Assembly (NCBI RefSeq): GCF_014643835.1
Contig: NZ_BMKD01000013.1
Coordinates: 1 to 64,000, forward strand
Direction of reading: 5' to 3'
Length of the DNA stretch: 64,000 bases
Source: Mucilaginibacter rubeus
Lineage (GTDB): Bacteria; Bacteroidota; Bacteroidia; Sphingobacteriales; Sphingobacteriaceae
Part shown: one piece after another, positions 1 through 64,000 of the stretch
Layout: each line of letters begins with the position of its first letter
Numbering within the stretch: the stretch's first letter is position 1
The notes under the pieces: model-generated
Told to the model about the DNA's origin: nothing
The model's input: only the letters and a program-made list of their open reading frames with translations
Database searches by the model: none
Program-made: the position numbers and the translations under genes

Positions 1-66
1 AGACCTGACCTGATCATCTTTCCCGGCCATACAAATAAAGTTAACACAGGGCATTCTAATAAATAA
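1..66 (+). CDS. 3' end of a coding region cut by the window edge
   Basis: An open frame runs from the first base to a TAA at 64-66 and gives 21 residues ending in NTGHSNK. It lies 32 nt before the next gene in the same direction, so it is probably the upstream member of the same operon. Too little is left to name a family. The visible piece contains PDLII, loosely like PDLII in the DUF1611 domain of the gene at 982-2907, but that is too short to count as homology. Confidence 0.5.
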   Translation, partial: RPDLIIFPGHTNKVNTGHSNK

Positions 67-98
67 CCCGTTCGGGGCCACCCAGCAAATCAATTGAT

Positions 99-989
99 AT
101 GGAAAATACACTTACATCGCAGGAAGAATATATTGAGCGGTTTATCGCAGGGAATACACTATTTCATAAAGGATATACCAATAATTACAGCATCGAACTT
201 GTAAGTGCGTTGATAGATTTGCCGCAGCTTAAAAAACAACGGATAGATGGCCTGGAGCTGCTCAATAATGCCAGCTATAATTTGTGTGATTTTTGTATCA
301 AATGCCTCTCAGCAATCAAGGCATCCGGAATGCTTTCAGGGGCACGGGCTGTTGAGATCAACACAGTACTAAAAAACTGGAAGTACCTGATCGAGGGGGG
401 GAATTCATTTGCTACCTACGATTACGCAGCGGAAATAACCCGATCCATTAAAACATTCGGATATCCTTTTCTCGAAAAACTTCAATCGGCTGAATTTGAG
501 CATATTCCTGCCGCATTTACAGCGATATCTGGAAAGTTCAAATATTTCGTCAGGGTAAGCTGTTTTTTACAGCCGTTTTTTTTCGAAGAGGCATTCTCTA
601 TCGCGCTAAATATTCTGGAGAACAACATTTCGATTTACGCAGCGGTCGAGAGGATAGAGGTAGCTAAAAAAGACTTTCCACTGAGCATCGATAACGGTGA
701 ACCGTTTCCAATCTTTAGTATAATTTTTGACTATAACAAAGTACCGGGCCCCGACGATGGCATAATCAAGCATTTCATCGCACTTTATAATCAAAAAACT
801 CAGCATTTAGGATCCGGCCTTACCACCGAATACCCGTATTCAAAAAATGTAGGGGAGGGGCTGACATTGTCCCAGGGGTTCAAAAACTATAAAAAGTACT
901 TGAAATTAATAGACGAACTGGATCATGTGTATGACGGGTCAGACAATTATGCTTTTTCGTTAACGCTCAATAAGAAATCCAATGATTAA
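99..989 (+). CDS. orphan protein of the biosynthetic cluster (296 aa)
   Basis: I do not recognise a family. The 296-residue protein has no signal peptide or clear membrane segment and looks like a soluble mixed alpha/beta protein. Residues 60-75 carry cysteines (NLCDFCIKC), and a Gly/Pro-rich stretch with VPGPDDG lies near residue 214. Its 3' end overlaps the start of the subtilase-DUF1611 gene by 8 nt, which implies translational coupling and a shared role. It is preceded by a short gap after another coding end. A tailoring enzyme, a precursor-binding protein or an immunity protein are all possible, and nothing in the sequence decides between them. Confidence 0.75.
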   Translation: MENTLTSQEEYIERFIAGNTLFHKGYTNNYSIELVSALIDLPQLKKQRIDGLELLNNASYNLCDFCIKCLSAIKASGMLSGARAVEINTVLKNWKYLIEGGNSFATYDYAAEITRSIKTFGYPFLEKLQSAEFEHIPAAFTAISGKFKYFVRVSCFLQPFFFEEAFSIALNILENNISIYAAVERIEVAKKDFPLSIDNGEPFPIFSIIFDYNKVPGPDDGIIKHFIALYNQKTQHLGSGLTTEYPYSKNVGEGLTLSQGFKNYKKYLKLIDELDHVYDGSDNYAFSLTLNKKSND

Positions 990-2907
990 AATCGCGATAA
1001 TAGACGAAGGCGTTGATGCTGGCCATACACGTTTGCTCGATAGTAAAGTTATTGGCTATACTATCAAAGAGAGCGACGGGAATTTATATAGCCTGGGTAC
1101 AGATCCGCATATGGATGCGACGGGCCATGGAACTGCTATAGCGTCGATCATTCATAAGATAGTGCCTGAAGCCGAACTTCATAGTGTCAGGCTATTTGCT
1201 GCCGGAGGAAAGATCAGCGAACAGCTTTTAACAGAAGGTATCAAGCATTGTCTTAACATTGAGGGGCTAAGGGTGGTCAATATCAGCATGGGAATAGCCG
1301 TAAGCACTCCGTCCTCCGCTTTATTCAATGCCTGCAGAACGCTTTCTGAATCAGGGGTTCTTATCGTTGCTTCATCTCATAATTTTCCGCACGTGGAGTG
1401 CTTTCCTGCCCATTTTCCTTTTGTGTATTCGGTAGGCTGCGGACTTGTCAAAAACAAAAATGAGTACAGTTATAATGAGAACAAAAAAACCAAGGTGTTA
1501 GCGAAAGGTGGCCTGCAAAGGATTGCCTGGGCTGATAACGGCTACAAGATATCGTCGGGAACCAGTTACGCTACAGCTCATTTTACCGGAATCCTATCTC
1601 GTTTGATTATAGACAATGGCCCAAAAAACGAGCAAGAATTAAAGGCGCTGATCATTAGTAACAGTTCAAAAGATCTCGCGGAATTTATTTATATCTCTAA
1701 AAATTATGATATCATCAGTTCAGGAACAAGACAGCTGAACCAGGCAGAGCAGGATGTTTTGGGCAGGAATTTGTTTACACCCGCTAAGATTGATTTTGCT
1801 GAAAAAATAGCTGTATTCCCCTCTTCTGAAAAGGAGATCAGAACGATAATCGAGTTTAGGAACCAGATCCGCGGAGAATTGGTCTTGTCTATCGATTATC
1901 CCAGAAGTATCTCATCAACCACTGGCAAAACCAGCGCTTCAGCATCGGTTTTTTTGGCTATTAATAGGGAGCCGGGAAAAGAGGAACTCGATTTGTTCGA
2001 TACTATCGTGATCGGCTATTTCCTTGATATTCCGGTAGAGTCAAATATTATTTTCGGGAACAGGTTATTGAAAAGCTGCATACTGAGTAACAAAAACTTC
2101 ATCGTTTTTGATAATGATGTATTCGATCACCTGAACCGGCTTGTAAAAGAAATATATCCAGAATATGCCGGCAAAATTCACTTTACCTCCGTCAGGAAAG
2201 CAGTAGTTGATGATATAAAAAATTTCCGTCACTTGCCTAAGATCCAGACTTCAGTATTGGCTTGTGTGGGTACGGGGAGTAAACAGGGTAAGTTCACTAA
2301 CCAAATGAGGGTAAAGGAAATATTATCAGCGCAGGGGTATCGTGTTTCCCAGCTTTCTACTGAACCCCAGGGCGCAGTAGTCGGTTCGGCCTTTACCTTT
2401 CCATTCGGGCATAACGCGAACGTTGAAATCAAGTTCAGAGACTGGACAAGTAACATAGAAACGATATTGAGAGGGATCCAGCACTATAATAAGCCCGACC
2501 TGATCATCACGGGTATCCAGGGGGGGATTTTGCCCAGGGCTTTCAATATGGATACCTCTAAAGCGGGTTCGATCCTAACACCGATACAATATTTATTGGG
2601 GGTGCGCCCCGACGCTATTATTTGCACTATCCACCCTACAGATACTGTTGAACTGGTACAGCAAACCATTCAAACCGTGAAAAACTATTGTAACAGCACT
2701 TGCTTGTTTTGTACGATGAGCCCGGTATACAATGAGCTCAAGAATATCAATAACATGTGGGTAAAGAATTCGCGTGTGTTGGAAAAAGATGAGATGAGGG
2801 CTATCATGGATGATTTTTCTGTCAAATTAGGGACCCCTGTTTTTGATATCATGGATTTGGAGAATGATGAAAAGATATTGAAATGTATAACAAACTTTTT
2901 CTCATGA
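982..2907 (+). CDS. subtilisin-like (S8) protease fused to a DUF1611-type P-loop domain
   Basis: Residues 1-230 form a compact subtilase. The catalytic triad is visible as Asp8 in AIIDEGVD, His49 in GHGTA and Ser195 in SGTSYATAH, with Asn134 as the likely oxyanion residue. There is no signal peptide or propeptide, so it should act in the cytoplasm. Residues about 340-641 match the DUF1611 fold, with a P-loop-like GTGSKQGKF at 430-438. DUF1611 includes DgcN-type proteins linked to D-glutamate N-acylation. The gene overlaps its upstream neighbour by 8 nt. In a LanB locus the protease half could remove a leader peptide. The job of the DUF1611 half is unknown, and the fusion is unusual as far as I know. 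Confidence 0.85.
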   Translation: MIKIAIIDEGVDAGHTRLLDSKVIGYTIKESDGNLYSLGTDPHMDATGHGTAIASIIHKIVPEAELHSVRLFAAGGKISEQLLTEGIKHCLNIEGLRVVNISMGIAVSTPSSALFNACRTLSESGVLIVASSHNFPHVECFPAHFPFVYSVGCGLVKNKNEYSYNENKKTKVLAKGGLQRIAWADNGYKISSGTSYATAHFTGILSRLIIDNGPKNEQELKALIISNSSKDLAEFIYISKNYDIISSGTRQLNQAEQDVLGRNLFTPAKIDFAEKIAVFPSSEKEIRTIIEFRNQIRGELVLSIDYPRSISSTTGKTSASASVFLAINREPGKEELDLFDTIVIGYFLDIPVESNIIFGNRLLKSCILSNKNFIVFDNDVFDHLNRLVKEIYPEYAGKIHFTSVRKAVVDDIKNFRHLPKIQTSVLACVGTGSKQGKFTNQMRVKEILSAQGYRVSQLSTEPQGAVVGSAFTFPFGHNANVEIKFRDWTSNIETILRGIQHYNKPDLIITGIQGGILPRAFNMDTSKAGSILTPIQYLLGVRPDAIICTIHPTDTVELVQQTIQTVKNYCNSTCLFCTMSPVYNELKNINNMWVKNSRVLEKDEMRAIMDDFSVKLGTPVFDIMDLENDEKILKCITNFFS

Positions 2908-2935
2908 AAAATAAAACATAATCAGATAAAGCAAT

Positions 2936-3742
2936 ATGAAGATGTATCAAAACTTCGTCCGTCATGAGCATGTTGGAGAGGCCGATGTTCATACTGCGGA
3001 CCTATCAGCACCATTTAAACTGAAAGGTTATATGGAAAAGTGGCCAGCTTTTAAATTATGGGACAGCTCATTTTTGAAAAAGGAATTTGGCCAGGTGGTG
3101 TTGAACGCAAGCAAACACTCCAATAAGGACTCCATTTCCCGTACCTTCTTGTTAGAAGATTATTTGCAGTATATGAATAAGACACGGGCTGCCAACCCCT
3201 ATTATTTAAAGGACTGTAAATTTCATCTCGGAACGAAAATGGAATCGCACTATACTGCCCCCGATATTTTTAATTGTTGGTATAAAATGATTCCTGCAAA
3301 TCAGCGAAAAACGACTTTGTCCTGGTTGTATATCGGAGCGAAAGGTACTTTTTCCCGGCTGCACCTCGATATCTGGAATACAAGTGCTTGGAACGCTGTG
3401 ATCTCCGGGGCCAAGCTATGGCTTTTTTACCCGCCCGACAACCGGCAATATTTATATAACGGGGCGGTAAACCCCTTTTTTCCCGACCTGGACAAATTTC
3501 CGGGCTTTGCAAATGCCCGACCACTTGTGGCCCTGCAGCGTCCAGGTGAAATTATTTACACGCCAAGTAATTGGTGGCACGCGGTCTATAATCTTGAAAA
3601 AGGCTTGTCGCTAACCGAAAACTTTATAAATGATTCAAACTACACTGAGGTGCTCGAATACTTTAAGGAAAAAAGCCCTAAAAGCTATCAGAGCCTCTTA
3701 GAATTGATCAACCTAAATAAAACTACCGCATCATATGAATGA
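2936..3742 (+). CDS. JmjC/cupin-8 type 2-oxoglutarate and Fe(II) oxygenase
   Basis: The 268-residue protein has a cupin_8/JmjC core. HLD at residues 143-145 and His215 in the motif SNWWHAVYN supply the expected iron ligands. Phe/Trp-rich strands such as WLFYPP follow, as in peptidyl or small-molecule hydroxylases of this family. It carries no signal peptide. The end overlaps the ACP gene by 8 nt, which ties the two in translation. Inference: it hydroxylates a peptide side chain or a carrier-bound acyl/amino-acyl group. The substrate cannot be read from sequence. Confidence 0.85.
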   Translation: MKMYQNFVRHEHVGEADVHTADLSAPFKLKGYMEKWPAFKLWDSSFLKKEFGQVVLNASKHSNKDSISRTFLLEDYLQYMNKTRAANPYYLKDCKFHLGTKMESHYTAPDIFNCWYKMIPANQRKTTLSWLYIGAKGTFSRLHLDIWNTSAWNAVISGAKLWLFYPPDNRQYLYNGAVNPFFPDLDKFPGFANARPLVALQRPGEIIYTPSNWWHAVYNLEKGLSLTENFINDSNYTEVLEYFKEKSPKSYQSLLELINLNKTTASYE

Positions 3743-4019
3743 TCAAATCCATTTAACCGATACCGAAATCAAAAATAAACTACTGGTCATCGTTGATCAG
3801 CTGATCAACGCTCAACCTGAATTGCATAATTCAGATACAATGCTGATCGATGATAAGCTTAATGTGTTAATCAGCGAATCCAGCCAGGCCCTTGTATTCA
3901 TTACAACAATTGAAGATGAATTTGATGTTGAACTGGATGATGACGACATCGATCTGGAGTTTTTTACAGATGTAAATGTCATGACGGCCAGGATAAAACG
4001 GAATTTACAGGATCAGTGA
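3735..4019 (+). CDS. acyl carrier protein-like protein
   Basis: This 94-residue, very acidic protein has the ACP four-helix layout. The hallmark DSL motif is replaced by ESS at residues 48-50, making Ser49 the probable phosphopantetheine site, followed by the usual helix II (QALVFITTIEDEF). It overlaps the JmjC oxygenase gene by 8 nt and sits 9 nt before a holo-ACP synthase gene, so the pair probably forms a private carrier module. It could carry an acyl or aminoacyl group for tailoring. The non-canonical motif leaves some doubt about modification. Confidence 0.8.
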   Translation: MNDQIHLTDTEIKNKLLVIVDQLINAQPELHNSDTMLIDDKLNVLISESSQALVFITTIEDEFDVELDDDDIDLEFFTDVNVMTARIKRNLQDQ

Positions 4020-4028
4020 AATTAAAAT

Positions 4029-4457
4029 ATGCTAAAAATTACATCGGGGGTTGATATTGTTCATATAGCTGAAATCAAAGGCAATATCGAAAAGCATGGT
4101 GAGCGTTATTTAAAACGGGCTTTTAGCCCGCGAGAAATAGCTTATTGCGATTCTAAACCTAACAGGTACCAACATTATGCAGTTAGGATCGCGGCAAAGG
4201 AGGCTGTCATGAAGGCCGTCAAAACAGGTTGGAACAATGGTGTACAATGGAAAAATATTGAAATAGTAAAAAACAGGGACGGGGCGCCGGCATTGAGTTT
4301 TTCTGGGAAGATAAAAGATATTTTGGATGAATCAGGTTTCAACAATCATGATATATCCTTATCTCATAACCAGGAATATGCCGTGGCCTTCGCAATATTT
4401 TATCAGGAAATGATAACCGGTATCGCAGCAGATACGGCCGCTTCCTTACTGAAATGA
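4029..4457 (+). CDS. acpS: holo-[acyl-carrier-protein] synthase (AcpS-type)
   Basis: The 142-residue protein has the AcpS signature: GVDIV with Asp9 near the N-terminus, FSPREIAYC around residue 32, and the AAKEA motif with Glu58 for Mg2+/CoA binding. Late in the chain SLSHNQEYAVAFA is typical of the family. It transfers phosphopantetheine from CoA to an ACP serine. The length is slightly above the usual 120-130 residues. Its position directly after the ACP gene suggests it activates that carrier. It may be a second, cluster-specific AcpS next to a housekeeping copy elsewhere, which this window cannot show. Confidence 0.88.
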   Translation: MLKITSGVDIVHIAEIKGNIEKHGERYLKRAFSPREIAYCDSKPNRYQHYAVRIAAKEAVMKAVKTGWNNGVQWKNIEIVKNRDGAPALSFSGKIKDILDESGFNNHDISLSHNQEYAVAFAIFYQEMITGIAADTAASLLK

Positions 4458-4625
4458 TAACCGTTGAAAAGTGTTTTTCCAAGGGCTTCAGTTTAGGGAG
4501 CCGGAAACGCTGAGGTGTTTATGCAGGCCTAAAATACTGTGATAATTTGTTTTAGATATAGATAACGGAGTGCTGTGCATGGACATTAAATCATCAATGC
4601 ACTCCTTACCAAAGCTTTAAATGGG

Positions 4626-4641
4626 CCGGGCTAAAGCCCGG
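4626..4641. other. short GC hairpin between acpS and the oxygenase gene
   Basis: CCGGGC and GCCCGG flank the loop TAAA as a perfect 6-bp stem. No T-run follows, so it is a weak terminator at best. It could stabilise the upstream mRNA or mark a repeat unit. Confidence 0.4.
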
Positions 4642-4669
4642 TATGACCGATAAAAAATTGACCTGATAT

Positions 4670-5221
4670 ATGGAATTTAAAACCATCACTATTGAACAGC
4701 GGCCAATGTATGTGATTGATAACGCTGTTACGGAAGAAGAGGTTCATGATTTTTATAACCTTGTTACTAATCTGTCATTTACACGAACGGAAAGGGATAA
4801 CCGCGGAGATGCACATTGTATCTTTAATGCCGAATTCATTCCAGAGAAGGTTGAAACCTCGCTTAGGGTAGGAGTTGTTGCAAGGCAGCTGCTCCAAAAG
4901 TTCTTCCCGGACAGCGAGTACCTGTTACAACGCTCCTATATTAATATGAGCCATTACGGAGATATGGCTTACCCGCATAGAGATTGCGCTTTAAGTGCTA
5001 AGGATGTTACGGTATTATACTATGCCAATAAAGACTGGGACTATCGCTGGGGCGGGGAAACAATTTTTTACGAAAACCATGAGTCGGAAAATATAGTAAT
5101 GCCAAAACCCGGGAGGTTTTTAATATTTCCAGGTTTTATTGAACATAAAGGCGCTGTACCTACCCGCGAGTGTGTCAGTTCCAGGTTCACCTTTGCCTTT
5201 AAGTATAAAGAAAGACAATGA
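4670..5221 (+). CDS. 2OG-Fe(II) oxygenase (prolyl-hydroxylase-like)
   Basis: The 183-residue protein shows the double-stranded beta-helix dioxygenase motif. His103-x-Asp105 lies in YPHRD, His159 in EHKGAVP, and Arg166 or Arg172 probably binds the 2-oxoglutarate carboxylate. WGGETIFY and PKPGRFLIFPG are typical of prolyl 4-hydroxylase-like enzymes acting on peptides or small molecules. A 212-nt gap, including a GC-rich hairpin at 4626-4641, separates it from acpS, so it may begin a second transcript or be regulated separately. This is the second oxygenase of the cluster and belongs to a different subfamily from the JmjC protein. Confidence 0.85.
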   Translation: MEFKTITIEQRPMYVIDNAVTEEEVHDFYNLVTNLSFTRTERDNRGDAHCIFNAEFIPEKVETSLRVGVVARQLLQKFFPDSEYLLQRSYINMSHYGDMAYPHRDCALSAKDVTVLYYANKDWDYRWGGETIFYENHESENIVMPKPGRFLIFPGFIEHKGAVPTRECVSSRFTFAFKYKERQ

Positions 5222-5290
5222 AAACGGTCAGGAGAAAAAGTCTTAATTAATTGGAGCCCCCGGCAGGCCGCGGATTGGATATAAACAGGA

Positions 5291-6997
5291 ATGAAAATGA
5301 AGAGCAGGAAGTCTTTAAAGCTTATAAACAGATACCTTAAATATTTCAGGCCGTATATTTTTGATATTTTCTTATTGATAGTGTTGATGATTATTTCAAG
5401 CGCGGGTTCACTGGCTACACCGTACGTCCTGAAAATCATCATTGACCAAATCTTCCCCCAAGGCGATTTTACCCAGCTAATTACGATACTCCTGGTACTG
5501 GTACTGGTTTACATATTAAGGATCGTATGCAATCTATGGACTGATATCCTGGATAACAAGATCAGTCAGAATGTAGTAGGCAAGATCAGGATCGATATGT
5601 TAAATTCCTTGTTTTTAAAGGATATTGGTTTCTTTAAAAATGTCAATACGGGTGACGTGCTTTTTACCATAATTGACGATGTAAGAAATATACAAACAAC
5701 ATTATCTTCTTTAATATTGAGTTTGTTGAACGATGTGTTCGTAGTTATCGGTATCATCGTCATGCTTTCGGTTCTGAACTTCAAACTCACGCTGATCAGT
5801 TTGGTCATCATCCCGATGATCCTGTATAGCATCAGGAGATTTGCACCTTTGATCCAAAAACATTTTAAGGAGGTTCAGGAATCGGAAGGTTTATTGAATA
5901 ATTTTTTTCTGCAATGCTTTAGAAACATAAGGGTCATAAAGAGCTATGAAGCTTTCAGTTTCGAAAACAAGAAGCTGTTCAATATTAATTCGCAGATATA
6001 CAGCAGTAATAAAAGCAGCACTTTTTTCAGTTCAATAAATGGTAGTATAGTCACTTTTTTTATCGCCATAGGACCTATCCTGGTTTTGATAATTGGCGGG
6101 AAAAGTGTTTTTGCCGGAGCATTGACACTGGGCGCATTAATTGCTTTTATCCAGTATATCAACAGGCTTTATTCGCCGGCAATAAATATCATGAGAACCT
6201 ATAACCAGATCAATAAGGCAATTATTTCAATGGAAAGGGTGTTGCCTTATCTTCCGATTGATCAAACAGAAGCTGCGGTTCTCCATAAAGCAGTTCTTGC
6301 TGAAGACAGAATAGCTTTTGATAAATTGATTTTCGAGAACGTATCCTACCGCATTGATGAAGAAGAAATCGTGTCAGGCCTAAATGCCGAATTCAAAAAG
6401 GGGCATATCTACGGGATAATTGGCCCAAGCGGTTCAGGGAAAAGTACAATAATTAATTTGATCTGTGGTTTCCTGTCCCCCTCTGAGGGAATGATAAAAG
6501 TCGATGATTCTGTATGTATCAGCCAGATAAAGAATTGGACATCCAATCTCGGATTAATCGAAAAGGAAAACCAGTTGTTTAGCGATACTATTATTTCCAA
6601 CCTGAAATACGGCAGTGATGATGCCAGTGAAGCGGATGTGGTCAAGGCGGTTGAGCATGCCATGTTTAAAGAGGTTCTTGATCACCGCATCGTTAATTAT
6701 GATTCTGTGATCACCGACACCGGCTCAACATTATCAGACGGTCAAAAACAGCGTATTTCTATCGCCAGAGCTTTAGTCAAGGCTCCACAGATCATTATTT
6801 TCGATGAAGCCACCGCTTCGCTTGACCCAAGCCTCGAGCGTTCGATCATTAACAATTTAAAAAAGCATTACACGGATTCGATCGTCATCATCATCACGCA
6901 CCGGGTTTCGTCCCTCCAGTCCTTTGACTTCGTTTATGCCATCGAAAAAGGAACGTTTGCTAAGGAAGGTTTACCGGTTTTATTTACCAATAATTAA
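5291..6997 (+). CDS. ABC transporter, fused membrane and ATPase domains (peptide-exporter type)
   Basis: The 568-residue half transporter has about six membrane helices in residues 20-310. The ATPase has Walker A GPSGSGKS at 378-385, signature LSDGQ at 481-485, Walker B IIIFDE with Glu506, and the switch His537. There is no N-terminal C39 peptidase, so leader cleavage must be done elsewhere, perhaps by the S8 protein. The Q-loop reads LIEKENQLF, with Lys425 where Gln is nearly invariant. It follows the oxygenase by 69 nt and precedes the GT9-like gene by 6 nt. The likely role is export of the cluster product. Confidence 0.88.
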   Translation: MKMKSRKSLKLINRYLKYFRPYIFDIFLLIVLMIISSAGSLATPYVLKIIIDQIFPQGDFTQLITILLVLVLVYILRIVCNLWTDILDNKISQNVVGKIRIDMLNSLFLKDIGFFKNVNTGDVLFTIIDDVRNIQTTLSSLILSLLNDVFVVIGIIVMLSVLNFKLTLISLVIIPMILYSIRRFAPLIQKHFKEVQESEGLLNNFFLQCFRNIRVIKSYEAFSFENKKLFNINSQIYSSNKSSTFFSSINGSIVTFFIAIGPILVLIIGGKSVFAGALTLGALIAFIQYINRLYSPAINIMRTYNQINKAIISMERVLPYLPIDQTEAAVLHKAVLAEDRIAFDKLIFENVSYRIDEEEIVSGLNAEFKKGHIYGIIGPSGSGKSTIINLICGFLSPSEGMIKVDDSVCISQIKNWTSNLGLIEKENQLFSDTIISNLKYGSDDASEADVVKAVEHAMFKEVLDHRIVNYDSVITDTGSTLSDGQKQRISIARALVKAPQIIIFDEATASLDPSLERSIINNLKKHYTDSIVIIITHRVSSLQSFDFVYAIEKGTFAKEGLPVLFTNN

Positions 6998-7003
6998 CAC
7001 TTT

Positions 7004-8836
7004 ATGGAGAATTTACACGATAAGCGGGACATGGATATGCTCAAGCAGCTGGCAAGCCGCAAGAGCGCGCTTGGTACCCATGATCAGATAAAAAAAGTTT
7101 TAGTTGTTTGCGGCCTTTGTGATCTGATCACACAATGTAATGTGGATATCCAGATGATCACACAATTGTACATCCCTATCTATATATTCTCCCAGGTTAA
7201 AACAAATGTCACTAAGGTAACCGTATTGGATGAAATAATGACTGATTATGATACCTTATGGAAAAGCAATAGTGAACCTATCAGTTTTATTAATCCGTAC
7301 CTCTCTAAAAATACTTTAGAAAATATTGATCTTCTGAGTTATGATCTGATCATTTTTTACCATAAATACGAGCATCAGCTACTATTGAAACTGGCTGCCG
7401 AGCTTGACGTAAAGAGCCGGCTCAGAGATGATGAGCTCCCGGTATTTGCATCTATGAAAGATACAAACGAAAAGAACCGGCAAAGCGTATTTACAGACCT
7501 GAACACTTTTATAAACACCATAGGGTTTGACGCGGCGGAAAAAGAGAGAATAAAGAAATTTAAAGAAACTCTTTTTTCAAACTATTTAGGGTTTAACACT
7601 TTACAACAGGAAGCGCTGTACCAGAACTTAATTCAAACGATCGTTGATTTAAATACGGCGCGCTCCGGCGGAAATTTTAAACGTATCCTCCTGATCGACG
7701 ATCAAAAGCGCAAGTTTTACATTGGTGATACCTACTTCTGGCTTCAAAATATCAGAAAAAATATACTCAGCGCTTATCCGGATGCCACGATAACCGTGAA
7801 CTGCCGCAGTCAGGAAAAAATAGAAAAGATCACGAATATTTTCAGCGATGATTTCGATGCAAGGATAAATATAATCAACAGTTCATTCGAGGAATTACCT
7901 TTTCATGATTTTGACCTGGTGTTGTGTGAAAACGATTCAGTCATCTATTTATTATTCTATATCGTTTCCCATAAGAACCATTTTTTCAATCAGGTAAGTT
8001 TATACAGTTACGTTAACACGTTTATCAAACAAGTTAGCGAGTTTTCTGCGCTGAACTATAAATATTTATACGATAAACGTATTGCCGGAGTGGACCCTAT
8101 TGCCCTGATGCTTCAAAATAAGCGAGATGCTGAAATAATGCTCAGGGAGGTTGAAAAAAATTGGGCGGCCGCCTGGCTTGCTGAAAAAGGCCTGAGAACC
8201 GGCGAATGCCTGAATGTACTGGTTTTCAATTCCTCGGCCGGGACAAAGATGCTCACAGAAGCCATGGCAACCGAACTGATCCGCATCGTTGCTTCCCAGG
8301 AAAATAATAAAGTATTGTTATTTGATGAGGATAAACAAAACCTGTCACAAAAATTAAGGTCAGAACTTCAGGAAAATATTTGGAAAAAAGTTATTGTTTT
8401 CGAAGGCCGTGGCTTAAGACAGGCCATGAGTATGATCGCACATCCCCAGGTGAAATTGGTCATGGGCCCCTGCACAGGCGTTATGCACCTTGCCAATGGT
8501 GTTTATCAACATAAGCTTAATCAAAAGGAGATCAAAAAGTCTCTATTACCAGACCTGATCGTTTATACAGGAAACTGGAAAGAGTTGCAGCGGTACTACC
8601 ATCCCAAGCATTGGTGGACCGGGACATTGATCAGGTGCATTGTTTACTCAAAATCAAAGGATGTAGCGGAGGGTGAGTTCAGGGACTTGGCATTGTTTGA
8701 TGACGGGATCGAATCTTACTGTGAACAGAGCCTGCCGCTTCAACAAATAACGCCGGGCGTTTTTACAGCATATTTTAAAAAGAAAGTATCCCGCCAGCCA
8801 CTAACCCCGGCAGGATCCAGCAACCAGGGTATTTGA
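7004..8836 (+). CDS. GT9/heptosyltransferase-like glycosyltransferase with extra N-terminal region
   Basis: The 610-residue protein ends with a GT-B fold resembling GT9. A first Rossmann half begins near residue 226 (RILLIDD, then IGDTYFW), and the donor-site half contains GPCTGVMHLANGV at 488-500, close to the GT9 motif DTGxMHLA. Residues 1-215 form an additional region that I do not recognise. It starts 6 nt after the ABC transporter and is followed by a DUF4254 gene, a pairing common for GT9 genes in Bacteroidota. It probably glycosylates the cluster product or a linked surface glycan. The GT9 assignment is from motif reading only. Confidence 0.65.
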   Translation: MENLHDKRDMDMLKQLASRKSALGTHDQIKKVLVVCGLCDLITQCNVDIQMITQLYIPIYIFSQVKTNVTKVTVLDEIMTDYDTLWKSNSEPISFINPYLSKNTLENIDLLSYDLIIFYHKYEHQLLLKLAAELDVKSRLRDDELPVFASMKDTNEKNRQSVFTDLNTFINTIGFDAAEKERIKKFKETLFSNYLGFNTLQQEALYQNLIQTIVDLNTARSGGNFKRILLIDDQKRKFYIGDTYFWLQNIRKNILSAYPDATITVNCRSQEKIEKITNIFSDDFDARINIINSSFEELPFHDFDLVLCENDSVIYLLFYIVSHKNHFFNQVSLYSYVNTFIKQVSEFSALNYKYLYDKRIAGVDPIALMLQNKRDAEIMLREVEKNWAAAWLAEKGLRTGECLNVLVFNSSAGTKMLTEAMATELIRIVASQENNKVLLFDEDKQNLSQKLRSELQENIWKKVIVFEGRGLRQAMSMIAHPQVKLVMGPCTGVMHLANGVYQHKLNQKEIKKSLLPDLIVYTGNWKELQRYYHPKHWWTGTLIRCIVYSKSKDVAEGEFRDLALFDDGIESYCEQSLPLQQITPGVFTAYFKKKVSRQPLTPAGSSNQGI

Positions 8837-8876
8837 TCTTATTGCGCAAATAATATTAAACTAATCAAGTAATACT

Positions 8877-9500
8877 ATGAATCCTAATTTTGCATCATCG
8901 GCAATCCGTATTTTTTCTGCTGCGATAAACGATTATCATAGCGAAACAAACCCTCAAAAAATAAACCTGAGTGACCGGTACAGGCACACAAACTTGGAAC
9001 AATTACTTTACGATAAATGTTGGACAGATTTGGTGCAATGGCATAAGGAAGACGATATCAGGCTCCCTGAAATAGAGCCCCAACATGCATTGGAATTAAA
9101 AAGGCAGATAGATCAGCTCAATCAAGTCAGAAATGACATAGTTGAGTGTATTGACGAGACCTTCGGAAAGCAATTTGACGGCATTGTGCCTGTAAATTTT
9201 GCTGAAATGAATACCGAAAGCCCTGCCTGGGCTGTTGACAGGCTTTGCATTCTTTGTATTAAAGCTTTTCATATGAACGAGCAATTGTTCAGAGAGGACG
9301 TTGATACTTTACATATTAACACCTGTAAGAATAAGCTGATCATTTTAAATGAACAAATTGCAGATTTGTCCAAAAGCGTGGATAAACTACTGGCCGATAT
9401 ACAAAAAGGGCTCAAGGTTATGAAGATCTACCGGCAAATGAAAATGTACAACAATCCGGATTTAAACCCTGTGCTATATGGGGCGCAAAAGCCCGCATAA
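8877..9500 (+). CDS. DUF4254 protein
   Basis: The 207-residue helical protein has the DUF4254 pattern: WTDLVQWHKEDDIR followed by LKRQIDQLNQVRNDIVECID. In Bacteroidota these proteins are usually encoded beside GT9 glycosyltransferases, as here. Their biochemical role is not established. No signal peptide is present, and coiled-coil propensity is high in the second half (residues 120-180). It follows the GT9-like gene by 40 nt in the same direction, and an accessory role to that enzyme is inferred. Confidence 0.8.
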   Translation: MNPNFASSAIRIFSAAINDYHSETNPQKINLSDRYRHTNLEQLLYDKCWTDLVQWHKEDDIRLPEIEPQHALELKRQIDQLNQVRNDIVECIDETFGKQFDGIVPVNFAEMNTESPAWAVDRLCILCIKAFHMNEQLFREDVDTLHINTCKNKLIILNEQIADLSKSVDKLLADIQKGLKVMKIYRQMKMYNNPDLNPVLYGAQKPA

Positions 9501-9594
9501 AATACTATTTAAAGTGCTATCGTAAATATTATTTGATATTTATTCAGACTCTGGTTATTTTGAGTGATATATAACCAAGAATAGATCTGATCTT

Positions 9595-12500
9595 ATGTTT
9601 ACGTTTCACCCGAAAGTTTTTTTACGTGCCCCTCTTTTAAGTTCCGAAAATTATAATGAAACGCGTTTAGTGGAATTACTGAAAATAAGTTTTTTTCAAA
9701 GCAGTATTTTTTTAGCGAATTATGAATTCTATGAACACCTGAAAAAAAAGGATTTTTCTTACGCCTTGCTTTCAGATAAGGAAAAAAAAACGATTTGGAG
9801 TTACTATAACAGGATGAGTTTTCGTTCAACACCCTTTGGCGCATTTGCTTCGTTCAGTATACTTAACTGGCAGGACCATGCTGATCAAATTACGCTCCAG
9901 GATAAAACGACTTCGAAATTACATCTTTTCGTCGATCACGAGCTAACGTTGAAACTAACGGAAAAACTGCGGCAGGGAACTGGTTATTTCGGAGCCTGGG
10001 CGGTTAACCCCACCGTTTACCGCCTCAATAAGGAATTAAGATATATCAGGACAATGCCTGCCGACGGCAATAGCAGGACCTCGTCTCATTTAAGTGCTGT
10101 TGAAAATAACAGGGTGATCAGCGCAATCATCAAATTGCTAAGATCAAAACGGCAATCATTCGATGAGTTGATCCTTTATTTGATAGATGAATTTAGTTTT
10201 AGCCGTCTGGACGCGGCGGCCTACATTCATATGCTCAGTGAATCTAAGCTAATTCTTTCAGCAATGGAAGGTAGCGTATTAGGGAAAGATTATTTTTTGC
10301 AGTTATTGGATTGTGTAAATGAGGGGAACCCCTCAACTATAAAGCAAAGCCGGGAAATACTGGCAGAAATGAGTAGTGTTTCATTCCCTGATCCCCTTAC
10401 TTTACAAAGTCTCACAGATGGTATTGAAAAAATATTTCCCGGCAAAGAAATGAAGATAGGAAAACGGTTCTTTTATTCGGTGCTGGAACGGACCGCAAGC
10501 GGAGGCCTGGACGTCCGCTATCAGCAACAGATCATGGATGTCCTTCCTCTGCTCCAGCGTTTGACTACCGGCAGCAAGCCACCTGCATTGAATACTTTTA
10601 TCGGGAAATTCAAAACCAAATTTGAAGGCCGGAAAATTCCGTTGCTCCAGGCTTTGGATCCGGACATTGGTATTGACTACGATGGACGGGCATTTTCCTT
10701 GAATGAAGATAGCCTTACGGAAAACATTTTTTTTAAACGTAAGGCAGTCGAAGAAGCTTTGATCAATTGGACACCTGTCCACAAGCTTTTGTCGGGCAAA
10801 TGTCTGAACCTTTATCCCGGCCAGGAGATTTTAATTGCCGACGAAGACCTGAGTATTGATGATCAGGGAAATAACCTGCCCTTGCCACCGTCAATCTCAG
10901 TAATGTTTTCGTTAACACCCTGCAATTTGATCCTTGAAGCGATAGGGGGAGTTTCAGCTACCGCTATTACCGGGCGGTTCACTATTTGCAATGCCGATCT
11001 GCTCGAAGTTAATAAACAAATAGCCCGGGCCGAACAGGATAACAACCCGGAAGTTGTTTTTGCCGAAGTCAATTGCATTGTTAACTCGCATATTGACAAT
11101 ATAAACAGGCGGGAGCCTGTATACATTTATGAAATACCCGTCAACACCGTTTCTAACCTTGAAACAGCAAATCAGCTGTTATTGTCGGATATGTATTTAT
11201 CCGTTATCAATGATGAGTTGATCCTGGAATCAAAAAAACTGAAAAAAAGGATCATTCCGAGGATAAGTTCGGCTTATAATTATCAAAGCAACCAGTTGGG
11301 GATCTGCCGGCTTTTGGGAGATCTGCAGTATCAAGGTTTACAAACTTCGCTCAAACTGGACTTTGAAAGGGTTTTACCGGATTTGAGTTATTATCCGAGG
11401 ATACGTTACAAGGATGTAATTATTAGTCTGGCCATGTGGAAGTTATCTGTAGAAGAAATTGTAAGCCTTACAGATAAAAATGATGATGATAATCTTGATG
11501 AACTTGCGCGGTTTCTGAAAACCAAGAAAATTCCGGAGAAGCTATCCATCAAACGTTCGGACCAGTTGTTGACATTTGATTTAGGCCATAGGGATGAATC
11601 TTTATTTTTTTTAAGATCCATAAAGGGAAACTTTCCGGTGATCATCCAGGAGTATTTGTCTGCGATGCCAGTTGTGATAAACCCAGATAAAAAGGCCCTT
11701 GCCCATCAGTTTGTAGCAGCTTTGATCAATAGTAATTCCGTTTACAAGAAGCAGGATCTGACACCGTTCCCCAAAAGCATCCCTGAAAGAGATTTTGTAC
11801 TGGGTAGTCAGTGGCTTTTTTTAAAAATATACTGCCAGCCCTCTACAAGTAACCTCTTGCTTACTAAATATCTGTTGCCATTTTTAAAAGATATAATAAA
11901 TAAAGAAGCAGAAACCTGGTTCTTCATCCGCTATACTGATCCTGATTTTCATATTCGCCTGCGTTTATTGGTAAAAGACAAAAAATTTATTTCCGATCTG
12001 CTGGTCAGGCTCAGGTCCCGGCTATCGGAGAGTTTAAATTTTAATGTAGTAAGGGATTACAAGGCCGATATGTACAAAAGGGAAATAGAACGATATGGTG
12101 CAGATACTATACAGGTGGCCGAGCGTATTTTTCACGCAAGCTCATTATTTATATTGCACTATATCAGGAAGACCCAATTGCCTGGTTTCAGGTACCCATA
12201 TTATAATTTAGGGCTGATTTCCACACTGCAGATCATCCGGCAGTTTTTCCCTGACATTCAAACGCAGTATGTTTTCGCATGCACTGTTATCAATAATTTT
12301 TACACGGAATATGATGATCCTAAGCTATTGAAATATGAAATGGATTTGAAGTTCAGGGAAATCAAAGGGGAAGTATATGATTTATTACGAAAAGAAACTT
12401 TTTTGGGGGAGCTAAAGCTTATCAGGTTTAAAAATCTGATGGACAGTGAGATCAATGAATATTTGTCTTCAGGCGAAAAAACAGAAGCAAGAAAGAGCAA

Positions 12501-12642
12501 GTTTGCTGCCGATATTATCCATATGCACCTCAACCGGCTCTTTGTTTCCAGTCAGCGTGAACAGGAATTCATGGTTTATTTCGTGATCATGAAATACCTG
12601 GTCACAGAAATTAATATCCGGAAAGCACCTCTTGATAATTGA
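9595..12642 (+). CDS. lantibiotic dehydratase (LanB type, full length)
   Basis: At 1015 residues this is the length of a complete class I dehydratase. The N-terminal glutamylation domain begins FHPKVFLRAPLLS and carries YNRMSFRSTPFGAF near residues 71-84, a hallmark with arginines used in glutamyl-tRNA-dependent Ser/Thr activation. The C-terminal elimination (SpaB_C, thiopeptide-type) domain contains FIRYTDPDFHIRLR near residues 776-792. Both halves are present, so it should make dehydroamino acids rather than only add amino acids. No LanC cyclase is seen nearby. A 94-nt AT-rich gap separates it from the DUF4254 gene. The substrate peptide is not visible in this window. Confidence 0.92.
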   Translation: MFTFHPKVFLRAPLLSSENYNETRLVELLKISFFQSSIFLANYEFYEHLKKKDFSYALLSDKEKKTIWSYYNRMSFRSTPFGAFASFSILNWQDHADQITLQDKTTSKLHLFVDHELTLKLTEKLRQGTGYFGAWAVNPTVYRLNKELRYIRTMPADGNSRTSSHLSAVENNRVISAIIKLLRSKRQSFDELILYLIDEFSFSRLDAAAYIHMLSESKLILSAMEGSVLGKDYFLQLLDCVNEGNPSTIKQSREILAEMSSVSFPDPLTLQSLTDGIEKIFPGKEMKIGKRFFYSVLERTASGGLDVRYQQQIMDVLPLLQRLTTGSKPPALNTFIGKFKTKFEGRKIPLLQALDPDIGIDYDGRAFSLNEDSLTENIFFKRKAVEEALINWTPVHKLLSGKCLNLYPGQEILIADEDLSIDDQGNNLPLPPSISVMFSLTPCNLILEAIGGVSATAITGRFTICNADLLEVNKQIARAEQDNNPEVVFAEVNCIVNSHIDNINRREPVYIYEIPVNTVSNLETANQLLLSDMYLSVINDELILESKKLKKRIIPRISSAYNYQSNQLGICRLLGDLQYQGLQTSLKLDFERVLPDLSYYPRIRYKDVIISLAMWKLSVEEIVSLTDKNDDDNLDELARFLKTKKIPEKLSIKRSDQLLTFDLGHRDESLFFLRSIKGNFPVIIQEYLSAMPVVINPDKKALAHQFVAALINSNSVYKKQDLTPFPKSIPERDFVLGSQWLFLKIYCQPSTSNLLLTKYLLPFLKDIINKEAETWFFIRYTDPDFHIRLRLLVKDKKFISDLLVRLRSRLSESLNFNVVRDYKADMYKREIERYGADTIQVAERIFHASSLFILHYIRKTQLPGFRYPYYNLGLISTLQIIRQFFPDIQTQYVFACTVINNFYTEYDDPKLLKYEMDLKFREIKGEVYDLLRKETFLGELKLIRFKNLMDSEINEYLSSGEKTEARKSKFAADIIHMHLNRLFVSSQREQEFMVYFVIMKYLVTEINIRKAPLDN

Positions 12643-12700
12643 TTCAGGCGCAAACTTGAATTTACAGTAAAATACAAACGTGTTTTATTTCGATCAAAAA

Positions 12701-13582
12701 ATGAAAACCAAGATCCTTTTGTACAACAACTTTTGGGAAATGGAATGGAACCTTCCTTCCATTTTAGTTCGTGATGGATTCGAGTTAATTAATCAAAGAG
12801 CTCATTTTAATGAGGCCGATGTAGTTGTTTTTCATATGCCCAATATGGATAAAGCTGAACTGGAGGCGCTAAAATCCCAAAAAAGAGAAACCCAATTATG
12901 GGTGTTCTTTTCTATGGAATGCAACTTACACTATGAATGGCACTCGGAGAAAGCAATAAGGGATCTTTTCGAGATCACAATGACATATAGTAATAAATCA
13001 GACATCCCTGTACCTTATTTGTACCCGGGATATGCGAAGCAGGTTTTGAACGCACCTGTTTCAAAACATCATAATGTTAACGCATTTATATCAAGTGGAT
13101 TTGATAAAAGCGATAGGTTGAGGATACTCAGCGAGCTGATGGGTTTCATCGAAATCGATTCATATGGCAAGCAGTTAAATAATAAGTCCCTTGAGGGAGA
13201 CCAGGGCCCGTCAACGAAAGCGCAAATAATATCCCAATATAAGTTTACGATCGCATTTGAAAATGCAATTGCCGAAGACTATGTTACCGAAAAATTTTTT
13301 GAACCACTAATTGCCGGGTCTGTCCCGGTATATCTCGGGGCGCCCAATATCGATGATTTCGCTCCTGGCGATCATTGTTATGTAAATGTCAGTTCCTTTT
13401 CATCTGTAAAGGAACTCGCGCTGCATCTTGTAAACTGCTGTAATGATGATACCCAGTATCAGCAATATTTAAACTGGAAGAATAAGCCACTGAAACAAAG
13501 TTTTATGCAGCGCCTCGAACTTGTAAAAAACAGGTTGTTCTTACGTCTCTGTGATTATCTGAATGAACGGTTAAAAGAATAA
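12701..13582 (+). CDS. GT10 alpha-1,3-fucosyltransferase-like protein
   Basis: This protein of about 293 residues has the GT10 signature. KFTIAFEN is followed by EDYVTEKFFEPLIAGSVPVYLG, which contains the donor-binding E-x-x-x-T-E-K-F pattern. These enzymes transfer fucose or a related sugar from GDP-sugar. I place the start at ATG 12701 (MKTKILLYNN); a GTG at 12680 in the same frame would add seven residues. It follows the LanB gene by about 60 nt, so it may glycosylate the modified peptide or a surface glycan. The acceptor cannot be predicted. Confidence 0.85.
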   Translation: MKTKILLYNNFWEMEWNLPSILVRDGFELINQRAHFNEADVVVFHMPNMDKAELEALKSQKRETQLWVFFSMECNLHYEWHSEKAIRDLFEITMTYSNKSDIPVPYLYPGYAKQVLNAPVSKHHNVNAFISSGFDKSDRLRILSELMGFIEIDSYGKQLNNKSLEGDQGPSTKAQIISQYKFTIAFENAIAEDYVTEKFFEPLIAGSVPVYLGAPNIDDFAPGDHCYVNVSSFSSVKELALHLVNCCNDDTQYQQYLNWKNKPLKQSFMQRLELVKNRLFLRLCDYLNERLKE

Positions 13583-13902
13583 CGTCCCCTGATCATATTA
13601 CCGCATATATTTTGTCCTTTTTTCGGTAATGCCAAAGAAATGTTGAAGATCTGCCTTATCGTTTTTCCTGCATGCCCCATCCTGTTGTTGGTAACGCCAG
13701 AAACGCTGTTGGTGTAAAGTCTTTTATAACCAATATACTAATTATTAATCTTGGAAATAAACGATGACTTGCGCAGCGGGCGTGTTTTTACTGCATGAGC
13801 AAAAGTCCTGATGTAATGTGGCGCACCCCATTGCCGAATCGCACTGAAGCGGTTGTAGACAAGCTCCTCATCGCATTTGTGATAATCGAACAAACCGCAC
13901 AT

Positions 13903-14487
13903 ATGGCCTATATAAAAGCAATCACTGACGAAGATCTGATCACTCTCCTTAAAAAGGACAGTAAAGAGGCATTTACAGAAATTTACAGGCGCTATGGTGA
14001 TAGTTTAACCGGTTTTGCGATGTCGAAACTCCATGATATGGATGAAGCCAGGGATCTTTTACACGATTTTTTTATCAAGTTTTGGGAAAATCGGCGATCG
14101 CTTGATGTACACGATAATTTAAAGTCTTATTTATTTCGCGCTGTACGTTACAAAATAGTAGATATTATCAGGCGGAATATTTCAAAAAGGTCCTATGAAT
14201 CATTGTTGCAGTCATTGGCGGATATGTATGAACCCTCTGTTGAATCGCAGATAGAGGCCGAAGAATTGTCGCTGGCGCTCGTTAAGCTGGTCGACAATTT
14301 ATCCCCCAGAGTTGGCTTGATTTATAAGCTGAGCAGACACCAGAACCATACGATCAGCGAAATTGCGACGATGTTGAATTTAAGCCAGCAAACTGTGAAA
14401 AATCAATTAGGCAGCGCACTAAAATACCTCCGTCAATCAATCAAATATATCAGCCTGATATTGTTGTTACCCTATTTTCTCCTCTAG
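13903..14487 (+). CDS. ECF-type RNA polymerase sigma factor
   Basis: Region 2 is seen in RYGDSLTGFAMSKLHDMDEARDLLHDFFIKFW and following residues, and region 4 in the helix-turn-helix TISEIATMLNLSQQTVKNQL. I prefer the ATG at 13903 (MAYIKAITDEDLI), which gives a typical length of 194 residues. An in-frame ATG at 13795 would add 36 atypical residues. The protein ends in a hydrophobic tail (ISLILLLPYFLL). It is followed by a FecR anti-sigma factor and a TonB-dependent receptor, the standard cell-surface-signalling trio of Bacteroidota. Confidence 0.9.
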   Translation: MAYIKAITDEDLITLLKKDSKEAFTEIYRRYGDSLTGFAMSKLHDMDEARDLLHDFFIKFWENRRSLDVHDNLKSYLFRAVRYKIVDIIRRNISKRSYESLLQSLADMYEPSVESQIEAEELSLALVKLVDNLSPRVGLIYKLSRHQNHTISEIATMLNLSQQTVKNQLGSALKYLRQSIKYISLILLLPYFLL

Positions 14488-14568
14488 CTAGAATAATTCT
14501 GCAAAAAAAACAAAAATTGTTATAGTACTATCACACGTTTCATCCGACTACTGTGAAAATGCATCAGT

Positions 14569-15549
14569 ATGAGCCGGAACGATATCGCCGAATTATTAAC
14601 ACGCTACCTAGAAGGGCAAACTACGCCGACTGAAAACGAAATGTTGGAGTATTGGCTGGAGCATTATAACCTCAATAATTATTGGAAGCGTCTGGATGAA
14701 GCTTCCCGGAAAGAATGGTTGAACTCTTTATTCAGGGATGTTGAAAGCCATATTTTAGCCCCCGAAAGAAACATTAAAAGACCGGGCGCCAGCCCTGTTG
14801 TAAGATGGGCGGCTATTGCAGCCGTGTTTCTTGCTTTTCTCGTTTTAACCGCTAAAATGGTTTCGATAAAAAACGGACCGGTAGAACAAACATCAGAAGG
14901 GCTTAAAATCCCCCTGACAGGAAATCACAAAGTCGTTCTCCATGACGGAAGCAAAGTTTGGGCTAATTCAGGTGCAACTTTGCGGTACCTCGAAAACTTC
15001 AACGTGAAAACCCGGGAGGTTTTTTTAACAGGAGAAGCATACTTTGATGTTCAGCATCAACCATCAAAACCATTTTTGGTACACACCGGTAAGGTTGACG
15101 TTACTGTTTTGGGAACTGCATTCAATATAAAATCAGGCGGTGGTTCAAATAAAGTAATAGTAACAGTTGCCAGGGGAAGGGTCAAGGTGAGCGAAGGGAA
15201 CAAACTCATCGGTTTTCTGAACACTAACGAGCAAGTCATTTTTAACACGGCCAATCATCAATACAGCCAATCCGCTATTAATGCTGCGGAAGTCATAAAG
15301 TGGCTGGAAAACGATCTGAATTTTAACGATGTAACATTTGGCCAGGCGGCAATAAAGCTACAGGAAAGGTTCAGGGTCATCATTCGCTTTCAAAATGACA
15401 AAATAAAAAGTTCCGTTTTTTCGGGTACTGCCCTACGGGGAAATGATTTAGAAGATATCCTTAAAGTTTTGTGTGCTTTCAACCATGCTTGTTACAAAAA
15501 AGAAGCAGATGGAAGCATCCTGATCTTTGAAAACAATATTAAAAATTAA
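14569..15549 (+). CDS. FecR-family anti-sigma factor
   Basis: The 326-residue protein has a short cytoplasmic N-terminal region, one membrane helix at about residues 79-96, a periplasmic FecR domain (VVLHDGSKVWANSGATLRY, then GEAYFDV) and a C-terminal DUF4974 domain. It should hold the preceding ECF sigma factor and receive a signal from the STN domain of the following receptor. The gaps of 81 nt to the sigma gene and 108 nt to the receptor fit a single transcription unit. Confidence 0.92.
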   Translation: MSRNDIAELLTRYLEGQTTPTENEMLEYWLEHYNLNNYWKRLDEASRKEWLNSLFRDVESHILAPERNIKRPGASPVVRWAAIAAVFLAFLVLTAKMVSIKNGPVEQTSEGLKIPLTGNHKVVLHDGSKVWANSGATLRYLENFNVKTREVFLTGEAYFDVQHQPSKPFLVHTGKVDVTVLGTAFNIKSGGGSNKVIVTVARGRVKVSEGNKLIGFLNTNEQVIFNTANHQYSQSAINAAEVIKWLENDLNFNDVTFGQAAIKLQERFRVIIRFQNDKIKSSVFSGTALRGNDLEDILKVLCAFNHACYKKEADGSILIFENNIKN

Positions 15550-15657
15550 AAATATTAAATAAGTGCAGGGGTAATAATATTTATTACTCAATTTAGAAAC
15601 AGATTTTTGATCAATCCTCCAAACGTTATGCTATCTATCCTATATAAAAAACAATTA

Positions 15658-18414
15658 ATGCGAAAACAACAACAAAATAGTGTGGCACCCGGAAGTGAAT
15701 CTTCAGGAGATTTCGCGAAATGGCTATTGATGGCCTTTACTGTTATTGTAATGCTGGTTTTTGCAGATGTACAGCCCCTCCACGCGATGTCTGCAAGGGA
15801 AGATAATATTTCTGATACGAAGGTTACCATAGCGCTCAATCACGAGAGTATGGAAGGTGCTTTCAAGAAAATTGAAAGTCAGACCCCGTTTAGATTTTTT
15901 TACAGGAAGTCGTACGTTGATCAATTTACCAACCTTAATATGGTCCAAGTTACAACGACTGTAGAGAAACTATTAAATGTGTTGCTTGAAAATACCGCAT
16001 TGTCTTTCCGTTTGATGGATAAGAATATTTTATTGGAGCCAAAGGATATGCAGGCTTCATATGAAATTTCCGGGCGCCTGGTGGATGTCAAGAATAATCC
16101 GGTTGAGTTCGCGACCATCAGTATAAGAAAACGCGACGACACCAAAATAATTCAATCAGCGGTTTCGGCGGCTGACGGAAGCTTCAGGCTTTCGGTTGAA
16201 AATAAGGGCGAGTATATTGCCGATATTAAATCAATGGGACTTGACAGTGTATCGATAGCTGTCATTGTCGGTGATAAAACGGCTATCCAGCTCCCGGAAA
16301 TAACGCTTACTGCCGCTACCAAGGTTTTACAGGAAGTTAGCGTTGTCGCTAAAAAACCAATTATTGAATTGAGAAGCGACCGTTTGGTCTTCAATGTAGG
16401 TAATAGTATCAATGGGGTCGGAGAAGATGCGCTGCAAGTCCTCAAGCGGGCTCCGGGCGTTGCAGTATCTAACAACGATATCGTATCCTTAAAAGGAAAT
16501 TCAGGTGTGCAGATCATGATCAACGGCCGGCCGACGTACCTGGGAGGAGGGGACCTGGCCAGTGTCTTGAAAAATATCCCCGCAGCTAATATCGATCAAA
16601 TTGAAATCATAAGTAATCCTTCCGCTAAGTTTGACGCCGCCGGAACTGCCGGGATCATTAATATCAAATTGAAAAAGAACAAGAACTTTGGCTTTAATGG
16701 CTCTTTAAACCTGAACGGGACCCAAGGCTACACCTCTAAATTTAATGGAGGGATAGACGGGAATTACCGATCTGAGAAGTTCAATGTTTATGGAAGTTAT
16801 GGCTATGACGACGGCGTATATAAAACCAAGACCTCTATCCTTAGAAGCCAGGAAGTAAACGGCACCCAGGCAACATTTAATCAGCGCTCTGATGAATTCG
16901 ACGGAAACAAAAACCATTCTTATAAAGCAGGAGTGGATTATTTTATCGATAACAAAAATACGTTAGGTTTCCTTTTTAATGGTTCCAATGGCCGTAATAA
17001 TGATAATATTTCTGGCAACACGATTATTTCTGACGGTCCGGGAAACATTGATTCCATATTAACCGCTAAAAACAACAGGCTGATCAAAAGGAATAACTAC
17101 AACTATAACCTCAATTATCAATACACCGATACAAGCGGTAGAACCTTGACCAGCAACTTTAACTATATTTTGCTTGATAGAAAAGAACTCAGTTCCCAGC
17201 CTAACCAATACACGGATGCTGCCGGTAATCCCCTGTCCGACCCTTTGATATATTTCATCAACGCGCCAACTAAAATCAATGTCTATGCCGCCAATATAGA
17301 TTATGAGCAAAAACTGTTTAAAGGGACATTCGGAACAGGCGCAAAGTTTAGCGCCGTTGACTCTAAAAATGATTTCAACAGCTATAACGTAATTAACGGG
17401 GAAAATGTGATCAATCCGGAACTCACCAACTTCTTCGATTATAATGAAAAGGTTAGTGCCGCTTATCTCAATTACAATATAACTTTAAAGAAATGGACCT
17501 ATCAGGCAGGGCTGAGAGGGGAGCAGACATCGTCAGACGGAAGGCTTACTACATTGACCAGCAATGGTAATGAGGTGGTCAAGCGCAGCTATTTTAACCT
17601 GTTTCCGACGGCATCCATTGCTTTCAAACAAAATGATCACCATAGCTTTAGTCTGAGCTACAGCAGGAGGATCCAGCGTCCCAATTACCAAAACCTCAAC
17701 CCTTTTCAAATCCGTATGGATGAGTTGACTTTTTTTCAGGGAAACCCCTTCCTGAAACCTGAGTATTCAAACAGCTTTCAATTGGCTTACGCCTGGCAAC
17801 AGTATCTGATTGCTTCGGTTGGCTATATGAAAACGACAAACGTAGTTTCTCCGCTGACAGATAGTACGAGCAATAACAGAATCATTTCCAGCTATCAGAA
17901 CATCGGGGACAACCAAAGTGTGACGTTCAGCCTATCTTCTTCTCTTGATATTAACAGGTGGTGGAGCTTATTTGTCAACACCAATCTATATTATCAGAAT
18001 TATAAAGGAAGTTTGCCAAACGGAACGGTGAACAACAGTGTAACCACGTTTAGCGCAAACGGTTCATCTACTTTTAAAATCACACCTTCGTTTTCTACAG
18101 AGCTGTCATTTTTCTACCGTACCCCGGAGGTTTATGGCGTACTCAAAAACTCCAGCGTTGGGGAAATAGATCTCGGCGCGAAGAAATCCCTGTTCAATGA
18201 CAGGGCAAGTCTCCGGCTTTCATTCAGCGATCTGTTTCATATGCTCAAATTAACGAGCCGGAGTTATTATTCGGGCTTAAGTCTGGTATCCACACAACAG
18301 CCCGAATCCCAGGTATTTAAGATCGGGTTCTCCTATAAATTCGGCCGGTCGCAGATAAAAGCCGCAAGGAACAGGTCGAAAGGTGCAGAAGATGAAAGCG
18401 GCAGGTTACACTAA
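15658..18414 (+). CDS. TonB-dependent outer-membrane receptor with STN signalling domain
   Basis: A signal sequence lies in WLLMAFTVIVMLVFADV. It is followed by an STN/secretin-like domain (VTIALNHESMEGAFKKIE), a carboxypeptidase-like beta-sandwich (ISGRLVDVKNNPVEFATI), a plug (VQIMINGRPTYLGG) and a C-terminal beta-barrel. The STN domain makes it a signal transducer to the FecR/ECF pair upstream. I choose ATG 15658 (MRKQQQNS) because an A-rich leader precedes it; ATG 15628 and TTG 15607 are in frame. No SusD partner follows, so it is not a standard polysaccharide system. It may recognise the cluster product, a siderophore-like compound or a competitor's peptide. Confidence 0.9.
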   Translation: MRKQQQNSVAPGSESSGDFAKWLLMAFTVIVMLVFADVQPLHAMSAREDNISDTKVTIALNHESMEGAFKKIESQTPFRFFYRKSYVDQFTNLNMVQVTTTVEKLLNVLLENTALSFRLMDKNILLEPKDMQASYEISGRLVDVKNNPVEFATISIRKRDDTKIIQSAVSAADGSFRLSVENKGEYIADIKSMGLDSVSIAVIVGDKTAIQLPEITLTAATKVLQEVSVVAKKPIIELRSDRLVFNVGNSINGVGEDALQVLKRAPGVAVSNNDIVSLKGNSGVQIMINGRPTYLGGGDLASVLKNIPAANIDQIEIISNPSAKFDAAGTAGIINIKLKKNKNFGFNGSLNLNGTQGYTSKFNGGIDGNYRSEKFNVYGSYGYDDGVYKTKTSILRSQEVNGTQATFNQRSDEFDGNKNHSYKAGVDYFIDNKNTLGFLFNGSNGRNNDNISGNTIISDGPGNIDSILTAKNNRLIKRNNYNYNLNYQYTDTSGRTLTSNFNYILLDRKELSSQPNQYTDAAGNPLSDPLIYFINAPTKINVYAANIDYEQKLFKGTFGTGAKFSAVDSKNDFNSYNVINGENVINPELTNFFDYNEKVSAAYLNYNITLKKWTYQAGLRGEQTSSDGRLTTLTSNGNEVVKRSYFNLFPTASIAFKQNDHHSFSLSYSRRIQRPNYQNLNPFQIRMDELTFFQGNPFLKPEYSNSFQLAYAWQQYLIASVGYMKTTNVVSPLTDSTSNNRIISSYQNIGDNQSVTFSLSSSLDINRWWSLFVNTNLYYQNYKGSLPNGTVNNSVTTFSANGSSTFKITPSFSTELSFFYRTPEVYGVLKNSSVGEIDLGAKKSLFNDRASLRLSFSDLFHMLKLTSRSYYSGLSLVSTQQPESQVFKIGFSYKFGRSQIKAARNRSKGAEDESGRLH

Positions 18415-18842
18415 CCAGGTATTCCCACAAGTTTGATCAGGTATTTTCGCTATTATTTGATCAAACTATTTTAAATATCGATATAGAATCGCGGATTTTA
18501 AACACGTGTTCTATTACGAGCTTGTCAAATTAAAATTAACAACTTGCCCAAAAGCATGATTTTGATAAATTTTTTGATTAAGTGAGATTGAATATCTAAC
18601 TCGATTATTCGATACGCATCATTTTCATATAGTTTGCCTTAAAAACGATGATTTTAGCATCATCGGAATTTCAATAATAAAAAGTTGCCAATAAAATCGA
18701 CAACTTGCCTAAAAGTGCCCCGGAGAAATTCGAACTCTCGACCCAACAATCTTGAAGTAGAAAACTTTCACTGAGTGATTTGGTCGTTGAAGCACATCTG
18801 GGCTCTCATTGCATAAAATAAACTATGAATCAAGCTTTGATT
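18415..18842. other. gene-free AT-rich stretch with direct repeats
   Basis: No credible coding region is present. CAACTTGCCCAAAAG at 18540-18554 recurs with one change at 18701-18715, 161 bp away, and a partial inverted copy (AAAAGTTGCC) lies near 18680. The second copy directly abuts a tRNA-like 3' end. The arrangement resembles a recombination junction more than a promoter region. Confidence 0.5.
18716..18750 (-). other. tRNA-like 3' end fragment, possible attachment site
   Basis: Read on the minus strand this segment has a T-arm-like GAGAGTTCGAATTTCTC followed by CGGGGCA, which looks like the T-arm and acceptor end of a tRNA. I could not build the D-arm, anticodon arm or matching 5' acceptor strand from the adjoining bases, so it is not a complete tRNA. 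Such fragments are left when integrative elements insert into tRNA 3' ends. No integrase is present in the window. Confidence 0.35.
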
Positions 18843-19505
18843 CTAACGCTTGGTGCCACGGCGAGATTCATTATCGTCTTCTCGTTTCGGTGAACTACGA
18901 CTGAATCGCTTTACAATTGATGAGATAGCTGGGTTAGCCCACTCAGGCAAATCTTTACTCACAAAAATACCTTCGCGGTTCTGTATTCTTAGCAATGATT
19001 TTAGTTCGTATAAATTCCCACTGGCATCGATGAATTCAAGGTTGTCGAAACGGTTTGCGAGGTGTTAAAAGTTTTTTAACCCTTCGATATAATTATAATA
19101 GATGCTACCTGTGTCGACAAAATGACAGCCTCTTTTTACTCGCGCAGTCACACGGTCCATGGATTGTTTAACGTCAGCCAGGCCAATATAAATTACGCTG
19201 GCAACATAGTCGTTTTCCTTAAACCGGGTTACAATATTCATTAGTCCAGCATCTCTTAAATTTGTTTCTACCGTAAAGTCCGTTTTATTTTTCAGTGCTT
19301 GTGTTACGCAATCCTGGAAATATTGCTCAACTGCGTAAGAAACGCTTTCGCCTGGGAGGCCGGGGTAAAGTGCTTCAATCTTTACAGCTTCTTTATCCGG
19401 GTCAAAGATAGATGCACCGGCAGCGGATAAATCTTTTGAAAAAGCAGATTTACCTGCACCGTTCGGCCCCGCTACGATCAGTAGTTGCGGGTTATTCAAG
19501 GTCAT
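18843..19505 (-). pseudogene. zeta-toxin-like P-loop kinase, interrupted by an in-frame stop
   Basis: The frame opens with LLIVAGPNGAGKS, a Walker A at residues 13-20. It continues with FDPDKEA and ARVKRGCHFVDTGSIYYNYIEGL, which are features of zeta-toxin-like kinases in Bacteroidota. A TAA at 19065-19067 stops it after 146 residues. The same frame then continues without shift for 73 codons (HLANRFDNLEFIDASG onward) to TAG at 18843-18845, clearly the missing C-terminus. It is therefore a nonsense-mutated gene, or a short form plus an untranslated tail. The start ATG lies 2 nt after the stop of a small upstream gene, the usual toxin-antitoxin-like pairing. Confidence 0.8.
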
Positions 19506-19507
19506 AA

Positions 19508-19690
19508 CTAAAGGATTTTAATCAGGTGTGCTGTGCCTTTGTCATCTATTTGTACCTGCTCTTTTCTATCGCGGTACTCATGTATCATGTAACCGGTATC
19601 GGGACAAACGGCTTTATCGAAGTAGGTTAGATAACTGTTCCTGTTGAATGTTTCGCGCATAACGGCATCAGCGGTAGGACGAAGACGCTA
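19508..19690 (-). pseudogene. 5'-truncated small partner gene of the zeta-like toxin
   Basis: An open frame ends at TAG 19508-19510, 2 nt before the toxin start. From ATG 19658-19660 it gives 50 residues (MRETFNRNSYLTYFDKAV onward, ending HLIKIL). Homology-like sequence continues upstream as RLRPTADAV until a stop, so the N-terminus looks lost rather than absent. It sits where the small partner of this toxin family is normally encoded. Function as an antitoxin is inferred from position only. Confidence 0.55.
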
Positions 19691-20012
19691 AGGTATGCGG
19701 AGAATTAAAAAGGAGATTGCTGGCCAACAAATATAAGATAAGCTTGAACGACAACGTTGCCTCGGCCAGCGGTCAAAATGCGCTATGCTTGCGTAAACGT
19801 ACAGCCCAATCGCTAAAGCTACCCTTGCGCTGATTTGACCTTTGCTCGCAACTACCTGCGCTGCTCTTTGGTGGTTTTGAAAGTTCGTATAAGGAGTTGG
19901 TGGTAGACATGCCTAAAAACGGTTGGATCATACAACAACTAACACCTTTTAATCAGTGCTGCTGCTAAACAAAACTGAATTTACGGGGCGTGATTATTCA
20001 CTTGCCGACGTA
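19691..20012. other. scarred gene-poor stretch before the efflux operon
   Basis: No intact gene is seen. A short frame at 19909-19968 reads MPKNGWIIQQLTPFNQCCC and continues upstream as SSYKELVVD without a start. This is the style of a small mobile-element protein fragment, but I cannot name it. The stretch looks like decayed accessory DNA joining the toxin remnant to the RND operon. Confidence 0.4.
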
Positions 20013-20028
20013 GGTAACAAATGTTACC
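20013..20028. promoter_or_regulatory. Crp/Fnr-type operator upstream of the efflux operon
   Basis: GGTAACAAATGTTACC is a perfect inverted repeat (7-nt arms, AA centre). The core GTAAC-N4-GTTAC resembles operators of Crp/Fnr-family regulators. Its centre lies about 42 nt before the predicted transcription start, the position of a class II activator site. A Crp/Fnr gene is the last gene of this same operon (26290-26925), so autoregulation is likely. Confidence 0.7.
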
Positions 20029-20049
20029 GTTTAGCTTTTTAGCCGAACC

Positions 20050-20057
20050 TACTTTTG
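20050..20057 (+). promoter_or_regulatory. -7 promoter element of the efflux operon
   Basis: TACTTTTG matches the Bacteroidota -7 consensus TAnnTTTG and lies 16 nt before the tolC-like start codon. No convincing TTTG -33 element is found at the usual 19-21 nt, consistent with dependence on an activator bound at the palindrome upstream. Confidence 0.6.
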
Positions 20058-20073
20058 TTAAAAAAATAAATTA

Positions 20074-21417
20074 ATGAAAACGATAAGGCGTTTAATCAAA
20101 GCGGGCTTGTTCCTCTTTATAGGTTTCTCCGGCTTCCTTTCAGTAGCGCAAGCCCAGGACCTTCACGAAAAGTTGAGCCTGAATGAGGCCATTTCAGCAG
20201 CTTTAGCCAACAACAAAACTATCCGCCTGGCCGGTTTAGACGAGCGTATTGCGGAGTCGGATTACAACCAGACCCAGGCGGTCTACCTGCCACAGGCTGA
20301 TGTCACCTATGCGGCCATGAGCACCAACAATCCGCTTAATGCTTTCGGTTTTAAACTACAGCAACGCAGTATTACCCAAAATGATTTTAATCCTGCCCTT
20401 TTAAACCATCCTTCTGCAACGCCGGATTATATGGCACAACTGGAGGTTAAGCAGCCATTGCTTAATATCGATATGCTGTACATGCGGAAGGGAGCCAAAA
20501 AGCAAACCCAAGTTTACCAATATAAAACCCAGCGCATTAAGGAATATATTACTTTCGAAACCACTAAAGCATTTTTGCAACTGCAGCTGGCTTACCAGGC
20601 AGAGAAAGTTTTGGCGGAAGCAAGCCAGACTGCAAAGTCGGTATATACTTTCACCGACAATCACTTCAAGCAGGGATTGATCCAAAAGTCAGACTTATTG
20701 AATGCCCAGGTTCATGTAACGGCAGTTGAAAGTAGCTTGGCAAAAGCCAAAAGCAGCATCCTTAACGCGTCTGATTACCTCAGCTTGTTAATGGGGCAGC
20801 CTACCGGAAAAGCTTATAGCCTTGTTGATCAACCGGAAACAAACTTGCCGGCTATAGATAGTACGCAAAAGGTTTTTGCTACCCGTTCTGATTTTATGGC
20901 CATGCAAAGAGCCATTGAAGCATCCGGACTGATGATCAAATCCAGCCAGATGAATTACCTGCCTAAACTGAATGCGTTTGGTAGTTTTCAATATAGCGAC
21001 AGTCGCTTAGCCGGTTTCGGCGCAAATGCGTATTTGGTTGGAATTCAGTTATCGTGGAATATTTTTAACGGGAATAAAACCAAACATGTCATCGCTTCCC
21101 AAAAACTAAAACGAGATAAGCTTTCGGTGCAGTTAGCCCAGCAAAAAGACCAGAGCCGAACGGAGCTGGATAAAACTTACCGCGACCTTTCTGATGCCAG
21201 CTTTGAAGCGGATCAGGATAAGGCTGCCATAGAACAAGCTACCGAGGCCCTGCGAATATTGCAGAACCGTTACCAGCAAGGACTGGTCAACACCACCGAT
21301 GTGCTGATTGCCGACACCCAGTTATCCCAATTAAAGTTTTCATTAGCTCAAGCGCAGTTTACTGTCAACGTTACCCGCGCTTACATACAATTATTAACAA
21401 CTACCACCACCAAATAA
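20074..21417 (+). CDS. TolC-family outer-membrane efflux protein
   Basis: The 447-residue protein starts with a signal peptide (LIKAGLFLFIGFSGFLSVAQAQ). It carries two OEP repeats of long amphipathic helices, e.g. LSLNEAISAALANNKTIRLA at the start of the first and a second repeat ending RYQQGLVNTTDVLIADTQLSQLK. It forms the outer-membrane channel of the tripartite pump encoded by the next two genes. It is the first gene of the operon, 16 nt after the -7 element, with 9 nt to the adaptor gene. Confidence 0.93.
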   Translation: MKTIRRLIKAGLFLFIGFSGFLSVAQAQDLHEKLSLNEAISAALANNKTIRLAGLDERIAESDYNQTQAVYLPQADVTYAAMSTNNPLNAFGFKLQQRSITQNDFNPALLNHPSATPDYMAQLEVKQPLLNIDMLYMRKGAKKQTQVYQYKTQRIKEYITFETTKAFLQLQLAYQAEKVLAEASQTAKSVYTFTDNHFKQGLIQKSDLLNAQVHVTAVESSLAKAKSSILNASDYLSLLMGQPTGKAYSLVDQPETNLPAIDSTQKVFATRSDFMAMQRAIEASGLMIKSSQMNYLPKLNAFGSFQYSDSRLAGFGANAYLVGIQLSWNIFNGNKTKHVIASQKLKRDKLSVQLAQQKDQSRTELDKTYRDLSDASFEADQDKAAIEQATEALRILQNRYQQGLVNTTDVLIADTQLSQLKFSLAQAQFTVNVTRAYIQLLTTTTTK

Positions 21418-21426
21418 CCATCAGAT

Positions 21427-22533
21427 ATGAACTTACCTATCCATAAAAACAGGGCTTTGCAATTACTAATCGGTATCGGTTTAATGGTCATTAGTTCCTG
21501 TTCTTTCAATGAAAAAAAAGACACAGCCACCAGTGCAGATACGGCAATACTGGTTACGGTGAGCCAACCTTTGGCCGATGCAAAACAAGGACTGACTGTA
21601 AGCGGGCAGATAGAAGCTGGTCAAACAGCTAATATCAGCACCAGGGTAATGGGCTATATTACAAAGATTGATGTCAAGGTTGGCGACCGCGTTAGTAAAG
21701 ACCAGCCATTGGCTACAATCAGCAATGACGACATTCTGGCCAAAAGAGCACAAATTGATGCAATGATTGCCGAAGCTAACGCCGGATACCAAAACGCGCA
21801 AAAAGATTATGACCGCTTTACCGCATTGTATAAACAACAAAGCGCCTCAGCCAAAGAACTGGACAATATTACACTGCAGTACCATTCGGCCAAAGCGAGA
21901 TTAGAAGCGGCGAAACAACAACGCCGGGAAGTAAACGCCATGCTGAGCTATACTAACCTGACCGCTCCTTTTGCCGGCACAGTTACTCAGAAAATGGTGG
22001 ACGCCGGCAGCATGGCCAGCCCTGGGATGCCGCTATTGACCATTGAACAAAGCCGCAGTTACCAGGTAAGGGCCTCCGTGCCGGAAAGTGAGATTAGTTT
22101 GATAGAGGAAAATACACCGGTAACAATAAATATCGACGCTATTCATAAATCAATCAAAGGAACAATAGCACAGATCAGTCAGTCTTCAGAGAACAGCGGC
22201 GGCCAGTACCTGATCAAAGCAACTATTCCGGATAACGAAAAGAAAGGTTTGTTCGCCGGTATGTACGCCAATGTGACTATCCCGGTTACACAGCCAGTAA
22301 AAACCAATGTAAGTGATCAGGTCATGGTGCCGTTAGCTGCCGTTCAGTATAAAGACCAATTAACCGGATTGTATACCATTGGCAGCAACCACACCGCTTT
22401 GCTGCGCTGGGTAAGGCTTGGAAGAACGCAGGGTAACCAGGTAGAAGTATTAAGCGGACTGGCTGCGAATGAACCATTCATCGTGAGCGCGGAAGGTAGA
22501 TTATACAACGGCGTAGCCGTTAAAATAAAATAA
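21427..22533 (+). CDS. RND efflux periplasmic adaptor lipoprotein
   Basis: The 368-residue membrane-fusion protein has a lipobox ending VISSC (Cys25). A split biotinyl/lipoyl domain follows (ISTRVMGYITKIDVKVGDRV and LTAPFAGTVTQKMVDAGS) around a helical hairpin, then beta-barrel and membrane-proximal domains. It links the RND permease to the TolC-like channel. It lies 9 nt after tolC and 4 nt before the permease gene, consistent with one transcript. Confidence 0.93.
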   Translation: MNLPIHKNRALQLLIGIGLMVISSCSFNEKKDTATSADTAILVTVSQPLADAKQGLTVSGQIEAGQTANISTRVMGYITKIDVKVGDRVSKDQPLATISNDDILAKRAQIDAMIAEANAGYQNAQKDYDRFTALYKQQSASAKELDNITLQYHSAKARLEAAKQQRREVNAMLSYTNLTAPFAGTVTQKMVDAGSMASPGMPLLTIEQSRSYQVRASVPESEISLIEENTPVTINIDAIHKSIKGTIAQISQSSENSGGQYLIKATIPDNEKKGLFAGMYANVTIPVTQPVKTNVSDQVMVPLAAVQYKDQLTGLYTIGSNHTALLRWVRLGRTQGNQVEVLSGLAANEPFIVSAEGRLYNGVAVKIK

Positions 22534-22537
22534 GGAT

Positions 22538-25500
22538 ATGAAAGACGGATTTGCAGGAAATATAGCGAAGGCATTCATACAATCGAAATTAACCATACTG
22601 TTAATGATCGCCTTTTTACTCATCGGCGGTTACAGTACGTTCTTAATTCCGCGCGAGGAAGAACCCCAGATACAGGTGCCGATGGCCGATATATTTATCG
22701 GGTATCCCGGCGCGTCACCAAAAGATGTAGAAACGAAAGTTGCCGCTCCGATGGAGAAAATGATCTCGAATATCAAAGGGGTGGAATACGTATATTCTAC
22801 CTCCATGCAAGGACAAGCGATGGTGATTGTGCAGTTCAATGTCGGCGAAGACATGGAACGCTCGTTAGTGAAGCTGTACAGCGAACTGATGAAGAACATG
22901 GACAAAATGCCGCAGGGCGTTACACTGCCATTGATCAAAACCAGGGCCATTGACGATGTGCCGGTATTGGGTTTAACCCTCTGGAGCGATAAATATGATG
23001 ATTACCAGCTGAAACAAATGGGCCAGGAACTGGCAAACGAGATCAAAAAGATCAATGATGTATCGGATGTTAACATTATTGGTGGCCGCAACAGGGAGGT
23101 AAAAGTATTGCTTGATAAAAACAAGATGGCGGAGAACCATGTGGACTTTTTATCTCTCAGCAAACAGATACAGGGCAGCAATATGCAATTGCCAGGCGGC
23201 ACCCTGCTTCAAAAAGATACGGCCTTTTCCGTTGAGACCGGAAATTTTCTGGCCTCTTCGGATGATGTAGGCAATTTAGTGGTGGGCATTAACCAGCAAC
23301 AACCGGTTTACCTGAAATCTATCGCCAAAGTTGAAGAAGGCGCTGAAACACCAAATCAGTACGTGCTATTTGGTTATGGAAAAGCGGATATTAAAAATTT
23401 ACAAGCCTTTAAATCCAATTACCCGGCCATCACCCTTTCGGTAGCCAAAAAGAAAGGCGCGGATGCGATGAAGTTATCGGAGCAGATCTTAAATAAAGTT
23501 GAGCATTTAAAAAGCGGATTGTTGCCAAACGATGTGCACTTAACCGTTACCCGAAATTACGGCGAAAGCGCGTCGGATAAAGTAGGTGAATTATTGCTTC
23601 ACCTGTTTATCGCCATCATAGTCGTAACGGTGTTTGTGATGCTAGCCATGGGCTGGCGCGGTGGCCTGGTGGTATTTCTGTCAGTACCGGTAACCTTCGC
23701 CCTTACGCTGTTCGCTTATTACTTTATGCACTATACGCTTAACCGTATAACACTATTCGCGCTGGTATTTATCACGGGTATAGTGGTGGATGATTCCATT
23801 ATCATCGCGGAGAACATGCACCGGCACTTTAAGATGAAGAAGCTGCCGCCATTGCAGGCCGCGATCTATGCCATTAACGAAGTAGGTAACCCAACTATCC
23901 TTGCAACTTTTACCGTTATTGCTGCGGTATTGCCGATGGCGTTCGTATCGGGCATGATGGGGCCTTATATGAGCCCGATGCCGATTGGTGCCTCTATCGC
24001 CATGATCTTATCGCTGATCGTCGCTTTAACCTTGACCCCATACCTCGGTTACATCTTTTTGCGCGGGAAAGAAAAGCACGGCATCGCACACGAAGAGAAC
24101 AAACCCAAGCTAATGGAAGAAACCCGGGTCTATAAAATATACCGCTCTTCTATCCAGCCACTACTGGAAACCCGGTGGAAACGCTGGACATTTATCCTGG
24201 GCACTGTGGTGATCCTGTTTGCCTCGCTGTCCATGTTTTACACCAAAGCAGTTGCCGTGAAAATGCTGCCCTTTGATAATAAGAATGAGTTCCAAGTGGT
24301 GATCGATATGCCGGAAGGCACTACGCTGGAGAAAACACAGGCAGTAGCAAAGGACATCGGCTCCTACATTTCCGGGCAAGCACTGGTCAGAAATTATGAG
24401 ACCTATATCGGTACCTCAGCACCGATCAGCTTTAACGGTTTGGTGCGCCATTACGATTTAAGAAGAGGCGACAACGTGGCCGACATACAGGTGAACCTCA
24501 TGGATAAGAAAGATCGGAGTAGCCAAAGTCACGGTATAGCCAAGGAAATGCGCGGCCCGATACAAGCCATCGCTGCGAAATACCATGCGAATGTGAAGAT
24601 CGTAGAAGTGCCGCCAGGCCCTCCGGTGCTTTCTACTTTAGTGGCCGAAATTTACGGGCCCGACTATAAGGAACAGATCAAAGTTGCCCGGCAGGTAAAA
24701 GACCTGATGAACAAAACCGCCAATGTGGTGGATGTGGACTGGATGGTTGAAGACGACCAGCCCGAATACCATATTGAAGTGAATAAAGAAAAAGCCATGC
24801 GTTATGGTATAGCCACCGCACAGATGGCTGCGACGGTTAACGCCGGCTTATCCGGTATGCCGGTAGGTAATGTCGCCCAGCCCGCAGCTTATAACCAAAC
24901 CGCCATCAAGCTGCAATTGAGCGATGCCGATAAAAGCAGTATAGACGATGTACTAAATTTAAAAGTGATGGGTATGCAGGGGAATGCTGTGCCCATAAAA
25001 GATCTGGTTACTGTAATCCGGCAGATCAAGCCGAAAAGCATTTACCGTAAAAACCAGAAAGAAGTGGTTTACGTGCTGGGCGATATGGCAGGTGCCCTGG
25101 AAAGTCCCTCATATGCAATCTCCGATGTTTCCGATCATTTAAAAAGCGTGAAAGTTCCTAAAGGCTTCTCGCTGAAAGAGGAATATACCCATCAACCCGA
25201 TTTGGAAGACAATTACAGCCTGAAATGGGACGGGGAATGGCAGATCACGTTCGAAGTATTTCGGGACCTGGGTATCGCTTTCGCCGTGGTGATCATCATG
25301 ATCTATATCCTGATCGTAGGCTGGTTCCAGAACTTTACGGTGCCGCTGATAATGCTGGCCGCAATACCACTATCGCTGATCGGGATCGTTTTGGGCCACT
25401 GGATGCTGCACGCTTATTTTACAGCGACCTCGATGATCGGTTTCATCGCCCTGGCCGGTGTAATGGTACGTAACTCCATTTTACTGATCGACTTTATCAA

Positions 25501-25762
25501 TATCAGGCTGGATGAAGGCATCCCGCTTAAACAAGCCATCATTGAAGCCGGCGCGGTACGCACCACACCGATCTTATTGACCGCAGGTGCGGTGGCTTTA
25601 GGCGCGGTGATCATTCTATTCGACCCGATCTTCCAGGGCTTGGCCATCTCACTGATGGGCGGTACCATCACCTCCACTTTCCTGACATTGATCGTGGTGC
25701 CTTTGCTCTACTTTAAAATGATGCGTAAAACAAAACTTAACCCTAAAATTCAAAAACCATGA
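22538..25762 (+). CDS. RND-family efflux permease
   Basis: The 1074-residue inner-membrane pump has the AcrB-like duplicated layout: one N-terminal helix, a periplasmic porter loop, six more helices, and the same repeated. The proton-relay motif GIVVDDSIIIAENMHRH lies in TM4 near residue 416. It probably exports small organic toxicants. A heavy-metal role is less likely because no metal-binding methionine pattern stands out. The last 4 nt overlap the DUF2892 gene (ATGA). Confidence 0.93.
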   Translation: MKDGFAGNIAKAFIQSKLTILLMIAFLLIGGYSTFLIPREEEPQIQVPMADIFIGYPGASPKDVETKVAAPMEKMISNIKGVEYVYSTSMQGQAMVIVQFNVGEDMERSLVKLYSELMKNMDKMPQGVTLPLIKTRAIDDVPVLGLTLWSDKYDDYQLKQMGQELANEIKKINDVSDVNIIGGRNREVKVLLDKNKMAENHVDFLSLSKQIQGSNMQLPGGTLLQKDTAFSVETGNFLASSDDVGNLVVGINQQQPVYLKSIAKVEEGAETPNQYVLFGYGKADIKNLQAFKSNYPAITLSVAKKKGADAMKLSEQILNKVEHLKSGLLPNDVHLTVTRNYGESASDKVGELLLHLFIAIIVVTVFVMLAMGWRGGLVVFLSVPVTFALTLFAYYFMHYTLNRITLFALVFITGIVVDDSIIIAENMHRHFKMKKLPPLQAAIYAINEVGNPTILATFTVIAAVLPMAFVSGMMGPYMSPMPIGASIAMILSLIVALTLTPYLGYIFLRGKEKHGIAHEENKPKLMEETRVYKIYRSSIQPLLETRWKRWTFILGTVVILFASLSMFYTKAVAVKMLPFDNKNEFQVVIDMPEGTTLEKTQAVAKDIGSYISGQALVRNYETYIGTSAPISFNGLVRHYDLRRGDNVADIQVNLMDKKDRSSQSHGIAKEMRGPIQAIAAKYHANVKIVEVPPGPPVLSTLVAEIYGPDYKEQIKVARQVKDLMNKTANVVDVDWMVEDDQPEYHIEVNKEKAMRYGIATAQMAATVNAGLSGMPVGNVAQPAAYNQTAIKLQLSDADKSSIDDVLNLKVMGMQGNAVPIKDLVTVIRQIKPKSIYRKNQKEVVYVLGDMAGALESPSYAISDVSDHLKSVKVPKGFSLKEEYTHQPDLEDNYSLKWDGEWQITFEVFRDLGIAFAVVIIMIYILIVGWFQNFTVPLIMLAAIPLSLIGIVLGHWMLHAYFTATSMIGFIALAGVMVRNSILLIDFINIRLDEGIPLKQAIIEAGAVRTTPILLTAGAVALGAVIILFDPIFQGLAISLMGGTITSTFLTLIVVPLLYFKMMRKTKLNPKIQKP

Positions 25763-25944
25763 AAGAAAGAATCGTTCGTGCCGTTGCCGGCACAATAGTT
25801 TTAACCAGTATAATACTGGCTTACACTGTAAATATTAACTGGCTTTGGTTAGGCGTATTTGTCGGCGTAAACCTTCTGCAATCCGCATTTACCAGATTCT
25901 GCCCGTTGGAGTTGATCCTGAAAGCAGCCGGCGTAAAAAATTGA
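25759..25944 (+). CDS. DUF2892 (YgaP-type) small membrane protein
   Basis: This 61-residue protein has two hydrophobic helices (AVAGTIVLTSIILAYTVNI and WLWLGVFVGVNLLQSAF), then the motif FTRFCPLELILKAAGVK. Cysteine in FCPLE is conserved in this family. DUF2892 membrane units are often fused or adjacent to rhodanese domains, as here, and are linked to sulfur-species handling. It overlaps the permease gene by 4 nt. Confidence 0.88.
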   Translation: MKERIVRAVAGTIVLTSIILAYTVNINWLWLGVFVGVNLLQSAFTRFCPLELILKAAGVKN

Positions 25945-25971
25945 ATTATTTGAAATTTAAACGATAAGGAC

Positions 25972-26280
25972 ATGAATTTATTTAAGCAATTATTCGGTGG
26001 TTCACCCGCAGTTGACCTAAAAGAACTGATCAAAGAAGGTGCTTTGATCATAGATGTACGCACACCCGCCGAGTTTGCCTGTGGACACGCAAAAGGTTCC
26101 GTCAATATCCCACTGGATAAGGTAGCTTCCCAGCAGGCCATGTTCAGGGGCAAAAAGAACATTATTGTTTGTTGTCAAAGCGGGGGCAGAAGCGGGCATG
26201 CGAAACTCATACTTGAAAAAAGCGGGTTTACCAATGTGACCAATGGCGGAAGTTGGAATAATGTAGCCCAATACTGTTAA
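25972..26280 (+). CDS. rhodanese-like domain protein
   Basis: This single-domain, 102-residue sulfurtransferase-like protein has the active-site loop CQSGGRS at residues 68-74, with Cys68 as the persulfide site and Arg73 closing the loop. DVRTPAEFACGHAKGSVNIP at 28-47 is the usual substrate-side motif. There is no signal peptide, so it is cytoplasmic. It lies between the DUF2892 gene (27 nt) and the Crp/Fnr gene (9 nt). The trio suggests that sulfane sulfur or thiol stress is sensed or detoxified together with efflux. Confidence 0.9.
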   Translation: MNLFKQLFGGSPAVDLKELIKEGALIIDVRTPAEFACGHAKGSVNIPLDKVASQQAMFRGKKNIIVCCQSGGRSGHAKLILEKSGFTNVTNGGSWNNVAQYC

Positions 26281-26289
26281 CTTAGCAGC

Positions 26290-26925
26290 ATGGACGAACC
26301 CATTAATTTTGTTTTTCAGTTTGAACCGGCCCTGATCAAAGAGATCGAGGAGTTTGGCGAGTTACGATCATTCAAAGACGGTGAACTGGTGATGGATTAC
26401 GGGAAATATATCCGTATGATGCCGCTCGTAGTTAAAGGCACCTTAAAAGTTCTTAAAAAGGATGATAATGGCAATGAGATTTTATTGTATTATCTATCCA
26501 GCAGCGAGAGCTGTTCGATGGCTTATAGCTGTTGCCTGGAAGAGAAGAAAAGTGAAGTAAAAGCCATTGCCGAAGGTGACCTGCAAATCATCGCCATCCC
26601 CCATAACAAGCTGGATGAGTGGTTGTGTAACTATCCGAGCTGGAAGAATTATATCATGCGGAGTTTTAACGAGCGCTTCTCAGAAATGCTGAAGTCTATA
26701 GAAAGTATTGCATTTCATAAACTGGACGACAGGTTGATCGCTTATCTTAAAGAAAAGAAAAGGCTGTCGGGTTCAAGCGTTGTTAAAGCATCCCATTACC
26801 AGATCGCTGACGAACTGGCTACATCGAGAGTCGTGATCTCACGCCTGCTTAAGATACTGGAGAATAATGGCAAGATCCTATTATATCGCAACGAGATTAA
26901 ACTGCTAAATGATTTTGATTCCTGA
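26290..26925 (+). CDS. Crp/Fnr-family transcriptional regulator
   Basis: The 211-residue protein has an N-terminal cyclic-nucleotide-binding-like beta-barrel, a long dimer helix and a C-terminal helix-turn-helix (YQIADELATSRVVISRLLKIL). It lacks the cAMP-binding arginine pattern. Instead it has Cys75, Cys81 and Cys82 in SSESCSMAYSCC, plus Cys113, a pattern suited to redox or sulfide sensing. As the last gene of the operon it probably binds the palindrome at 20013-20028 and controls the whole unit. Confidence 0.88.
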   Translation: MDEPINFVFQFEPALIKEIEEFGELRSFKDGELVMDYGKYIRMMPLVVKGTLKVLKKDDNGNEILLYYLSSSESCSMAYSCCLEEKKSEVKAIAEGDLQIIAIPHNKLDEWLCNYPSWKNYIMRSFNERFSEMLKSIESIAFHKLDDRLIAYLKEKKRLSGSSVVKASHYQIADELATSRVVISRLLKILENNGKILLYRNEIKLLNDFDS

Positions 26926-26974
26926 TTGCCTGCAACTAAGCGGGTATCGAATTCTATGTGTTGTTGATGAATAA

Positions 26975-27229
26975 CTAAACTAAGAATTCAAACATAAGCC
27001 ATAAGGCTACTTTATGGCCACGAATCGGAAAATCCTGAATTGCTGTCTCCGGCAAGAAGCCTTTCGACTCCAATTGTGATTTATCATAACCTGATGGCAC
27101 CAGGTTCTTTTCTTCAAGATAGATATTCAATTGACCCTTCTCGGAGGAATGAACATCTGTAAGTTCAAAATAGTCTAAAAGGCCTTCTGGTAGGATTAAA
27201 CGGACGAGGGTTTCGTATGCTGATGACAA
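26975..27229 (-). pseudogene. truncated ISAon1-family transposase, N-terminal region
   Basis: The 84-residue frame matches the N-region protein of ISAon1-type transposases: LVRLILPEGLLDYFEL, IYLEEKN, then LESKGFLPE, with IQDFPIRGHKV at the end of the matching part. Intact versions run on through a basic KRRRW segment for another 30-40 residues. Here the match stops after HKV and a short unrelated tail (ALWLMFEFLV) follows. No ATG start is in frame (the first codon is TTG), and the catalytic half is missing. It is an insertion-sequence relic at the right edge of the efflux block. Confidence 0.75.
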
Positions 27230-27352
27230 GTGGATGCCTGTTGAGTTTTATATCCACAAAGCAAACACTTTTTTTATTCCCCCACAATTTTTCTGCTTGA
27301 TCCCCTCATGACCCTGTTTATTTGCGGATTTTGAGTGGGTTTATAACAAAAA

Positions 27353-27382
27353 AAGCCCCTAAATCATTTGATTTAAGGGCTT
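27353..27382 (-). terminator. rho-independent terminator after the tRNA-Leu gene
   Basis: AAGCCC-C-TAAATCA pairs with TGATTTA-A-GGGCTT around a 2-nt TT loop. Read on the minus strand the stem is followed by a T-run (the A-run at 27347-27354). It lies about 25 nt past the 3' end of tRNA-Leu and should end the tRNA transcript. Confidence 0.8.
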
Positions 27383-27407
27383 TCGAAGCGATTTTACGCT
27401 GCTTTTG

Positions 27408-27492
27408 TACTCAGAGCGGGAATCGAACCCGCACTCCGTTTACGGGAACAGGATTTTAAGTCCTGCGTGTCTACCAGTTCCACCATCTGAGC
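27408..27492 (-). tRNA. tRNA-Leu (anticodon TAA)
   Basis: A full cloverleaf can be drawn: acceptor GCTCAGA pairing with TCTGAGT (with one G-T), D-arm with TGGTAGAC, anticodon stem CAGGA/TCCTG around CTTAAAA giving anticodon TAA, a long variable arm typical of Leu, and T-loop GGTTCGATTCC. CCA is not encoded. It is followed on the minus strand by the terminator at 27353-27382 and lies 53 nt from tRNA-Gly, probably in one transcript. Confidence 0.95.
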
Positions 27493-27545
27493 AGGTGTCT
27501 AACCTTTTAAAAATAAAACCCTTCTTTCAATCAGGAAGGGCTTTG

Positions 27546-27618
<73 letters not shown>

Positions 27619-27741
27619 ATTGGTATTTTCTCGCTTGAAGTAAGCTTTCGTTTAACCGGCTGCTTATCTCGTTTGCGGGAGTGCAAATATAGGTAGAATT
27701 GGATACTCTGCAAGGGAAATTTTAACTTTTTTTAAAATAGT

Positions 27742-28224
27742 TTATAACTTGCTGTTTTTCAAAATATCAGCTATCAGCTCAGCTTCGAATCCGCGGCCCA
27801 TGGCGTACTGCTGCAGCTTGTACCGGCGCTTCAGCTGGTTCTTCTCGTTTAGGGTAGCTTCTTTTTTTTGTAATAAGTGGGTCAAAGCAGTCAAATAATC
27901 GTCAGGGTCAATAATAAGGAGAGCTTTTTTGATCAATACATCGGGCACTCGTTTAAGTTTAAGCCCTTGTTTAATTTTAATACGTCCCCACACTTTTTGG
28001 TTAAATTTACTTTTAGCATAGATCCGTGCAAAGCGTTCCTCGTTAAGGAAATTGCCCTCTATCAATTGGCTTATAATGCGTTCAACAGCGTCAGGCCATA
28101 GTCCCCACTCGTAAAGTTTGTCGCGTACTTCCTGCTGGGCGCGCTCCTGGTAGGCGCAAAAGTGCTCGGCTTTTGCAAGGGCAACTTTCTCGTCGGTAAT
28201 TTTAATTGATTTGGGTTGATCCAT
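27742..28224 (-). CDS. recX: RecX-family regulatory protein
   Basis: The 160-residue all-helical protein has the three-helix repeats of RecX: AEHFCAYQERAQQEVRDKL near residues 20-38, then LIEGNFLNEERFARIYAKSKF and WGRIKIKQGLKLKRV. RecX binds RecA filaments and modulates their activity. It stands alone, divergent from murF-alr with a 60-nt gap, and transcription runs toward the tRNA pair. Confidence 0.9.
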   Translation of the reverse strand: MDQPKSIKITDEKVALAKAEHFCAYQERAQQEVRDKLYEWGLWPDAVERIISQLIEGNFLNEERFARIYAKSKFNQKVWGRIKIKQGLKLKRVPDVLIKKALLIIDPDDYLTALTHLLQKKEATLNEKNQLKRRYKLQQYAMGRGFEAELIADILKNSKL

Positions 28225-28284
28225 TTAAAAACCAAAATTCGTTAAAAATTATTCTATTTGTTTTAATATCTCCAAATTAGCAGC

Positions 28285-30747
28285 ATGCCCAATAACACGT
28301 ACACCATAAGCGCTATAAAAAAGATCATCAAGGCAGATGGCAACATCGTTGAAGAATATACGATCAGTGCGCTTTTTACCGATAGCCGCCGGATCAACAA
28401 CCCTGCCGAAGGCTTATTTTTTGCCCTGAGCGGCAGACGCAATGGCCATGAGTTTGTTGCCGAAGCTTATGCAGGCGGTGTGCGCAATTTTGTGGTAGAA
28501 CATGGCCCGGAGTTTAACCTGCCCGGCGCAAACTTTTTGATTGTGCCAGATCCGCTGGCGGCCCTGCAAATGCTGGCAGCCTATCACCGCAGCCGTTTTA
28601 AGCTGGAGGTAATTGGCATTACGGGCAGTAACGGCAAAACTATAGTTAAGGAATGGCTTTACCAGCTGCTTTCGGCCGATAAAAATATTGTACGAAACCC
28701 TAAAAGTTATAATTCGCAAATCGGTGTGCCATTGTCCGTATGGCAAATCAACGACCGAAACGAACTGGGGATTTTTGAAGCGGGCATCTCTACCATAAAT
28801 GAGATGAATAAGCTGGAAGCTATCATTAAGCCCGAAATAGGGGTACTCACCCACATAGGCCCTGCGCATGACGAGGGTTTTGAATCGCCCAGGCAAAAGC
28901 TCCTGGAAAAACTGGGGCTATTCAAAAACAGCAGGCTGCTGATCCATAATTACGATCAGTTGCTCGGTTATGAAAAAGACATCGCGGCTAAAGAGACCTT
29001 TACCTGGAGCCGTAAGTTTCGTGAAGCTGATCTGTATGTTTTCAGCGAGACGGTGATCTCCAAAAATTATTACTTCCGTGCCCGGTACCAGGGTAAAGAG
29101 ATAGAATGCCTCGTGCCTTTTACCGACCAGGCCTCGGTAGAAAATGCCATAACCTGCTGGGCTACTATGTTGGCTTTAGGCTACAGTGCTGTAGAGGCCG
29201 ACAAGCGCATAGAGCGCCTCGCGCCGGTAAGTATGCGGTTGGAGTTAAAAAACGGCGTAAACAACTGCTCTGTTATTGATGATTCATACAATTCGGATCT
29301 GCAATCGCTGGAGATAGCGCTTAACTTTTTATCGCAGCAAAATCAGCATCAAAAAAAGACGCTGATCCTGTCAGATATTTATCAATCTGGCCTGCAGCAG
29401 GATGTGCTGTACAAACAGGTGGCCGAATTGATCCGGGCCAAAAAGATTGATAAATTTGTTGGCGTAGGGGAGGCGCTGCTCGGCCATCAGCAATATTTTG
29501 ACATAGCCCAACAACATTTTTATGCAGATACAGCCACTCTGCTGCAACAGTTAAAAGCACTCAATTTTAAAGATGAAACCATCCTGATCAAAGGTTCGCG
29601 CAGTTTTGAGTTTGAGCAGGTGAGCCGCGCGTTGGCCCAAAAAGCGCATGAAACCGTAATGGAGATCAACCTGAACTCCTTACTAAACAACCTCAACTTT
29701 TATAAATCAAAGCTTAAGCCGGGTGTAAAAGTGATGGCTATGGTAAAGGCTTTTAGCTATGGCAGCGGCACTTTTGAGGTTGCCAATATGCTGCAATATA
29801 ATAAGGTTGATTATTTGGCGGTTGCCTATATTGATGAGGGGGTAGCTTTACGGCAGGCGGGGATTAACCTGCCCATCAAAGTGCTTAACCCCGAGGCTTC
29901 GGCATTTGATAAGCTCACCGAATATAAGCTTGAGCCGGTAATTTACAGTTTTGGTTTATTAGATGATTTTGTGGGCTATGCTTCGGCACAAGGCATTGCC
30001 GGTTACCCGGTACACCTTAAAATTGACACCGGTATGCATCGCCTGGGTTTTGAAAATTACGAGATAGAAACCCTGTGCGATATGCTGGAGGTCAACCGTT
30101 ACGTACGGGTGCAATCGGTATTTTCACACCTGGTAGCAAGCGAAAGTCCGGAACACGACGAGTTTACTAAAAAGCAGATCAGGCGCTTTGAAAAGGCTTT
30201 TAAGGAGATAGAGCGTACACTGGGTTATAAGGTGATCAAGCACATCTGCAATACTGCCGGCATTATCCGCTGGCCTTCGGCACACTATGATATGGTTCGA
30301 TTGGGGATAGGATTGTATGGAATCGATTCGTCGGTATCAGGGGCTGATGCGGGCTTGCAGCCTATAGCCAGTTTAAAAACCAGCGTTGCCCAGGTTAAAA
30401 AGATTGGAAAAGGAGACACAATCAGCTACGGGCGAAGCGGGAGCCTTATTAAAGACGGGAAAATAGCTACCGTTCGTATTGGCTATGCCGATGGTTACCT
30501 GCGTGCCTTTGGTAAAGGCGTGGGTAAAATGCTGGTGAAAGGCACACTTGTGCCTACAGTGGGCAACATCACAATGGATATGTGTATGCTGGATGTGAGC
30601 GGCCTTGACGTGCATGAAGGCGATGAGGTGATCATCTTTGATGAGCACCAGCGCATTGAAGAACTTGCAAAGCAGATAGGCACCATCCCTTATGAAATAT
30701 TAACCAATATTTCGCAAAGGGTAAAAAGAGTGTACTTTTACGAGTAG
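28285..30747 (+). CDS. MurF-alanine racemase fusion
   Basis: The 820-residue fusion joins UDP-MurNAc-tripeptide:D-Ala-D-Ala ligase (residues 1-450, ATP loop GITGSNGKT ending at 119) to a PLP alanine racemase (455-820, PLP lysine Lys488 in MVKAFSYG). The enzyme makes D-Ala and adds D-Ala-D-Ala to the peptidoglycan precursor. This fusion is established in Bacteroidota. ATP-binding and substrate motifs look intact in both halves. It is followed after 16 nt by a DUF502 gene. Confidence 0.95.
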   Translation: MPNNTYTISAIKKIIKADGNIVEEYTISALFTDSRRINNPAEGLFFALSGRRNGHEFVAEAYAGGVRNFVVEHGPEFNLPGANFLIVPDPLAALQMLAAYHRSRFKLEVIGITGSNGKTIVKEWLYQLLSADKNIVRNPKSYNSQIGVPLSVWQINDRNELGIFEAGISTINEMNKLEAIIKPEIGVLTHIGPAHDEGFESPRQKLLEKLGLFKNSRLLIHNYDQLLGYEKDIAAKETFTWSRKFREADLYVFSETVISKNYYFRARYQGKEIECLVPFTDQASVENAITCWATMLALGYSAVEADKRIERLAPVSMRLELKNGVNNCSVIDDSYNSDLQSLEIALNFLSQQNQHQKKTLILSDIYQSGLQQDVLYKQVAELIRAKKIDKFVGVGEALLGHQQYFDIAQQHFYADTATLLQQLKALNFKDETILIKGSRSFEFEQVSRALAQKAHETVMEINLNSLLNNLNFYKSKLKPGVKVMAMVKAFSYGSGTFEVANMLQYNKVDYLAVAYIDEGVALRQAGINLPIKVLNPEASAFDKLTEYKLEPVIYSFGLLDDFVGYASAQGIAGYPVHLKIDTGMHRLGFENYEIETLCDMLEVNRYVRVQSVFSHLVASESPEHDEFTKKQIRRFEKAFKEIERTLGYKVIKHICNTAGIIRWPSAHYDMVRLGIGLYGIDSSVSGADAGLQPIASLKTSVAQVKKIGKGDTISYGRSGSLIKDGKIATVRIGYADGYLRAFGKGVGKMLVKGTLVPTVGNITMDMCMLDVSGLDVHEGDEVIIFDEHQRIEELAKQIGTIPYEILTNISQRVKRVYFYE

Positions 30748-30763
30748 AAATCAGGGGCTTAAA

Positions 30764-31354
30764 ATGAACAGGTTAGCGCGGGCATTATTCAGGTATTTTG
30801 TAAAAGGGATGTTGGTGGTTGTACCGGTAGGCGCAGCTATTTTCCTGATGTACTGGGCGGTGGCCAGCATTGATAAAGCGCTTAACCTGAGTGATCTTTG
30901 GGTTGATAAAACCGGGAAGCACATGTATATCCCGGGCTTGGGGATCCTGAATGTGGTAGTGGTTATCATGATCATGGGGGTACTGGTTACTAATGTAATC
31001 ACCGAGCCAATTAAAGCCTGGTTTAAACGCTGGTTTGCACGTTTGCCCATCTTCGCGTTCCTGTATTCGTCAATAAAAGATTTGACAGAAGCCTTTGTTG
31101 GCGAAGAGAAAAAGTTCAACGAACCGGTACTGGTTGAAGTTAATGAGTTCGGTTTAAAAAAGATAGGTTTCCTGGTTCAGAAAGACTTGGCAAAGATTGG
31201 CTTGCCCGGCGAGGTAGCCGTATACTTCCCATATTCCTACTCGTTTGCGGGGCAGGTAATCATCATTGCTGCCGATAAGGTAAAACCGATGGATAAGAGT
31301 GCAGCCGATGTGATGAAGTTTGTGATATCTGGCGGGGTGAGTGGGTTGGATTAG
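30764..31354 (+). CDS. DUF502 membrane protein
   Basis: The 196-residue protein has two membrane helices near the N-terminus (GMLVVVPVGAAIFLMYWAVA and LNVVVVIMIMGVLVTNVI), with a conserved PGLG between them and a soluble domain ending GGVSGL. The family is widespread and its function is unknown. It follows murF-alr in the same direction. Its stop codon directly abuts an intergenic repeat. Confidence 0.88.
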   Translation: MNRLARALFRYFVKGMLVVVPVGAAIFLMYWAVASIDKALNLSDLWVDKTGKHMYIPGLGILNVVVVIMIMGVLVTNVITEPIKAWFKRWFARLPIFAFLYSSIKDLTEAFVGEEKKFNEPVLVEVNEFGLKKIGFLVQKDLAKIGLPGEVAVYFPYSYSFAGQVIIIAADKVKPMDKSAADVMKFVISGGVSGLD

Positions 31355-31446
31355 CCCAGCCCGGCCCCCTCTAAATCTCCCCCGGTAGGGGAGACTTTTT
31401 TGAATTTTCAAAGTCCTCCCTTCCGGGGAGGGTTTGGGTGGGGCTT
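31355..31446. repeat. dispersed C/G-rich inverted repeat, family A, copy 1
   Basis: The left part contains CGGCCCCCTCTAAATCTCCC and the right part CCTCCC...GGGAGGGTTTGGGTGGGGCTT in rough inverted order around an AT-rich middle. The element fills the gap between the DUF502 gene and the convergent MFS gene. The same style of sequence recurs at 42806-42898. Elements of this kind are common in Sphingobacteriaceae intergenic DNA. Confidence 0.7.
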
Positions 31447-31454
31447 GCGCGTTC

Positions 31455-32708
31455 CTATGGCAACACCTCCACCTGTTTTGAATCTGTCACCCCGGCTTTC
31501 TTAAAACTCCTTACTGCCAAAAAAACAGCTATCAGCATCAATACAGCCCCCAATATATAAGGCGCGCCCGGAAAATAGGTTGAAGTATTGCGATGGGTGA
31601 ACAAATGAAACACCGAACTCATTAACAGGGGGCCGATGATCACAGCTAAACTACTGATACTGGTCAATGAGCCCTGCAATTCGCCCTGCTCTTTAGCTGA
31701 TACCGTACTGGTAATCATACCCTGAAGTGAAGGACCCGAAATACCGCCAAGGCAATAAGGTACCATGAACACATACATCATCCAACCCTGGTTGGCAAAT
31801 GCTATGAGGCTTAAACCGATGGTATAGAATAGTAAGCCGGCTACGATATTTTTCTCCTGCCCGAATTTGGGGATCGTAAACCTGATCAAGCCGCCCTGTA
31901 TGGCTACCAGTACTATTCCAATAAAAAAGCCTAAAAAACCAATGCTTTTCAGCGACCAGTCGAATTTTTCAGTTACGTAAAACGATAATACATATTCAAC
32001 AGCTTTTTGAGCAATGTACACCAAAGAAAATGCGCCTATCAACCCGATTAGGGATTTATAGCGCGAAAGGTTGCGTAAGGAGCTAACGGGATTAGCCTTC
32101 TTCCATTCAAAACGCCTGCGGTTTTTGATATTTAATGATTCGGGTAATACAAAATAGCCATATGCCGCATTCAGGAGGGCCAGACCGGCCGCCAGCATAA
32201 AAGGGAACCGCACATTTAATGCACCCAAAAAGCTCCCGGTGCCTATGCCAATAATAAATCCAAGACCGGATGCTGCCCCAACTAAACCGAAGTTCGCTGC
32301 CCGGTTTTTACCTGTACTGATATCGGCAATGTAAGCGGTTGCTGTGGTATTACTGGCGCCCGCAAAGCCCGCTATGGCACGGCCGATAAATAACCAGGCC
32401 ACAGTAGGAGCAAAGGCCATAAAAATATAATCTATCCCAAAGCCAATAAGCGAACCTAATAATACAGGCCGGCGCCCGTACCTGTCGCTCAGGTTACCCA
32501 GTAGCGATGAAAACAGGAACTGCATGGAGGCGTACGTGAACGTTAAATAGCCATTATATTGCGCAGCGGTACTTACATCCATGTTGCCCAGCTTTTCGAG
32601 CAGCGAGGGCATTACCGGTATAATGATGCCTAAACCAAGTACATCAATAAAAAGCGTTACGAAAATAAATCCTAAGGCGGCGGTATGTTTTTTAGGTTTG
32701 GCGCTCAT
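31455..32708 (-). CDS. MFS transporter, TetA/Bcr-like drug:H+ antiporter (paralog 1)
   Basis: The 417-residue protein has 12 predicted membrane helices. Motif A GNLSDRYGRR lies at 71-80, with [19 protein letters not shown] at the start, as in TCR/Tet-type exporters. It is closely related to the product of 33220-34485 in the same orientation, so the two are tandem paralogs separated by 511 bp. The substrate is unknown, and no tetR-like regulator is adjacent. Confidence 0.9.
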   Translation of the reverse strand: MSAKPKKHTAALGFIFVTLFIDVLGLGIIIPVMPSLLEKLGNMDVSTAAQYNGYLTFTYASMQFLFSSLLGNLSDRYGRRPVLLGSLIGFGIDYIFMAFAPTVAWLFIGRAIAGFAGASNTTATAYIADISTGKNRAANFGLVGAASGLGFIIGIGTGSFLGALNVRFPFMLAAGLALLNAAYGYFVLPESLNIKNRRRFEWKKANPVSSLRNLSRYKSLIGLIGAFSLVYIAQKAVEYVLSFYVTEKFDWSLKSIGFLGFFIGIVLVAIQGGLIRFTIPKFGQEKNIVAGLLFYTIGLSLIAFANQGWMMYVFMVPYCLGGISGPSLQGMITSTVSAKEQGELQGSLTSISSLAVIIGPLLMSSVFHLFTHRNTSTYFPGAPYILGAVLMLIAVFLAVRSFKKAGVTDSKQVEVLP

Positions 32709-33219
32709 TAATAATGATAAAGGTTTAAGCTGATTAAAAGTTTTATTATGGGCTGTTTTACAGTTTGATATTTAATTTATACTTGCGCTTTTGCTATTCT
32801 TCGCTGTTGTTATCACCAACTTTGTGACCGGCAATAGTGCATTCATGATATTAAGACATGAGGATCGAAATGATTGTTTGCGACAGCACCAACAACGGCA
32901 GGTTGAGGGTGTTTATCTATCAATTTTACAATATGGGCGTTGCCTGCGGCCCGGGCTTTCCGTTACAAGTCCTCGCTTTTCCCGCGCAAGCCCAATCCAC
33001 GCTCCGGGCTTTTCACTGCAATCCCTAACGCGGCTCCCGCTCATTGTCCCCTAAAATATATTTTAAACAGCATCACGGTTTTTACAGGATTTTCCCTGAT
33101 GGCTACTTGCAATGACATGGTTTCTGTTTAATCTCCCAATAATTTCATCTTCCAAACACGTATGACAATAATACCAACAACAGCAAAGCTTTAAGCTTTG
33201 TGCATTCTGCTTTTGGCTT
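32709..33219. other. 511-bp gene-free gap between the two MFS paralogs
   Basis: No credible gene is present. The left part is AT-rich promoter-like DNA. A GC-rich repeat fills 32935-33037. The remainder shows nothing I can name. Confidence 0.6.
32935..33037. repeat. dispersed GC-rich repeat unit
   Basis: This roughly 100-bp GC-rich unit has an internal imperfect direct repeat: CCGGGCTTTCCGTTACAAG near 32951 and CCGGGCTTTTCACTGCAATC near 33004. The ends are partly inverted (GGGCGTT on the left, TAACGCGG on the right). It contrasts with the AT-rich flanks. I believe similar units occur elsewhere in Sphingobacteriaceae, but this is from memory. Confidence 0.6.
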
Positions 33220-34485
33220 TTAATGCAAGGTTGCCAGGGCATCCATATCCTTTGCTGAGGTTTTCTTCACGTTTTTGAAATTACGGATAGCAAGCAAAGC
33301 ACTTATCAACATCAGTATTGCACCTAAAATAAAGGGGGCTCCCGGAAAAAAGAAGGGCCTTTTATCATTGGTGAAATAATAAAATAAAGTGGTCATTACC
33401 CAGGGGCCAAAAATGGCGCTCAGGCTCATGAGGCTGGTTAGGCCACCCTGCAGTTCACCCTGTTCATTGGCGGGTACCTGGTTGGTCATGATGCCCTGCA
33501 ACGCCGGGCCTGCAATACCGCCAAGGGCATAAGGCACCATAAAGGCAAACATCATCCAACCCTGGGTTGCCATAGCAAACAGGATAAGGCCGATGCTATA
33601 TAGCAGTAAGCCAACCCAAATGCAACGTTCCATGCCCAGTTTGGGCAGGATCAGGCGCATCAGGCCGCCCTGTACAAGTGCTATCATCAGGCCTATAAAG
33701 GCAAGAGAATAACCAACCGTATCCTCGCCCCATTTAAATTTTTCGAAAGTAAAATAGGTCCAAACGTTTTGTACGGCCTGCCCGGCAAAATATACCAGGA
33801 ACAGCGATAGGGCCAAACCAATAACCGACGGATATTTTTTAAGCTGCAGCAATGAGCCAAGCGGGTTTGCCCTTTTGATATCGAAGGGGCGGCGATGGGC
33901 CTCATCCAGCGATTCGGGCAGGATGAAGAAACCATAAAGGGCGTTCAAAAAGGCTAAACCTGCGGCAGCGAAAAAGGGATATTGAACATCCATTTTACCT
34001 AACACACCGCCAATTGCCGGGCCAATGATAAAGCCGAGACCAAAGGCAACGCCAATCATACCAAAGTTTTGGGCGCGCCTTTCGGGAGTACTCACATCAG
34101 CTATATAGGCCGATGCTGTGGTGAAGCTGGCGCCGGTAATGCCTGCAATTGCCCGGCCTAAAAATAGCCACCATATGGATGGTGCAAAGGCAAGGAACAA
34201 ATAATCAATGCCAAAACCCAGTAAGGAACAAAGCAAAACCGGGCGGCGGCCATACTTATCACTCAGGTTGCCTATCATTGGCGAAAAAAGGAACTGCATT
34301 ACCGAATAGGCCAGCGTTAAAAAGCCGGCATACAAAGAAGCTTCGCTCAACCCGGCGTGGATCAATTTTTCAATCAGTTTGGGCAGTACAGGTATGATGA
34401 TCCCTAAGCCTACCACATCAATCAGTAAAGTAACAAATATAAAGCCTAAAGCTCCCTGGGGTTTATTCTTGGCGGACTTATCCAT
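33220..34485 (-). CDS. MFS transporter, TetA/Bcr-like drug:H+ antiporter (paralog 2)
   Basis: The 421-residue, 12-helix exporter has motif [11 protein letters not shown] at 72-81 and the opening [19 protein letters not shown]. It is nearly colinear with paralog 1, including the pattern PYxLGGIxGPxLQGxMT. Its start lies 11 nt from a perfect palindrome at 34497-34516 in the divergent promoter region shared with the thioredoxin-like gene. It is probably a drug or metabolite exporter. Confidence 0.9.
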
Positions 34486-34496
34486 GGCGCAAAATA

Positions 34497-34516
34497 AATT
34501 ATTAACGTTAATAATT
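34497..34516. promoter_or_regulatory. 20-nt perfect palindrome in a divergent promoter region
   Basis: AATTATTAACGTTAATAATT is a perfect inverted repeat that lies 11 nt before the MFS start codon (minus strand) and 62 nt before the thioredoxin-like gene. The position fits an operator for a dimeric repressor controlling the exporter. The high AT content means a chance origin is possible. Confidence 0.5.
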
Positions 34517-34578
34517 GTTAAAATAATTGTATTTATAATAATTTGTATTTAACTTGAACTATATAATTAGTTAAACCT

Positions 34579-36534
34579 ATGAAACCACACAAATCAATGC
34601 TACTGTTGCCGGCGCTGCTGGCTGTGCAAAGTTTTTTTGCACAAAGTAGCCATCTTACATTATCTGATAGTTATCCATCGGCAACTGAAAAAGTTAAAAT
34701 TACATATGACCCGGAGGGTACGCCTGTTGCCGGTAAAAAGGATATCAGCGCAGAGGTATATTACATTGATGGGAAAGATAACCCGGCAGCCGACATCGAA
34801 CTAAAACCTAATGGCTCTTTACTTTCCGGCGATTTCACTATTCCTGCCACAGCGAAAGCTTTTTTTGTAAAGATTTTTAGTAACGGTGATATTGATAATA
34901 ATAACGACAAAGGGTACATATACTTAGTTTATAAAGATAAAAAACCTGTTCAGGGTGCTTATGAAGCAAAAGCTTACATATTGGCCAGTGGGGTTGGCAG
35001 TAATTTTGCCAAAATAAAGATAGACTCCGAAGAAGGCCTGACTTTATATAAAAAAGAATATGATGCCTACCCGCAGGCCGAAAAACCATATCAGTTTAAT
35101 TACTACTATATATTGGCCAAGAAAAAAGATCCGGCTACTTCTGCCTTGTTAGAAGCCAAAGTTAAAGCGCTTGAAAAAAGCGCGGTAGAAAAAGATCTGA
35201 TCCTGGCCGCTAACATACTGAACTGGCGTAACAAAAAAAACTCTGCCGATTCATTGGGAGAGATCATCAAAGCTAAGTACCCTAACGGCGAATCCGTAAA
35301 AAACGAGGCGGAGTTTGCCATGATGCGCGAGAAGGACGTACACAAAAAAGATTCGCTTTATAAAGCATATATAGCCAAATTCCCGGCTATGGCTACTGAT
35401 AAAGGTTCTCGAATAGATTATATACGAGGGCAGCTGGCTACCGGCTTTTTGACTGATGGTAATACTGCTGCTTTTAATGCTTATGCAGCACAAGTTCAAA
35501 ACAAATCAAGCATTGCAAACAGCTATAACAACATAGCTTATGGCTGGGCTCAACAAGATGAGCGACTTGATGAGGCTGAAAAGCTATCAAAACAATCATT
35601 GGACATCGTTACTGAAAAAATGAAGCATCCCGAGGCTTCGCCGTTTATGTCGGTAAAGAGCATGCAAAAGCAAAACAAGGATGTATACAACATGTATGCT
35701 GATAGTTACGCGTTCATTTTATATAAAGAGAAAAAATATGATGAGGCCCTTAAATATCAAAAAGAGGTTTATACAGACAACAAGGATAACGACCCTATTA
35801 CCAACGAGCATTACGTACTCATTTTAAATGCCCTTGGCAAATATGCTGAATCAAAAGACGTGATTGAAGGCGCATTTAAGGCAGCTAAAGTTTCCCCGGC
35901 TTTAACAACCGAGTTAAAAAAAGCCTATGTGGGCTTAAAAGGCAATGAAGCAGGTTATGATCAATACCTGGCCGGTTTATCGGCTATTGCAAAAAACAAA
36001 AAGAAAGAGGAGGTGGCTAAACAAATGATCAACGAGCCTGCTGCCAAATTTGCCCTTAAAGATTTTGCGGGAAAAACCGTTTCGCTGGCTGACTTAAAAG
36101 GCAAAATTGTCATAGTTGATTTTTGGGCTACCTGGTGCGGCCCTTGTAAAGCATCTTTTCCGGGAATGCAAATGGCTGTAAATAAATATAAGGATGATGA
36201 GGATGTGAAATTCCTGTTTATTGATACCTGGGAAAACGGCGATAATTATATTGATGGCGTAAAAAAATTCATTGCCGATAATAATTACACTTTTAACGTG
36301 CTGGTAGATGAAAAAGGCAGCGATGGCAGGCAATCAAAAGTGGTTTCACAATTTGGAGTAACCGGTATTCCAACCAAGTTCATCATCGATAAAAATGGCA
36401 ATGTCCGCTTTAAGGTTGTGGGGTTTGATGGCTCGGCTGATGGGCTGGTAGATGAAGTGAGCACAATGATTGACATGGCAAAAGCGCCGGTTGCCGCGGA
36501 GGTTGCTGCTACGCCAAAACAAAACATGAAATAG
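34579..36534 (+). CDS. exported TlpA/ResA-like thioredoxin protein with helical N-terminal region
   Basis: The 651-residue protein has an N-terminal signal peptide (LLLPALLAVQSFFAQSS), a beta-rich N-terminal domain, then a long TPR-like helical region. A C-terminal thioredoxin-fold domain has FWATWCGPCK, with redox cysteines Cys520 and Cys523, and the cis-Pro region GIPTKFII. It probably acts in the periplasm on disulfides. A terminator at 36569-36592 follows. Confidence 0.88.
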   Translation: MKPHKSMLLLPALLAVQSFFAQSSHLTLSDSYPSATEKVKITYDPEGTPVAGKKDISAEVYYIDGKDNPAADIELKPNGSLLSGDFTIPATAKAFFVKIFSNGDIDNNNDKGYIYLVYKDKKPVQGAYEAKAYILASGVGSNFAKIKIDSEEGLTLYKKEYDAYPQAEKPYQFNYYYILAKKKDPATSALLEAKVKALEKSAVEKDLILAANILNWRNKKNSADSLGEIIKAKYPNGESVKNEAEFAMMREKDVHKKDSLYKAYIAKFPAMATDKGSRIDYIRGQLATGFLTDGNTAAFNAYAAQVQNKSSIANSYNNIAYGWAQQDERLDEAEKLSKQSLDIVTEKMKHPEASPFMSVKSMQKQNKDVYNMYADSYAFILYKEKKYDEALKYQKEVYTDNKDNDPITNEHYVLILNALGKYAESKDVIEGAFKAAKVSPALTTELKKAYVGLKGNEAGYDQYLAGLSAIAKNKKKEEVAKQMINEPAAKFALKDFAGKTVSLADLKGKIVIVDFWATWCGPCKASFPGMQMAVNKYKDDEDVKFLFIDTWENGDNYIDGVKKFIADNNYTFNVLVDEKGSDGRQSKVVSQFGVTGIPTKFIIDKNGNVRFKVVGFDGSADGLVDEVSTMIDMAKAPVAAEVAATPKQNMK

Positions 36535-36568
36535 CTGATTGCAAACCTAAAACTATATCAAAACAAAA

Positions 36569-36592
36569 ATGCCGCCCTGTTGGAGCGGCATT
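36569..36592. terminator. bidirectional terminator
   Basis: AATGCCGC and GCGGCATT form a perfect 8-bp stem around a 8-nt loop, with A-run before and T-run after. It lies between convergent genes (thioredoxin-like on plus, LOG protein on minus) and can end both transcripts. Confidence 0.85.
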
Positions 36593-36609
36593 TTTTATTG
36601 TATTGCCTG

Positions 36610-37317
36610 TTAAAAGTTTGGCTTAAGCACGTATTTGTTATAGAAACGGGTGATGTGCTCAACAGCCTCTTCGGCGGTATCAACCACGCGGTAAAGGTTC
36701 AGGTCGTCGGGATTGATATTGTGCTGGTCGTTCAGCATTTTTTCTTCAACCCATTTAAACAGGCCTTTCCAGTATTCAACTCCAACAAAAATGATTGGGA
36801 AACGGGCAATTTTACCGGTTTGGATAAGTGTAATGGCTTCAAACGATTCATCCATAGTGCCAAAGCCGCCGGGCAAAATGATAAAACCCTGCGAATATTT
36901 CATAAACATAACCTTACGGATAAAGAAGTAATCAAACTCCATGATTTTATCCCTGTCGATATATTTATTGTGGAATTGTTCAAAAGGCAGTTCAATGTTG
37001 AGGCCAACCGATTTACCGCCGTTTTCATAAGCCCCTTTGTTGGCCGCTTCCATAATGCCTGGTCCGCCGCCTGATATTACACCATAACCATGCTCGGTAA
37101 GCAGGCGTGCTGTTTCTTCGGCCAGTTTGTAGTACTTGTTATCGTTATGTGTACGTGCCGACCCGAAGATGGATACGCATGGGCCAATTTTGGCCAGTTT
37201 TTCAAAGCCGTCAACAAATTCGGCCATTATTTTAAAGATCTGCCAGGAGTCGGTAACCTTAATTTCCTGCCAGTTTTTGTTCTCGAATGCTTGTCTTATT
37301 TTATCTTCTCCTGTCAT
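36610..37317 (-). CDS. LOG-family protein (cytokinin riboside 5'-monophosphate phosphoribohydrolase-like)
   Basis: The 235-residue Rossmann-fold protein has SGGGPGIMEAAN at 82-93 and PGGFGTMDE at 149-157. These two motifs define LOG-type nucleotide 5'-monophosphate nucleosidases, formerly annotated as lysine decarboxylase-like. The reaction releases a base from a nucleoside monophosphate. It is convergent with the thioredoxin-like gene. Upstream lies an AGTCCGAA-type repeat arm. Confidence 0.9.
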   Translation of the reverse strand: MTGEDKIRQAFENKNWQEIKVTDSWQIFKIMAEFVDGFEKLAKIGPCVSIFGSARTHNDNKYYKLAEETARLLTEHGYGVISGGGPGIMEAANKGAYENGGKSVGLNIELPFEQFHNKYIDRDKIMEFDYFFIRKVMFMKYSQGFIILPGGFGTMDESFEAITLIQTGKIARFPIIFVGVEYWKGLFKWVEEKMLNDQHNINPDDLNLYRVVDTAEEAVEHITRFYNKYVLKPNF

Positions 37318-37326
37318 AGCTTTTTT

Positions 37327-37367
37327 AGTCCGTAAGTCCGGGAAGTCCGCTGTCTGTAAGTCCGGAT
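37327..37367. repeat. AGTCCGnA 8-mer tandem array, forward arm
   Basis: The word AGTCCGnA recurs roughly every 8 nt (with an 8- to 15-nt spread). The inverse word array lies at 37434-37520. The AT-rich core between them is about 66 bp. Together they form a large imperfect inverted repeat between the LOG gene start and the symporter gene end. Confidence 0.8.
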
Positions 37368-37433
37368 GTTTTTGTTTTAATTAATGCAAAGTACAAAGAA
37401 AATGAATTTCGAATAGGTAATTGTTAAGTTTTT

Positions 37434-37520
37434 AACTTTCGGACTTTCGGACATTTCCGACTTTCCGACTCGAATAGTTTTTAACTTTCCGACTTACGGA
37501 CTTCCCCAACTTTCGGACTC
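37434..37520. repeat. AGTCCGnA 8-mer tandem array, inverse arm, entering the symporter gene
   Basis: Words of the type ACTTTCGG and ACTTTCCG recur about every 8-9 nt, the inverse complement of the array at 37327-37367. From 37481 on this array is part of the symporter reading frame and encodes its last dozen residues and stop codon. Confidence 0.8.
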
Positions 37521-38965
37521 GAAGTAACCCACAGCCCAATAAATGTAATTAATCCGTTTACAATGATGAGTTCGTTACCAAAAACATATCCGCCTAAAAT
37601 TGATTTTGATTCGGCATTTAAAAAATAACATATAGCAGGAGAGAGTATGCAAATGAAGGGCACCAGTTTATCCATTACCTGCCTGTTGCCTACAAACAGG
37701 CCAAATGAATAAAGGCCAAGCAGCGGCCCATAGGTATACGATGCCACGGTGAATATGGCGCTAACTACAGCATCATTATTAATAGCGTTAAATATGATGA
37801 TGGTTAAAAACATTAGCCCCGAAAAGGCAATGTGTACCCAATGGCGCACGGCCACCATTTTTTTGCTGTTCACATCCTTGCGCTTGTTAAAACCTAAAAA
37901 GTCTACACAAAAAGAGGTGGTGAGCGCTGTAAGTGCCGAATCGGTAGTGGCAAAGGTGGCGGCCGTTAAGCCAAGCATAAATATCATGGCCGGTACCAAC
38001 CCTAAATATTGCAGGGCGATAGTAGGATACAGGTAATCGGTTTTGGTAACGTTGATACCGTTTTTAGCGGCGTACATGTAAAGCAAAGCGCCTACGCTCA
38101 GGAAAAATATGTTAATAATTACGAAAACACCAACAAAGCTGAACATGTTTTTTTGCGCTTCTTTGATATTTTTAAGGCTGAGGTTTTTTTGCATCAGGTC
38201 CTGGTCGAGCCCGGTCATGCCGATAGTGATAAACATGGCGCCTAAAAACTGTTTGCCTAAATGCAGCTTGCTGCTCATAAAATCGTTAAAGAAGAATATT
38301 TTGGAATAGCTGCTGTTTTTGATGGTTTCGGCAGCTTCAAAAATGTTCATATGCAGGCTCTGGCAAATAAAATATATCGACAGGAAAACAGATGTTACCA
38401 GGAAAAATGTTTGCAAGCTGTCGGTAATGATAATGGTTTTCAATCCTCCCTTAAAGGTGTACGACCAAATGAGCAGCAAACAAATAAGCACCGTAACCGC
38501 AAAGGGAATATGGTAGCTGTCGAAAATAAACTTCTGCAGTACGATAACCACCAGGTATAACCTGAATGCTGAGCCGATAACCCGGCTTACCAGGAATATA
38601 GCAGCAGCTGTTTTATAGCTCCAAACGCCTAAAGCGCCTTCAATGTAGCTGTAAATGGATGTGAGTTTAAGCCGGTAATATAAGGGAAGTAATACAGTGG
38701 CTATGATGAAAAAGCCCGCGGCGTTGCCCAGCACAAACTGGAAATAGGCAAAATCATCGGTGCCAACCTTACCGGGAACGGAGATAAAAGTAACCCCGCT
38801 CAACGCCGTACCAATCATCCCGAAGGCAACTAAATACCATTTAGAATTTCGGTTGGCTACAAAGAAGGTGTCGTTATCCGAAGATTTTTTTGATGTAAGC
38901 CACGAGATGATTAGCAATACCAAAAAATAACCGATGATGAATGACAATAATACTCCTGGCGACAT
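37481..38965 (-). CDS. sodium:solute symporter (SSS family)
   Basis: This integral membrane protein of about 494 residues has roughly 13 helices and SSS-family features: TFFVANRNSKWYLVAFGMIGTALSG at the start of the core, and the TTDSALTALTTSFCVDF segment late. It moves a solute with Na+; the solute is not clear. I place the start at ATG 38963-38965 (MSPGVLLSFIIGYFLV). A longer open frame to 39130 only translates the AGTCCGAA repeat. The C-terminal tail SPKVGEVRKSES is itself repeat-encoded. Confidence 0.88.
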   Translation of the reverse strand: MSPGVLLSFIIGYFLVLLIISWLTSKKSSDNDTFFVANRNSKWYLVAFGMIGTALSGVTFISVPGKVGTDDFAYFQFVLGNAAGFFIIATVLLPLYYRLKLTSIYSYIEGALGVWSYKTAAAIFLVSRVIGSAFRLYLVVIVLQKFIFDSYHIPFAVTVLICLLLIWSYTFKGGLKTIIITDSLQTFFLVTSVFLSIYFICQSLHMNIFEAAETIKNSSYSKIFFFNDFMSSKLHLGKQFLGAMFITIGMTGLDQDLMQKNLSLKNIKEAQKNMFSFVGVFVIINIFFLSVGALLYMYAAKNGINVTKTDYLYPTIALQYLGLVPAMIFMLGLTAATFATTDSALTALTTSFCVDFLGFNKRKDVNSKKMVAVRHWVHIAFSGLMFLTIIIFNAINNDAVVSAIFTVASYTYGPLLGLYSFGLFVGNRQVMDKLVPFICILSPAICYFLNAESKSILGGYVFGNELIIVNGLITFIGLWVTSSPKVGEVRKSES

Positions 38966-38977
38966 AGGTGTTGTTTT

Positions 38978-39093
38978 AGTCCGGAAATCGGTAAGTCCGA
39001 AAGTCGGGGTAAGTCCGAGAGTCGGCAAGTCCGGAAGTCCGAAAGATTTTTTATTTAGTCCGGAAGCCGGGTAAGTCCGAAAGTCCGGAGGAT
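38978..39093. repeat. AGTCCGnA 8-mer tandem array, forward arm, upstream of the symporter
   Basis: At least ten degenerate copies with 8-nt period (for example AGTCCGGA, AATCGGTA, AGTCCGAA) begin 13 nt before the symporter start codon. The inverse arm lies at 39174-39210 across an AT-rich core. The symporter gene is thus flanked on both sides by the same repeat pair. Confidence 0.85.
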
Positions 39094-39173
39094 TTTTTGC
39101 AAAATACAAATACATTGTAAGATTTGCCAATCATAACTTCTCTGCTTTAAATTTTCTAAATATACAAACATCC

Positions 39174-39210
39174 AACTTCCGGACTTTCCCGACTTTCGGA
39201 CTTCCGACTT
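39174..39210. repeat. AGTCCGnA 8-mer tandem array, inverse arm, upstream of recR
   Basis: ACTTCCGG, ACTTTCCCG, ACTTTCGG, ACTTCCG follow one another with an 8-nt period, the inverse of the array at 38978-39093. It ends about 9 nt before the putative recR -7 element and may supply part of that promoter. Confidence 0.8.
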
Positions 39211-39218
39211 AAATTCCC

Positions 39219-39226
39219 TACCTTCG
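39219..39226 (+). promoter_or_regulatory. putative -7 element of recR
   Basis: TACCTTCG differs by one base from TAnnTTTG and lies only 4 nt before the recR start codon, so the transcript would be leaderless or almost so. A TTTC at 39194-39197 in the repeat could act as -33 with a 21-nt spacer. Confidence 0.45.
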
Positions 39227-39230
39227 CACA

Positions 39231-39857
39231 ATGAATTTTTCGTCCAAATTGCTGGAAAATGCTGTAGCCGAATTTGCCAAATTACCGGGAGTGGGTCAAA
39301 AAACCGCCTTGCGTTTGGTACTGCATTTACTTAACCAGGATAAGCAGGATGTTGAGCGTTTTAGTACGGCGGTTACCAGGCTCCGCAACGAAATACAGTT
39401 TTGTCGGGTTTGTCATAATATCTCTGATCAGCCGGTTTGCGAGATCTGCTCATCGCACCGCCGCGACCATAGCCTGATTTGCGTAGTAGAGGATACGCGC
39501 GATGTGATGGCCATTGAAAATACTAATCAGTTTAATGGCGTTTACCATGTGCTTGGTGGCTTAATATCGCCAATGGATGGCGTTGGGCCGTCGGATCTGC
39601 AGGTGGATACCCTGGTTGAGCGTCTTAAGCCAACCACCGATAACGAGGTTAAAGAAGTGGTTTTTGCCCTCAGCGCCACTATGGAAGGTGACACAACCTT
39701 GTTCTATCTTCATAAAAAATTAAAAAATTTCAATATTACCATCACAACTATAGCTCGTGGCATAGCTTTTGGTGGTGAATTAGAGTACGTAGATGAGATA
39801 ACTTTGGGCCGTTCCATAGCTACCCGCGTTCCGTACGAAAATTCACTATCTAAATAG
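39231..39857 (+). CDS. recR: recombination protein RecR
   Basis: The 208-residue protein has an N-terminal helix-hairpin-helix (FAKLPGVGQKTALRL), a four-cysteine zinc finger (Cys58, Cys61, Cys70, Cys73), a Toprim domain beginning LICVVEDTRDVMAIE, and a C-terminal IARGIAFGGELEYVDEITL motif. It works with RecO and RecF to load RecA on gapped DNA. One base separates it from the GT2 gene, so the two are probably co-transcribed. Confidence 0.95.
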   Translation: MNFSSKLLENAVAEFAKLPGVGQKTALRLVLHLLNQDKQDVERFSTAVTRLRNEIQFCRVCHNISDQPVCEICSSHRRDHSLICVVEDTRDVMAIENTNQFNGVYHVLGGLISPMDGVGPSDLQVDTLVERLKPTTDNEVKEVVFALSATMEGDTTLFYLHKKLKNFNITITTIARGIAFGGELEYVDEITLGRSIATRVPYENSLSK

Positions 39858-39858
39858 C

Positions 39859-40692
39859 ATGAAACTATCTATAGTTGTTGTAAGCCATAATACCTGCAAC
39901 CTGCTCAGAATTGCCCTGAATGCAGCGGTCAGGGCTGCCCAGGACGTTAGTCACGAGGTTTTTGTGGTCGACAATGCTTCGGCTGATAAGTCGATAGCCA
40001 TGTTAAATACTGAATTTCCGGATGTAAAGATAATAGCCAACGATAAAAACGAGGGTATGGCCCGGGCATATAACCATGCACTTAAACTGGCTACAGGCGA
40101 GTATGTTTTACTGGTCAATGCGGATACTATTACAGGCAAGAAGACCATAGAAAAGGCTCTTGAGTTTATGGATCTGCATACCGACGCCGGTGGTTTGGGG
40201 GTACGTATGATAACTCCTGAAGGTAAATTTTTAAAAGAATCAAAACGCGGGTTCAACAAGCCCTGGGAAACCTTTTTCAAGCTAACCGGCCTGGCAAAAC
40301 ACTTTTCAAAATCAAGGCTTACCAGCCCGCAAAGTAAAGACTGGGTTGAAGAGTTTCAAACCTCCGAATCGGATATCATCAACGGTGCGTTTATGCTGCT
40401 GCGGAAAGAGGCGCTTAACCAGGTAGGAATAATGGATGAGCGTTTTCATACCTATGGTTATGATATCGATTATTCATATCGGATCAGGCTTGCCGGGTTT
40501 AAGAACTACTATTTCCCCAAAACATATATCATCAATTTTAACATACAAAACAAGGTTAAATTTAGCTGGGCACACATTAAAGAATATTATGGGGCGATGA
40601 TTATCTTCGCGTCCAAATATTTATTTAAGGTGCCCGAACTTAAGGTGGAAGGCATCCCCCAGCTAATTCCTCCTTCGTATGAAGTTAAATGA
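39859..40692 (+). CDS. GT2 family glycosyltransferase
   Basis: The 277-residue GT-A protein starts LSIVVVSHNTCNLLRIAL, with VDNASADKS and the acidic site LVNADT near residues 80-90. No membrane helix follows. It resembles rhamnosyl- or other surface-glycan transferases. It overlaps the following SDR gene by 14 nt and starts 1 nt after recR, so three genes are likely in one transcript. The acceptor is unknown. Confidence 0.88.
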   Translation: MKLSIVVVSHNTCNLLRIALNAAVRAAQDVSHEVFVVDNASADKSIAMLNTEFPDVKIIANDKNEGMARAYNHALKLATGEYVLLVNADTITGKKTIEKALEFMDLHTDAGGLGVRMITPEGKFLKESKRGFNKPWETFFKLTGLAKHFSKSRLTSPQSKDWVEEFQTSESDIINGAFMLLRKEALNQVGIMDERFHTYGYDIDYSYRIRLAGFKNYYFPKTYIINFNIQNKVKFSWAHIKEYYGAMIIFASKYLFKVPELKVEGIPQLIPPSYEVK

Positions 40693-41494
40693 TAAGATTG
40701 TAATCATCACTGGTGCTTCGTCGGGCATCGGGAAATCACTTGCTTATGAATGTGCTAAACGCGGCGCCAATGTGGTACTGGCGGCAAGGCAATATGTTAC
40801 CCTTTGCCAGCTTACCGAACAGTTGGAGCGGGAGTATAAAATCAAAGCATTAGCTATACAGTGTGATGTAACCAATGAAGATGATTGCGCTCAGCTTATT
40901 AAACAAACCCTTATTACTTTTGGTAAAATTGACGTATTGATCAACAACGCAGGCATCACTATGCGCGCCCTGTTTAAGGATGTAAAAGTGGATGTGCTGA
41001 AACAGGTGATGGACGTTAATTTTTGGGGAATGGTTAACTGCATCAAATATGCACTGCCCGAAATTACTAAAACCAAAGGCAGTATAGTAGGTGTATCATC
41101 TATAGCGGGGTATAAAGGTTTGCCCGGTCGTTCAGGTTACTCGGCATCAAAATTTGCCATGAACGGCTTTTTAGATTCATTAAGGATCGAAAACCTTAAA
41201 ACAGGGGTACATGTATTAACAGCCTGCCCTGGCTTTACGGCATCAAACATACGCAACACCGCTTTGAACAGCGAAGGTAAACAGCAAGGCGAGAGCACCC
41301 TTGAAGAACAAAAAATGATGAGCAGCGATGAGGTAGCCAAACATATTGTTGATGGCATTGAAAACCGGGTCCGCACATTAACCCTCACCGGCCAGGGCAA
41401 ACTTACTGTAGCCCTGAGTAAATTTATACCGGCATTTTTAGATAAAATGGTTTATAAGCATTTTACCAAAGAACGGGACCCGCTTCTTCGTTAG
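40679..41494 (+). CDS. short-chain dehydrogenase/reductase
   Basis: The 271-residue SDR has TGASSGIG at 11-18 for NAD(P) binding, NNAG near 89-92, and the catalytic Ser140/141-Tyr154-Lys158 triad (GYSASK). It probably reduces a ketone or oxidises an alcohol of unknown identity. Its first 14 nt overlap the GT2 gene. Its stop codon TAG shares its last base with an octamer repeat array that runs to the convergent Kir channel gene. Confidence 0.92.
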   Translation: MKLNDKIVIITGASSGIGKSLAYECAKRGANVVLAARQYVTLCQLTEQLEREYKIKALAIQCDVTNEDDCAQLIKQTLITFGKIDVLINNAGITMRALFKDVKVDVLKQVMDVNFWGMVNCIKYALPEITKTKGSIVGVSSIAGYKGLPGRSGYSASKFAMNGFLDSLRIENLKTGVHVLTACPGFTASNIRNTALNSEGKQQGESTLEEQKMMSSDEVAKHIVDGIENRVRTLTLTGQGKLTVALSKFIPAFLDKMVYKHFTKERDPLLR

Positions 41495-41575
41495 TCATTC
41501 TTTCATCGGGTCATTGAGTCATTGCACTTACGCTGCAAAAAAAAATGACTTAATGACGCAATGACCTAATGAATG
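41494..41575. repeat. GTCATTGn/AATGACnn 8-mer inverted array between convergent genes
   Basis: Left arm 41494-41525 is exactly four 8-mers: GTCATTCT, TTCATCGG, GTCATTGA, GTCATTGC. Right arm 41544-41575 is AATGACTT, AATGACGC, AATGACCT, AATGAATG. The arms are inverted around an 18-nt core with an A-run. The array includes the stop codons of both flanking genes and could double as a terminator. Confidence 0.85.
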
Positions 41576-42510
41576 ATATCATATGCGCTTATCCTGCTCA
41601 AATCCAATACAACGCGGCCTGTTTCGTCGCGCTCAAAGGCTGGTTTAAATTTAGCGTCCCATACAAAATCATCATACTGATAAGAGGTGCGCGAATGGAC
41701 GGTTTGCGAAAAGGTATCGTCGAAAGTTTTCAGGATTACCGAAAGGCCGGCTTGCCTGCGTTCAAGCTCCTCGGGTGTGATATCTTTAATTGGGCTGTTT
41801 TCATCAAGCGGGTGAACTACTGTCCAGTTCAGGGTTAAGATACTAACGCGGGTTCGTTCCAGTTCGAGCTGGAAAAATTTACGTACGGTTTTGCCGTTTT
41901 CCTCGTCGTTATAGCTGAAAACTACTTCCATTTCCAGGTCGATGAGGATATTTCTGCGTTCGTTGGCCAGGCGAAACATCAAACCTTTACCACCGTCGCG
42001 ATAGGGCGCGATAAGCACATTGCGGCTATACATGATCTTGGCCGAGGGGCGCGAAAAACGACCGTAAAGTAAACCGGTTGCCAAAGCAAAAGCCAGCAGG
42101 CCCATCATTGATTCGAGCGCGGCGATGGTATTGGGAATCATGCCCCTGGGACTGATATGCCCATAGCCTACGGTTGATATGGTTTGTGCCGAAAAAAAGA
42201 AGGCGTCCATAAAGCGGTCGAAATCGGTATTGCCGCTTTTGCCGTCAAGCACATCAGGACCTAAGGAAAAATAAATAAACGCGAAAATAATGTTTACTAT
42301 AAAATAGCAGCTAAAAACAATGAACCAAAACTTGCGCCAGCTCATGGTAATGAGCGAGTGGTAGTTGTTTGATGTAGTAAAAAACGGAAGGCCGGTACGT
42401 TTTACATTGATAGTACCATCCTTATTTATAACCGGCTGGCTTTTAATAACCGGCTGGGTACCAAAACCAAGATCATCTTCGGGATTAATTTTCTCTTTAT
42501 GTATAGCCAT
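41566..42510 (-). CDS. inward-rectifier (Kir-type) potassium channel
   Basis: The 314-residue protein has two membrane helices with a pore loop and selectivity filter TVGYG at 113-117, then a C-terminal beta-rich cytoplasmic Kir domain (SRNVLIAPYRDGGKGLMFRL). It resembles KirBac channels and conducts K+ across the inner membrane. Its last codons and stop lie within the octamer array at 41544-41575. The start region faces the trp promoter. Confidence 0.92.
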   Translation of the reverse strand: MAIHKEKINPEDDLGFGTQPVIKSQPVINKDGTINVKRTGLPFFTTSNNYHSLITMSWRKFWFIVFSCYFIVNIIFAFIYFSLGPDVLDGKSGNTDFDRFMDAFFFSAQTISTVGYGHISPRGMIPNTIAALESMMGLLAFALATGLLYGRFSRPSAKIMYSRNVLIAPYRDGGKGLMFRLANERRNILIDLEMEVVFSYNDEENGKTVRKFFQLELERTRVSILTLNWTVVHPLDENSPIKDITPEELERRQAGLSVILKTFDDTFSQTVHSRTSYQYDDFVWDAKFKPAFERDETGRVVLDLSRISAYDIIH

Positions 42511-42520
42511 GGAGCTAATT

Positions 42521-42632
42521 ACTGAATTATGAGTTATTGAATTATCGATTTTTAGAAAATGTTTACAGTTTACTCTGATCTTCTACTAATTTAGTAGCTA
42601 AATCAATAATTCAGTAAATCAATAATTCAATA
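42521..42632. repeat. TGAATTAT/AATTCAnn 8-mer inverted array
   Basis: The left arm 42521-42551 has ACTGAATT, ATGAGTT, ATTGAATT, ATCGATT. The right arm 42601-42632 is AATCAATA, ATTCAGTA, AATCAATA, ATTCAATA with exact 8-nt period. The core includes a perfect palindrome CTACTAATTTAGTAG at 42583-42597. It lies between the divergent Kir and trp transcripts, ending 15 nt before the trp -33 element. Confidence 0.75.
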
Positions 42633-42646
42633 AATGTACTGTTCTG

Positions 42647-42677
42647 TTTGTTTTTATAAAAACTATTTACATATTTG
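42647..42677 (+). promoter_or_regulatory. trp operon promoter
   Basis: TTTG at 42647-42650, a 19-nt spacer, and CATATTTG at 42670-42677 match the Bacteroidota -33/-7 consensus TTTG-N19-TAnnTTTG with one change. Transcription should begin near 42684, about 9 nt before the leader-peptide start codon. Confidence 0.75.
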
Positions 42678-42692
42678 TGCCAACAAGTAACA

Positions 42693-42734
42693 ATGACAAA
42701 ATTAAACAACAATTGGTGGTGGCTTAACGAGTAA
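42693..42734 (+). CDS. trpL: trp leader peptide with three tandem Trp codons
   Basis: A 13-codon open frame MTKLNNNWWWLNE has three consecutive TGG codons at 42714-42722 and ends at TAA 42732-42734. It lies between the trp promoter and a terminator hairpin, the classic layout of ribosome-mediated attenuation. When charged tRNA-Trp is scarce the ribosome should stall on the TGG run and leave the next segment free to form an antiterminator. No other function is expected of such a peptide. The size, the Trp run and the position all support it strongly. Confidence 0.9.
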   Translation: MTKLNNNWWWLNE

Positions 42735-42736
42735 TC

Positions 42737-42804
42737 GTAAGGCAATTCCATGTTTGTTTAAAAGATATATTCAAAAAGGGTTGCCATACGGCAACCCTTT
42801 TTTT
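42737..42804 (+). promoter_or_regulatory. trp attenuator: antiterminator and terminator
   Basis: Segment 2 (GTAAGGCAA, 42737-42745) can pair with segment 3 (TTGCCATAC, 42781-42789) in 8 of 9 positions. Segment 3 is also the 5' arm and loop of the terminator: a stem of 13 bp, left arm 42773-42785 ending GGGTTGCC, loop ATAC, right arm 42790-42802 beginning GGCAACCC, followed by T's. Segment 1 (GGCTTAACG, 42721-42729) can also pair with segment 2, as in enteric trp leaders. Confidence 0.88.
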
Positions 42805-42805
42805 A

Positions 42806-42898
42806 TGCTTCGCCCTCCGGCCCCCTAAAGGGGGAGTAACGGCAAAAGGGGGTAAAAACTTTAACAATAAACTACCCCTTTAGGGGGTTGGGGGGCAT
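42806..42898. repeat. dispersed C/G-rich inverted repeat, family A, copy 2
   Basis: CCGGCCCCCTAAAGGGGGAG on the left and ACTACCCCTTTAGGGGGTTG on the right form an imperfect inverted pair around an AT core. The unit is of the same type as 31355-31446. It sits exactly between the trp attenuator and trpD, and its G-run ends 4 nt before the trpD start codon. Confidence 0.7.
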
Positions 42899-43888
42899 AT
42901 GAAACAGATATTAAATCATCTTTTTGAACACAAAACCTTTAGCAGGGAACAATCAAAAGGCATTTTGATCAATATTGCGCAGGGTAAGTACAACAACGCG
43001 CAAATGGCAGCTTTCATGACAGCCTATTGTATGCGAAGCATTACCGTTGAAGAACTGGAAGGCTTTCGCGATGCCATGCTGGAACTTTGTCTGCCCGTTA
43101 ACCTGGAAACCGATGGCCTCATTGACCTTTGCGGTACCGGAGGCGATGGTAAGGATACTTTTAACATTTCAACGCTTGCTTCATTTGTTGTTGCGGGTGC
43201 GGGGTATAAGGTGGCCAAGCATGGTAACTATGGGGTATCATCGGGCTGCGGTTCATCAAATGTGATGGAGTACCTGGGTTACCAGTTTACCAATGATATT
43301 GACAAGCTGAAACGGAGTGCCGAGGAAGCTAATATCTGTTTTCTGCACGCGCCTTTGTTTCACCCGGCTATGAAAACCGTTGCGCCTATCCGCAGGGAAC
43401 TGGGTGTTAAAACCTTCTTCAACATGCTGGGGCCTCTGGTTAACCCGGCGAAGCCCGATAATCAATTGGTAGGGGTGTTTAACCTGGAGCTTGCCCGGGT
43501 ATACGCTTACCTTTACCAAAAATCAACTACAAAATATACTATCATAAACGCCCTGGAAGGCTATGACGAAATCTCATTAACCTGCGATTTTAAGACCTTT
43601 TCGGCAGATGGTGAAAAGATCAACAGTGTCGAAGACCTTGGATTTGAAAAGCTTGATCCTAAAGAAATCATCGGCGGCGATACTGTGACAGCTTCGGCAG
43701 CCATATTTAGTTCGGTGCTTAAAGGCGAAGGTACCCCAGCCCAAAATAACGTGGTACTGGCTAACGCCGCGCTGGCCATTAAAACCATCGGCCCTGAAAA
43801 AACTTTTGGTGATTGTTTTTATGAAGCCGAAGAAGCATTGTTAAGCAAAAAAGCGCTGAGGAGTTTTAATACTTTATTACAAAACTAA
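42899..43888 (+). CDS. trpD: anthranilate phosphoribosyltransferase
   Basis: The 329-residue enzyme has CGTGGDGKDTFNIST at 78-92 (PRPP and phosphate binding) and KHGNYGVSSGCGS, hallmarks of TrpD. It attaches phosphoribose to anthranilate in tryptophan synthesis. It is the first structural gene after the attenuator. trpE, trpG and trpC are absent from the window, although trpE normally follows this kind of leader. Three nt separate it from the trpF-trpB gene. Confidence 0.95.
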   Translation: MKQILNHLFEHKTFSREQSKGILINIAQGKYNNAQMAAFMTAYCMRSITVEELEGFRDAMLELCLPVNLETDGLIDLCGTGGDGKDTFNISTLASFVVAGAGYKVAKHGNYGVSSGCGSSNVMEYLGYQFTNDIDKLKRSAEEANICFLHAPLFHPAMKTVAPIRRELGVKTFFNMLGPLVNPAKPDNQLVGVFNLELARVYAYLYQKSTTKYTIINALEGYDEISLTCDFKTFSADGEKINSVEDLGFEKLDPKEIIGGDTVTASAAIFSSVLKGEGTPAQNNVVLANAALAIKTIGPEKTFGDCFYEAEEALLSKKALRSFNTLLQN

Positions 43889-43891
43889 ACC

Positions 43892-45700
43892 ATGAAAATA
43901 AAGGTTTGCGGTTTAAAACATCCTGAAAATATTAATGCGGTTGCTGCTTTACAGCCCGACTATATAGGCTTTATTTTATATGGCAAATCGCCACGCTATA
44001 TGGCAAACCTGGCGACAGATGCGTTGCAAACTATACCCGCCTCTATCCAAAAAACGGGTGTTTTCGTAAATGAAAGCTCTGAAAATATTGATCGCCTGGT
44101 CACTGAATATGGCTTTAACGCGGTTCAGTTGCATGGTGATGAAAGTCCGGAATTTTGCGCTGCTTTTAAAGGTAGGGTAACCGTGATCAAAGCTTTTGGT
44201 ATTAACGAAGATTTTGATTTTGAACAGTTAAAAGATTATGCCAACAATGTCGATCTTTTCCTGTTCGATACCAAAACAAAAGAATATGGAGGCTCAGGCA
44301 AAACTTTTGACTGGGCTATTCTTGATCAATATAAACTGGACATTCCCTTCTTTTTATCAGGAGGGGTGGGGCTTGAAAATATAAAAGAGGTTAAAAACAT
44401 CACACATTCCCAATTTTATGGGGTTGACCTTAACAGCAGGTTTGAAAATGAGCCCGGCTTGAAGAATATCGAAAAATTAAAAGAGGCATTTAAAATCATC
44501 AAAAATAAAACACAACAGATGAAATACGGAGTTAACGAACAAGGTTATTATGGCGATTTTGGGGGAGCATATATCCCCGAAATGTTGTACCCTAACGTAG
44601 AGGAATTAAGGGAGCAATACCTCAATATCATAAATGACGATGATTTTAAAGCCGAGTTTGATGATCTGCTTAAAAACTACGTCGGCCGGCCTTCTCCGTT
44701 ATATCATGCCAAAAGATATTCGGAAAAATATGGCGCTAACATCTTCTTTAAACGCGAAGACCTGAACCATACCGGCTCGCATAAAATTAACAATGCCATT
44801 GGGCAGATCCTGTTAGCAAAACGCCTGGGTAAAAAGCGTATCATTGCCGAAACCGGCGCGGGTCAGCATGGCGTGGCTACCGCTACCGTATGCGCACTCA
44901 TGAATATTGAATGTGTTGTTTACATGGGCGAAATTGACATGGTAAGGCAGGCGCCGAACGTTGCCCGTATGAAAATGCTTGGCGCTAAGGTTGTACCCGC
45001 CACATCTGGCAGTAAAACACTTAAAGACGCTACCAACGAGGCCCTGCGCGATTGGATAGGCAACCCGGTTGATACACATTATATCATCGGCTCTGTAGTT
45101 GGCCCGTATCCTTATCCGGATATTGTAGCCCGTTTTCAATCTATCATATCGCAGGAAACAAAGGCCCAGTTGCTTGAGCAAACCGGCAAGGAGTTACCGC
45201 AATATGTGATGGCTTGTGTAGGCGGGGGCAGCAACGCTATGGGGATGTTTTATCATTTTATAGATGATGAGGCTGTGAAACTGGTTGCTGTTGAAGCGGC
45301 AGGTAAAGGCGTAAATAGTGGTGAATCTGCCGCTACAACAGCTTTGGGTGATGAGGGAGTGCTGCACGGCAGCCGTACCATATTAATGCAAACCGAAGAC
45401 GGACAGGTGGTTGAGCCTTATTCAATTTCGGCGGGACTGGATTATCCGGGTATAGGGCCGCAGCACGCACATTTGTTTAAAACCGGCCGCGGGCAATATG
45501 TAAGTATTACCGATGAGGAGGCTTTGCAGGCAGGCTTACTTTGCTGCCAGCTTGAAGGGATTATCCCAGCTATTGAAACAGCCCACGCTTTGGCGCAGTT
45601 AGAAAAAATGAAGTTTGAAGCCAACGATAATGTGGTGATCTGTATTTCGGGCAGGGGAGATAAGGACCTGGATACATACATTAATTATTTCGGCTATTAA
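43892..45700 (+). CDS. trpFB: phosphoribosylanthranilate isomerase-tryptophan synthase beta fusion
   Basis: The 602-residue frame joins TrpF (residues 1-209, starting [11 protein letters not shown] with catalytic Cys6) to a full TrpB (210-602, with [13 protein letters not shown] lysine Lys298 in TGSHK, and GGGSNAMG). The TrpB part has its own ATG at 44519 and is 393 residues, the normal length of a separate protein. The join lies just after CAAAAATAAAA; one extra A would end TrpF with IKK and TAA, as in unfused genes. It could be a real fusion, a recent one-base deletion, or a sequencing error. Confidence 0.9.
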
Positions 45701-45703
45701 TTG

Positions 45704-45797
45704 GTTCATAGTTGATGGTCCATAGACCATAGCTGATCCGTGAAAAAAATCAACAGTAAAAAACAAAACCATGGACTATGGTCTATCGTCCATAGAC
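45704..45797. repeat. CATAG-type 7-mer inverted array between trpB and trpA
   Basis: Left arm 45705-45739 reads as 7-mers TTCATAG, TTGATGG, TCCATAG, ACCATAG, CTGATCC. Right arm 45770-45797 reads CATGGAC, TATGGTC, TATCGTC, CATAGAC. The arms are inverted around a 30-bp AT-rich core. It splits trpB from trpA and may weaken or modulate readthrough. Confidence 0.8.
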
Positions 45798-45809
45798 AAA
45801 TAAAATACA

Positions 45810-46580
45810 ATGAACCGTTTAAACAAACTTTTTGCATCAAAAAACAATAACCTGTTATCTATATACTTTACCGCCGGTTATCCAGCGCTGAACACTACAA
45901 TTGATATTGCCGAAGCCCTTGAAAAATCAGGTGCCGATTTCCTGGAGATTGGTTTCCCTTATTCTGATCCCGTAGCTGATGGCCCGACTATTCAGCATAG
46001 CTCAGAGGTCGCATTGGAAAACGGCATGAGCCTTAAAGTTTTGTTTGAAGAGCTTGCCGAACTGCGCAGCAGGGTAAGTATCCCTATTTTGCTTATGGGC
46101 TATTTTAATCCCATTGCACAATATGGTGTTGAACGGTTTTGTAAAAAGGCTGCCGAGGTAGGTGTTGATGGTATTATTGTACCCGATCTGCCGATCTATG
46201 AATATGAAAAAATGTACTCGTCATATTTTATCGATAACGGCCTGAGCAACATATTCCTGGTAACCCCGCAAACATCCGAAGAGCGCATCCGCAAAATTGA
46301 TGAACTGAGCAACAGCTTTATTTACCTGCTGTCGTCATCGACAATAACCGGCTATAACCTGAAACTGAGTGATAGTGTAGAAGAATATTACAAACGCATT
46401 ACTGCGATGAAGCTAAAGAATCCGACAATTATTGGTTTTGGGATTACTGATAGCCGCAGCTTTGCCAAAGCATGTAATTATGCCAATGGGGCAATTATAG
46501 GCAGCAAATTTGTGAAGCTTTTAGGCGAGGAAGGTTATATGGATAAGATTGATGGGTTTGTGAAGGGAATAAGGCCGTGA
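45810..46580 (+). CDS. trpA: tryptophan synthase alpha chain
   Basis: The 256-residue TIM-barrel enzyme has the catalytic Glu46 and Asp57 within LEIGFPYSDPVADGP, and PDLPIYEYEKM and STITGYN as further family motifs. It cleaves indole-glycerol phosphate and channels indole to TrpB. It follows the trpF-trpB gene by 109 nt, a gap occupied by a 7-mer inverted array. It is the last trp gene here. Confidence 0.95.
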   Translation: MNRLNKLFASKNNNLLSIYFTAGYPALNTTIDIAEALEKSGADFLEIGFPYSDPVADGPTIQHSSEVALENGMSLKVLFEELAELRSRVSIPILLMGYFNPIAQYGVERFCKKAAEVGVDGIIVPDLPIYEYEKMYSSYFIDNGLSNIFLVTPQTSEERIRKIDELSNSFIYLLSSSTITGYNLKLSDSVEEYYKRITAMKLKNPTIIGFGITDSRSFAKACNYANGAIIGSKFVKLLGEEGYMDKIDGFVKGIRP

Positions 46581-46620
46581 AAAATATACACCGGTCGATG
46601 AATATTAATGAATAAAACCG

Positions 46621-46776
46621 AATGTCATTTCGACGAACCGGTTCTGGAAAATGTGTGAAGGGGGTAGGAGAAATCTTATACGCCTTGTTCTAAAACGTGT
46701 GTATGACTCTACAGGGCATATAAGATTTCTCTTTCGCCCCAGCGCCGATGCCCAGCTGCTCAATCGAAATGACATT
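46621..46776. repeat. 156-bp element with perfect terminal inverted repeats
   Basis: The ends AATGTCATTTCGA (46621-46633) and TCGAAATGACATT (46764-46776) are perfect 13-nt inverted repeats. Inside, AGAAATCTTATA (46669-46680) and TATAAGATTTCT (46729-46740) form a second perfect pair. It is non-coding and MITE-like or a REP-type dispersed unit, and would fold into a long hairpin after trpA. Confidence 0.8.
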
Positions 46777-46837
46777 TTCTTTTAGTTACAGATGTGTTCA
46801 CATAGTAGTGCAATGCCCTGTAATATTTAAGGCTTTT

Positions 46838-47458
46838 CTACAAATACAACTCCAAATCACCTTTACCTTCACGCACAATATCAAAGTCGCCGGTAGTGCA
46901 ATCAACTATCGTTGATGGGATGTTATCGCCGTAGCCGCCATCAATTACAATATCAACAAGGTCTTCATATTTCTCGTGGATTAGTTCCGGATCGGTAGAG
47001 TATTCTATAATATCATCGTCATCCCTTATTGAGGTTGATAGGATAGGGTTCCCTAACACACGCACAATTTCACGCGCTATATTATTATCCGGTACCCTGA
47101 TACCAACCGTTTTTTTGTTGGAGCTGAGCATTTTGGGCACCATATGACTGGCATTGAATATGAATGTAAATGGCCCCGGCAACGCTTTCTTGAGCACGCG
47201 AAAAGTAGTATTGTCAATCGGTTTGATGTAATCAGAAATATGGCTCAGATCATAGCAAATAAATGAGAAGTTTGCTTTTTCGGGTTTAATGTTCCTGATC
47301 TTACAAATGGCCTCAATAGCGCGGTGGTTGGTAATGTCACAACCCAAACCATAAATGGTATCGGTAGGGTATATGATGAGGCCGCCTTTTTTTAACACCT
47401 CAACCACCTGCTCAATAGCCTTTGGATTAGGGTTTTCGGGATATATTTTAATTAGCAT
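46838..47458 (-). CDS. threonylcarbamoyl-AMP synthase (TsaC/Sua5/YrdC family)
   Basis: The 206-residue YrdC-fold protein has KKGGLIIYPTDTIYGLGCD near the N-terminus and SFICYDLSHIS, with ALPGPFTFIF in the middle, all typical. It makes threonylcarbamoyl-AMP for t6A modification of tRNA. It is a short, TsaC-like form without the Sua5 C-terminal domain. It is on the minus strand facing trpA, with the inverted-repeat element between. Confidence 0.92.
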   Translation of the reverse strand: MLIKIYPENPNPKAIEQVVEVLKKGGLIIYPTDTIYGLGCDITNHRAIEAICKIRNIKPEKANFSFICYDLSHISDYIKPIDNTTFRVLKKALPGPFTFIFNASHMVPKMLSSNKKTVGIRVPDNNIAREIVRVLGNPILSTSIRDDDDIIEYSTDPELIHEKYEDLVDIVIDGGYGDNIPSTIVDCTTGDFDIVREGKGDLELYL

Positions 47459-47655
47459 AAGTATAAGAACAAATATAACGCTACTTAGTTTAAAAATGGC
47501 TGTAAAACTGGCTTTAAATCACGTGTTTGCAGTGATTTATCTTATGATACTGAGAACTTAGTAAGGTTGGTATGAACTATATTAATAATTTGAGTACTGG
47601 AATGTCCGGGCACTTTTAAGATAGAAGTAATCAGTTATTAAACCATCCAGTTCTT

Positions 47656-48342
47656 TTACGGTTTCAAATAGCTCTTTTTTTTATCTGATTTTTCGCTTTC
47701 GAGAAAATCGCCATTGTTTAATTCATCTGTTATTTGCTGTTTTAATGCATTAATATATAGCATTTTTTGTTTAGTTATATCGTATGATTTATCGTAATAG
47801 TAGTTATCTTTTCCCTGATAAATACTGTATTCGGCTTCGCCTAAAATTCTGTTATATTGATGTCCGAAATACGTGCCGCCTTGGGCTAAGGCATCAAAAA
47901 TGGAATTTATATCACGATAAATTTTAGTTAACGTTTCCCGTTCTGTTTGATATTTCTCCCCTCTATTTTTCTTCTTTAAAAAGTAGGCATATAACAGGTA
48001 ATACTCGTCTTGTCCAATTTCACTGTTAAAAATATCAACCGGGTCAGATTTATCGATGGTTGAATCTCCCCATATCCCTCGTTTGCCATATGTAATATCC
48101 GGATGAACAGGCGTACTATCGTTGAGTTCAGGGTTATGCTTTAAGATCTTTCTTAAATCAGCTTTTGAATATTTAAACGTATCCGTTTTAACAGTACTGA
48201 TGTTTATTGTGTCTGCGCCACCAGCCAATATGCTGTTTTTTTTGGGATGTTGACCCGCATTTTGAATTGTTTGACTTTTAGGGGCTCGCTGGCTACACCC
48301 CAGCATTAGTGAAAGAATAAACGGAATCAGAAGGTATCTCAT
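47656..48342 (-). CDS. lipoprotein of unknown function
   Basis: I place the start at ATG 48340-48342 (MRYLLIPFILSLMLGCSQR), because this gives a clean lipobox LMLGC with the lipid-attachment Cys at residue 16. A longer frame starting 30 nt upstream would bury the signal peptide. The 228-residue remainder is hydrophilic, with GGTYFGHQYNRILGEAEYSIY as its most distinctive stretch. I do not recognise a family. It stands alone on the minus strand between tsaC-like and yceI genes. Confidence 0.7.
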   Translation of the reverse strand: MRYLLIPFILSLMLGCSQRAPKSQTIQNAGQHPKKNSILAGGADTINISTVKTDTFKYSKADLRKILKHNPELNDSTPVHPDITYGKRGIWGDSTIDKSDPVDIFNSEIGQDEYYLLYAYFLKKKNRGEKYQTERETLTKIYRDINSIFDALAQGGTYFGHQYNRILGEAEYSIYQGKDNYYYDKSYDITKQKMLYINALKQQITDELNNGDFLESEKSDKKKSYLKP

Positions 48343-48401
48343 GGGTTTTGGTTTCACCCTAAAACTAACCAATTATAAAATAAAAATCTTCCTAAAACAA
48401 A

Positions 48402-48434
48402 CAAAGCCATCCCGATTAAATCAGAATGGCTTTG
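48402..48434 (-). terminator. terminator after yceI
   Basis: CAAAGCCAT and ATGGCTTTG form a perfect 9-bp stem around a 15-nt loop. Read on the minus strand it is followed by a T-rich run. It lies about 110 nt downstream of the yceI gene and upstream of the lipoprotein gene. Confidence 0.75.
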
Positions 48435-48542
48435 CTATTTAAATTTTAACCTGTTTTGCTGTTTCAATAATGCCGTGTTGTTTGGATCCATTAACAACAG
48501 CGGCATTTTAAAAGTTAAAACACAGCAACAGTATTAAAACAA

Positions 48543-49085
48543 TTAAGCTTGTTTAGTAAACTGGATGTTGATCAACAATTTGATGTCTTCGCCAACTACA
48601 ATTGAACCGGCTTCGGTTACACCATCCCAGGTTAAACCGAAATCTTTACGGTTAATTTTGCCGCTGATCTCGAAACCAGCTTTGGTGTTGCCATAAAAGT
48701 CAGCAGCCGAGCCACCAAATTCTACGTCGAGGGTTACCGGTTTGGTTTGATCTTTAATGGTCAGGTTGCCTTTCAATTCATATTCTTCATCATCAGTTTT
48801 GGTGAATGAAGTTGATTTGAAAGTGATCTGAGGATATTTTTCAGCGTCGAAAAATTCGGCTGATTTTAAGTGCTCGTCGCGTTGTGTCTGATTGGTATCA
48901 ATGCTGTTGATATCTAAAGAGAAATCAATTTCAGCATTTTCAAAATCATCATTATCAGTTAATAACTCACCGTTAAAACTTTTGAAAAAACCACTCACGG
49001 TTGAAATAACCAGGTGTTTAACTTTAAATTGTACTTCTGAGTGCATAGGGTCAATAACCCATTTTGTTGCTGTTTCTGTTGCCAT
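48543..49085 (-). CDS. YceI-family protein
   Basis: The 180-residue beta-barrel lipocalin-like protein begins WVIDPMHSEVQFKVKHLV and ends GEDIKLLINIQFTK, as expected of YceI. It lacks a signal peptide, so this is a cytoplasmic version; many YceI proteins are periplasmic and bind isoprenoids. I place the start at ATG 49083-49085 because the longer frame runs through promoter DNA. A 26-nt palindrome upstream may control it. Confidence 0.9.
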   Translation of the reverse strand: MATETATKWVIDPMHSEVQFKVKHLVISTVSGFFKSFNGELLTDNDDFENAEIDFSLDINSIDTNQTQRDEHLKSAEFFDAEKYPQITFKSTSFTKTDDEEYELKGNLTIKDQTKPVTLDVEFGGSAADFYGNTKAGFEISGKINRKDFGLTWDGVTEAGSIVVGEDIKLLINIQFTKQA

Positions 49086-49110
49086 GATTTTTATTTCTTT
49101 TTTGTTGATA

Positions 49111-49150
49111 CAAAGATAAGCACAAAGATAGATGTTTAAACATCTATCTT
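49111..49150 (-). promoter_or_regulatory. yceI promoter with 26-nt palindrome
   Basis: A perfect palindrome at 49125-49150 has 10-nt arms AAGATAGATG and its complement around TTTAAA. On the minus strand two copies of TATCTTTG, matching the -7 consensus TAnnTTTG, lie at 49123-49130 and 49111-49118, the first inside the palindrome edge. Repressor binding there would block RNA polymerase. A MarR- or HxlR-type regulator is a reasonable guess, but none is encoded next door. Confidence 0.65.
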
Positions 49151-49270
49151 TACTTTGTGACTTTAAAACGACATTGAGTAAGTTTCTTAACCACAAATTT
49201 GCCCTATTGTTTAAATTATAAATCTATTTTTATCAAACTTAATAGCCGCTTCATATAAAATTAACTATCC

Positions 49271-50905
49271 ATGAGAAAGCTCTTCGTTGTTTCGTTCTTT
49301 ATCATATTCAGTATGCTTGCCTTGTGGACCGTCATCTGGCCACCGGCTGTATGGTCGTTCCTGTTCATGGGGCCGGTATATCTTATTGGCTTTTATGATA
49401 TGATACAGCCCAAACACAGTATTGTGCGCAATTACCCGGTGTTCGGTCATCTGAGGTATTTGATGGAAGAACTTAGGCCTAAAATATACCAGTACTTTAT
49501 TGAAAGCGATACCAACGGTACACCCTTTAACCGTCAAAACAGGAGTGTAATTTACCAGCGAGCCAAAAAGGTTGATGACACCCGTCCCTTTGGTACCGAG
49601 CTTGATGTATATGATAACGGCTACGAATGGCTTAACCACAGCATCGCCGCTATTGATCACCATCAATTAAATATGGATCCCCGTGTAAAGGTTGGCGGGG
49701 CTGCCTGTACGCAGCCTTATATGGCCAGCGTATTCAATATTTCGGCTATGAGTTTTGGTTCGTTGAGTATGAACGCTATCCTGGCCCTTAACGGCGGTGC
49801 AAAACTGGATAACTTTGCCCATAACACCGGCGAAGGTGGATTGAGTGATTACCACTTACAACCAGGCGGCGATATCATTTGGCAAATAGGCACCGGCTAT
49901 TTCAGTTGCCGCCATAAGGATGGTACTATGAACTACGATGCCTTTGCCGAACGCGCGGTGCTGCCACAAGTGAAAATGATCGAGATTAAGCTGTCGCAAG
50001 GGGCAAAGCCTGGTCATGGGGGGATATTGCCTGCTGCCAAGGTCACTCCTGAAATTGCGCGGATCAGGCTGGTAGAGATGGGGGAGGATGTGGTTTCACC
50101 GCCATACCATACCGCATTCACCAATCCATTGGAGCTGATGGTATTTATTCAAAAGCTTCGGGATCTTTCAGGCGGCAAGCCAATCGGGTTTAAATTGTGT
50201 GTTGGTCATAAAAGCGAGTTTTTAGCTATTTGCAAGGCCATGGTCAAAACAGGCATTACTCCTGATTTTATTACTGTTGATGGGGGAGAAGGCGGCACCG
50301 GCGCTGCCCCGCTTGAGTTCAGTAACTCGGTAGGGATGCCGCTGCGCGAGGCTTTGGCTTTTGTTTATGATGCGCTGACCGGGTTCGATCTTAAAAAACA
50401 TATCAAGCTTATAGCATCAGGAAAAGTAGCCACGGGTTTTGACCTGGTCAAAAATTTTGCCCTCGGCGCCGATATGTGCAACAGTGCCCGTGGCATGATG
50501 TTCGCCCTTGGCTGCATCCAGGCGCTGGAATGCAACACGAACACCTGTCCAACCGGTGTGGCTACACAGGATAAAAGCCTGATGAAAGGCCTCGTAGTGG
50601 ATGATAAAAAAGTACGTGTGGCTAATTTCCACCGGCAAACCGTGGGCAGCGCCATTCAAATGATAGGTGCCGCCGGTTTAAGCAAACCGTGCGACCTGCA
50701 CCGCATGTATATTTACCGCCGTGTTAACCACAGCCAGATCCTGACTTATGGTGAGCTGTTCCCTTACATCCCCAAAGGCAGTTTGTTAAACACACCTTAT
50801 CCGGCATCGTTTGAGTTTGATATGGCCATCAGCAGCGAAAATACGTTTGTGCCTGATTATAGCGGGATTACAAATGTTGACTATAGCAATGTGAGTTCGT
50901 ATTGA
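49271..50905 (+). CDS. FMN-binding glutamate synthase family protein
   Basis: The 544-residue protein has two N-terminal membrane helices (LFVVSFFIIFSMLALWTVIW and the next segment), followed by a GltB-like FMN-binding TIM barrel. Visible motifs are SAMSFGSLSMNAILALN, GEGGLSDYH, KPGHGGILPAAKVT, VDGGEGGTGAAPLEF and the cysteine cluster LECNTNTCPTGVATQ. It lacks the glutaminase domain of glutamate synthase, so its substrate is uncertain. It is monocistronic. Confidence 0.9.
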   Translation: MRKLFVVSFFIIFSMLALWTVIWPPAVWSFLFMGPVYLIGFYDMIQPKHSIVRNYPVFGHLRYLMEELRPKIYQYFIESDTNGTPFNRQNRSVIYQRAKKVDDTRPFGTELDVYDNGYEWLNHSIAAIDHHQLNMDPRVKVGGAACTQPYMASVFNISAMSFGSLSMNAILALNGGAKLDNFAHNTGEGGLSDYHLQPGGDIIWQIGTGYFSCRHKDGTMNYDAFAERAVLPQVKMIEIKLSQGAKPGHGGILPAAKVTPEIARIRLVEMGEDVVSPPYHTAFTNPLELMVFIQKLRDLSGGKPIGFKLCVGHKSEFLAICKAMVKTGITPDFITVDGGEGGTGAAPLEFSNSVGMPLREALAFVYDALTGFDLKKHIKLIASGKVATGFDLVKNFALGADMCNSARGMMFALGCIQALECNTNTCPTGVATQDKSLMKGLVVDDKKVRVANFHRQTVGSAIQMIGAAGLSKPCDLHRMYIYRRVNHSQILTYGELFPYIPKGSLLNTPYPASFEFDMAISSENTFVPDYSGITNVDYSNVSSY

Positions 50906-51050
50906 AGAAATTTGAGGCTTGGTGATTAGATATTAATTAAAAATGGGGCGATTGCCGGCTCAAGCACGAATGCCTGAACCGGCGGGTTATATTGCGAAAG
51001 CCCCGCGCTTAAATAGGGATTGAAAACATTTAACAGATCTGTTAGCATAA

Positions 51051-51536
51051 TTAATGTCCTACACTTACCACCCTCGTCACTTTCCATTGCCCGTCCTTAT
51101 ACTGCCAAATGTGTACAAATTTCATCAGACCGATTACCGGTTGGCCGTTTTCGGTATGTGTGAAACGATGCGTACCCATTTCAATAGCGCCAAAGCCGGG
51201 CATGGGGTAAACCTCAAGCGTTTCTTTAAGCAGGTCGCGGCGCAGGTCGGCGGCTTGTTTGTTTTCAAAAATTCCTTTAAAGCCGGCCATGGTGCCTTCA
51301 TAACCGGTTAAGCCCTTACCATCGTTATAAAATTCAACATCGGGCGCAAACAGCGTTTTCATCACTTCTAAATTACGGCTGTTAAAGGCGTTGAACATTA
51401 CACTGTCCATGTGTGCGATGGTGTTAAATAACTGCTGGTCTTTGGGTTTAAAGGCCTTGGTTTGCGCTTTGGCAACGGAGGCAGACAGTATTGCGGCAAA
51501 GCCAATAATAAACAGGGTATAGGTTGATTTTTTCAT
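51051..51536 (-). CDS. exported NTF2-like (SnoaL/DUF4440) protein
   Basis: The 161-residue protein has a signal peptide (TLFIIGFAAILSASVAKAQ), then a cone-shaped alpha+beta NTF2-like domain. DSVMFNAFNSRNLEVMKTLFAPDVEFYNDG is the family's typical start and WQYKDGQWKVTRVVS its end. These proteins bind or convert small ligands, and no catalytic residues can be assigned. It stands alone on the minus strand. Confidence 0.85.
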   Translation of the reverse strand: MKKSTYTLFIIGFAAILSASVAKAQTKAFKPKDQQLFNTIAHMDSVMFNAFNSRNLEVMKTLFAPDVEFYNDGKGLTGYEGTMAGFKGIFENKQAADLRRDLLKETLEVYPMPGFGAIEMGTHRFTHTENGQPVIGLMKFVHIWQYKDGQWKVTRVVSVGH

Positions 51537-51854
51537 GATATGATAGAGCGTCTAATAATTAATTTACATAAAATAATTATATAATGTTAATAAACAGAAT
51601 GTTAAGTTTTTGGCTTTGTGCGTTCAGTTTTTAGCTTTATATAAATGTATTAAATATATCATTATGACGCGCCACCATGACCGATAGTGACAGTTGTACC
51701 GACCATTTTCATGGTGAAAAAAACTGTATAATGCTACTGCAATTCATAATTAAGTAAAAATGCTCCCGATTAACATAATTTAACGGTTTATGCCCGGCGC
51801 CGGTGTAATATTTAGACTGCATTTTACGTAACTTTACTTATAAAATTAAGCGCA
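51537..51854. other. 318-bp intergenic region
   Basis: AT-rich divergent promoter region between the NTF2-like gene and the Gly/Tyr-rich exported protein. TAACTTTA at 51829-51836 differs by one base from the -7 consensus and may serve the plus-strand gene. I see no gene or clear repeat. Confidence 0.5.
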
Positions 51855-52271
51855 ATGAAAAGGAATATCTTTATGATAGGCTTGATGCTTTTAGGCGGTT
51901 TGTTTAGCGGCACCGTAAAGGCCCAGGAAACTGCATCGCTGGTTGCCGATCAAAATCCACGCTACATGGAAAGCCAGGCAAAATATATCAGGGTTGCCGA
52001 TACCCTGAACAGCCTGCACGGGGTAACCATACAAAATACTTACAAAGCTTACGATTGGTATGAAGCCAAACTGGAACGCCGCCGTCAAAACCGCGCGTGG
52101 CGGCATGAGGAACGCATGAACGGATATTATGATTATTCACCGTCATGGGGCTTATATGGCGGCTACTCTTATTCGCCATTTTTAAACTATGGATGGGGCA
52201 ACCGCTGGGGCGGCTATTATGGTGGTCGCTGGGGCGGCCGTACAAGCATCGGTATCGGTTTTGGCTGGTAA
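51855..52271 (+). CDS. exported Gly/Tyr/Trp-rich protein
   Basis: The 138-residue protein has a signal peptide (FMIGLMLLGGLFSGTVKAQ), a central basic helical stretch (YEAKLERRRQNRAWRHEERM), and a low-complexity tail rich in Gly, Tyr and Trp (e.g. YGWGNRWGGYYGGRWGG). It is probably periplasmic or surface-attached. I do not know a function. It is 50 nt before the lpoB-like gene, in the same direction, and likely co-transcribed. Confidence 0.8.
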   Translation: MKRNIFMIGLMLLGGLFSGTVKAQETASLVADQNPRYMESQAKYIRVADTLNSLHGVTIQNTYKAYDWYEAKLERRRQNRAWRHEERMNGYYDYSPSWGLYGGYSYSPFLNYGWGNRWGGYYGGRWGGRTSIGIGFGW

Positions 52272-52321
52272 AAATTAAGCAGCATTCAATCTAACACATC
52301 ATAATTTATAATATACTACAA

Positions 52322-52915
52322 ATGAAATTTAACAGGATTTTAACAGTTGCTGCAATAGCAGTTTCAGGGATTTTTATAGCCTCATGTTCAAGGCAGGTTA
52401 CACGCGTTAGCACCGACCAAACTATTGATGTTAGCGGCAACTGGAATAACAGTGATGCACGAATGGCAGCCGATGAGCTTACCGGCAAAATTTTAGGTGC
52501 TAACTGGATAGATACTCACCTTAACGAGCACCAGGGTAAACGCCCGGTAGTTATAGTTGGCTTTGTCCAAAACAAAAGCCACGAACATATTGATGCCGAA
52601 ACATTCTTAACCGATATTGAGAGCTCATTCATCCAATCGCAAAAAGTACGTTTGGTGCAGGGCGGTAAAAAACGTGATGAGTTACGTGCCGAAAAGGCCG
52701 ATCAGCAAACAAACGCTACGGTATCAAGCATGAAAAAATTTGGCCTGGAAAACGGTGCCGATTATATACTGCAGGGCTCAATCAATTCAATAGTTGATTC
52801 GCACAAACGCCAAAAAGTTGTTTACTACCAGGTAAATCTGGAGCTTACCAACATTCAGACAAATGAAGTGGTTTGGATAGGCGAAAAGAAAATTGCCAAA
52901 TACGTTAAAAACTAA
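52322..52915 (+). CDS. LpoB-like penicillin-binding-protein activator lipoprotein
   Basis: The 197-residue lipoprotein has lipobox IASC (Cys22). The body begins DVSGNWNNSDARMAADELT and has VIVGFVQNKSHEHIDAETF and ADYILQGSINSIVDS, all typical of the LpoB/COG3417 family. LpoB in enterics activates a peptidoglycan synthase from the outer membrane. Here it lies between two exported proteins, with a COG3014-like lipoprotein gene next, a common order in Bacteroidota. Confidence 0.88.
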   Translation: MKFNRILTVAAIAVSGIFIASCSRQVTRVSTDQTIDVSGNWNNSDARMAADELTGKILGANWIDTHLNEHQGKRPVVIVGFVQNKSHEHIDAETFLTDIESSFIQSQKVRLVQGGKKRDELRAEKADQQTNATVSSMKKFGLENGADYILQGSINSIVDSHKRQKVVYYQVNLELTNIQTNEVVWIGEKKIAKYVKN

Positions 52916-52978
52916 AGCTGGTAAACATCATTGCCCTGAACATGGTACGCCTGTGTTTGGGGCAGTTTGCATTTAATA

Positions 52979-54403
52979 ATGATCAACTTACGTACGCATA
53001 TTCTCCGGGTATTTTCTTTTATCGGGCTGATGCTTTTTTTATCGGCGTGTTCAACCTATAATCAAAGTGTTGCTCCTTATTACAAAAATGTATCGGCCGG
53101 TAACTATCCACAGGCCGAGAAGGAGCTTGATAATAACAGCCTGATTCAAAAGCCCCGAAATAAGCTCCTGTACCTGATGGAGAAGGGGAGGATCTGCCAT
53201 TTAAAAGGCGAGTACGAAAATAGTAACAACTACTTTAACCAGGCAGATCAGTTGCTTGATGAAGGTTTGACCAGCGCATCTGACGCCGCTGTTGGCGTTT
53301 TGCTTAATTCAGCATCGCAAAGGTATAAAGGGGAGGATTTTGAAAAGTTCATGATCCATTATTATAAGGCGCTCAATTATTTGTACCTGAATAAAACAGA
53401 GGATGCTATTGTTGAAGCCCGCCGCATTACTCTACAGGCTCAGGAACAGGGCGATAAGTATAATAATAAAGACAGCCGTTACTCAAACGACGCATTTTCG
53501 CTGACGTTGCAGGGGATGTTGTATGAAAGTAACAACGATGTAAACAATGCATTTATATCATATAGGAACGCGGCGGAGATCTATCTTAAAAGTCCTGATA
53601 AAACTTATTACGGTACCCCAATGCCCGTTGAACTAGAAGAAGATGTGATCCGCACGGCAAAGCTGAACGGCTTTACAACTGAAGCTGACCAGTTTGAAAC
53701 AACCTTTGGCATTAAATATGAACCTGTAAAACCATCGGAAGGCGGTGAACTGATATTTTTTTGGGAGAACGGCCTTGCCCCGGTAAAAACACAGGTCGAC
53801 CTGTTTTTTAGCCTGATCCGTAACAGCAACGGCGACTTGTTTTTTACCGATGCTGCCGGAGGCCTGGTAATTCCCTTTAATTACGACGGTGACAGGAACA
53901 GGGTAAACACCAAGTCGGTTGAAAGCCTACGGGTCGCATTTCCTAAATATGTTGCGCAAACGCCATATTATTCAAGTGCAAGTATCTCGGTTAATAACCA
54001 GGATGCGTCATTGATAAAAGCTGAAGATATTAATGAGCTGGCATTTAAAACTTTGCAGCAGCGTGCATTAAAAGAGATGAGCGGGATCCTGTCGCGCCTT
54101 GCGGTGAAGAAGATAGCCGAATATTCGATACGTGCAGCTGCCAAAAGTGATGGCAAAACCAACGGGTTATTGGAAGGACTTGGTTACGGGATTCAGCTTT
54201 ACAGCTTACTATCCGAAAAAGCAGATACCCGTAACTGGCAAAGTCTGCCGGCTTATATTTCTTATGCACGGATCCCTTTGCAAAAAGGAGATAACCAGGT
54301 ACGTATTACCCTCAAAAATGCCCAGGGCGCAACTGAAACCAAAACCATTACCATCCAGGGGAATGGCAGGTTGCAGTTTTATAATTATGCTACCTTGCGA
54401 TAG
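52979..54403 (+). CDS. COG3014-like lipoprotein
   Basis: I place the start at ATG 52979 (MINLRTHILRVFSFIG), giving 474 residues and lipobox LSAC. A TPR-like helical first half (YYKNVSAGNYPQAEKELDN and following) leads to a beta-rich second half (YVAQTPYYSSASISVNNQ). It matches the COG3014 family that accompanies LpoB genes. The role is unproven but probably in envelope assembly. A hairpin terminator follows at 54442-54469. Confidence 0.8.
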   Translation: MINLRTHILRVFSFIGLMLFLSACSTYNQSVAPYYKNVSAGNYPQAEKELDNNSLIQKPRNKLLYLMEKGRICHLKGEYENSNNYFNQADQLLDEGLTSASDAAVGVLLNSASQRYKGEDFEKFMIHYYKALNYLYLNKTEDAIVEARRITLQAQEQGDKYNNKDSRYSNDAFSLTLQGMLYESNNDVNNAFISYRNAAEIYLKSPDKTYYGTPMPVELEEDVIRTAKLNGFTTEADQFETTFGIKYEPVKPSEGGELIFFWENGLAPVKTQVDLFFSLIRNSNGDLFFTDAAGGLVIPFNYDGDRNRVNTKSVESLRVAFPKYVAQTPYYSSASISVNNQDASLIKAEDINELAFKTLQQRALKEMSGILSRLAVKKIAEYSIRAAAKSDGKTNGLLEGLGYGIQLYSLLSEKADTRNWQSLPAYISYARIPLQKGDNQVRITLKNAQGATETKTITIQGNGRLQFYNYATLR

Positions 54404-54441
54404 CTGGCAACAATTATTTGAGATTTGTATATAAACAAAAA

Positions 54442-54469
54442 AGCCATTTGCTGTTCAGGGCAGATGGCT
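54442..54469 (+). terminator. hairpin after the COG3014-like gene
   Basis: AGCCATTTGC and GCAGATGGCT pair over 10 bp (one G-T) around an 8-nt loop, 39 nt after the stop codon. The T-run behind it is weak (AATTTAT), so efficiency is uncertain. Confidence 0.6.
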
Positions 54470-54691
54470 AATTTATATTGATAGGGTTTAGGTTCGATAT
54501 TTAAATACTTTTCTAAATATTTTTTAAAAATAGCGTTAATATTATCACCTTGAAATACCCCTTTTTCAGTATATTTCGTTATTTTATGGGTTGCGTTTAA
54601 AAAAAACCAAAATATCTACTCAATTATCAACGCAGTAATCTTTCGGGCGTATTGAACCATCAATAGTTTTCATCACATATTGAAAGCAGGT

Positions 54692-55249
54692 TTAAGCCAG
54701 TTGTTTTTCTGTTACCGAGATCAGGTTTACCAGTTCGTTCCCGGCAAGTTCAATAGCACCGTCATTTTGTATTTCGATGCAGTTTTCGAGATTGGTATTG
54801 AGTTCGGCAGTGCGGGCTATACGATTGGCTATTTCTTCAGTGTTTTCCCGGCCGCGCCCAACCAGGCGACTTGCAATAGCTTCGGGGCTCGCCGTTACTA
54901 ATATCACTATCAGATCGGGGTAGAGCCGCTGCGCAACAGGCAGGTACTCGCACGATCCGTTAACCACCACATTAAAGCCTTTATTAAGCCAGTTGTTTAT
55001 TTCCTGGCCTATGCCATAGTATTTATCGTGGCTGCCCCAGCTTAAAGCAAACATCCCGGCTTTGCTCCTCAATGCAAATTCCTCATTGGTTAAGCTAACG
55101 TGGTTCTCATTGCCAGAAAATGGGGGCCGGGTGATATACCGGTGCGCAAATACCACATTTTCCGATCCGTTAATTTGCTTGCGGGCGTAATTCATCAAGG
55201 TGTCTTTGCCTGCTCCGGATGCGCCGATAACATAAAATAGCTTGCCCAT
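54692..55249 (-). CDS. phnN: ribose 1,5-bisphosphokinase PhnN-like
   Basis: The 185-residue guanylate-kinase-like protein has P-loop GASGAGKDT at 9-17, then HRYITRPPF and FALSWGSHDKYYGIG, and a late LVGRGRE. It phosphorylates ribose 1,5-bisphosphate to PRPP in C-P lyase phosphonate use. No other phosphonate gene is visible in this window, so it may serve PRPP salvage or partner with genes elsewhere. It is followed on the minus strand side by nothing obvious; the phosphatase-like gene is upstream, 89 nt away. Confidence 0.85.
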   Translation of the reverse strand: MGKLFYVIGASGAGKDTLMNYARKQINGSENVVFAHRYITRPPFSGNENHVSLTNEEFALRSKAGMFALSWGSHDKYYGIGQEINNWLNKGFNVVVNGSCEYLPVAQRLYPDLIVILVTASPEAIASRLVGRGRENTEEIANRIARTAELNTNLENCIEIQNDGAIELAGNELVNLISVTEKQLA

Positions 55250-55338
55250 GGTGGTTTTTTATGGATGAAAAGGGCGGATTGTTTGAACCGCTATATTTTG
55301 AATGGCAAAATTACCGATTGACGGCAGGTTGTGTATAG

Positions 55339-56136
55339 TCAATTTATTACAAGTGTTGTGGTGATGCCGAAATGATCGCTCGGGTACAAGCCGGTTTCTT
55401 CATCAGGCACGTTTAATACCACTGCCGAATCAATAAACCGCGGATAATTATCCGTACCAGGGAAGGGCAAAGTAAAGATCTGGTCAACACATACCTGTTT
55501 GTTGGCTTTGTAATAGGCGTCCGTAAGGCTGTATCTCGGTTCTGCACCATTACCTTCGGTATAACAATCAGCGGCTTTAGATAATTCCCGGAAAGCCATA
55601 ACTGCTTCCGAATCGGGTGTAGCATTAAAGTCGCCGCAAATAATGTGGTATGGCTTTGGGCTTTCCTCAGTAACAAAACCCGCGAGGGCTTCGGCCTGGG
55701 CTTTTCTTAGGCCTTTATGCTGGCCCAGGTGTGTAAGATGGGTAGTGGTAACAGTAACTATTTTTCCCGATGGCAGGTTTACGTTTGCCCGGAAAGCTTT
55801 ACGGTCGTTATCTTCGGCTACTACGGGTAAATCAAAAGTCCCGGTTTCGGTAACCGGGTAAACTGATAATATACCCAGGCCCGATGTACTGTTGACCACC
55901 CTGCCTTCAAACAGGCGTTTTTTCGATCGGCCGGGTAAAAAACAGTAGTTCATATTTAATTCGGCAGCCAAAAATTTCAGGGTATCGGCATTTGCTTCTT
56001 CGCTGTAAAAACATTCCTGGCAAGCTATAACATGAGGTTTTAATTGTTTAAGTTGTTTGGCAAGTATGCCCATGCGCACCCGATACTCACCATCACATTT
56101 CCATGTATTTATGGTGACAATTTTAACATTTTCCAC
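55339..56136 (-). CDS. endonuclease/exonuclease/phosphatase-family protein
   Basis: The 265-residue protein has the EEP fold: TINTWKCDGEYRVR, CQECF with the metal-binding Glu, ICGDFNATPDS, and SDHFGITTTL at the end, carrying the catalytic Asp-His. There is no signal peptide. The start codon appears to be GTG at 56134-56136 (encoding MENVKIVT). It could be a nuclease or a phosphodiesterase acting on small molecules. It lies upstream of phnN on the same strand with an 89-nt gap. Confidence 0.85.
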   Translation of the reverse strand: MENVKIVTINTWKCDGEYRVRMGILAKQLKQLKPHVIACQECFYSEEANADTLKFLAAELNMNYCFLPGRSKKRLFEGRVVNSTSGLGILSVYPVTETGTFDLPVVAEDNDRKAFRANVNLPSGKIVTVTTTHLTHLGQHKGLRKAQAEALAGFVTEESPKPYHIICGDFNATPDSEAVMAFRELSKAADCYTEGNGAEPRYSLTDAYYKANKQVCVDQIFTLPFPGTDNYPRFIDSAVVLNVPDEETGLYPSDHFGITTTLVIN

Positions 56137-56419
56137 TCAGGCAATATCAGCAATCTAAATTATACAATCAACATTCGGTAATTATTAACTGATAACACCG
56201 GCCTGGCGATGCTGACCAGGAGCCTACCGGTTAACCCGTGTAAAATTTACAGTATAAAAATTCCAATTGAGCGTGGCAAGAGGCAAGGTGTTTTCAGTAA
56301 ACAGGTTAATAAAACTGGTGGATATTTATTTTACCTTTTTAAACAAAGCAAGTGAAAGTGCATTGCCCTTTAACCTTTAACCTTTAACCTTTAACCTTTA
56401 ACCTAAATTTTCATTTTTT
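56137..56419. other. intergenic region upstream of gbsR-like gene
   Basis: Divergent region of over 280 bp between the EEP-family gene and the GbsR-like gene. It has no gene. It holds a perfect heptamer array at 56367-56401 and then the gbsR promoter. Confidence 0.6.
56367..56401. repeat. perfect CCTTTAA tandem repeat (five copies)
   Basis: CCTTTAA is repeated five times without error, followed by a partial copy (CCTAAA). It lies 18 nt upstream of the gbsR-like -33 element. Perfect arrays like this are prone to slippage and could vary in copy number between strains. Confidence 0.95.
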
Positions 56420-56449
56420 TTTGAAAGTTTAAAAACTTGTTTATATTTG
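56420..56449 (+). promoter_or_regulatory. gbsR-like gene promoter
   Basis: TTTG at 56420-56423 and TATATTTG at 56442-56449 match the -33 and -7 consensus with an 18-nt spacer. The -7 element ends only 3 nt before the ATG at 56453, so the predicted transcription start falls at or within the start codon. The mRNA may be leaderless. Confidence 0.7.
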
Positions 56450-56452
56450 TGC

Positions 56453-56959
56453 ATGGAATTGGCAGAGGCAAAGTTAAAGTTCATTGAGGCCTGGGGTAAG
56501 CTAGGGTCGGAGTGGGGGATTAACCGCACCATGGCCCAGGTACATGCTTTGCTGATGATCTCGCCGGAGGCTTTAACTACCGAAGAAGTGATGGCCGAAT
56601 TAAGCATATCACGCGGTAATGCCAATATGACCCTGCGCGACCTCATTGACTGGGGCTTGGTTGAAAAGCAGCATAAAACAGGTGAGCGTAAGGAGTTTTT
56701 TTACGCAGAGAAAGATGTGTGGACTATTGCCCGACGCGTTGCCGAAGAACGTAAAAAGCGCGAGCTTACACCTATCATTAAAATACTTGATCAACTGGCC
56801 GGAGTGGATGGCGATGCAAAAGATCCGGCTTATAAAACATTTAAAACCACGGTTACCGATATAAACAAGCTGGCTAACAACGTGAACAAAACACTCGATA
56901 CCATGCTCAAGGCCGAAGAGAACTGGTTTTTTGGTTCGATACTGAAAGTGTTTAAATAA
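56453..56959 (+). CDS. GbsR/MarR-family transcriptional regulator
   Basis: The 168-residue winged-helix protein begins KLKFIEAWGKLGSEWGINRTMAQVHALLMI, typical of GbsR, with recognition segment EEVMAELSISRGNANMTLRDLIDWGLV and a C-terminal coiled helix. GbsR proteins repress osmolyte or membrane genes. I use ATG 56453. It is followed after 72 nt by a small membrane-protein gene, which may be its target. Confidence 0.9.
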   Translation: MELAEAKLKFIEAWGKLGSEWGINRTMAQVHALLMISPEALTTEEVMAELSISRGNANMTLRDLIDWGLVEKQHKTGERKEFFYAEKDVWTIARRVAEERKKRELTPIIKILDQLAGVDGDAKDPAYKTFKTTVTDINKLANNVNKTLDTMLKAEENWFFGSILKVFK

Positions 56960-57031
56960 ATTTTTTTATAAATAAATTTCAATTTTTACTGAAAATTCTA
57001 AATAATTAATAATAACTAAATCTTTAACATC

Positions 57032-57403
57032 ATGAACTACTTTATTTTAACCTATGTTATTTACCTATTGGCAAGTGTAGCATTAACAGTATGGGTGGCC
57101 AAAGTGCTGTTTAAAAACGGGCGTATATTTTTAGTGGATATTTTTCACGGCAACAGTGAACTGGCAGATTCTGTGAACAAGCTGCTTGTAGTAGGCTTTT
57201 ACCTGGTAAATATAGGCTATATGAGCCTGGCCTTAAAGGAGTATGGCAATATTGCCAGTATGCAGGTAGTGGTTGAGGTACTGAGTTATAAAGTGGGCTG
57301 GATAATTTTAATATTGGGCGGTATGCATTTCCTAAACCTTGTCATTTTCTTTAAGCTGCGTAACCGCGCTAAACGGGAAAATGCATTTACTATAAATGTT
57401 TAG
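57032..57403 (+). CDS. small integral membrane protein (unknown function)
   Basis: The 123-residue protein has three predicted helices: YFILTYVIYLLASVALTVWV, LLVVGFYLVNIGYMSLAL and VGWIILILGGMHFLNLVIFF. A short loop FHGNSELADSVNK is the most polar segment. I do not recognise a named family. It follows the GbsR-like gene in the same direction. Confidence 0.8.
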   Translation: MNYFILTYVIYLLASVALTVWVAKVLFKNGRIFLVDIFHGNSELADSVNKLLVVGFYLVNIGYMSLALKEYGNIASMQVVVEVLSYKVGWIILILGGMHFLNLVIFFKLRNRAKRENAFTINV

Positions 57404-57473
57404 TTTTGTTTTGATTTGACGGGGTAGGCGAGTATTTGCCTGCTCCGTTTTTTTCGGGAATATATCCTGTATA

Positions 57474-57839
57474 TCAGGCGGCACTTCTTAACTGCCTGTT
57501 TATACTATCCAGCAAAACATCAATGTCAAAAGGTTTGGCTATAAAATCATCGGGCGAACCGGCTTGGCTTAGCATACCCGGATTATGGCTTGCCGAAATT
57601 AATATTACAGGTATGTTTTTAGTTTCCTGCTGATTTTTAAGGGTTTTGCAAAGTTCACGGCCATCTAAATTGCCGAGCATAATGTCAAGCAAAATTAAAT
57701 CAGGCTCGTGTTGCTTTATCCGGTCAAACAAGTTTCTGCCTTCAGTTAAGGTATCAACCTCATAGCCTGAATCTTCCAGTATATATTTTATGATTTCTAA
57801 AATATCTTTGTCGTCGTCCACCGCTAAAATCCGTCGCAT
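57474..57839 (-). CDS. single-domain response regulator
   Basis: This is a receiver domain only, about 121 residues from ATG 57837-57839 (MRRILAVDDDKDILEI). Acidic pocket Asp8/Asp9 and phospho-acceptor Asp52 in LILLDIMLG are present, as is the switch Ser and Lys in IAKPFD. No output domain is attached. It is close to another lone receiver at 58905-59261, with two small zinc-ribbon genes between them. The partner kinase is not in the window. Confidence 0.9.
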   Translation of the reverse strand: MRRILAVDDDKDILEIIKYILEDSGYEVDTLTEGRNLFDRIKQHEPDLILLDIMLGNLDGRELCKTLKNQQETKNIPVILISASHNPGMLSQAGSPDDFIAKPFDIDVLLDSINRQLRSAA

Positions 57840-58155
57840 AGGTAAGTTGTTAAAAAGATGTATCAGCAAAAAAAGTCAATGGCGATATGGCTTTATACAA
57901 TATCGAGAAACACTATGCAATTTTTATACCAAGTATTAGGCGTAACTATCTTAGTTCAAATTTGGATTTTATGAGGCTTTATAAGGGAATGCTCTGTAAT
58001 TCTGTACTTATAATGATATACAACGGGTATATTGTTGTATACAAATAAGGTCGGGGCTTTAAAATGACAGTACAAGAAGGTTATAAACGCAGATTACCTG
58101 CATTTTCTGAAGTAACAGGGTATCAAAACACCAAAGAAAATTGATTAATGGAAAA

Positions 58156-58353
58156 TTATTTGATGAAAACGTGAGCCGGCTTTTTGCACTTTGCGCAAAA
58201 ATATTTCCTGACCGGTATAAAAAACAGGATGTTTTTCAAAAACCAACTCCTTCGCATCTGGAAATGGTAAGGGGCTCCGCATTTTGAACAATAATATCTT
58301 TTCTTTGACTTGGCTTCGTTTTCTTCCACAAACTTAAAATAACAGGCAGCCAA
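58156..58353 (-). CDS. small zinc-ribbon-like protein 1
   Basis: The 65-residue protein has two CxxC pairs (CSKC near residue 22, CAKC near residue 53) around a hydrophobic stretch WFLKNILFFIPVRKYF. The start is uncertain: the first codon of the open frame is TTG. It resembles the product of 58437-58622 in layout (zinc pair, hydrophobic helix, zinc pair), so the two are probably paralogs. Function is unknown. Confidence 0.6.
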   Translation of the reverse strand: MAACYFKFVEENEAKSKKRYYCSKCGAPYHFQMRRSWFLKNILFFIPVRKYFCAKCKKPAHVFIK

Positions 58354-58436
58354 AATACAATATCTATATTATTGGCGAAGAAGAAAAAAAGGAAAAGTAC
58401 TTTTAAGTAAGTGTTAATTTCTTTTTATGAAATTAA

Positions 58437-58622
58437 TTATCGTAATATGTATCTCTTGCGCTGGCATTTGTAGCACATGTACCTCTTTAGCGGGAGAAAA
58501 AACAAAACTTTTTTCACAAAAAAGCCTCTGGGCACACGGTTATCAAGCTCTGATTTACACCTTGGGCATACCGGCGCCTTTTTTACTTCTGTTTTCTCGT
58601 GTTCGTTTATTGATAGTACCAT
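58437..58622 (-). CDS. small zinc-ribbon-like protein 2
   Basis: The 61-residue protein from ATG has CPRC near residue 19 and CYKC near 50, separated by a segment ending RGFFVKKVLFFLPLKRYM. It shares order and spacing with the neighbouring protein at 58156-58353. A zinc-binding, membrane-touching or nucleic-acid-binding role is possible. I cannot name a family. Confidence 0.7.
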   Translation of the reverse strand: MVLSINEHEKTEVKKAPVCPRCKSELDNRVPRGFFVKKVLFFLPLKRYMCYKCQRKRYILR

Positions 58623-58904
58623 AATACAATCAGGGGCTTATTGTATTTAACTAATTATTTTGCTTTAACCTATAAAACAAAGTTAAAATAATTACCAATA
58701 TTTCAACCGTGCTGTTTAAGTATTGATAATTAATCAATTTATGCGTTAAAAATGTGCTGTATTTATAATGCAGGAAGCTTTAAAGCGCTTTCTTTGCTTT
58801 TTTTATAATTATTATCCCGGTTTGGCAGAATAAAGGAATGAAATAAAGGTTAAATGGATAGTGCAAGGGGAGGTAAATTGACCGTTGAGGCAGGGATTAC
58901 GTTT

Positions 58905-59261
58905 TTAAAGCAGGTTATTAACCTTTTCAACAAGTTCGGTCAAATCAAATGGTTTGTTGATTATTGCGTCGCACCCGTAGCTGATGAGCTCATTTTCATT
59001 GTTCACATAGGCCGAGAATATAATAACAGGAGTATTGCCAAATTTAGGATGTACTTTTATGTTTCGGCAAATTTCGCCGCCATTAGTACCAGCCACCCGG
59101 TAATCAAGTATAACAAGATCCGGTTCAAAGCTCTCAATCAGCGGAAGTACATCATTGCTTATTGATGTGCTTTTGACTTCAAATTGTTCATAAGTAAGGG
59201 TTTCATGAACAATATCAAGTATGTCTTGATTGTCGTCCAATACTAAAATACGCTTTACCAT
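58905..59261 (-). CDS. single-domain response regulator
   Basis: This 118-residue receiver domain has Asp9/Asp10, phospho-acceptor Asp53 in LVILDYRVAG, and the conserved Lys in INKPFD. It has no output domain and probably acts by protein contact or in a phosphorelay. Together with the receiver at 57474-57839 it brackets the two zinc-ribbon genes on the same strand. Confidence 0.92.
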   Translation of the reverse strand: MVKRILVLDDNQDILDIVHETLTYEQFEVKSTSISNDVLPLIESFEPDLVILDYRVAGTNGGEICRNIKVHPKFGNTPVIIFSAYVNNENELISYGCDAIINKPFDLTELVEKVNNLL

Positions 59262-59628
59262 AATAAAAGTTAAAGAAATAAATGCCGAAAAGGTATTAAA
59301 GTATGCGTTAAAATTACAGTATCCTGTAAAGTAGTGGTTTGGGTTTAATCTTATCGGATAAAACTTTAATGCAAAATTAAAACTATTTTTTATAAAATTA
59401 ATAAAACAATGTTATAAATAGCAACATGTTGTATGTTAGTTACACAAACCGCTTGTTTTTGAGTGCAGATGATAAAATTACAAGGCTGATTGATGATTGA
59501 GACCGGGTTATCAAAGCTTTTACCATATAAAAACCCTAAACTCAAATTTTGTTATTACTTTAGTTGGCATCAGCAGGCGCCCTATACTGAGGTTGCACAC
59601 CCGCTGGCCACACATAACCTATAACTTA
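59262..59628. other. 367-bp intergenic region
   Basis: AT-rich divergent region between the receiver gene and the GntP permease gene. An open frame in 59497-59628 precedes the permease start but has no membrane or family features, so I treat it as non-coding. I see no repeat or named site. Confidence 0.5.
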
Positions 59629-60945
59629 ATGGTACTGTTAACTGTCTTTTTTTGTATTGTTTTACTGGTTTTGCTGGTGAGCCTGGTAAAAATAAACCCT
59701 TTTATTGCCTTTCTCATTGTTTCGATAATTGCAGGTTTGTTATTGGGCATACCCATTAATAAGGTAACCGCTTCCGTTCAAAAAGGCATGGGGGATATTT
59801 TAGGTCAGCTGCTCATCATTATTTGCCTGGGCGCTATGCTGGGCAAGCTGGTTGCTGTAAGCGGGGCTGCGCAAAAAATAGCAGGTGTACTTGTTGCCGC
59901 CGTAGGCGAAAAATATATTCAATGGGCGCTGGTGGCAGCCGGGTTTATTATAGGTATTCCGCTGTTTTATGGTATTGGCTTCGTGCTGATGGTCCCACTT
60001 ATATTCTCTGTAGTTTACAAGTATAAACTGCCGGCTGTGTATATAGGCTTACCTATGTTGGCTTCGCTGTCGGTAACGCATGGTTTTTTGCCCCCGCATC
60101 CATCGCCATCGGCGTTAGTGGCCTTGTTTCATGCTAATATGGCAACCACCTTTATTTACGGGCTTATGATAGCTATTCCGGCTATTATACTGGCGGGGCC
60201 AGTGTTTGCACAATTTCTTAAAAAAATCCCATCGGAGCCACTGGCTACTTTCAGGGCTGAAGAATTACCTGCCGAAAAGCTGCCCGGCGCGTTCAATAGC
60301 TTTTTTACAGCTTTATTGCCGGTTTTGCTTTTAATGCTTACCGCGTTTTTTCCATACCTTAACATACAGGATCCGGGTGTAGCAAAGTTCATCACATTTC
60401 TTGGCGATCCATCAATTGTTATGCTGATAGCGCTTATGGTTGCCACCTATACTTTAGGTGTAAAGCAAGGTAAAAGCATGGGCCAGCTTGCGGGCAATTT
60501 TACTGATGCGGTGAAGGATGTGGCCTTGATATTATTGATCATAGCGGGATCGGGCGCCTTTAAGGAAGTTTTAACCGCCAGCGGTGTAAGCGGCCAGATA
60601 GCAGCGCAACTGCAATCGTTCAATTTGCCGCCACTGTTATTAGGCTGGGTGATAGCTGCTATTATCCGCGTTAGTTTGGGCTCGGCAACAGTTGCCGGAC
60701 TAACAGCTGCAGGCATTGTCGCGCCGCTGGTTTTGCAAAATCATATTAATCCCAATTTAATGGTATTATCCATTGGGGCCGGTAGCCTGGCATTTTCGCA
60801 CGTAAACGATTCGGGTTTTTGGCTGTATAAAGAGTATTTTAATTTAAGTATTAAAGATACTATAAAATCATGGTCGTTAATGGAAACGCTTGTTTCTGTT
60901 ATAGGGCTTGCGGGAGTAAGTATTATTAACCTGTTTATTAAATAA
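59629..60945 (+). CDS. GntP-family gluconate/organic acid permease
   Basis: The 438-residue permease has about 12 helices. KINPFIAFLIVSIIAGLLLG and THGFLPPHPSP are characteristic of GntP, as is the late segment GSLAFSHVNDSGFW. I begin at ATG 59629 because the preceding frame codes for nothing membrane-like. It likely takes up gluconate or a related sugar acid. It is followed after 4 nt by an exported alpha/beta hydrolase. Confidence 0.9.
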   Translation: MVLLTVFFCIVLLVLLVSLVKINPFIAFLIVSIIAGLLLGIPINKVTASVQKGMGDILGQLLIIICLGAMLGKLVAVSGAAQKIAGVLVAAVGEKYIQWALVAAGFIIGIPLFYGIGFVLMVPLIFSVVYKYKLPAVYIGLPMLASLSVTHGFLPPHPSPSALVALFHANMATTFIYGLMIAIPAIILAGPVFAQFLKKIPSEPLATFRAEELPAEKLPGAFNSFFTALLPVLLLMLTAFFPYLNIQDPGVAKFITFLGDPSIVMLIALMVATYTLGVKQGKSMGQLAGNFTDAVKDVALILLIIAGSGAFKEVLTASGVSGQIAAQLQSFNLPPLLLGWVIAAIIRVSLGSATVAGLTAAGIVAPLVLQNHINPNLMVLSIGAGSLAFSHVNDSGFWLYKEYFNLSIKDTIKSWSLMETLVSVIGLAGVSIINLFIK

Positions 60946-60949
60946 AAAT

Positions 60950-61771
60950 ATGTTTGTTATCAAAAAACTATCAGCAAGTTTAGCCCTGTTAATTTTTATG
61001 CTGATCACCAGCAATGGTGCATTAGCGCAGCCGGTTACTGCTCCGGGTAGCTATTATACTTCGTTTGATGGTGTTAAAATCCATTATGAAGCGAAAGGTG
61101 ATGGCTTCCCGGTGATACTGGTACATGGTTTTTCGGGCACAGGCGAAGGCTGGAAAAAAGGAAAGCTTTATAATGATCTGTTAACGGCTGGTTATAAAGT
61201 GATCATACTGGATCAGCGGGGCAACGGACTGTCGGACAAGCCCCACGATGACGCGGGTTATGCTAACGATGCCGAAGCTAAAGACATTATGGGCCTGGCT
61301 ACAAGCCTTGGGCTGAAACGATATGATATTGTTGGATATTCGCGCGGATCGATCATTACTTCGCGCGTGTTTGTGCTGGATAAGCGGATTCAAAAGGCGG
61401 TAATGGGTGGTATGGGCGATGCTTACACTAACCCCGAATGGCCGCGGAGGATTCATGCTTATAAGGCTTTAATGGGCGATACCAGCTTTCATGATGTTGA
61501 TGGGATGATCAATTATATCCACAGTAACCCTTTTGATGAACTTGCTTTAGCCTATCAGCAAAAGTGGCAGCCATCAACCAGCAAACAGGAATTAGCTAAG
61601 GTAAAAATCCCGGTACTGCTCATAGATGGGAGCGAAGATCATGATAACGGCGACGAGGTTGCTCTTCATAAACTCATTCCCGGCTCAAAGCTGGTTCACG
61701 TTCCGGGCGATCATAACAGCGCCAGCCGCACTTCCGAATTTTCAAAAGCTGTAATGGCTTTCCTGAAATAA
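60950..61771 (+). CDS. exported alpha/beta hydrolase
   Basis: The 273-residue protein has a signal peptide (ALLIFMLITSNGALAQ), oxyanion region VHGFSGTGEGW, nucleophile Ser131 in GYSRGS, the acid in LLIDGSEDHDN, and His in GDHNSA. It is of the general esterase/lactonase kind. Because it starts 4 nt after the GntP gene it may open a lactone or ester outside the cytoplasm to feed that permease; this is an inference from context. Confidence 0.88.
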   Translation: MFVIKKLSASLALLIFMLITSNGALAQPVTAPGSYYTSFDGVKIHYEAKGDGFPVILVHGFSGTGEGWKKGKLYNDLLTAGYKVIILDQRGNGLSDKPHDDAGYANDAEAKDIMGLATSLGLKRYDIVGYSRGSIITSRVFVLDKRIQKAVMGGMGDAYTNPEWPRRIHAYKALMGDTSFHDVDGMINYIHSNPFDELALAYQQKWQPSTSKQELAKVKIPVLLIDGSEDHDNGDEVALHKLIPGSKLVHVPGDHNSASRTSEFSKAVMAFLK

Positions 61772-61876
61772 ACATTGTCGGTTAATGTTCAGTTGTTGAA
61801 TTTTGTGCCGTTATTTTCGATAATGGTCTGTTATTTGCATGAGTGTATATGTTAACACTTATAAATACATACCATT

Positions 61877-62227
61877 ATGAAAAAGCTAATGATATATATG
61901 TGCTTTTTAATTGGCCTGATGCTATCCATCAGTATCACTGCCAATGCACAAACCACACAGAAAAAGGGAATAAGTAAACAAGGCAAAGGCGCAATCATAG
62001 GTGGAGCAGGCGGTGCAATTGCGGGTGGCCTTATTACGCATAGTGCAGGCGGCGCTTTAGTTGGCGGTGCGCTTGGTGCCGGTGGCGGTTATATTATCGG
62101 TAATGAAGCCCGCCGACGCGAAGAGAAAAGGCAGCGTGCTGCCCGCATTGCCTGGCGCAGGGCACATCCGCATCACCATTATACCACAACCAAAACAACC
62201 GTAACTAAACAAACAACTTACCATTAA
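61877..62227 (+). CDS. exported glycine-zipper protein
   Basis: The 116-residue protein has a signal peptide (YMCFLIGLMLSISITANAQ), a glycine-zipper helix pair (GAIIGGAGGAIAGGL and GGALVGGALGAGGG), and a basic His/Thr-rich tail. Such proteins often insert in or line membranes and are stress-related. A terminator at 62244-62277 follows it. Confidence 0.85.
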   Translation: MKKLMIYMCFLIGLMLSISITANAQTTQKKGISKQGKGAIIGGAGGAIAGGLITHSAGGALVGGALGAGGGYIIGNEARRREEKRQRAARIAWRRAHPHHHYTTTKTTVTKQTTYH

Positions 62228-62243
62228 TTTAAATGGTTGTTAT

Positions 62244-62277
62244 AAAGGCCTGTAGGTTTCAATACTTACAGGCCTTT
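62244..62277 (+). terminator. rho-independent terminator
   Basis: AAAGGCCTGTA pairs with TACAGGCCTTT over 11 bp around a 12-nt loop and is followed by more T's. It lies 17 nt after the glycine-zipper gene. Confidence 0.88.
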
Positions 62278-62384
62278 TTTATTTAAATTAAAATTTAGCT
62301 AAATTGAAGCGATTGCCCTGTTTTATCCGTTATTAAACTTACTAACAGCCAAACAGCACGGTAATATTTTTCGTTTAAAGTACG

Positions 62385-63599
62385 ATGGTAAAAGGGTTAT
62401 CTGTAATAGTTTTATGTTTGATTCCGGCAATGATGCTGGCACAGGAGCCGGTTGCAGATACCATCAGCGTAAAAAAAGATACAGTACCGCAACGGGATGT
62501 TATTGACATTGTACGTTCGCTTTTTAAAATTAAGCCCCGGCAGCAGGCAACGCAGCGAAAGAAGATCTACTTTTCTGTTTTTCCCACCTCAACAACCGAC
62601 GGGCGGAGCGGCGGAAAAGCATTGTTTACTTCAACAACGGCTGGGTTTTACCTGGGGGATGAAGCTACTACTAATTTATCAAGCTTTACTTTTACCCCTT
62701 ATTTTAATTTAAAGGGGAGGTATGGCTTGCCTATCCGGTCAAATATCTGGCTTAATAATAACGAGTGGAATATACAGGGCGACACCAGGCTGATGGTTTA
62801 TCCTCAATATACATGGGGCCTGGGAGGTAACCAGGGTCCCGAAGATAAGTTCCTGGTAAATTATAATTACCTCCGCTTTTATCAAAGTGTGTTAAAGCAG
62901 ATTAAGCCATACTTTTATGCCGGGTTAGGCTATAATCTTGACTATTATATAGATATTGAAAGCAATGGCGATCAAAACCTGCGTAAGTTTACCGGTTATA
63001 AATATGGTACTGCGACCGATCGGGATGCGTTTTCATCGGGCGTAACAGTCAATTTATTATACGATTCGCGCAAAAACTCTATCAATCCGCTGCCCGGAGC
63101 TTATGCCAACATAGTTTACCGGGTTAATGCCAAGGCTTTTGGAAGCCATACGGACTGGAGGTCATTATATATCGATATGCGTAAATATGTGCAGTTAACC
63201 AACTCGGGGCCTAAAAATGTGCTGGCTTTCTGGGCCTATTACTGGACAACACTTACGCCCCGCACACCTTATCTTAACCTGCCAAGTCTTGGCTGGGAGC
63301 CTTATCAGCGATCGGGCAGGGGATTTCCGCAAAGCCGTTACCGGGGCGACAGGCTGGTATATTTTGAAACTGAATACCGCCGCGATATCACCCGCAATGG
63401 CTTATTGGGTTTTGTGGTATTTGCCAATGTAAATTCCGTTACCGAGCCCGAGAACCATGCCTTTGTATATTGGCACCCGGCCGCCGGCACAGGCCTGCGT
63501 TTTAAGTTCAATAAAAAAACGGGAACCAATATCAGCCTCGATTATGGCGTGAGCAAAAACTTTTCATCAATAAGTCTTAATTTAGGCGAGGCGTTTTGA
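62385..63599 (+). CDS. BamA/TamA-like outer-membrane protein
   Basis: The 404-residue protein has a signal peptide (LSVIVLCLIPAMMLAQ), then a 16-strand barrel-like sequence of alternating aromatic and polar strands. It ends with an aromatic residue (LNLGEAF), as outer-membrane barrels do, and has the VRF/VYF-type segment RGDRLVYFETEYRRDI near residue 320. It lacks POTRA domains, so it is a shorter surface-antigen-family barrel rather than BamA itself. Confidence 0.85.
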   Translation: MVKGLSVIVLCLIPAMMLAQEPVADTISVKKDTVPQRDVIDIVRSLFKIKPRQQATQRKKIYFSVFPTSTTDGRSGGKALFTSTTAGFYLGDEATTNLSSFTFTPYFNLKGRYGLPIRSNIWLNNNEWNIQGDTRLMVYPQYTWGLGGNQGPEDKFLVNYNYLRFYQSVLKQIKPYFYAGLGYNLDYYIDIESNGDQNLRKFTGYKYGTATDRDAFSSGVTVNLLYDSRKNSINPLPGAYANIVYRVNAKAFGSHTDWRSLYIDMRKYVQLTNSGPKNVLAFWAYYWTTLTPRTPYLNLPSLGWEPYQRSGRGFPQSRYRGDRLVYFETEYRRDITRNGLLGFVVFANVNSVTEPENHAFVYWHPAAGTGLRFKFNKKTGTNISLDYGVSKNFSSISLNLGEAF

Positions 63600-63607
63600 T
63601 GCTTCGG

Positions 63608-63704
63608 TTCATAGGTTATGGATCATGGTTCATAGAATTTTAGCATGACCATTATATATTGTGTGCCCATTCACAGCTATGAACTATCAACCATGAACCA
63701 TCAA
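63608..63704. repeat. CATAG-type 7-mer inverted array
   Basis: Left arm 63608-63635 is exactly TTCATAG, GTTATGG, ATCATGG, TTCATAG. Right arm 63677-63704 is CTATGAA, CTATCAA, CCATGAA, CCATCAA. They are inverted around a 41-nt AT-rich core, between the outer-membrane gene and the next MFS gene. Confidence 0.85.
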
Positions 63705-63719
63705 CTAACTAACACACGT

Positions 63720-64000
63720 ATGACCAAACAAAAATATACAGTACTGATCCTCATATTGGGTTCGCTTACAGCACTTGGCCCTTTTTCTATAGATATGTAC
63801 CTGCCAGGCTTTAAAGCCATAGCTAAGTACTTGCATACCAGTACCGATGAGGTAGCGCTGTCATTATCGAGCTATTTTATTGGCATCGCCGCCGGGCAAT
63901 TACTTTATGGACCTTTGCTCGACAGGTTTGGCCGTAAAAACCCATTATACTGGGGGCTTGGGCTTTATATCGTATCATCAATGGGCTGTTTTTTCTCTTC
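63720..64000 (+). CDS. Bcr/CflA-family MFS drug transporter (5' part, cut by window edge)
   Basis: The first 93 residues begin MTKQKYTVLILILGSLTALG, and FSIDMYLPGF is a hallmark of Bcr/CflA exporters. The MFS motif A is seen as GPLLDRFGRK. The rest lies beyond the window. It starts 16 nt after the 7-mer inverted array. Confidence 0.88.
   Translation, partial: MTKQKYTVLILILGSLTALGPFSIDMYLPGFKAIAKYLHTSTDEVALSLSSYFIGIAAGQLLYGPLLDRFGRKNPLYWGLGLYIVSSMGCFFS

Follow-up and report, generated by a model that had tools for sequence, protein, structure and literature searches.

The window, that is, the whole stretch of DNA analyzed here, comprises 64,000 nucleotides of Mucilaginibacter rubeus (contig NZ_BMKD01000013.1, positions 1 to 64,000), and its left end carries a long run of genes in one direction. 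A sequence-only reading had listed a LanB, an acyl carrier protein (ACP), AcpS, JmjC and P4H-like (2OG) oxygenases, an ABC exporter, a GT9-like protein, DUF4254, GT10 and a subtilase-DUF1611 fusion, and every one of these proved real and co-directional, at 982 to 13582 on the plus strand. That reading had passed over ORF1 (99 to 989), a radical SAM gene end (1 to 66) and a FecI-FecR-outer-membrane-protein unit (13795 to 18414). The features are as follows.

1..66, plus strand: 3' end (21 codons and the stop) of an FlmE/OhkG-type radical SAM/SPASM maturase gene that begins left of the window
99..989, plus strand: ORF1, 296 amino acids, of a family of unknown function that precedes the subtilase in Flm clusters (80% in the close genome G751; 20 to 31% in loci L016, L017, L018 and L023)
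982..2907, plus strand: subtilase fused to a TIGR04066/DUF1611-like domain (PF00082, 1.2e-18; PF07755, 8.8e-9)
2936..3742, plus strand: JmjC 2OG-Fe(II) oxygenase, JMJD6-like (JmjC/Cupin_8; Pfam Cupin_8 and JmjC, 3.7e-21)
3735..4019, plus strand: ACP (PF00550 at 0.026, below its cut-off, together with an S-E-S motif)
4029..4457, plus strand: holo-ACP synthase, AcpS (PF01648, 2e-18; TIGR00556 and TIGR00516 above cut-off)
4670..5221, plus strand: FlmC-family 2OG-Fe(II) oxygenase (NF052475, 294.8 bits, cut-off 240)
5291..6997, plus strand: ABC exporter with membrane and ATPase domains (Pfam, 3e-42 and 3.5e-29)
7004..8836, plus strand: GT9-like glycosyltransferase of GT-B fold with an extended N-terminal region (weak Pfam match, 0.078)
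8877..9500, plus strand: DUF4254 protein (PF14063, 5.5e-51)
9595..12642, plus strand: LanB dehydratase, full-length, of a LanC-less clade (N domain, 9.1e-71; C domain, PF14028, 2.1e-49)
12680..13582, plus strand: GT10 (fucosyltransferase-family) enzyme (PF00852, 3.3e-34; PF17039, 1.9e-16)
13795..18414, plus strand: FecI-type sigma factor, FecR-type anti-sigma factor and OMP_b-brl_3 outer-membrane protein (Pfam; syntenic with G751)

The translation of positions 1 to 66, RPDLIIFPGHTNKVNTGHSNK*, is the same as the C terminus of the FlmE of G751, and the DNA alignment with G751 continues from nucleotide 1 at 81%; by this match, the segment is the terminal part of an FlmE/OhkG-family radical SAM maturase. 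ORF1 matched no family above cut-off in the family profile scans, and its structural model (pLDDT 84) gave no significant PDB fold match. ORF1 was considered as a precursor since G751 repeats its first 17 codons further upstream, an idea that we rejected, as the recurrence comes from a 1.9-kb FlmA-FlmE segment duplicated at 99.5%. Kinship with phosphothreonine lyases or LanKC lyases was likewise set aside as a lead only, Foldseek probabilities reaching 0.95 but no match falling under an E value of 0.08 and TM scores (by query) staying below 0.3. The subtilase fusion is likely a leader peptidase; its D8, H49 and S195 are invariant in 10 aligned sequences including that of the window, no signal peptide was obvious by eye, and its QhpE (3e-29) and TIGR04066 (1.5e-18) matches both lie under cut-off. 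The JmjC protein finds its best PDB sequence match in JMJD6 (1.1e-23), and the S-E-S motif of the ACP is invariant in seven aligned sequences, the window's included. The model of the GT9-like enzyme (pLDDT 71) matches ADP-heptosyltransferase II (E value, 2.4e-9), and the DUF4254 protein is its probable partner; the pair recurs in locus L026. GT10 is full-length in the window and G751 only, among the loci compared, with a 49-amino-acid match in L024. The FecI-FecR unit and its outer-membrane protein probably belong to the cluster. Relatives of the latter with long co-directional matches occur at 7 of 14 other loci; the family being large, their presence close to other clusters counts for little.

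The block is retained in the same order in G751, at 76 to 88% protein identity, and dN/dS lies between 0.05 and 0.15 across the 13 genes computed, GT10 not among them (LanB, 0.109); it is therefore not a chance assembly. Immediately upstream of the block, G751 encodes an FlmE/OhkG-family radical SAM enzyme (NF052473, 719.5 bits, cut-off 500) and FlmA-family precursors (two peptides, 61.0 and 61.9 bits, cut-off 30), and it also encodes a peptide arginase (PF12640, 1.1e-16), an S41 protein and a stand-alone condensation-domain protein. At the head of this Flm cluster stands a unit of a "TDPT" peptide and a histidine kinase-LytTR pair. We infer that the genome of the window shares this left flank, FlmA included, a reading that rests on G751, as the window starts within the FlmE end.

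Eight loci whose FlmE is 41% or more identical, one of them the published flm cluster, share a core of JmjC (8/8), subtilase (8/8), ABC exporter (8/8), FlmC (7/8) and ACP (5/8, with a partial sixth), and six of them encode the peptide arginase; GT9-like relatives occur in three, as well as in L026 and L028. The locus of the flm strain itself (L016) holds FlmA1 to FlmA3, FlmE, FlmC, arginase, S41, ORF1, subtilase fusion, JmjC, ACP, AcpS and ABC genes, along with a stand-alone condensation-domain protein. LanB is absent from all eight of these operons as far as seen: in L019 a LanB sits some 10 kb upstream of FlmE, with a kinase-LytTR pair in between, and in the flm locus none occurs within 10 kb upstream or about 28 kb downstream of FlmE. 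LanB and GT10 are thus additions to the Flm core, absent as far as seen from the eight compared operons. Passages of PMC12703449 describe flm and ohk clusters with "DD(I/V)LF"-type precursors and the peptide arginases FlmR and OhkR. On these comparisons there is a strong case that positions 1 to 13.6 kb are the 3' portion of a Flm/Ohk ("DD(I/V)LF") RiPP cluster, a recently described family of modified bacterial peptides, and the cluster probably extends to 18.4 kb.

The subtilase fusion was found in 0 of 395 sampled class genomes at an E value of 1e-20 or less, FlmC above cut-off in 0 of the same 395, and ORF1 in 0 of 301 sampled family genomes; FlmE scored above cut-off in none of the class genomes and in one of the family genomes. 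A genus search gave matches in 3 of 149 genomes, one through the subtilase part alone, plasmid searches yielded subtilase-domain and distant LanB matches at most, and a single-sequence LanB scan of genome contigs gave no match. An FlmC-like gene in G308 (L005) was discarded as a related locus, its setting being without the other window genes. Assignment to the SacP23 type was also rejected, on NCBIfam scores under cut-off (TIGR04066, 66.9 versus 200); TIGR04069 was matched by one of seven ACPs (E value, 0.099).

That no plausible precursor is visible, as had been remarked from the sequence, agrees with our finding no FlmA-type peptide, a precursor marked by a conserved acidic-LF motif at its C terminus, anywhere in the 64 kb and no TDPT-type peptide in the window. 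The reported lack of LanC between 1 and 18 kb likewise holds through position 30000 (tblastn with one LanC, E value of 1e-4 or less), and no peptide arginase (PF12640) occurs among the window genes scanned. Three of the 23 intergenic small open reading frames in the first 19 kb have a G751 match at an E value of 0.001 or less, and one of these extends into FlmC on the opposite strand. All three lack Cys, so no Cys-containing LanA precursor beside LanB was found among them.

The window LanB carries both Lant_dehydr domains (TIGR03891, 165.5 bits, cut-off 48.45), and its alignment with NisB spans residues 23 to 1007 of 1015. In our tree it falls in a clade of 10 rows with support of 100/100, the LanB of L006 being in its sister pair (89/85). 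At the eight rows outside the window lineage, a histidine kinase-LytTR pair lies beside LanB in every case (in X19 with one gene between regulator and kinase), and LanC occurs within about 8 kb of LanB in none. Such pairs are not exclusive to LanC-less loci, because they also lie near two LanC-type LanBs, L105 and L116. Seven of the eight rows have, divergent to the kinase and about 1 to 144 bp from it, a Thr-rich peptide of the TDPT type, a motif that was drawn up with the peptides already in view; it is missing from one member of the clade, L049 (locus L093). Eight Thr-rich candidate substrates contain no Cys (5/8) or one (3/8). There are peptide/kinase/LytTR/LanB cassettes that stand alone, having neither LanC nor, apart from a distant ABC match in one, any of the Flm-type query genes next to them. 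The window LanB thus seems, from its clade, to belong to a branch that works without LanC, and the earlier suggestion of dehydroamino acids used without lanthionine rings gains support. Among the matches listed, and leaving aside the supplementary cluster tables of PMC12703449, literature titles and the starts of abstracts mention neither a TDPT cassette nor a LanB within a Flm cluster.

In G751 there are three LanBs of the clade and three TDPT-type peptides. The one that heads its Flm cluster most resembles the L006 peptide (score 85 versus a shuffled mean of 35.5), whereas the X19 and L093 peptides reach z values of only 1.8 and 1.0 against it. Two genomes, G751 and G765, have clade LanBs in the vicinity of an FlmE cluster; a third such neighborhood, in G774 (L028), has a LanB outside the clade and no TDPT peptide. 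Counting all LanB genes, G774 included, in a tally designed after the cases had been seen, LanB lies within 20 kb of FlmE in 3 of 15 genomes versus 0.30 expected (P = 2.9e-3; for two or more, P = 0.035), a weak association.

Gene content, synteny, family membership, the LanB clade and its neighborhood pattern were read directly, and the chemistry that follows, of the Flm enzymes and of LanB, is predicted from them. We favor, with a probability of about 60%, a composite RiPP cluster in which Flm enzymes act on FlmA and the LanC-less LanB dehydrates a TDPT peptide. The radical SAM enzyme FlmE, the two 2OG-Fe oxygenases (JmjC and FlmC), ACP-linked chemistry and the glycosyltransferases would modify an FlmA-type peptide whose gene would lie immediately left of the window; the subtilase would remove the leader, and the ABC transporter would export the product. 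The putative substrate of LanB is a short Thr-rich peptide of the TDPT type that lacks Cys and whose gene, as in G751, would be divergent to the histidine kinase-LytTR pair at the cluster head. Glutamylation and dehydration of its Thr and Ser residues by LanB would give a dehydrobutyrine-rich, ring-free peptide. Several observations weigh against this composite reading. The TDPT peptide of G751 is encoded in the same direction as the LanA-LanC-LanB2 operon, which makes LanB2 a possible dehydratase for it; the Flm-operon LanB, between DUF4254 and GT10, sits about 23 kb from that peptide and may act on FlmA; and there are the L093 locus without the motif, the low z values of X19 and L093, and the three peptides with one Cys.

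The foremost alternative, which we hold possible but distinctly less probable, is that LanB serves the Flm pathway itself as a tailoring enzyme and dehydrates core Thr or Ser of FlmA (for example, in GSGTDC or DEDSLLF), the dehydroamino acids being kept beside the radical SAM modification. Its gene lies within the operon, 94 and 37 bp from DUF4254 and GT10, and is conserved there in G751 at 79%, and the FlmA peptides of G751 have a conserved Thr and Ser near two Cys. However, the core of the LanB-free flm cluster is nearly the same (CREFGSGTTCR versus CREFGSGTDCR in G751), the other eight Flm operons do without LanB, and the LanB clade goes with the kinase, LytTR and TDPT genes.

Much less credible is the proposal of the sequence-only reading, a stand-alone lanthipeptide-like locus whose LanB-modified peptide is acylated or glycosylated by way of the ACP and the glycosyltransferases. 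A full LanB, ACP, AcpS and glycosyltransferases are indeed adjacent, but JmjC, FlmC, ACP, subtilase and ABC genes recur jointly in loci with LanB-free operons, so that the majority of the genes here make up a Flm/Ohk-type radical SAM cluster core, and the FlmE end adjoins them. An upstream LanC and lantibiotic precursor had been named as marks of a conventional cluster; a LanA-like gene and a LanC do lie upstream in G751, but in a divergent operon with its own LanB (lanA-lanC-lanB2). An ACP-delivered acyl group may still have a place in the Flm part, though not with LanB, because the ACP occurs in LanB-free Flm operons and a condensation-domain protein in both flm and G751.

PEARLs are not known to have the elimination half. 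The idea that LanB is a PEARL-like peptide aminoacyl-tRNA ligase, or acts on an ACP-bound substrate like SnaE, draws on the shared operon of LanB and ACP and on amide-forming LanB-like enzymes (SnaE, in an NRPS-PKS setting, in passages of PMC10769383), but it is the least probable of all, the elimination domain being complete and the protein aligning with NisB.

If the composite reading is right, the dehydrated TDPT peptide is possibly a signal. The stand-alone cassettes and the clade LanBs near FlmE in G751 and G765 fit a Bacteroidota counterpart of agr signaling, which we regard as rather doubtful, in which the dehydrated peptide would be exported and sensed by the kinase, LytTR switching on the costly Flm pathway. 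The orphan Flm/Ohk family gains a conserved, reconstitutable enzyme set (radical SAM, two 2OG oxygenases, carrier protein, subtilase and exporter), and the locus would be a member that has acquired a dehydratase and glycosyltransferases. Its LanB branch appears to be LanC independent, on Thr-rich peptides beside a sensor pair; if true, lantibiotic dehydratases would be tools for dehydropeptides or signals rather than lanthionine rings.

Among known systems, the flm cluster is closest in content, a comparison made through the flm locus: FlmE, FlmC, ORF1, the subtilase-TIGR04066 fusion, JmjC, ACP, AcpS and ABC genes are common to it and the window, and FlmA, arginase and S41 through G751. The window and G751 add LanB, DUF4254 and GT10, and also the GT9-like gene, which is absent from flm yet present in three of the eight loci. 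Firmicutes clusters of the CLI_3235/SacP23 type, as described in parts of PMC10731318 and PMC4573289, combine a radical SAM enzyme (TIGR04068), TIGR04066, the ACP-related TIGR04069, an S8 protease and an ABC transporter, the same five-part logic as far as those parts describe it, whereas the window fuses subtilase and TIGR04066 and adds oxygenases, glycosyltransferases and LanB. The window LanB resembles NisB of the class I NisB-NisC system in being full-length with both domains, but its clade loci are without LanC, as are the first 30 kb of the window, and the candidate substrates hold no Cys or one. In agr-type signaling, a peptide, modifying enzyme, histidine kinase and LytTR regulator are adjacent, and the clade loci place the same four side by side; the likeness is one of gene arrangement, with LanB replacing AgrB, a Gram-negative host and a PF06580-type kinase.

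The cluster at the left end of the window (1-13582, perhaps reaching 18414) is real and well kept, and the genes named in the sequence-only reading are all present, in order and on a single strand. The families found comprise a subtilase with a DUF1611/TIGR04066-like part, JmjC/Cupin_8, AcpS, an ABC exporter, DUF4254 and GT10, along with an ACP of weak Pfam score. The GT9-like protein gives a weak family match, and its predicted model (pLDDT 71) resembles ADP-heptosyltransferase II (E, 2.4e-9). The solved structure closest by sequence to the JmjC protein is JMJD6 (1.1e-23). The 2-oxoglutarate (2OG) oxygenase belongs to the FlmC family (NCBIfam, 294.8 bits against a curated cut-off of 240). The LanB dehydratase (9595-12642) has both domains, and its alignment with NisB spans residues 23-1007 of 1015; among the alignment parts listed, the RSTPFG, HIRLR, ERYG and IIH stretches align, which we take to hold catalytic residues. 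The first 30 kb yielded no LanC match. The filing of 1..13582 as a lanthipeptide-like locus in that reading was mistaken: the cluster is a member of the Flm/Ohk RiPP family to which sugar enzymes and a LanB of the LanC-less kind have been added, and this variant is new.

The family assignment comes partly from the left flank in G751, a close genome with a syntenic cluster (locus L012). The subtilase fusion had matches in 3 of 149 genomes of the genus of G001, the nearest to the window among the genomes compared: 87% at full length in G751, 28% over residues 1-577 in G536, and to the subtilase part alone in G692. ORF1 (99-989) to GT10 is kept in G751 in identical order at 76 to 88% protein identity, and window nucleotides 1-66 encode the last 21 residues of a radical SAM enzyme found directly upstream of ORF1 there. 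With NCBIfam FlmE/OhkG (cut-off 500) that enzyme reaches 719.5 bits. G751 FlmE is preceded by peptides of 63 and 60 residues, which score 61.0 and 61.9 bits with the FlmA precursor family (cut-off 30); no FlmA-type peptide was found in the 64-kb window. The 60-residue peptide and FlmE are duplicated in G751 (99.5% alike across 1.9 kb), one copy preceding ORF1 and the other a module of a DUF2807 gene, a condensation-domain protein, a putative GT2, a PF12640 arginase and an S41 protease. The first 17 codons of the DUF2807 gene (L012 7758-8519) are 88% like those of ORF1, apparently a join left by the duplication. For ORF1 itself, the predicted model (pLDDT 84) gave only insignificant Foldseek matches, several of them phosphothreonine lyases and class III lanthipeptide synthetases (probability at most 0.95, E at least 0.1, TM-score by query below 0.3). 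A separate operon adjoins the G751 Flm cluster:

L012 13586-19176, divergent: class I lanthipeptide operon with LanA (lant_leader_L1a, 22 bits, at its cut-off), LanC, LanB2 and a JmjC-like gene.

To the right, synteny with G751 extends through FecI, FecR and an outer membrane protein gene to 18414. These sigma, anti-sigma and OMP_b-brl_3 genes (13795-18414) may be a receptor or exporter unit of the Flm cluster. Two features follow:

18674-18746: tRNA-Lys fragment (3' end, followed by its inverted repeat) that is 92% identical to the corresponding part of an intact tRNA-Lys with its flank in G001.
19065-19505, minus strand: short ORF just beyond the cluster; its P-loop domain is Zeta-toxin-like (PF06414, 5.4e-8).

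The tRNA fragment falls in the gap between the blocks syntenic with G751 (to 18414) and with G001 (from 20009), as expected for the edge of an integrated island.

The family is named for clusters of Flagellimonas meridianipacifica (Flm) and Ohtaekwangia koreensis (Ohk), whose arginases turn Arg into Orn in precursors with DD(I/V)LF ends; the main text of that study leaves the products open (Pfeiffer et al. 2025, PMC12703449). A search of that main text found no mention of a dehydratase, carrier or oxygenase, and "radical" once, for PapB. A two-pattern FlmE scan of 84,980 species genomes, which misses relatives lacking those patterns, gave 31 loci, including the published flm locus (L016), whose three precursors agree with FlmA1-3 as published, both in length and in where Arg stands, provided that FlmA1 starts at an inner ATG. 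An AraC-type regulator ORF of that locus (7993-8997; PF12833, 8.4e-16) has a C-terminal end that matches FlmA in the same frame (38% over 55 residues; E, 1.4e-4).

Eight loci with FlmE of at least 41% identity (L016-L023) were compared by tblastn within 10-kb flanks, with pieces longer on one side for L016 and L018-L021. Profiles were also used; as they derive from these very hits, their E-values are inflated. JmjC, subtilase (a long fusion in at least five; alone in L020) and ABC (in L018 in the longer piece only) occur in 8/8, FlmC in 7/8, S41 in 7/8 plus a weak profile match in L017, arginase in 6/8, ACP in 5/8 plus a partial profile match in L023, ORF1 in 4/8, GT9-like in 3/8 and AcpS in 1/8. 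DUF4254, GT10 and LanB within the operon occur in none of the eight; in L019, however, the contig that carries FlmE also has a LanB, some 10 kb upstream and beside a LytTR-kinase pair. The Flm family is rare, since FlmE exceeded its cut-off in 1 of 301 sampled genomes of the bacterial family and 0 of 395 of the class. A match of G481, which is in one group with G001, to the Pedobacter yulinensis locus suggests Sphingobacteriaceae as the bacterial family of the window. Four loci (L013, L024, L025 and L027) form a second FlmE-like subtype with a subtilase fusion, ABC, a tryptophan-halogenase-like enzyme (DUF6734 in three) and GYS-rich precursors ending in D-[DE]-[VI]-LF. The GT9-like proteins of L026 (17552-19996) and L028 (17601-20033) carry a second, fused C-terminal domain that by eye is family-25 glycosyltransferase-like.

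LanB was found in 14 of 15 genomes carrying FlmE-type loci. Among 28 LanB neighborhoods (26 of about 20 kb and two long loci), 15 had LanC (L105 and L116 with a kinase-LytTR pair as well) and 13 had a histidine kinase-LytTR pair without LanC, and the long locus of G751 holds both kinds. PF06580 was present in 3/3 kinases scanned, and LytTR plus a receiver domain in 4/4 regulators. In a tree of 31 LanBs, with long branches in several rows, the window LanB falls with full support in a 10-row clade of partly resolved order; each of the eight rows outside its lineage belongs to the kinase kind, with LanC in 0/8 of their stretches.

Listing small ORFs around the kinase-kind LanBs revealed a Thr-rich peptide encoded head to head with the kinase. 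A motif written post hoc, TDPT ([TSG]D and [TS] with or without P between them, located in the later part and followed by four or more Ser/Thr within 12 residues), was scanned over 3,241 ORFs and matched 8 of 14 kinase-type loci. All eight matches are divergent from the kinase and begin about 1 to 144 bp from it, some of these starts being approximate: seven of the eight clade rows outside the window lineage and the Flm locus of G751. The 14 LanC-type loci gave five scattered matches, none beside a kinase start, one of them (L114) a lanthipeptide-like precursor. The motif was absent from 20 other pieces (19 from Flm-type loci and one from G001) and from the 64-kb window, where no TDPT-type peptide was found. 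Five of the eight peptides have no Cys and three have one; nine scanned had no NCBIfam match, and the G751 peptide no Pfam match. Some stand-alone LanB cassettes have a 370- to 397-residue protein near the peptide (L006 6828-7937, L097 5828-7018, L096 ~4983-5669), with no Pfam match for the L006 and L097 versions.

The window-type LanB probably goes with the TDPT peptide at the head of the G751 cluster, because that peptide is closest to that of L006, and because G751 has three clade LanBs and three TDPT peptides, only the Flm-embedded LanB lacking its own adjacent kinase unit. In the tree the L006 LanB (L001) pairs with that of L097, and the two together are sister to the window LanB (89/85, below starred level). 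The G751 peptide was well separated from shuffles with L006, L096, L095, L097, L098 and L094 (z, 3.5 to 6.9), but not with X19 (1.8) or L093 (1.0). Contrary to this pairing, about 23 kb separate LanB from the peptide in G751, and the peptide is co-directional with the neighboring LanA-LanC-LanB2. Of 15 genomes, three (G751, G765 and G774) have a LanB gene and an FlmE-type gene no more than 20 kb apart, where 0.30 would be expected (post hoc P, 2.9e-3); the LanB of G774 is outside the clade and without a TDPT match.

For the Flm part, whose families are present, the chemistry is inferred. FlmE would crosslink or otherwise alter FlmA, in which Arg-to-Orn conversion may occur; JmjC and FlmC would hydroxylate, the stand-alone condensation protein may transfer an ACP-bound group, and the glycosyltransferases would add sugars. 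Leader removal would fall to the subtilase and export to the ABC protein. LanB would presumably act by glutamylation and elimination at Thr/Ser of the TDPT peptide, where, with no LanC and little or no Cys, dehydroamino acids would stay. The kinase-LytTR pair suggests that the TDPT peptide is sensed. Among known systems, the CLI_3235/SacP23 clusters of Firmicutes, as outlined in PMC10731318 and PMC4573289, have a similar gene set, but the tested proteins fall short of the family cut-offs.
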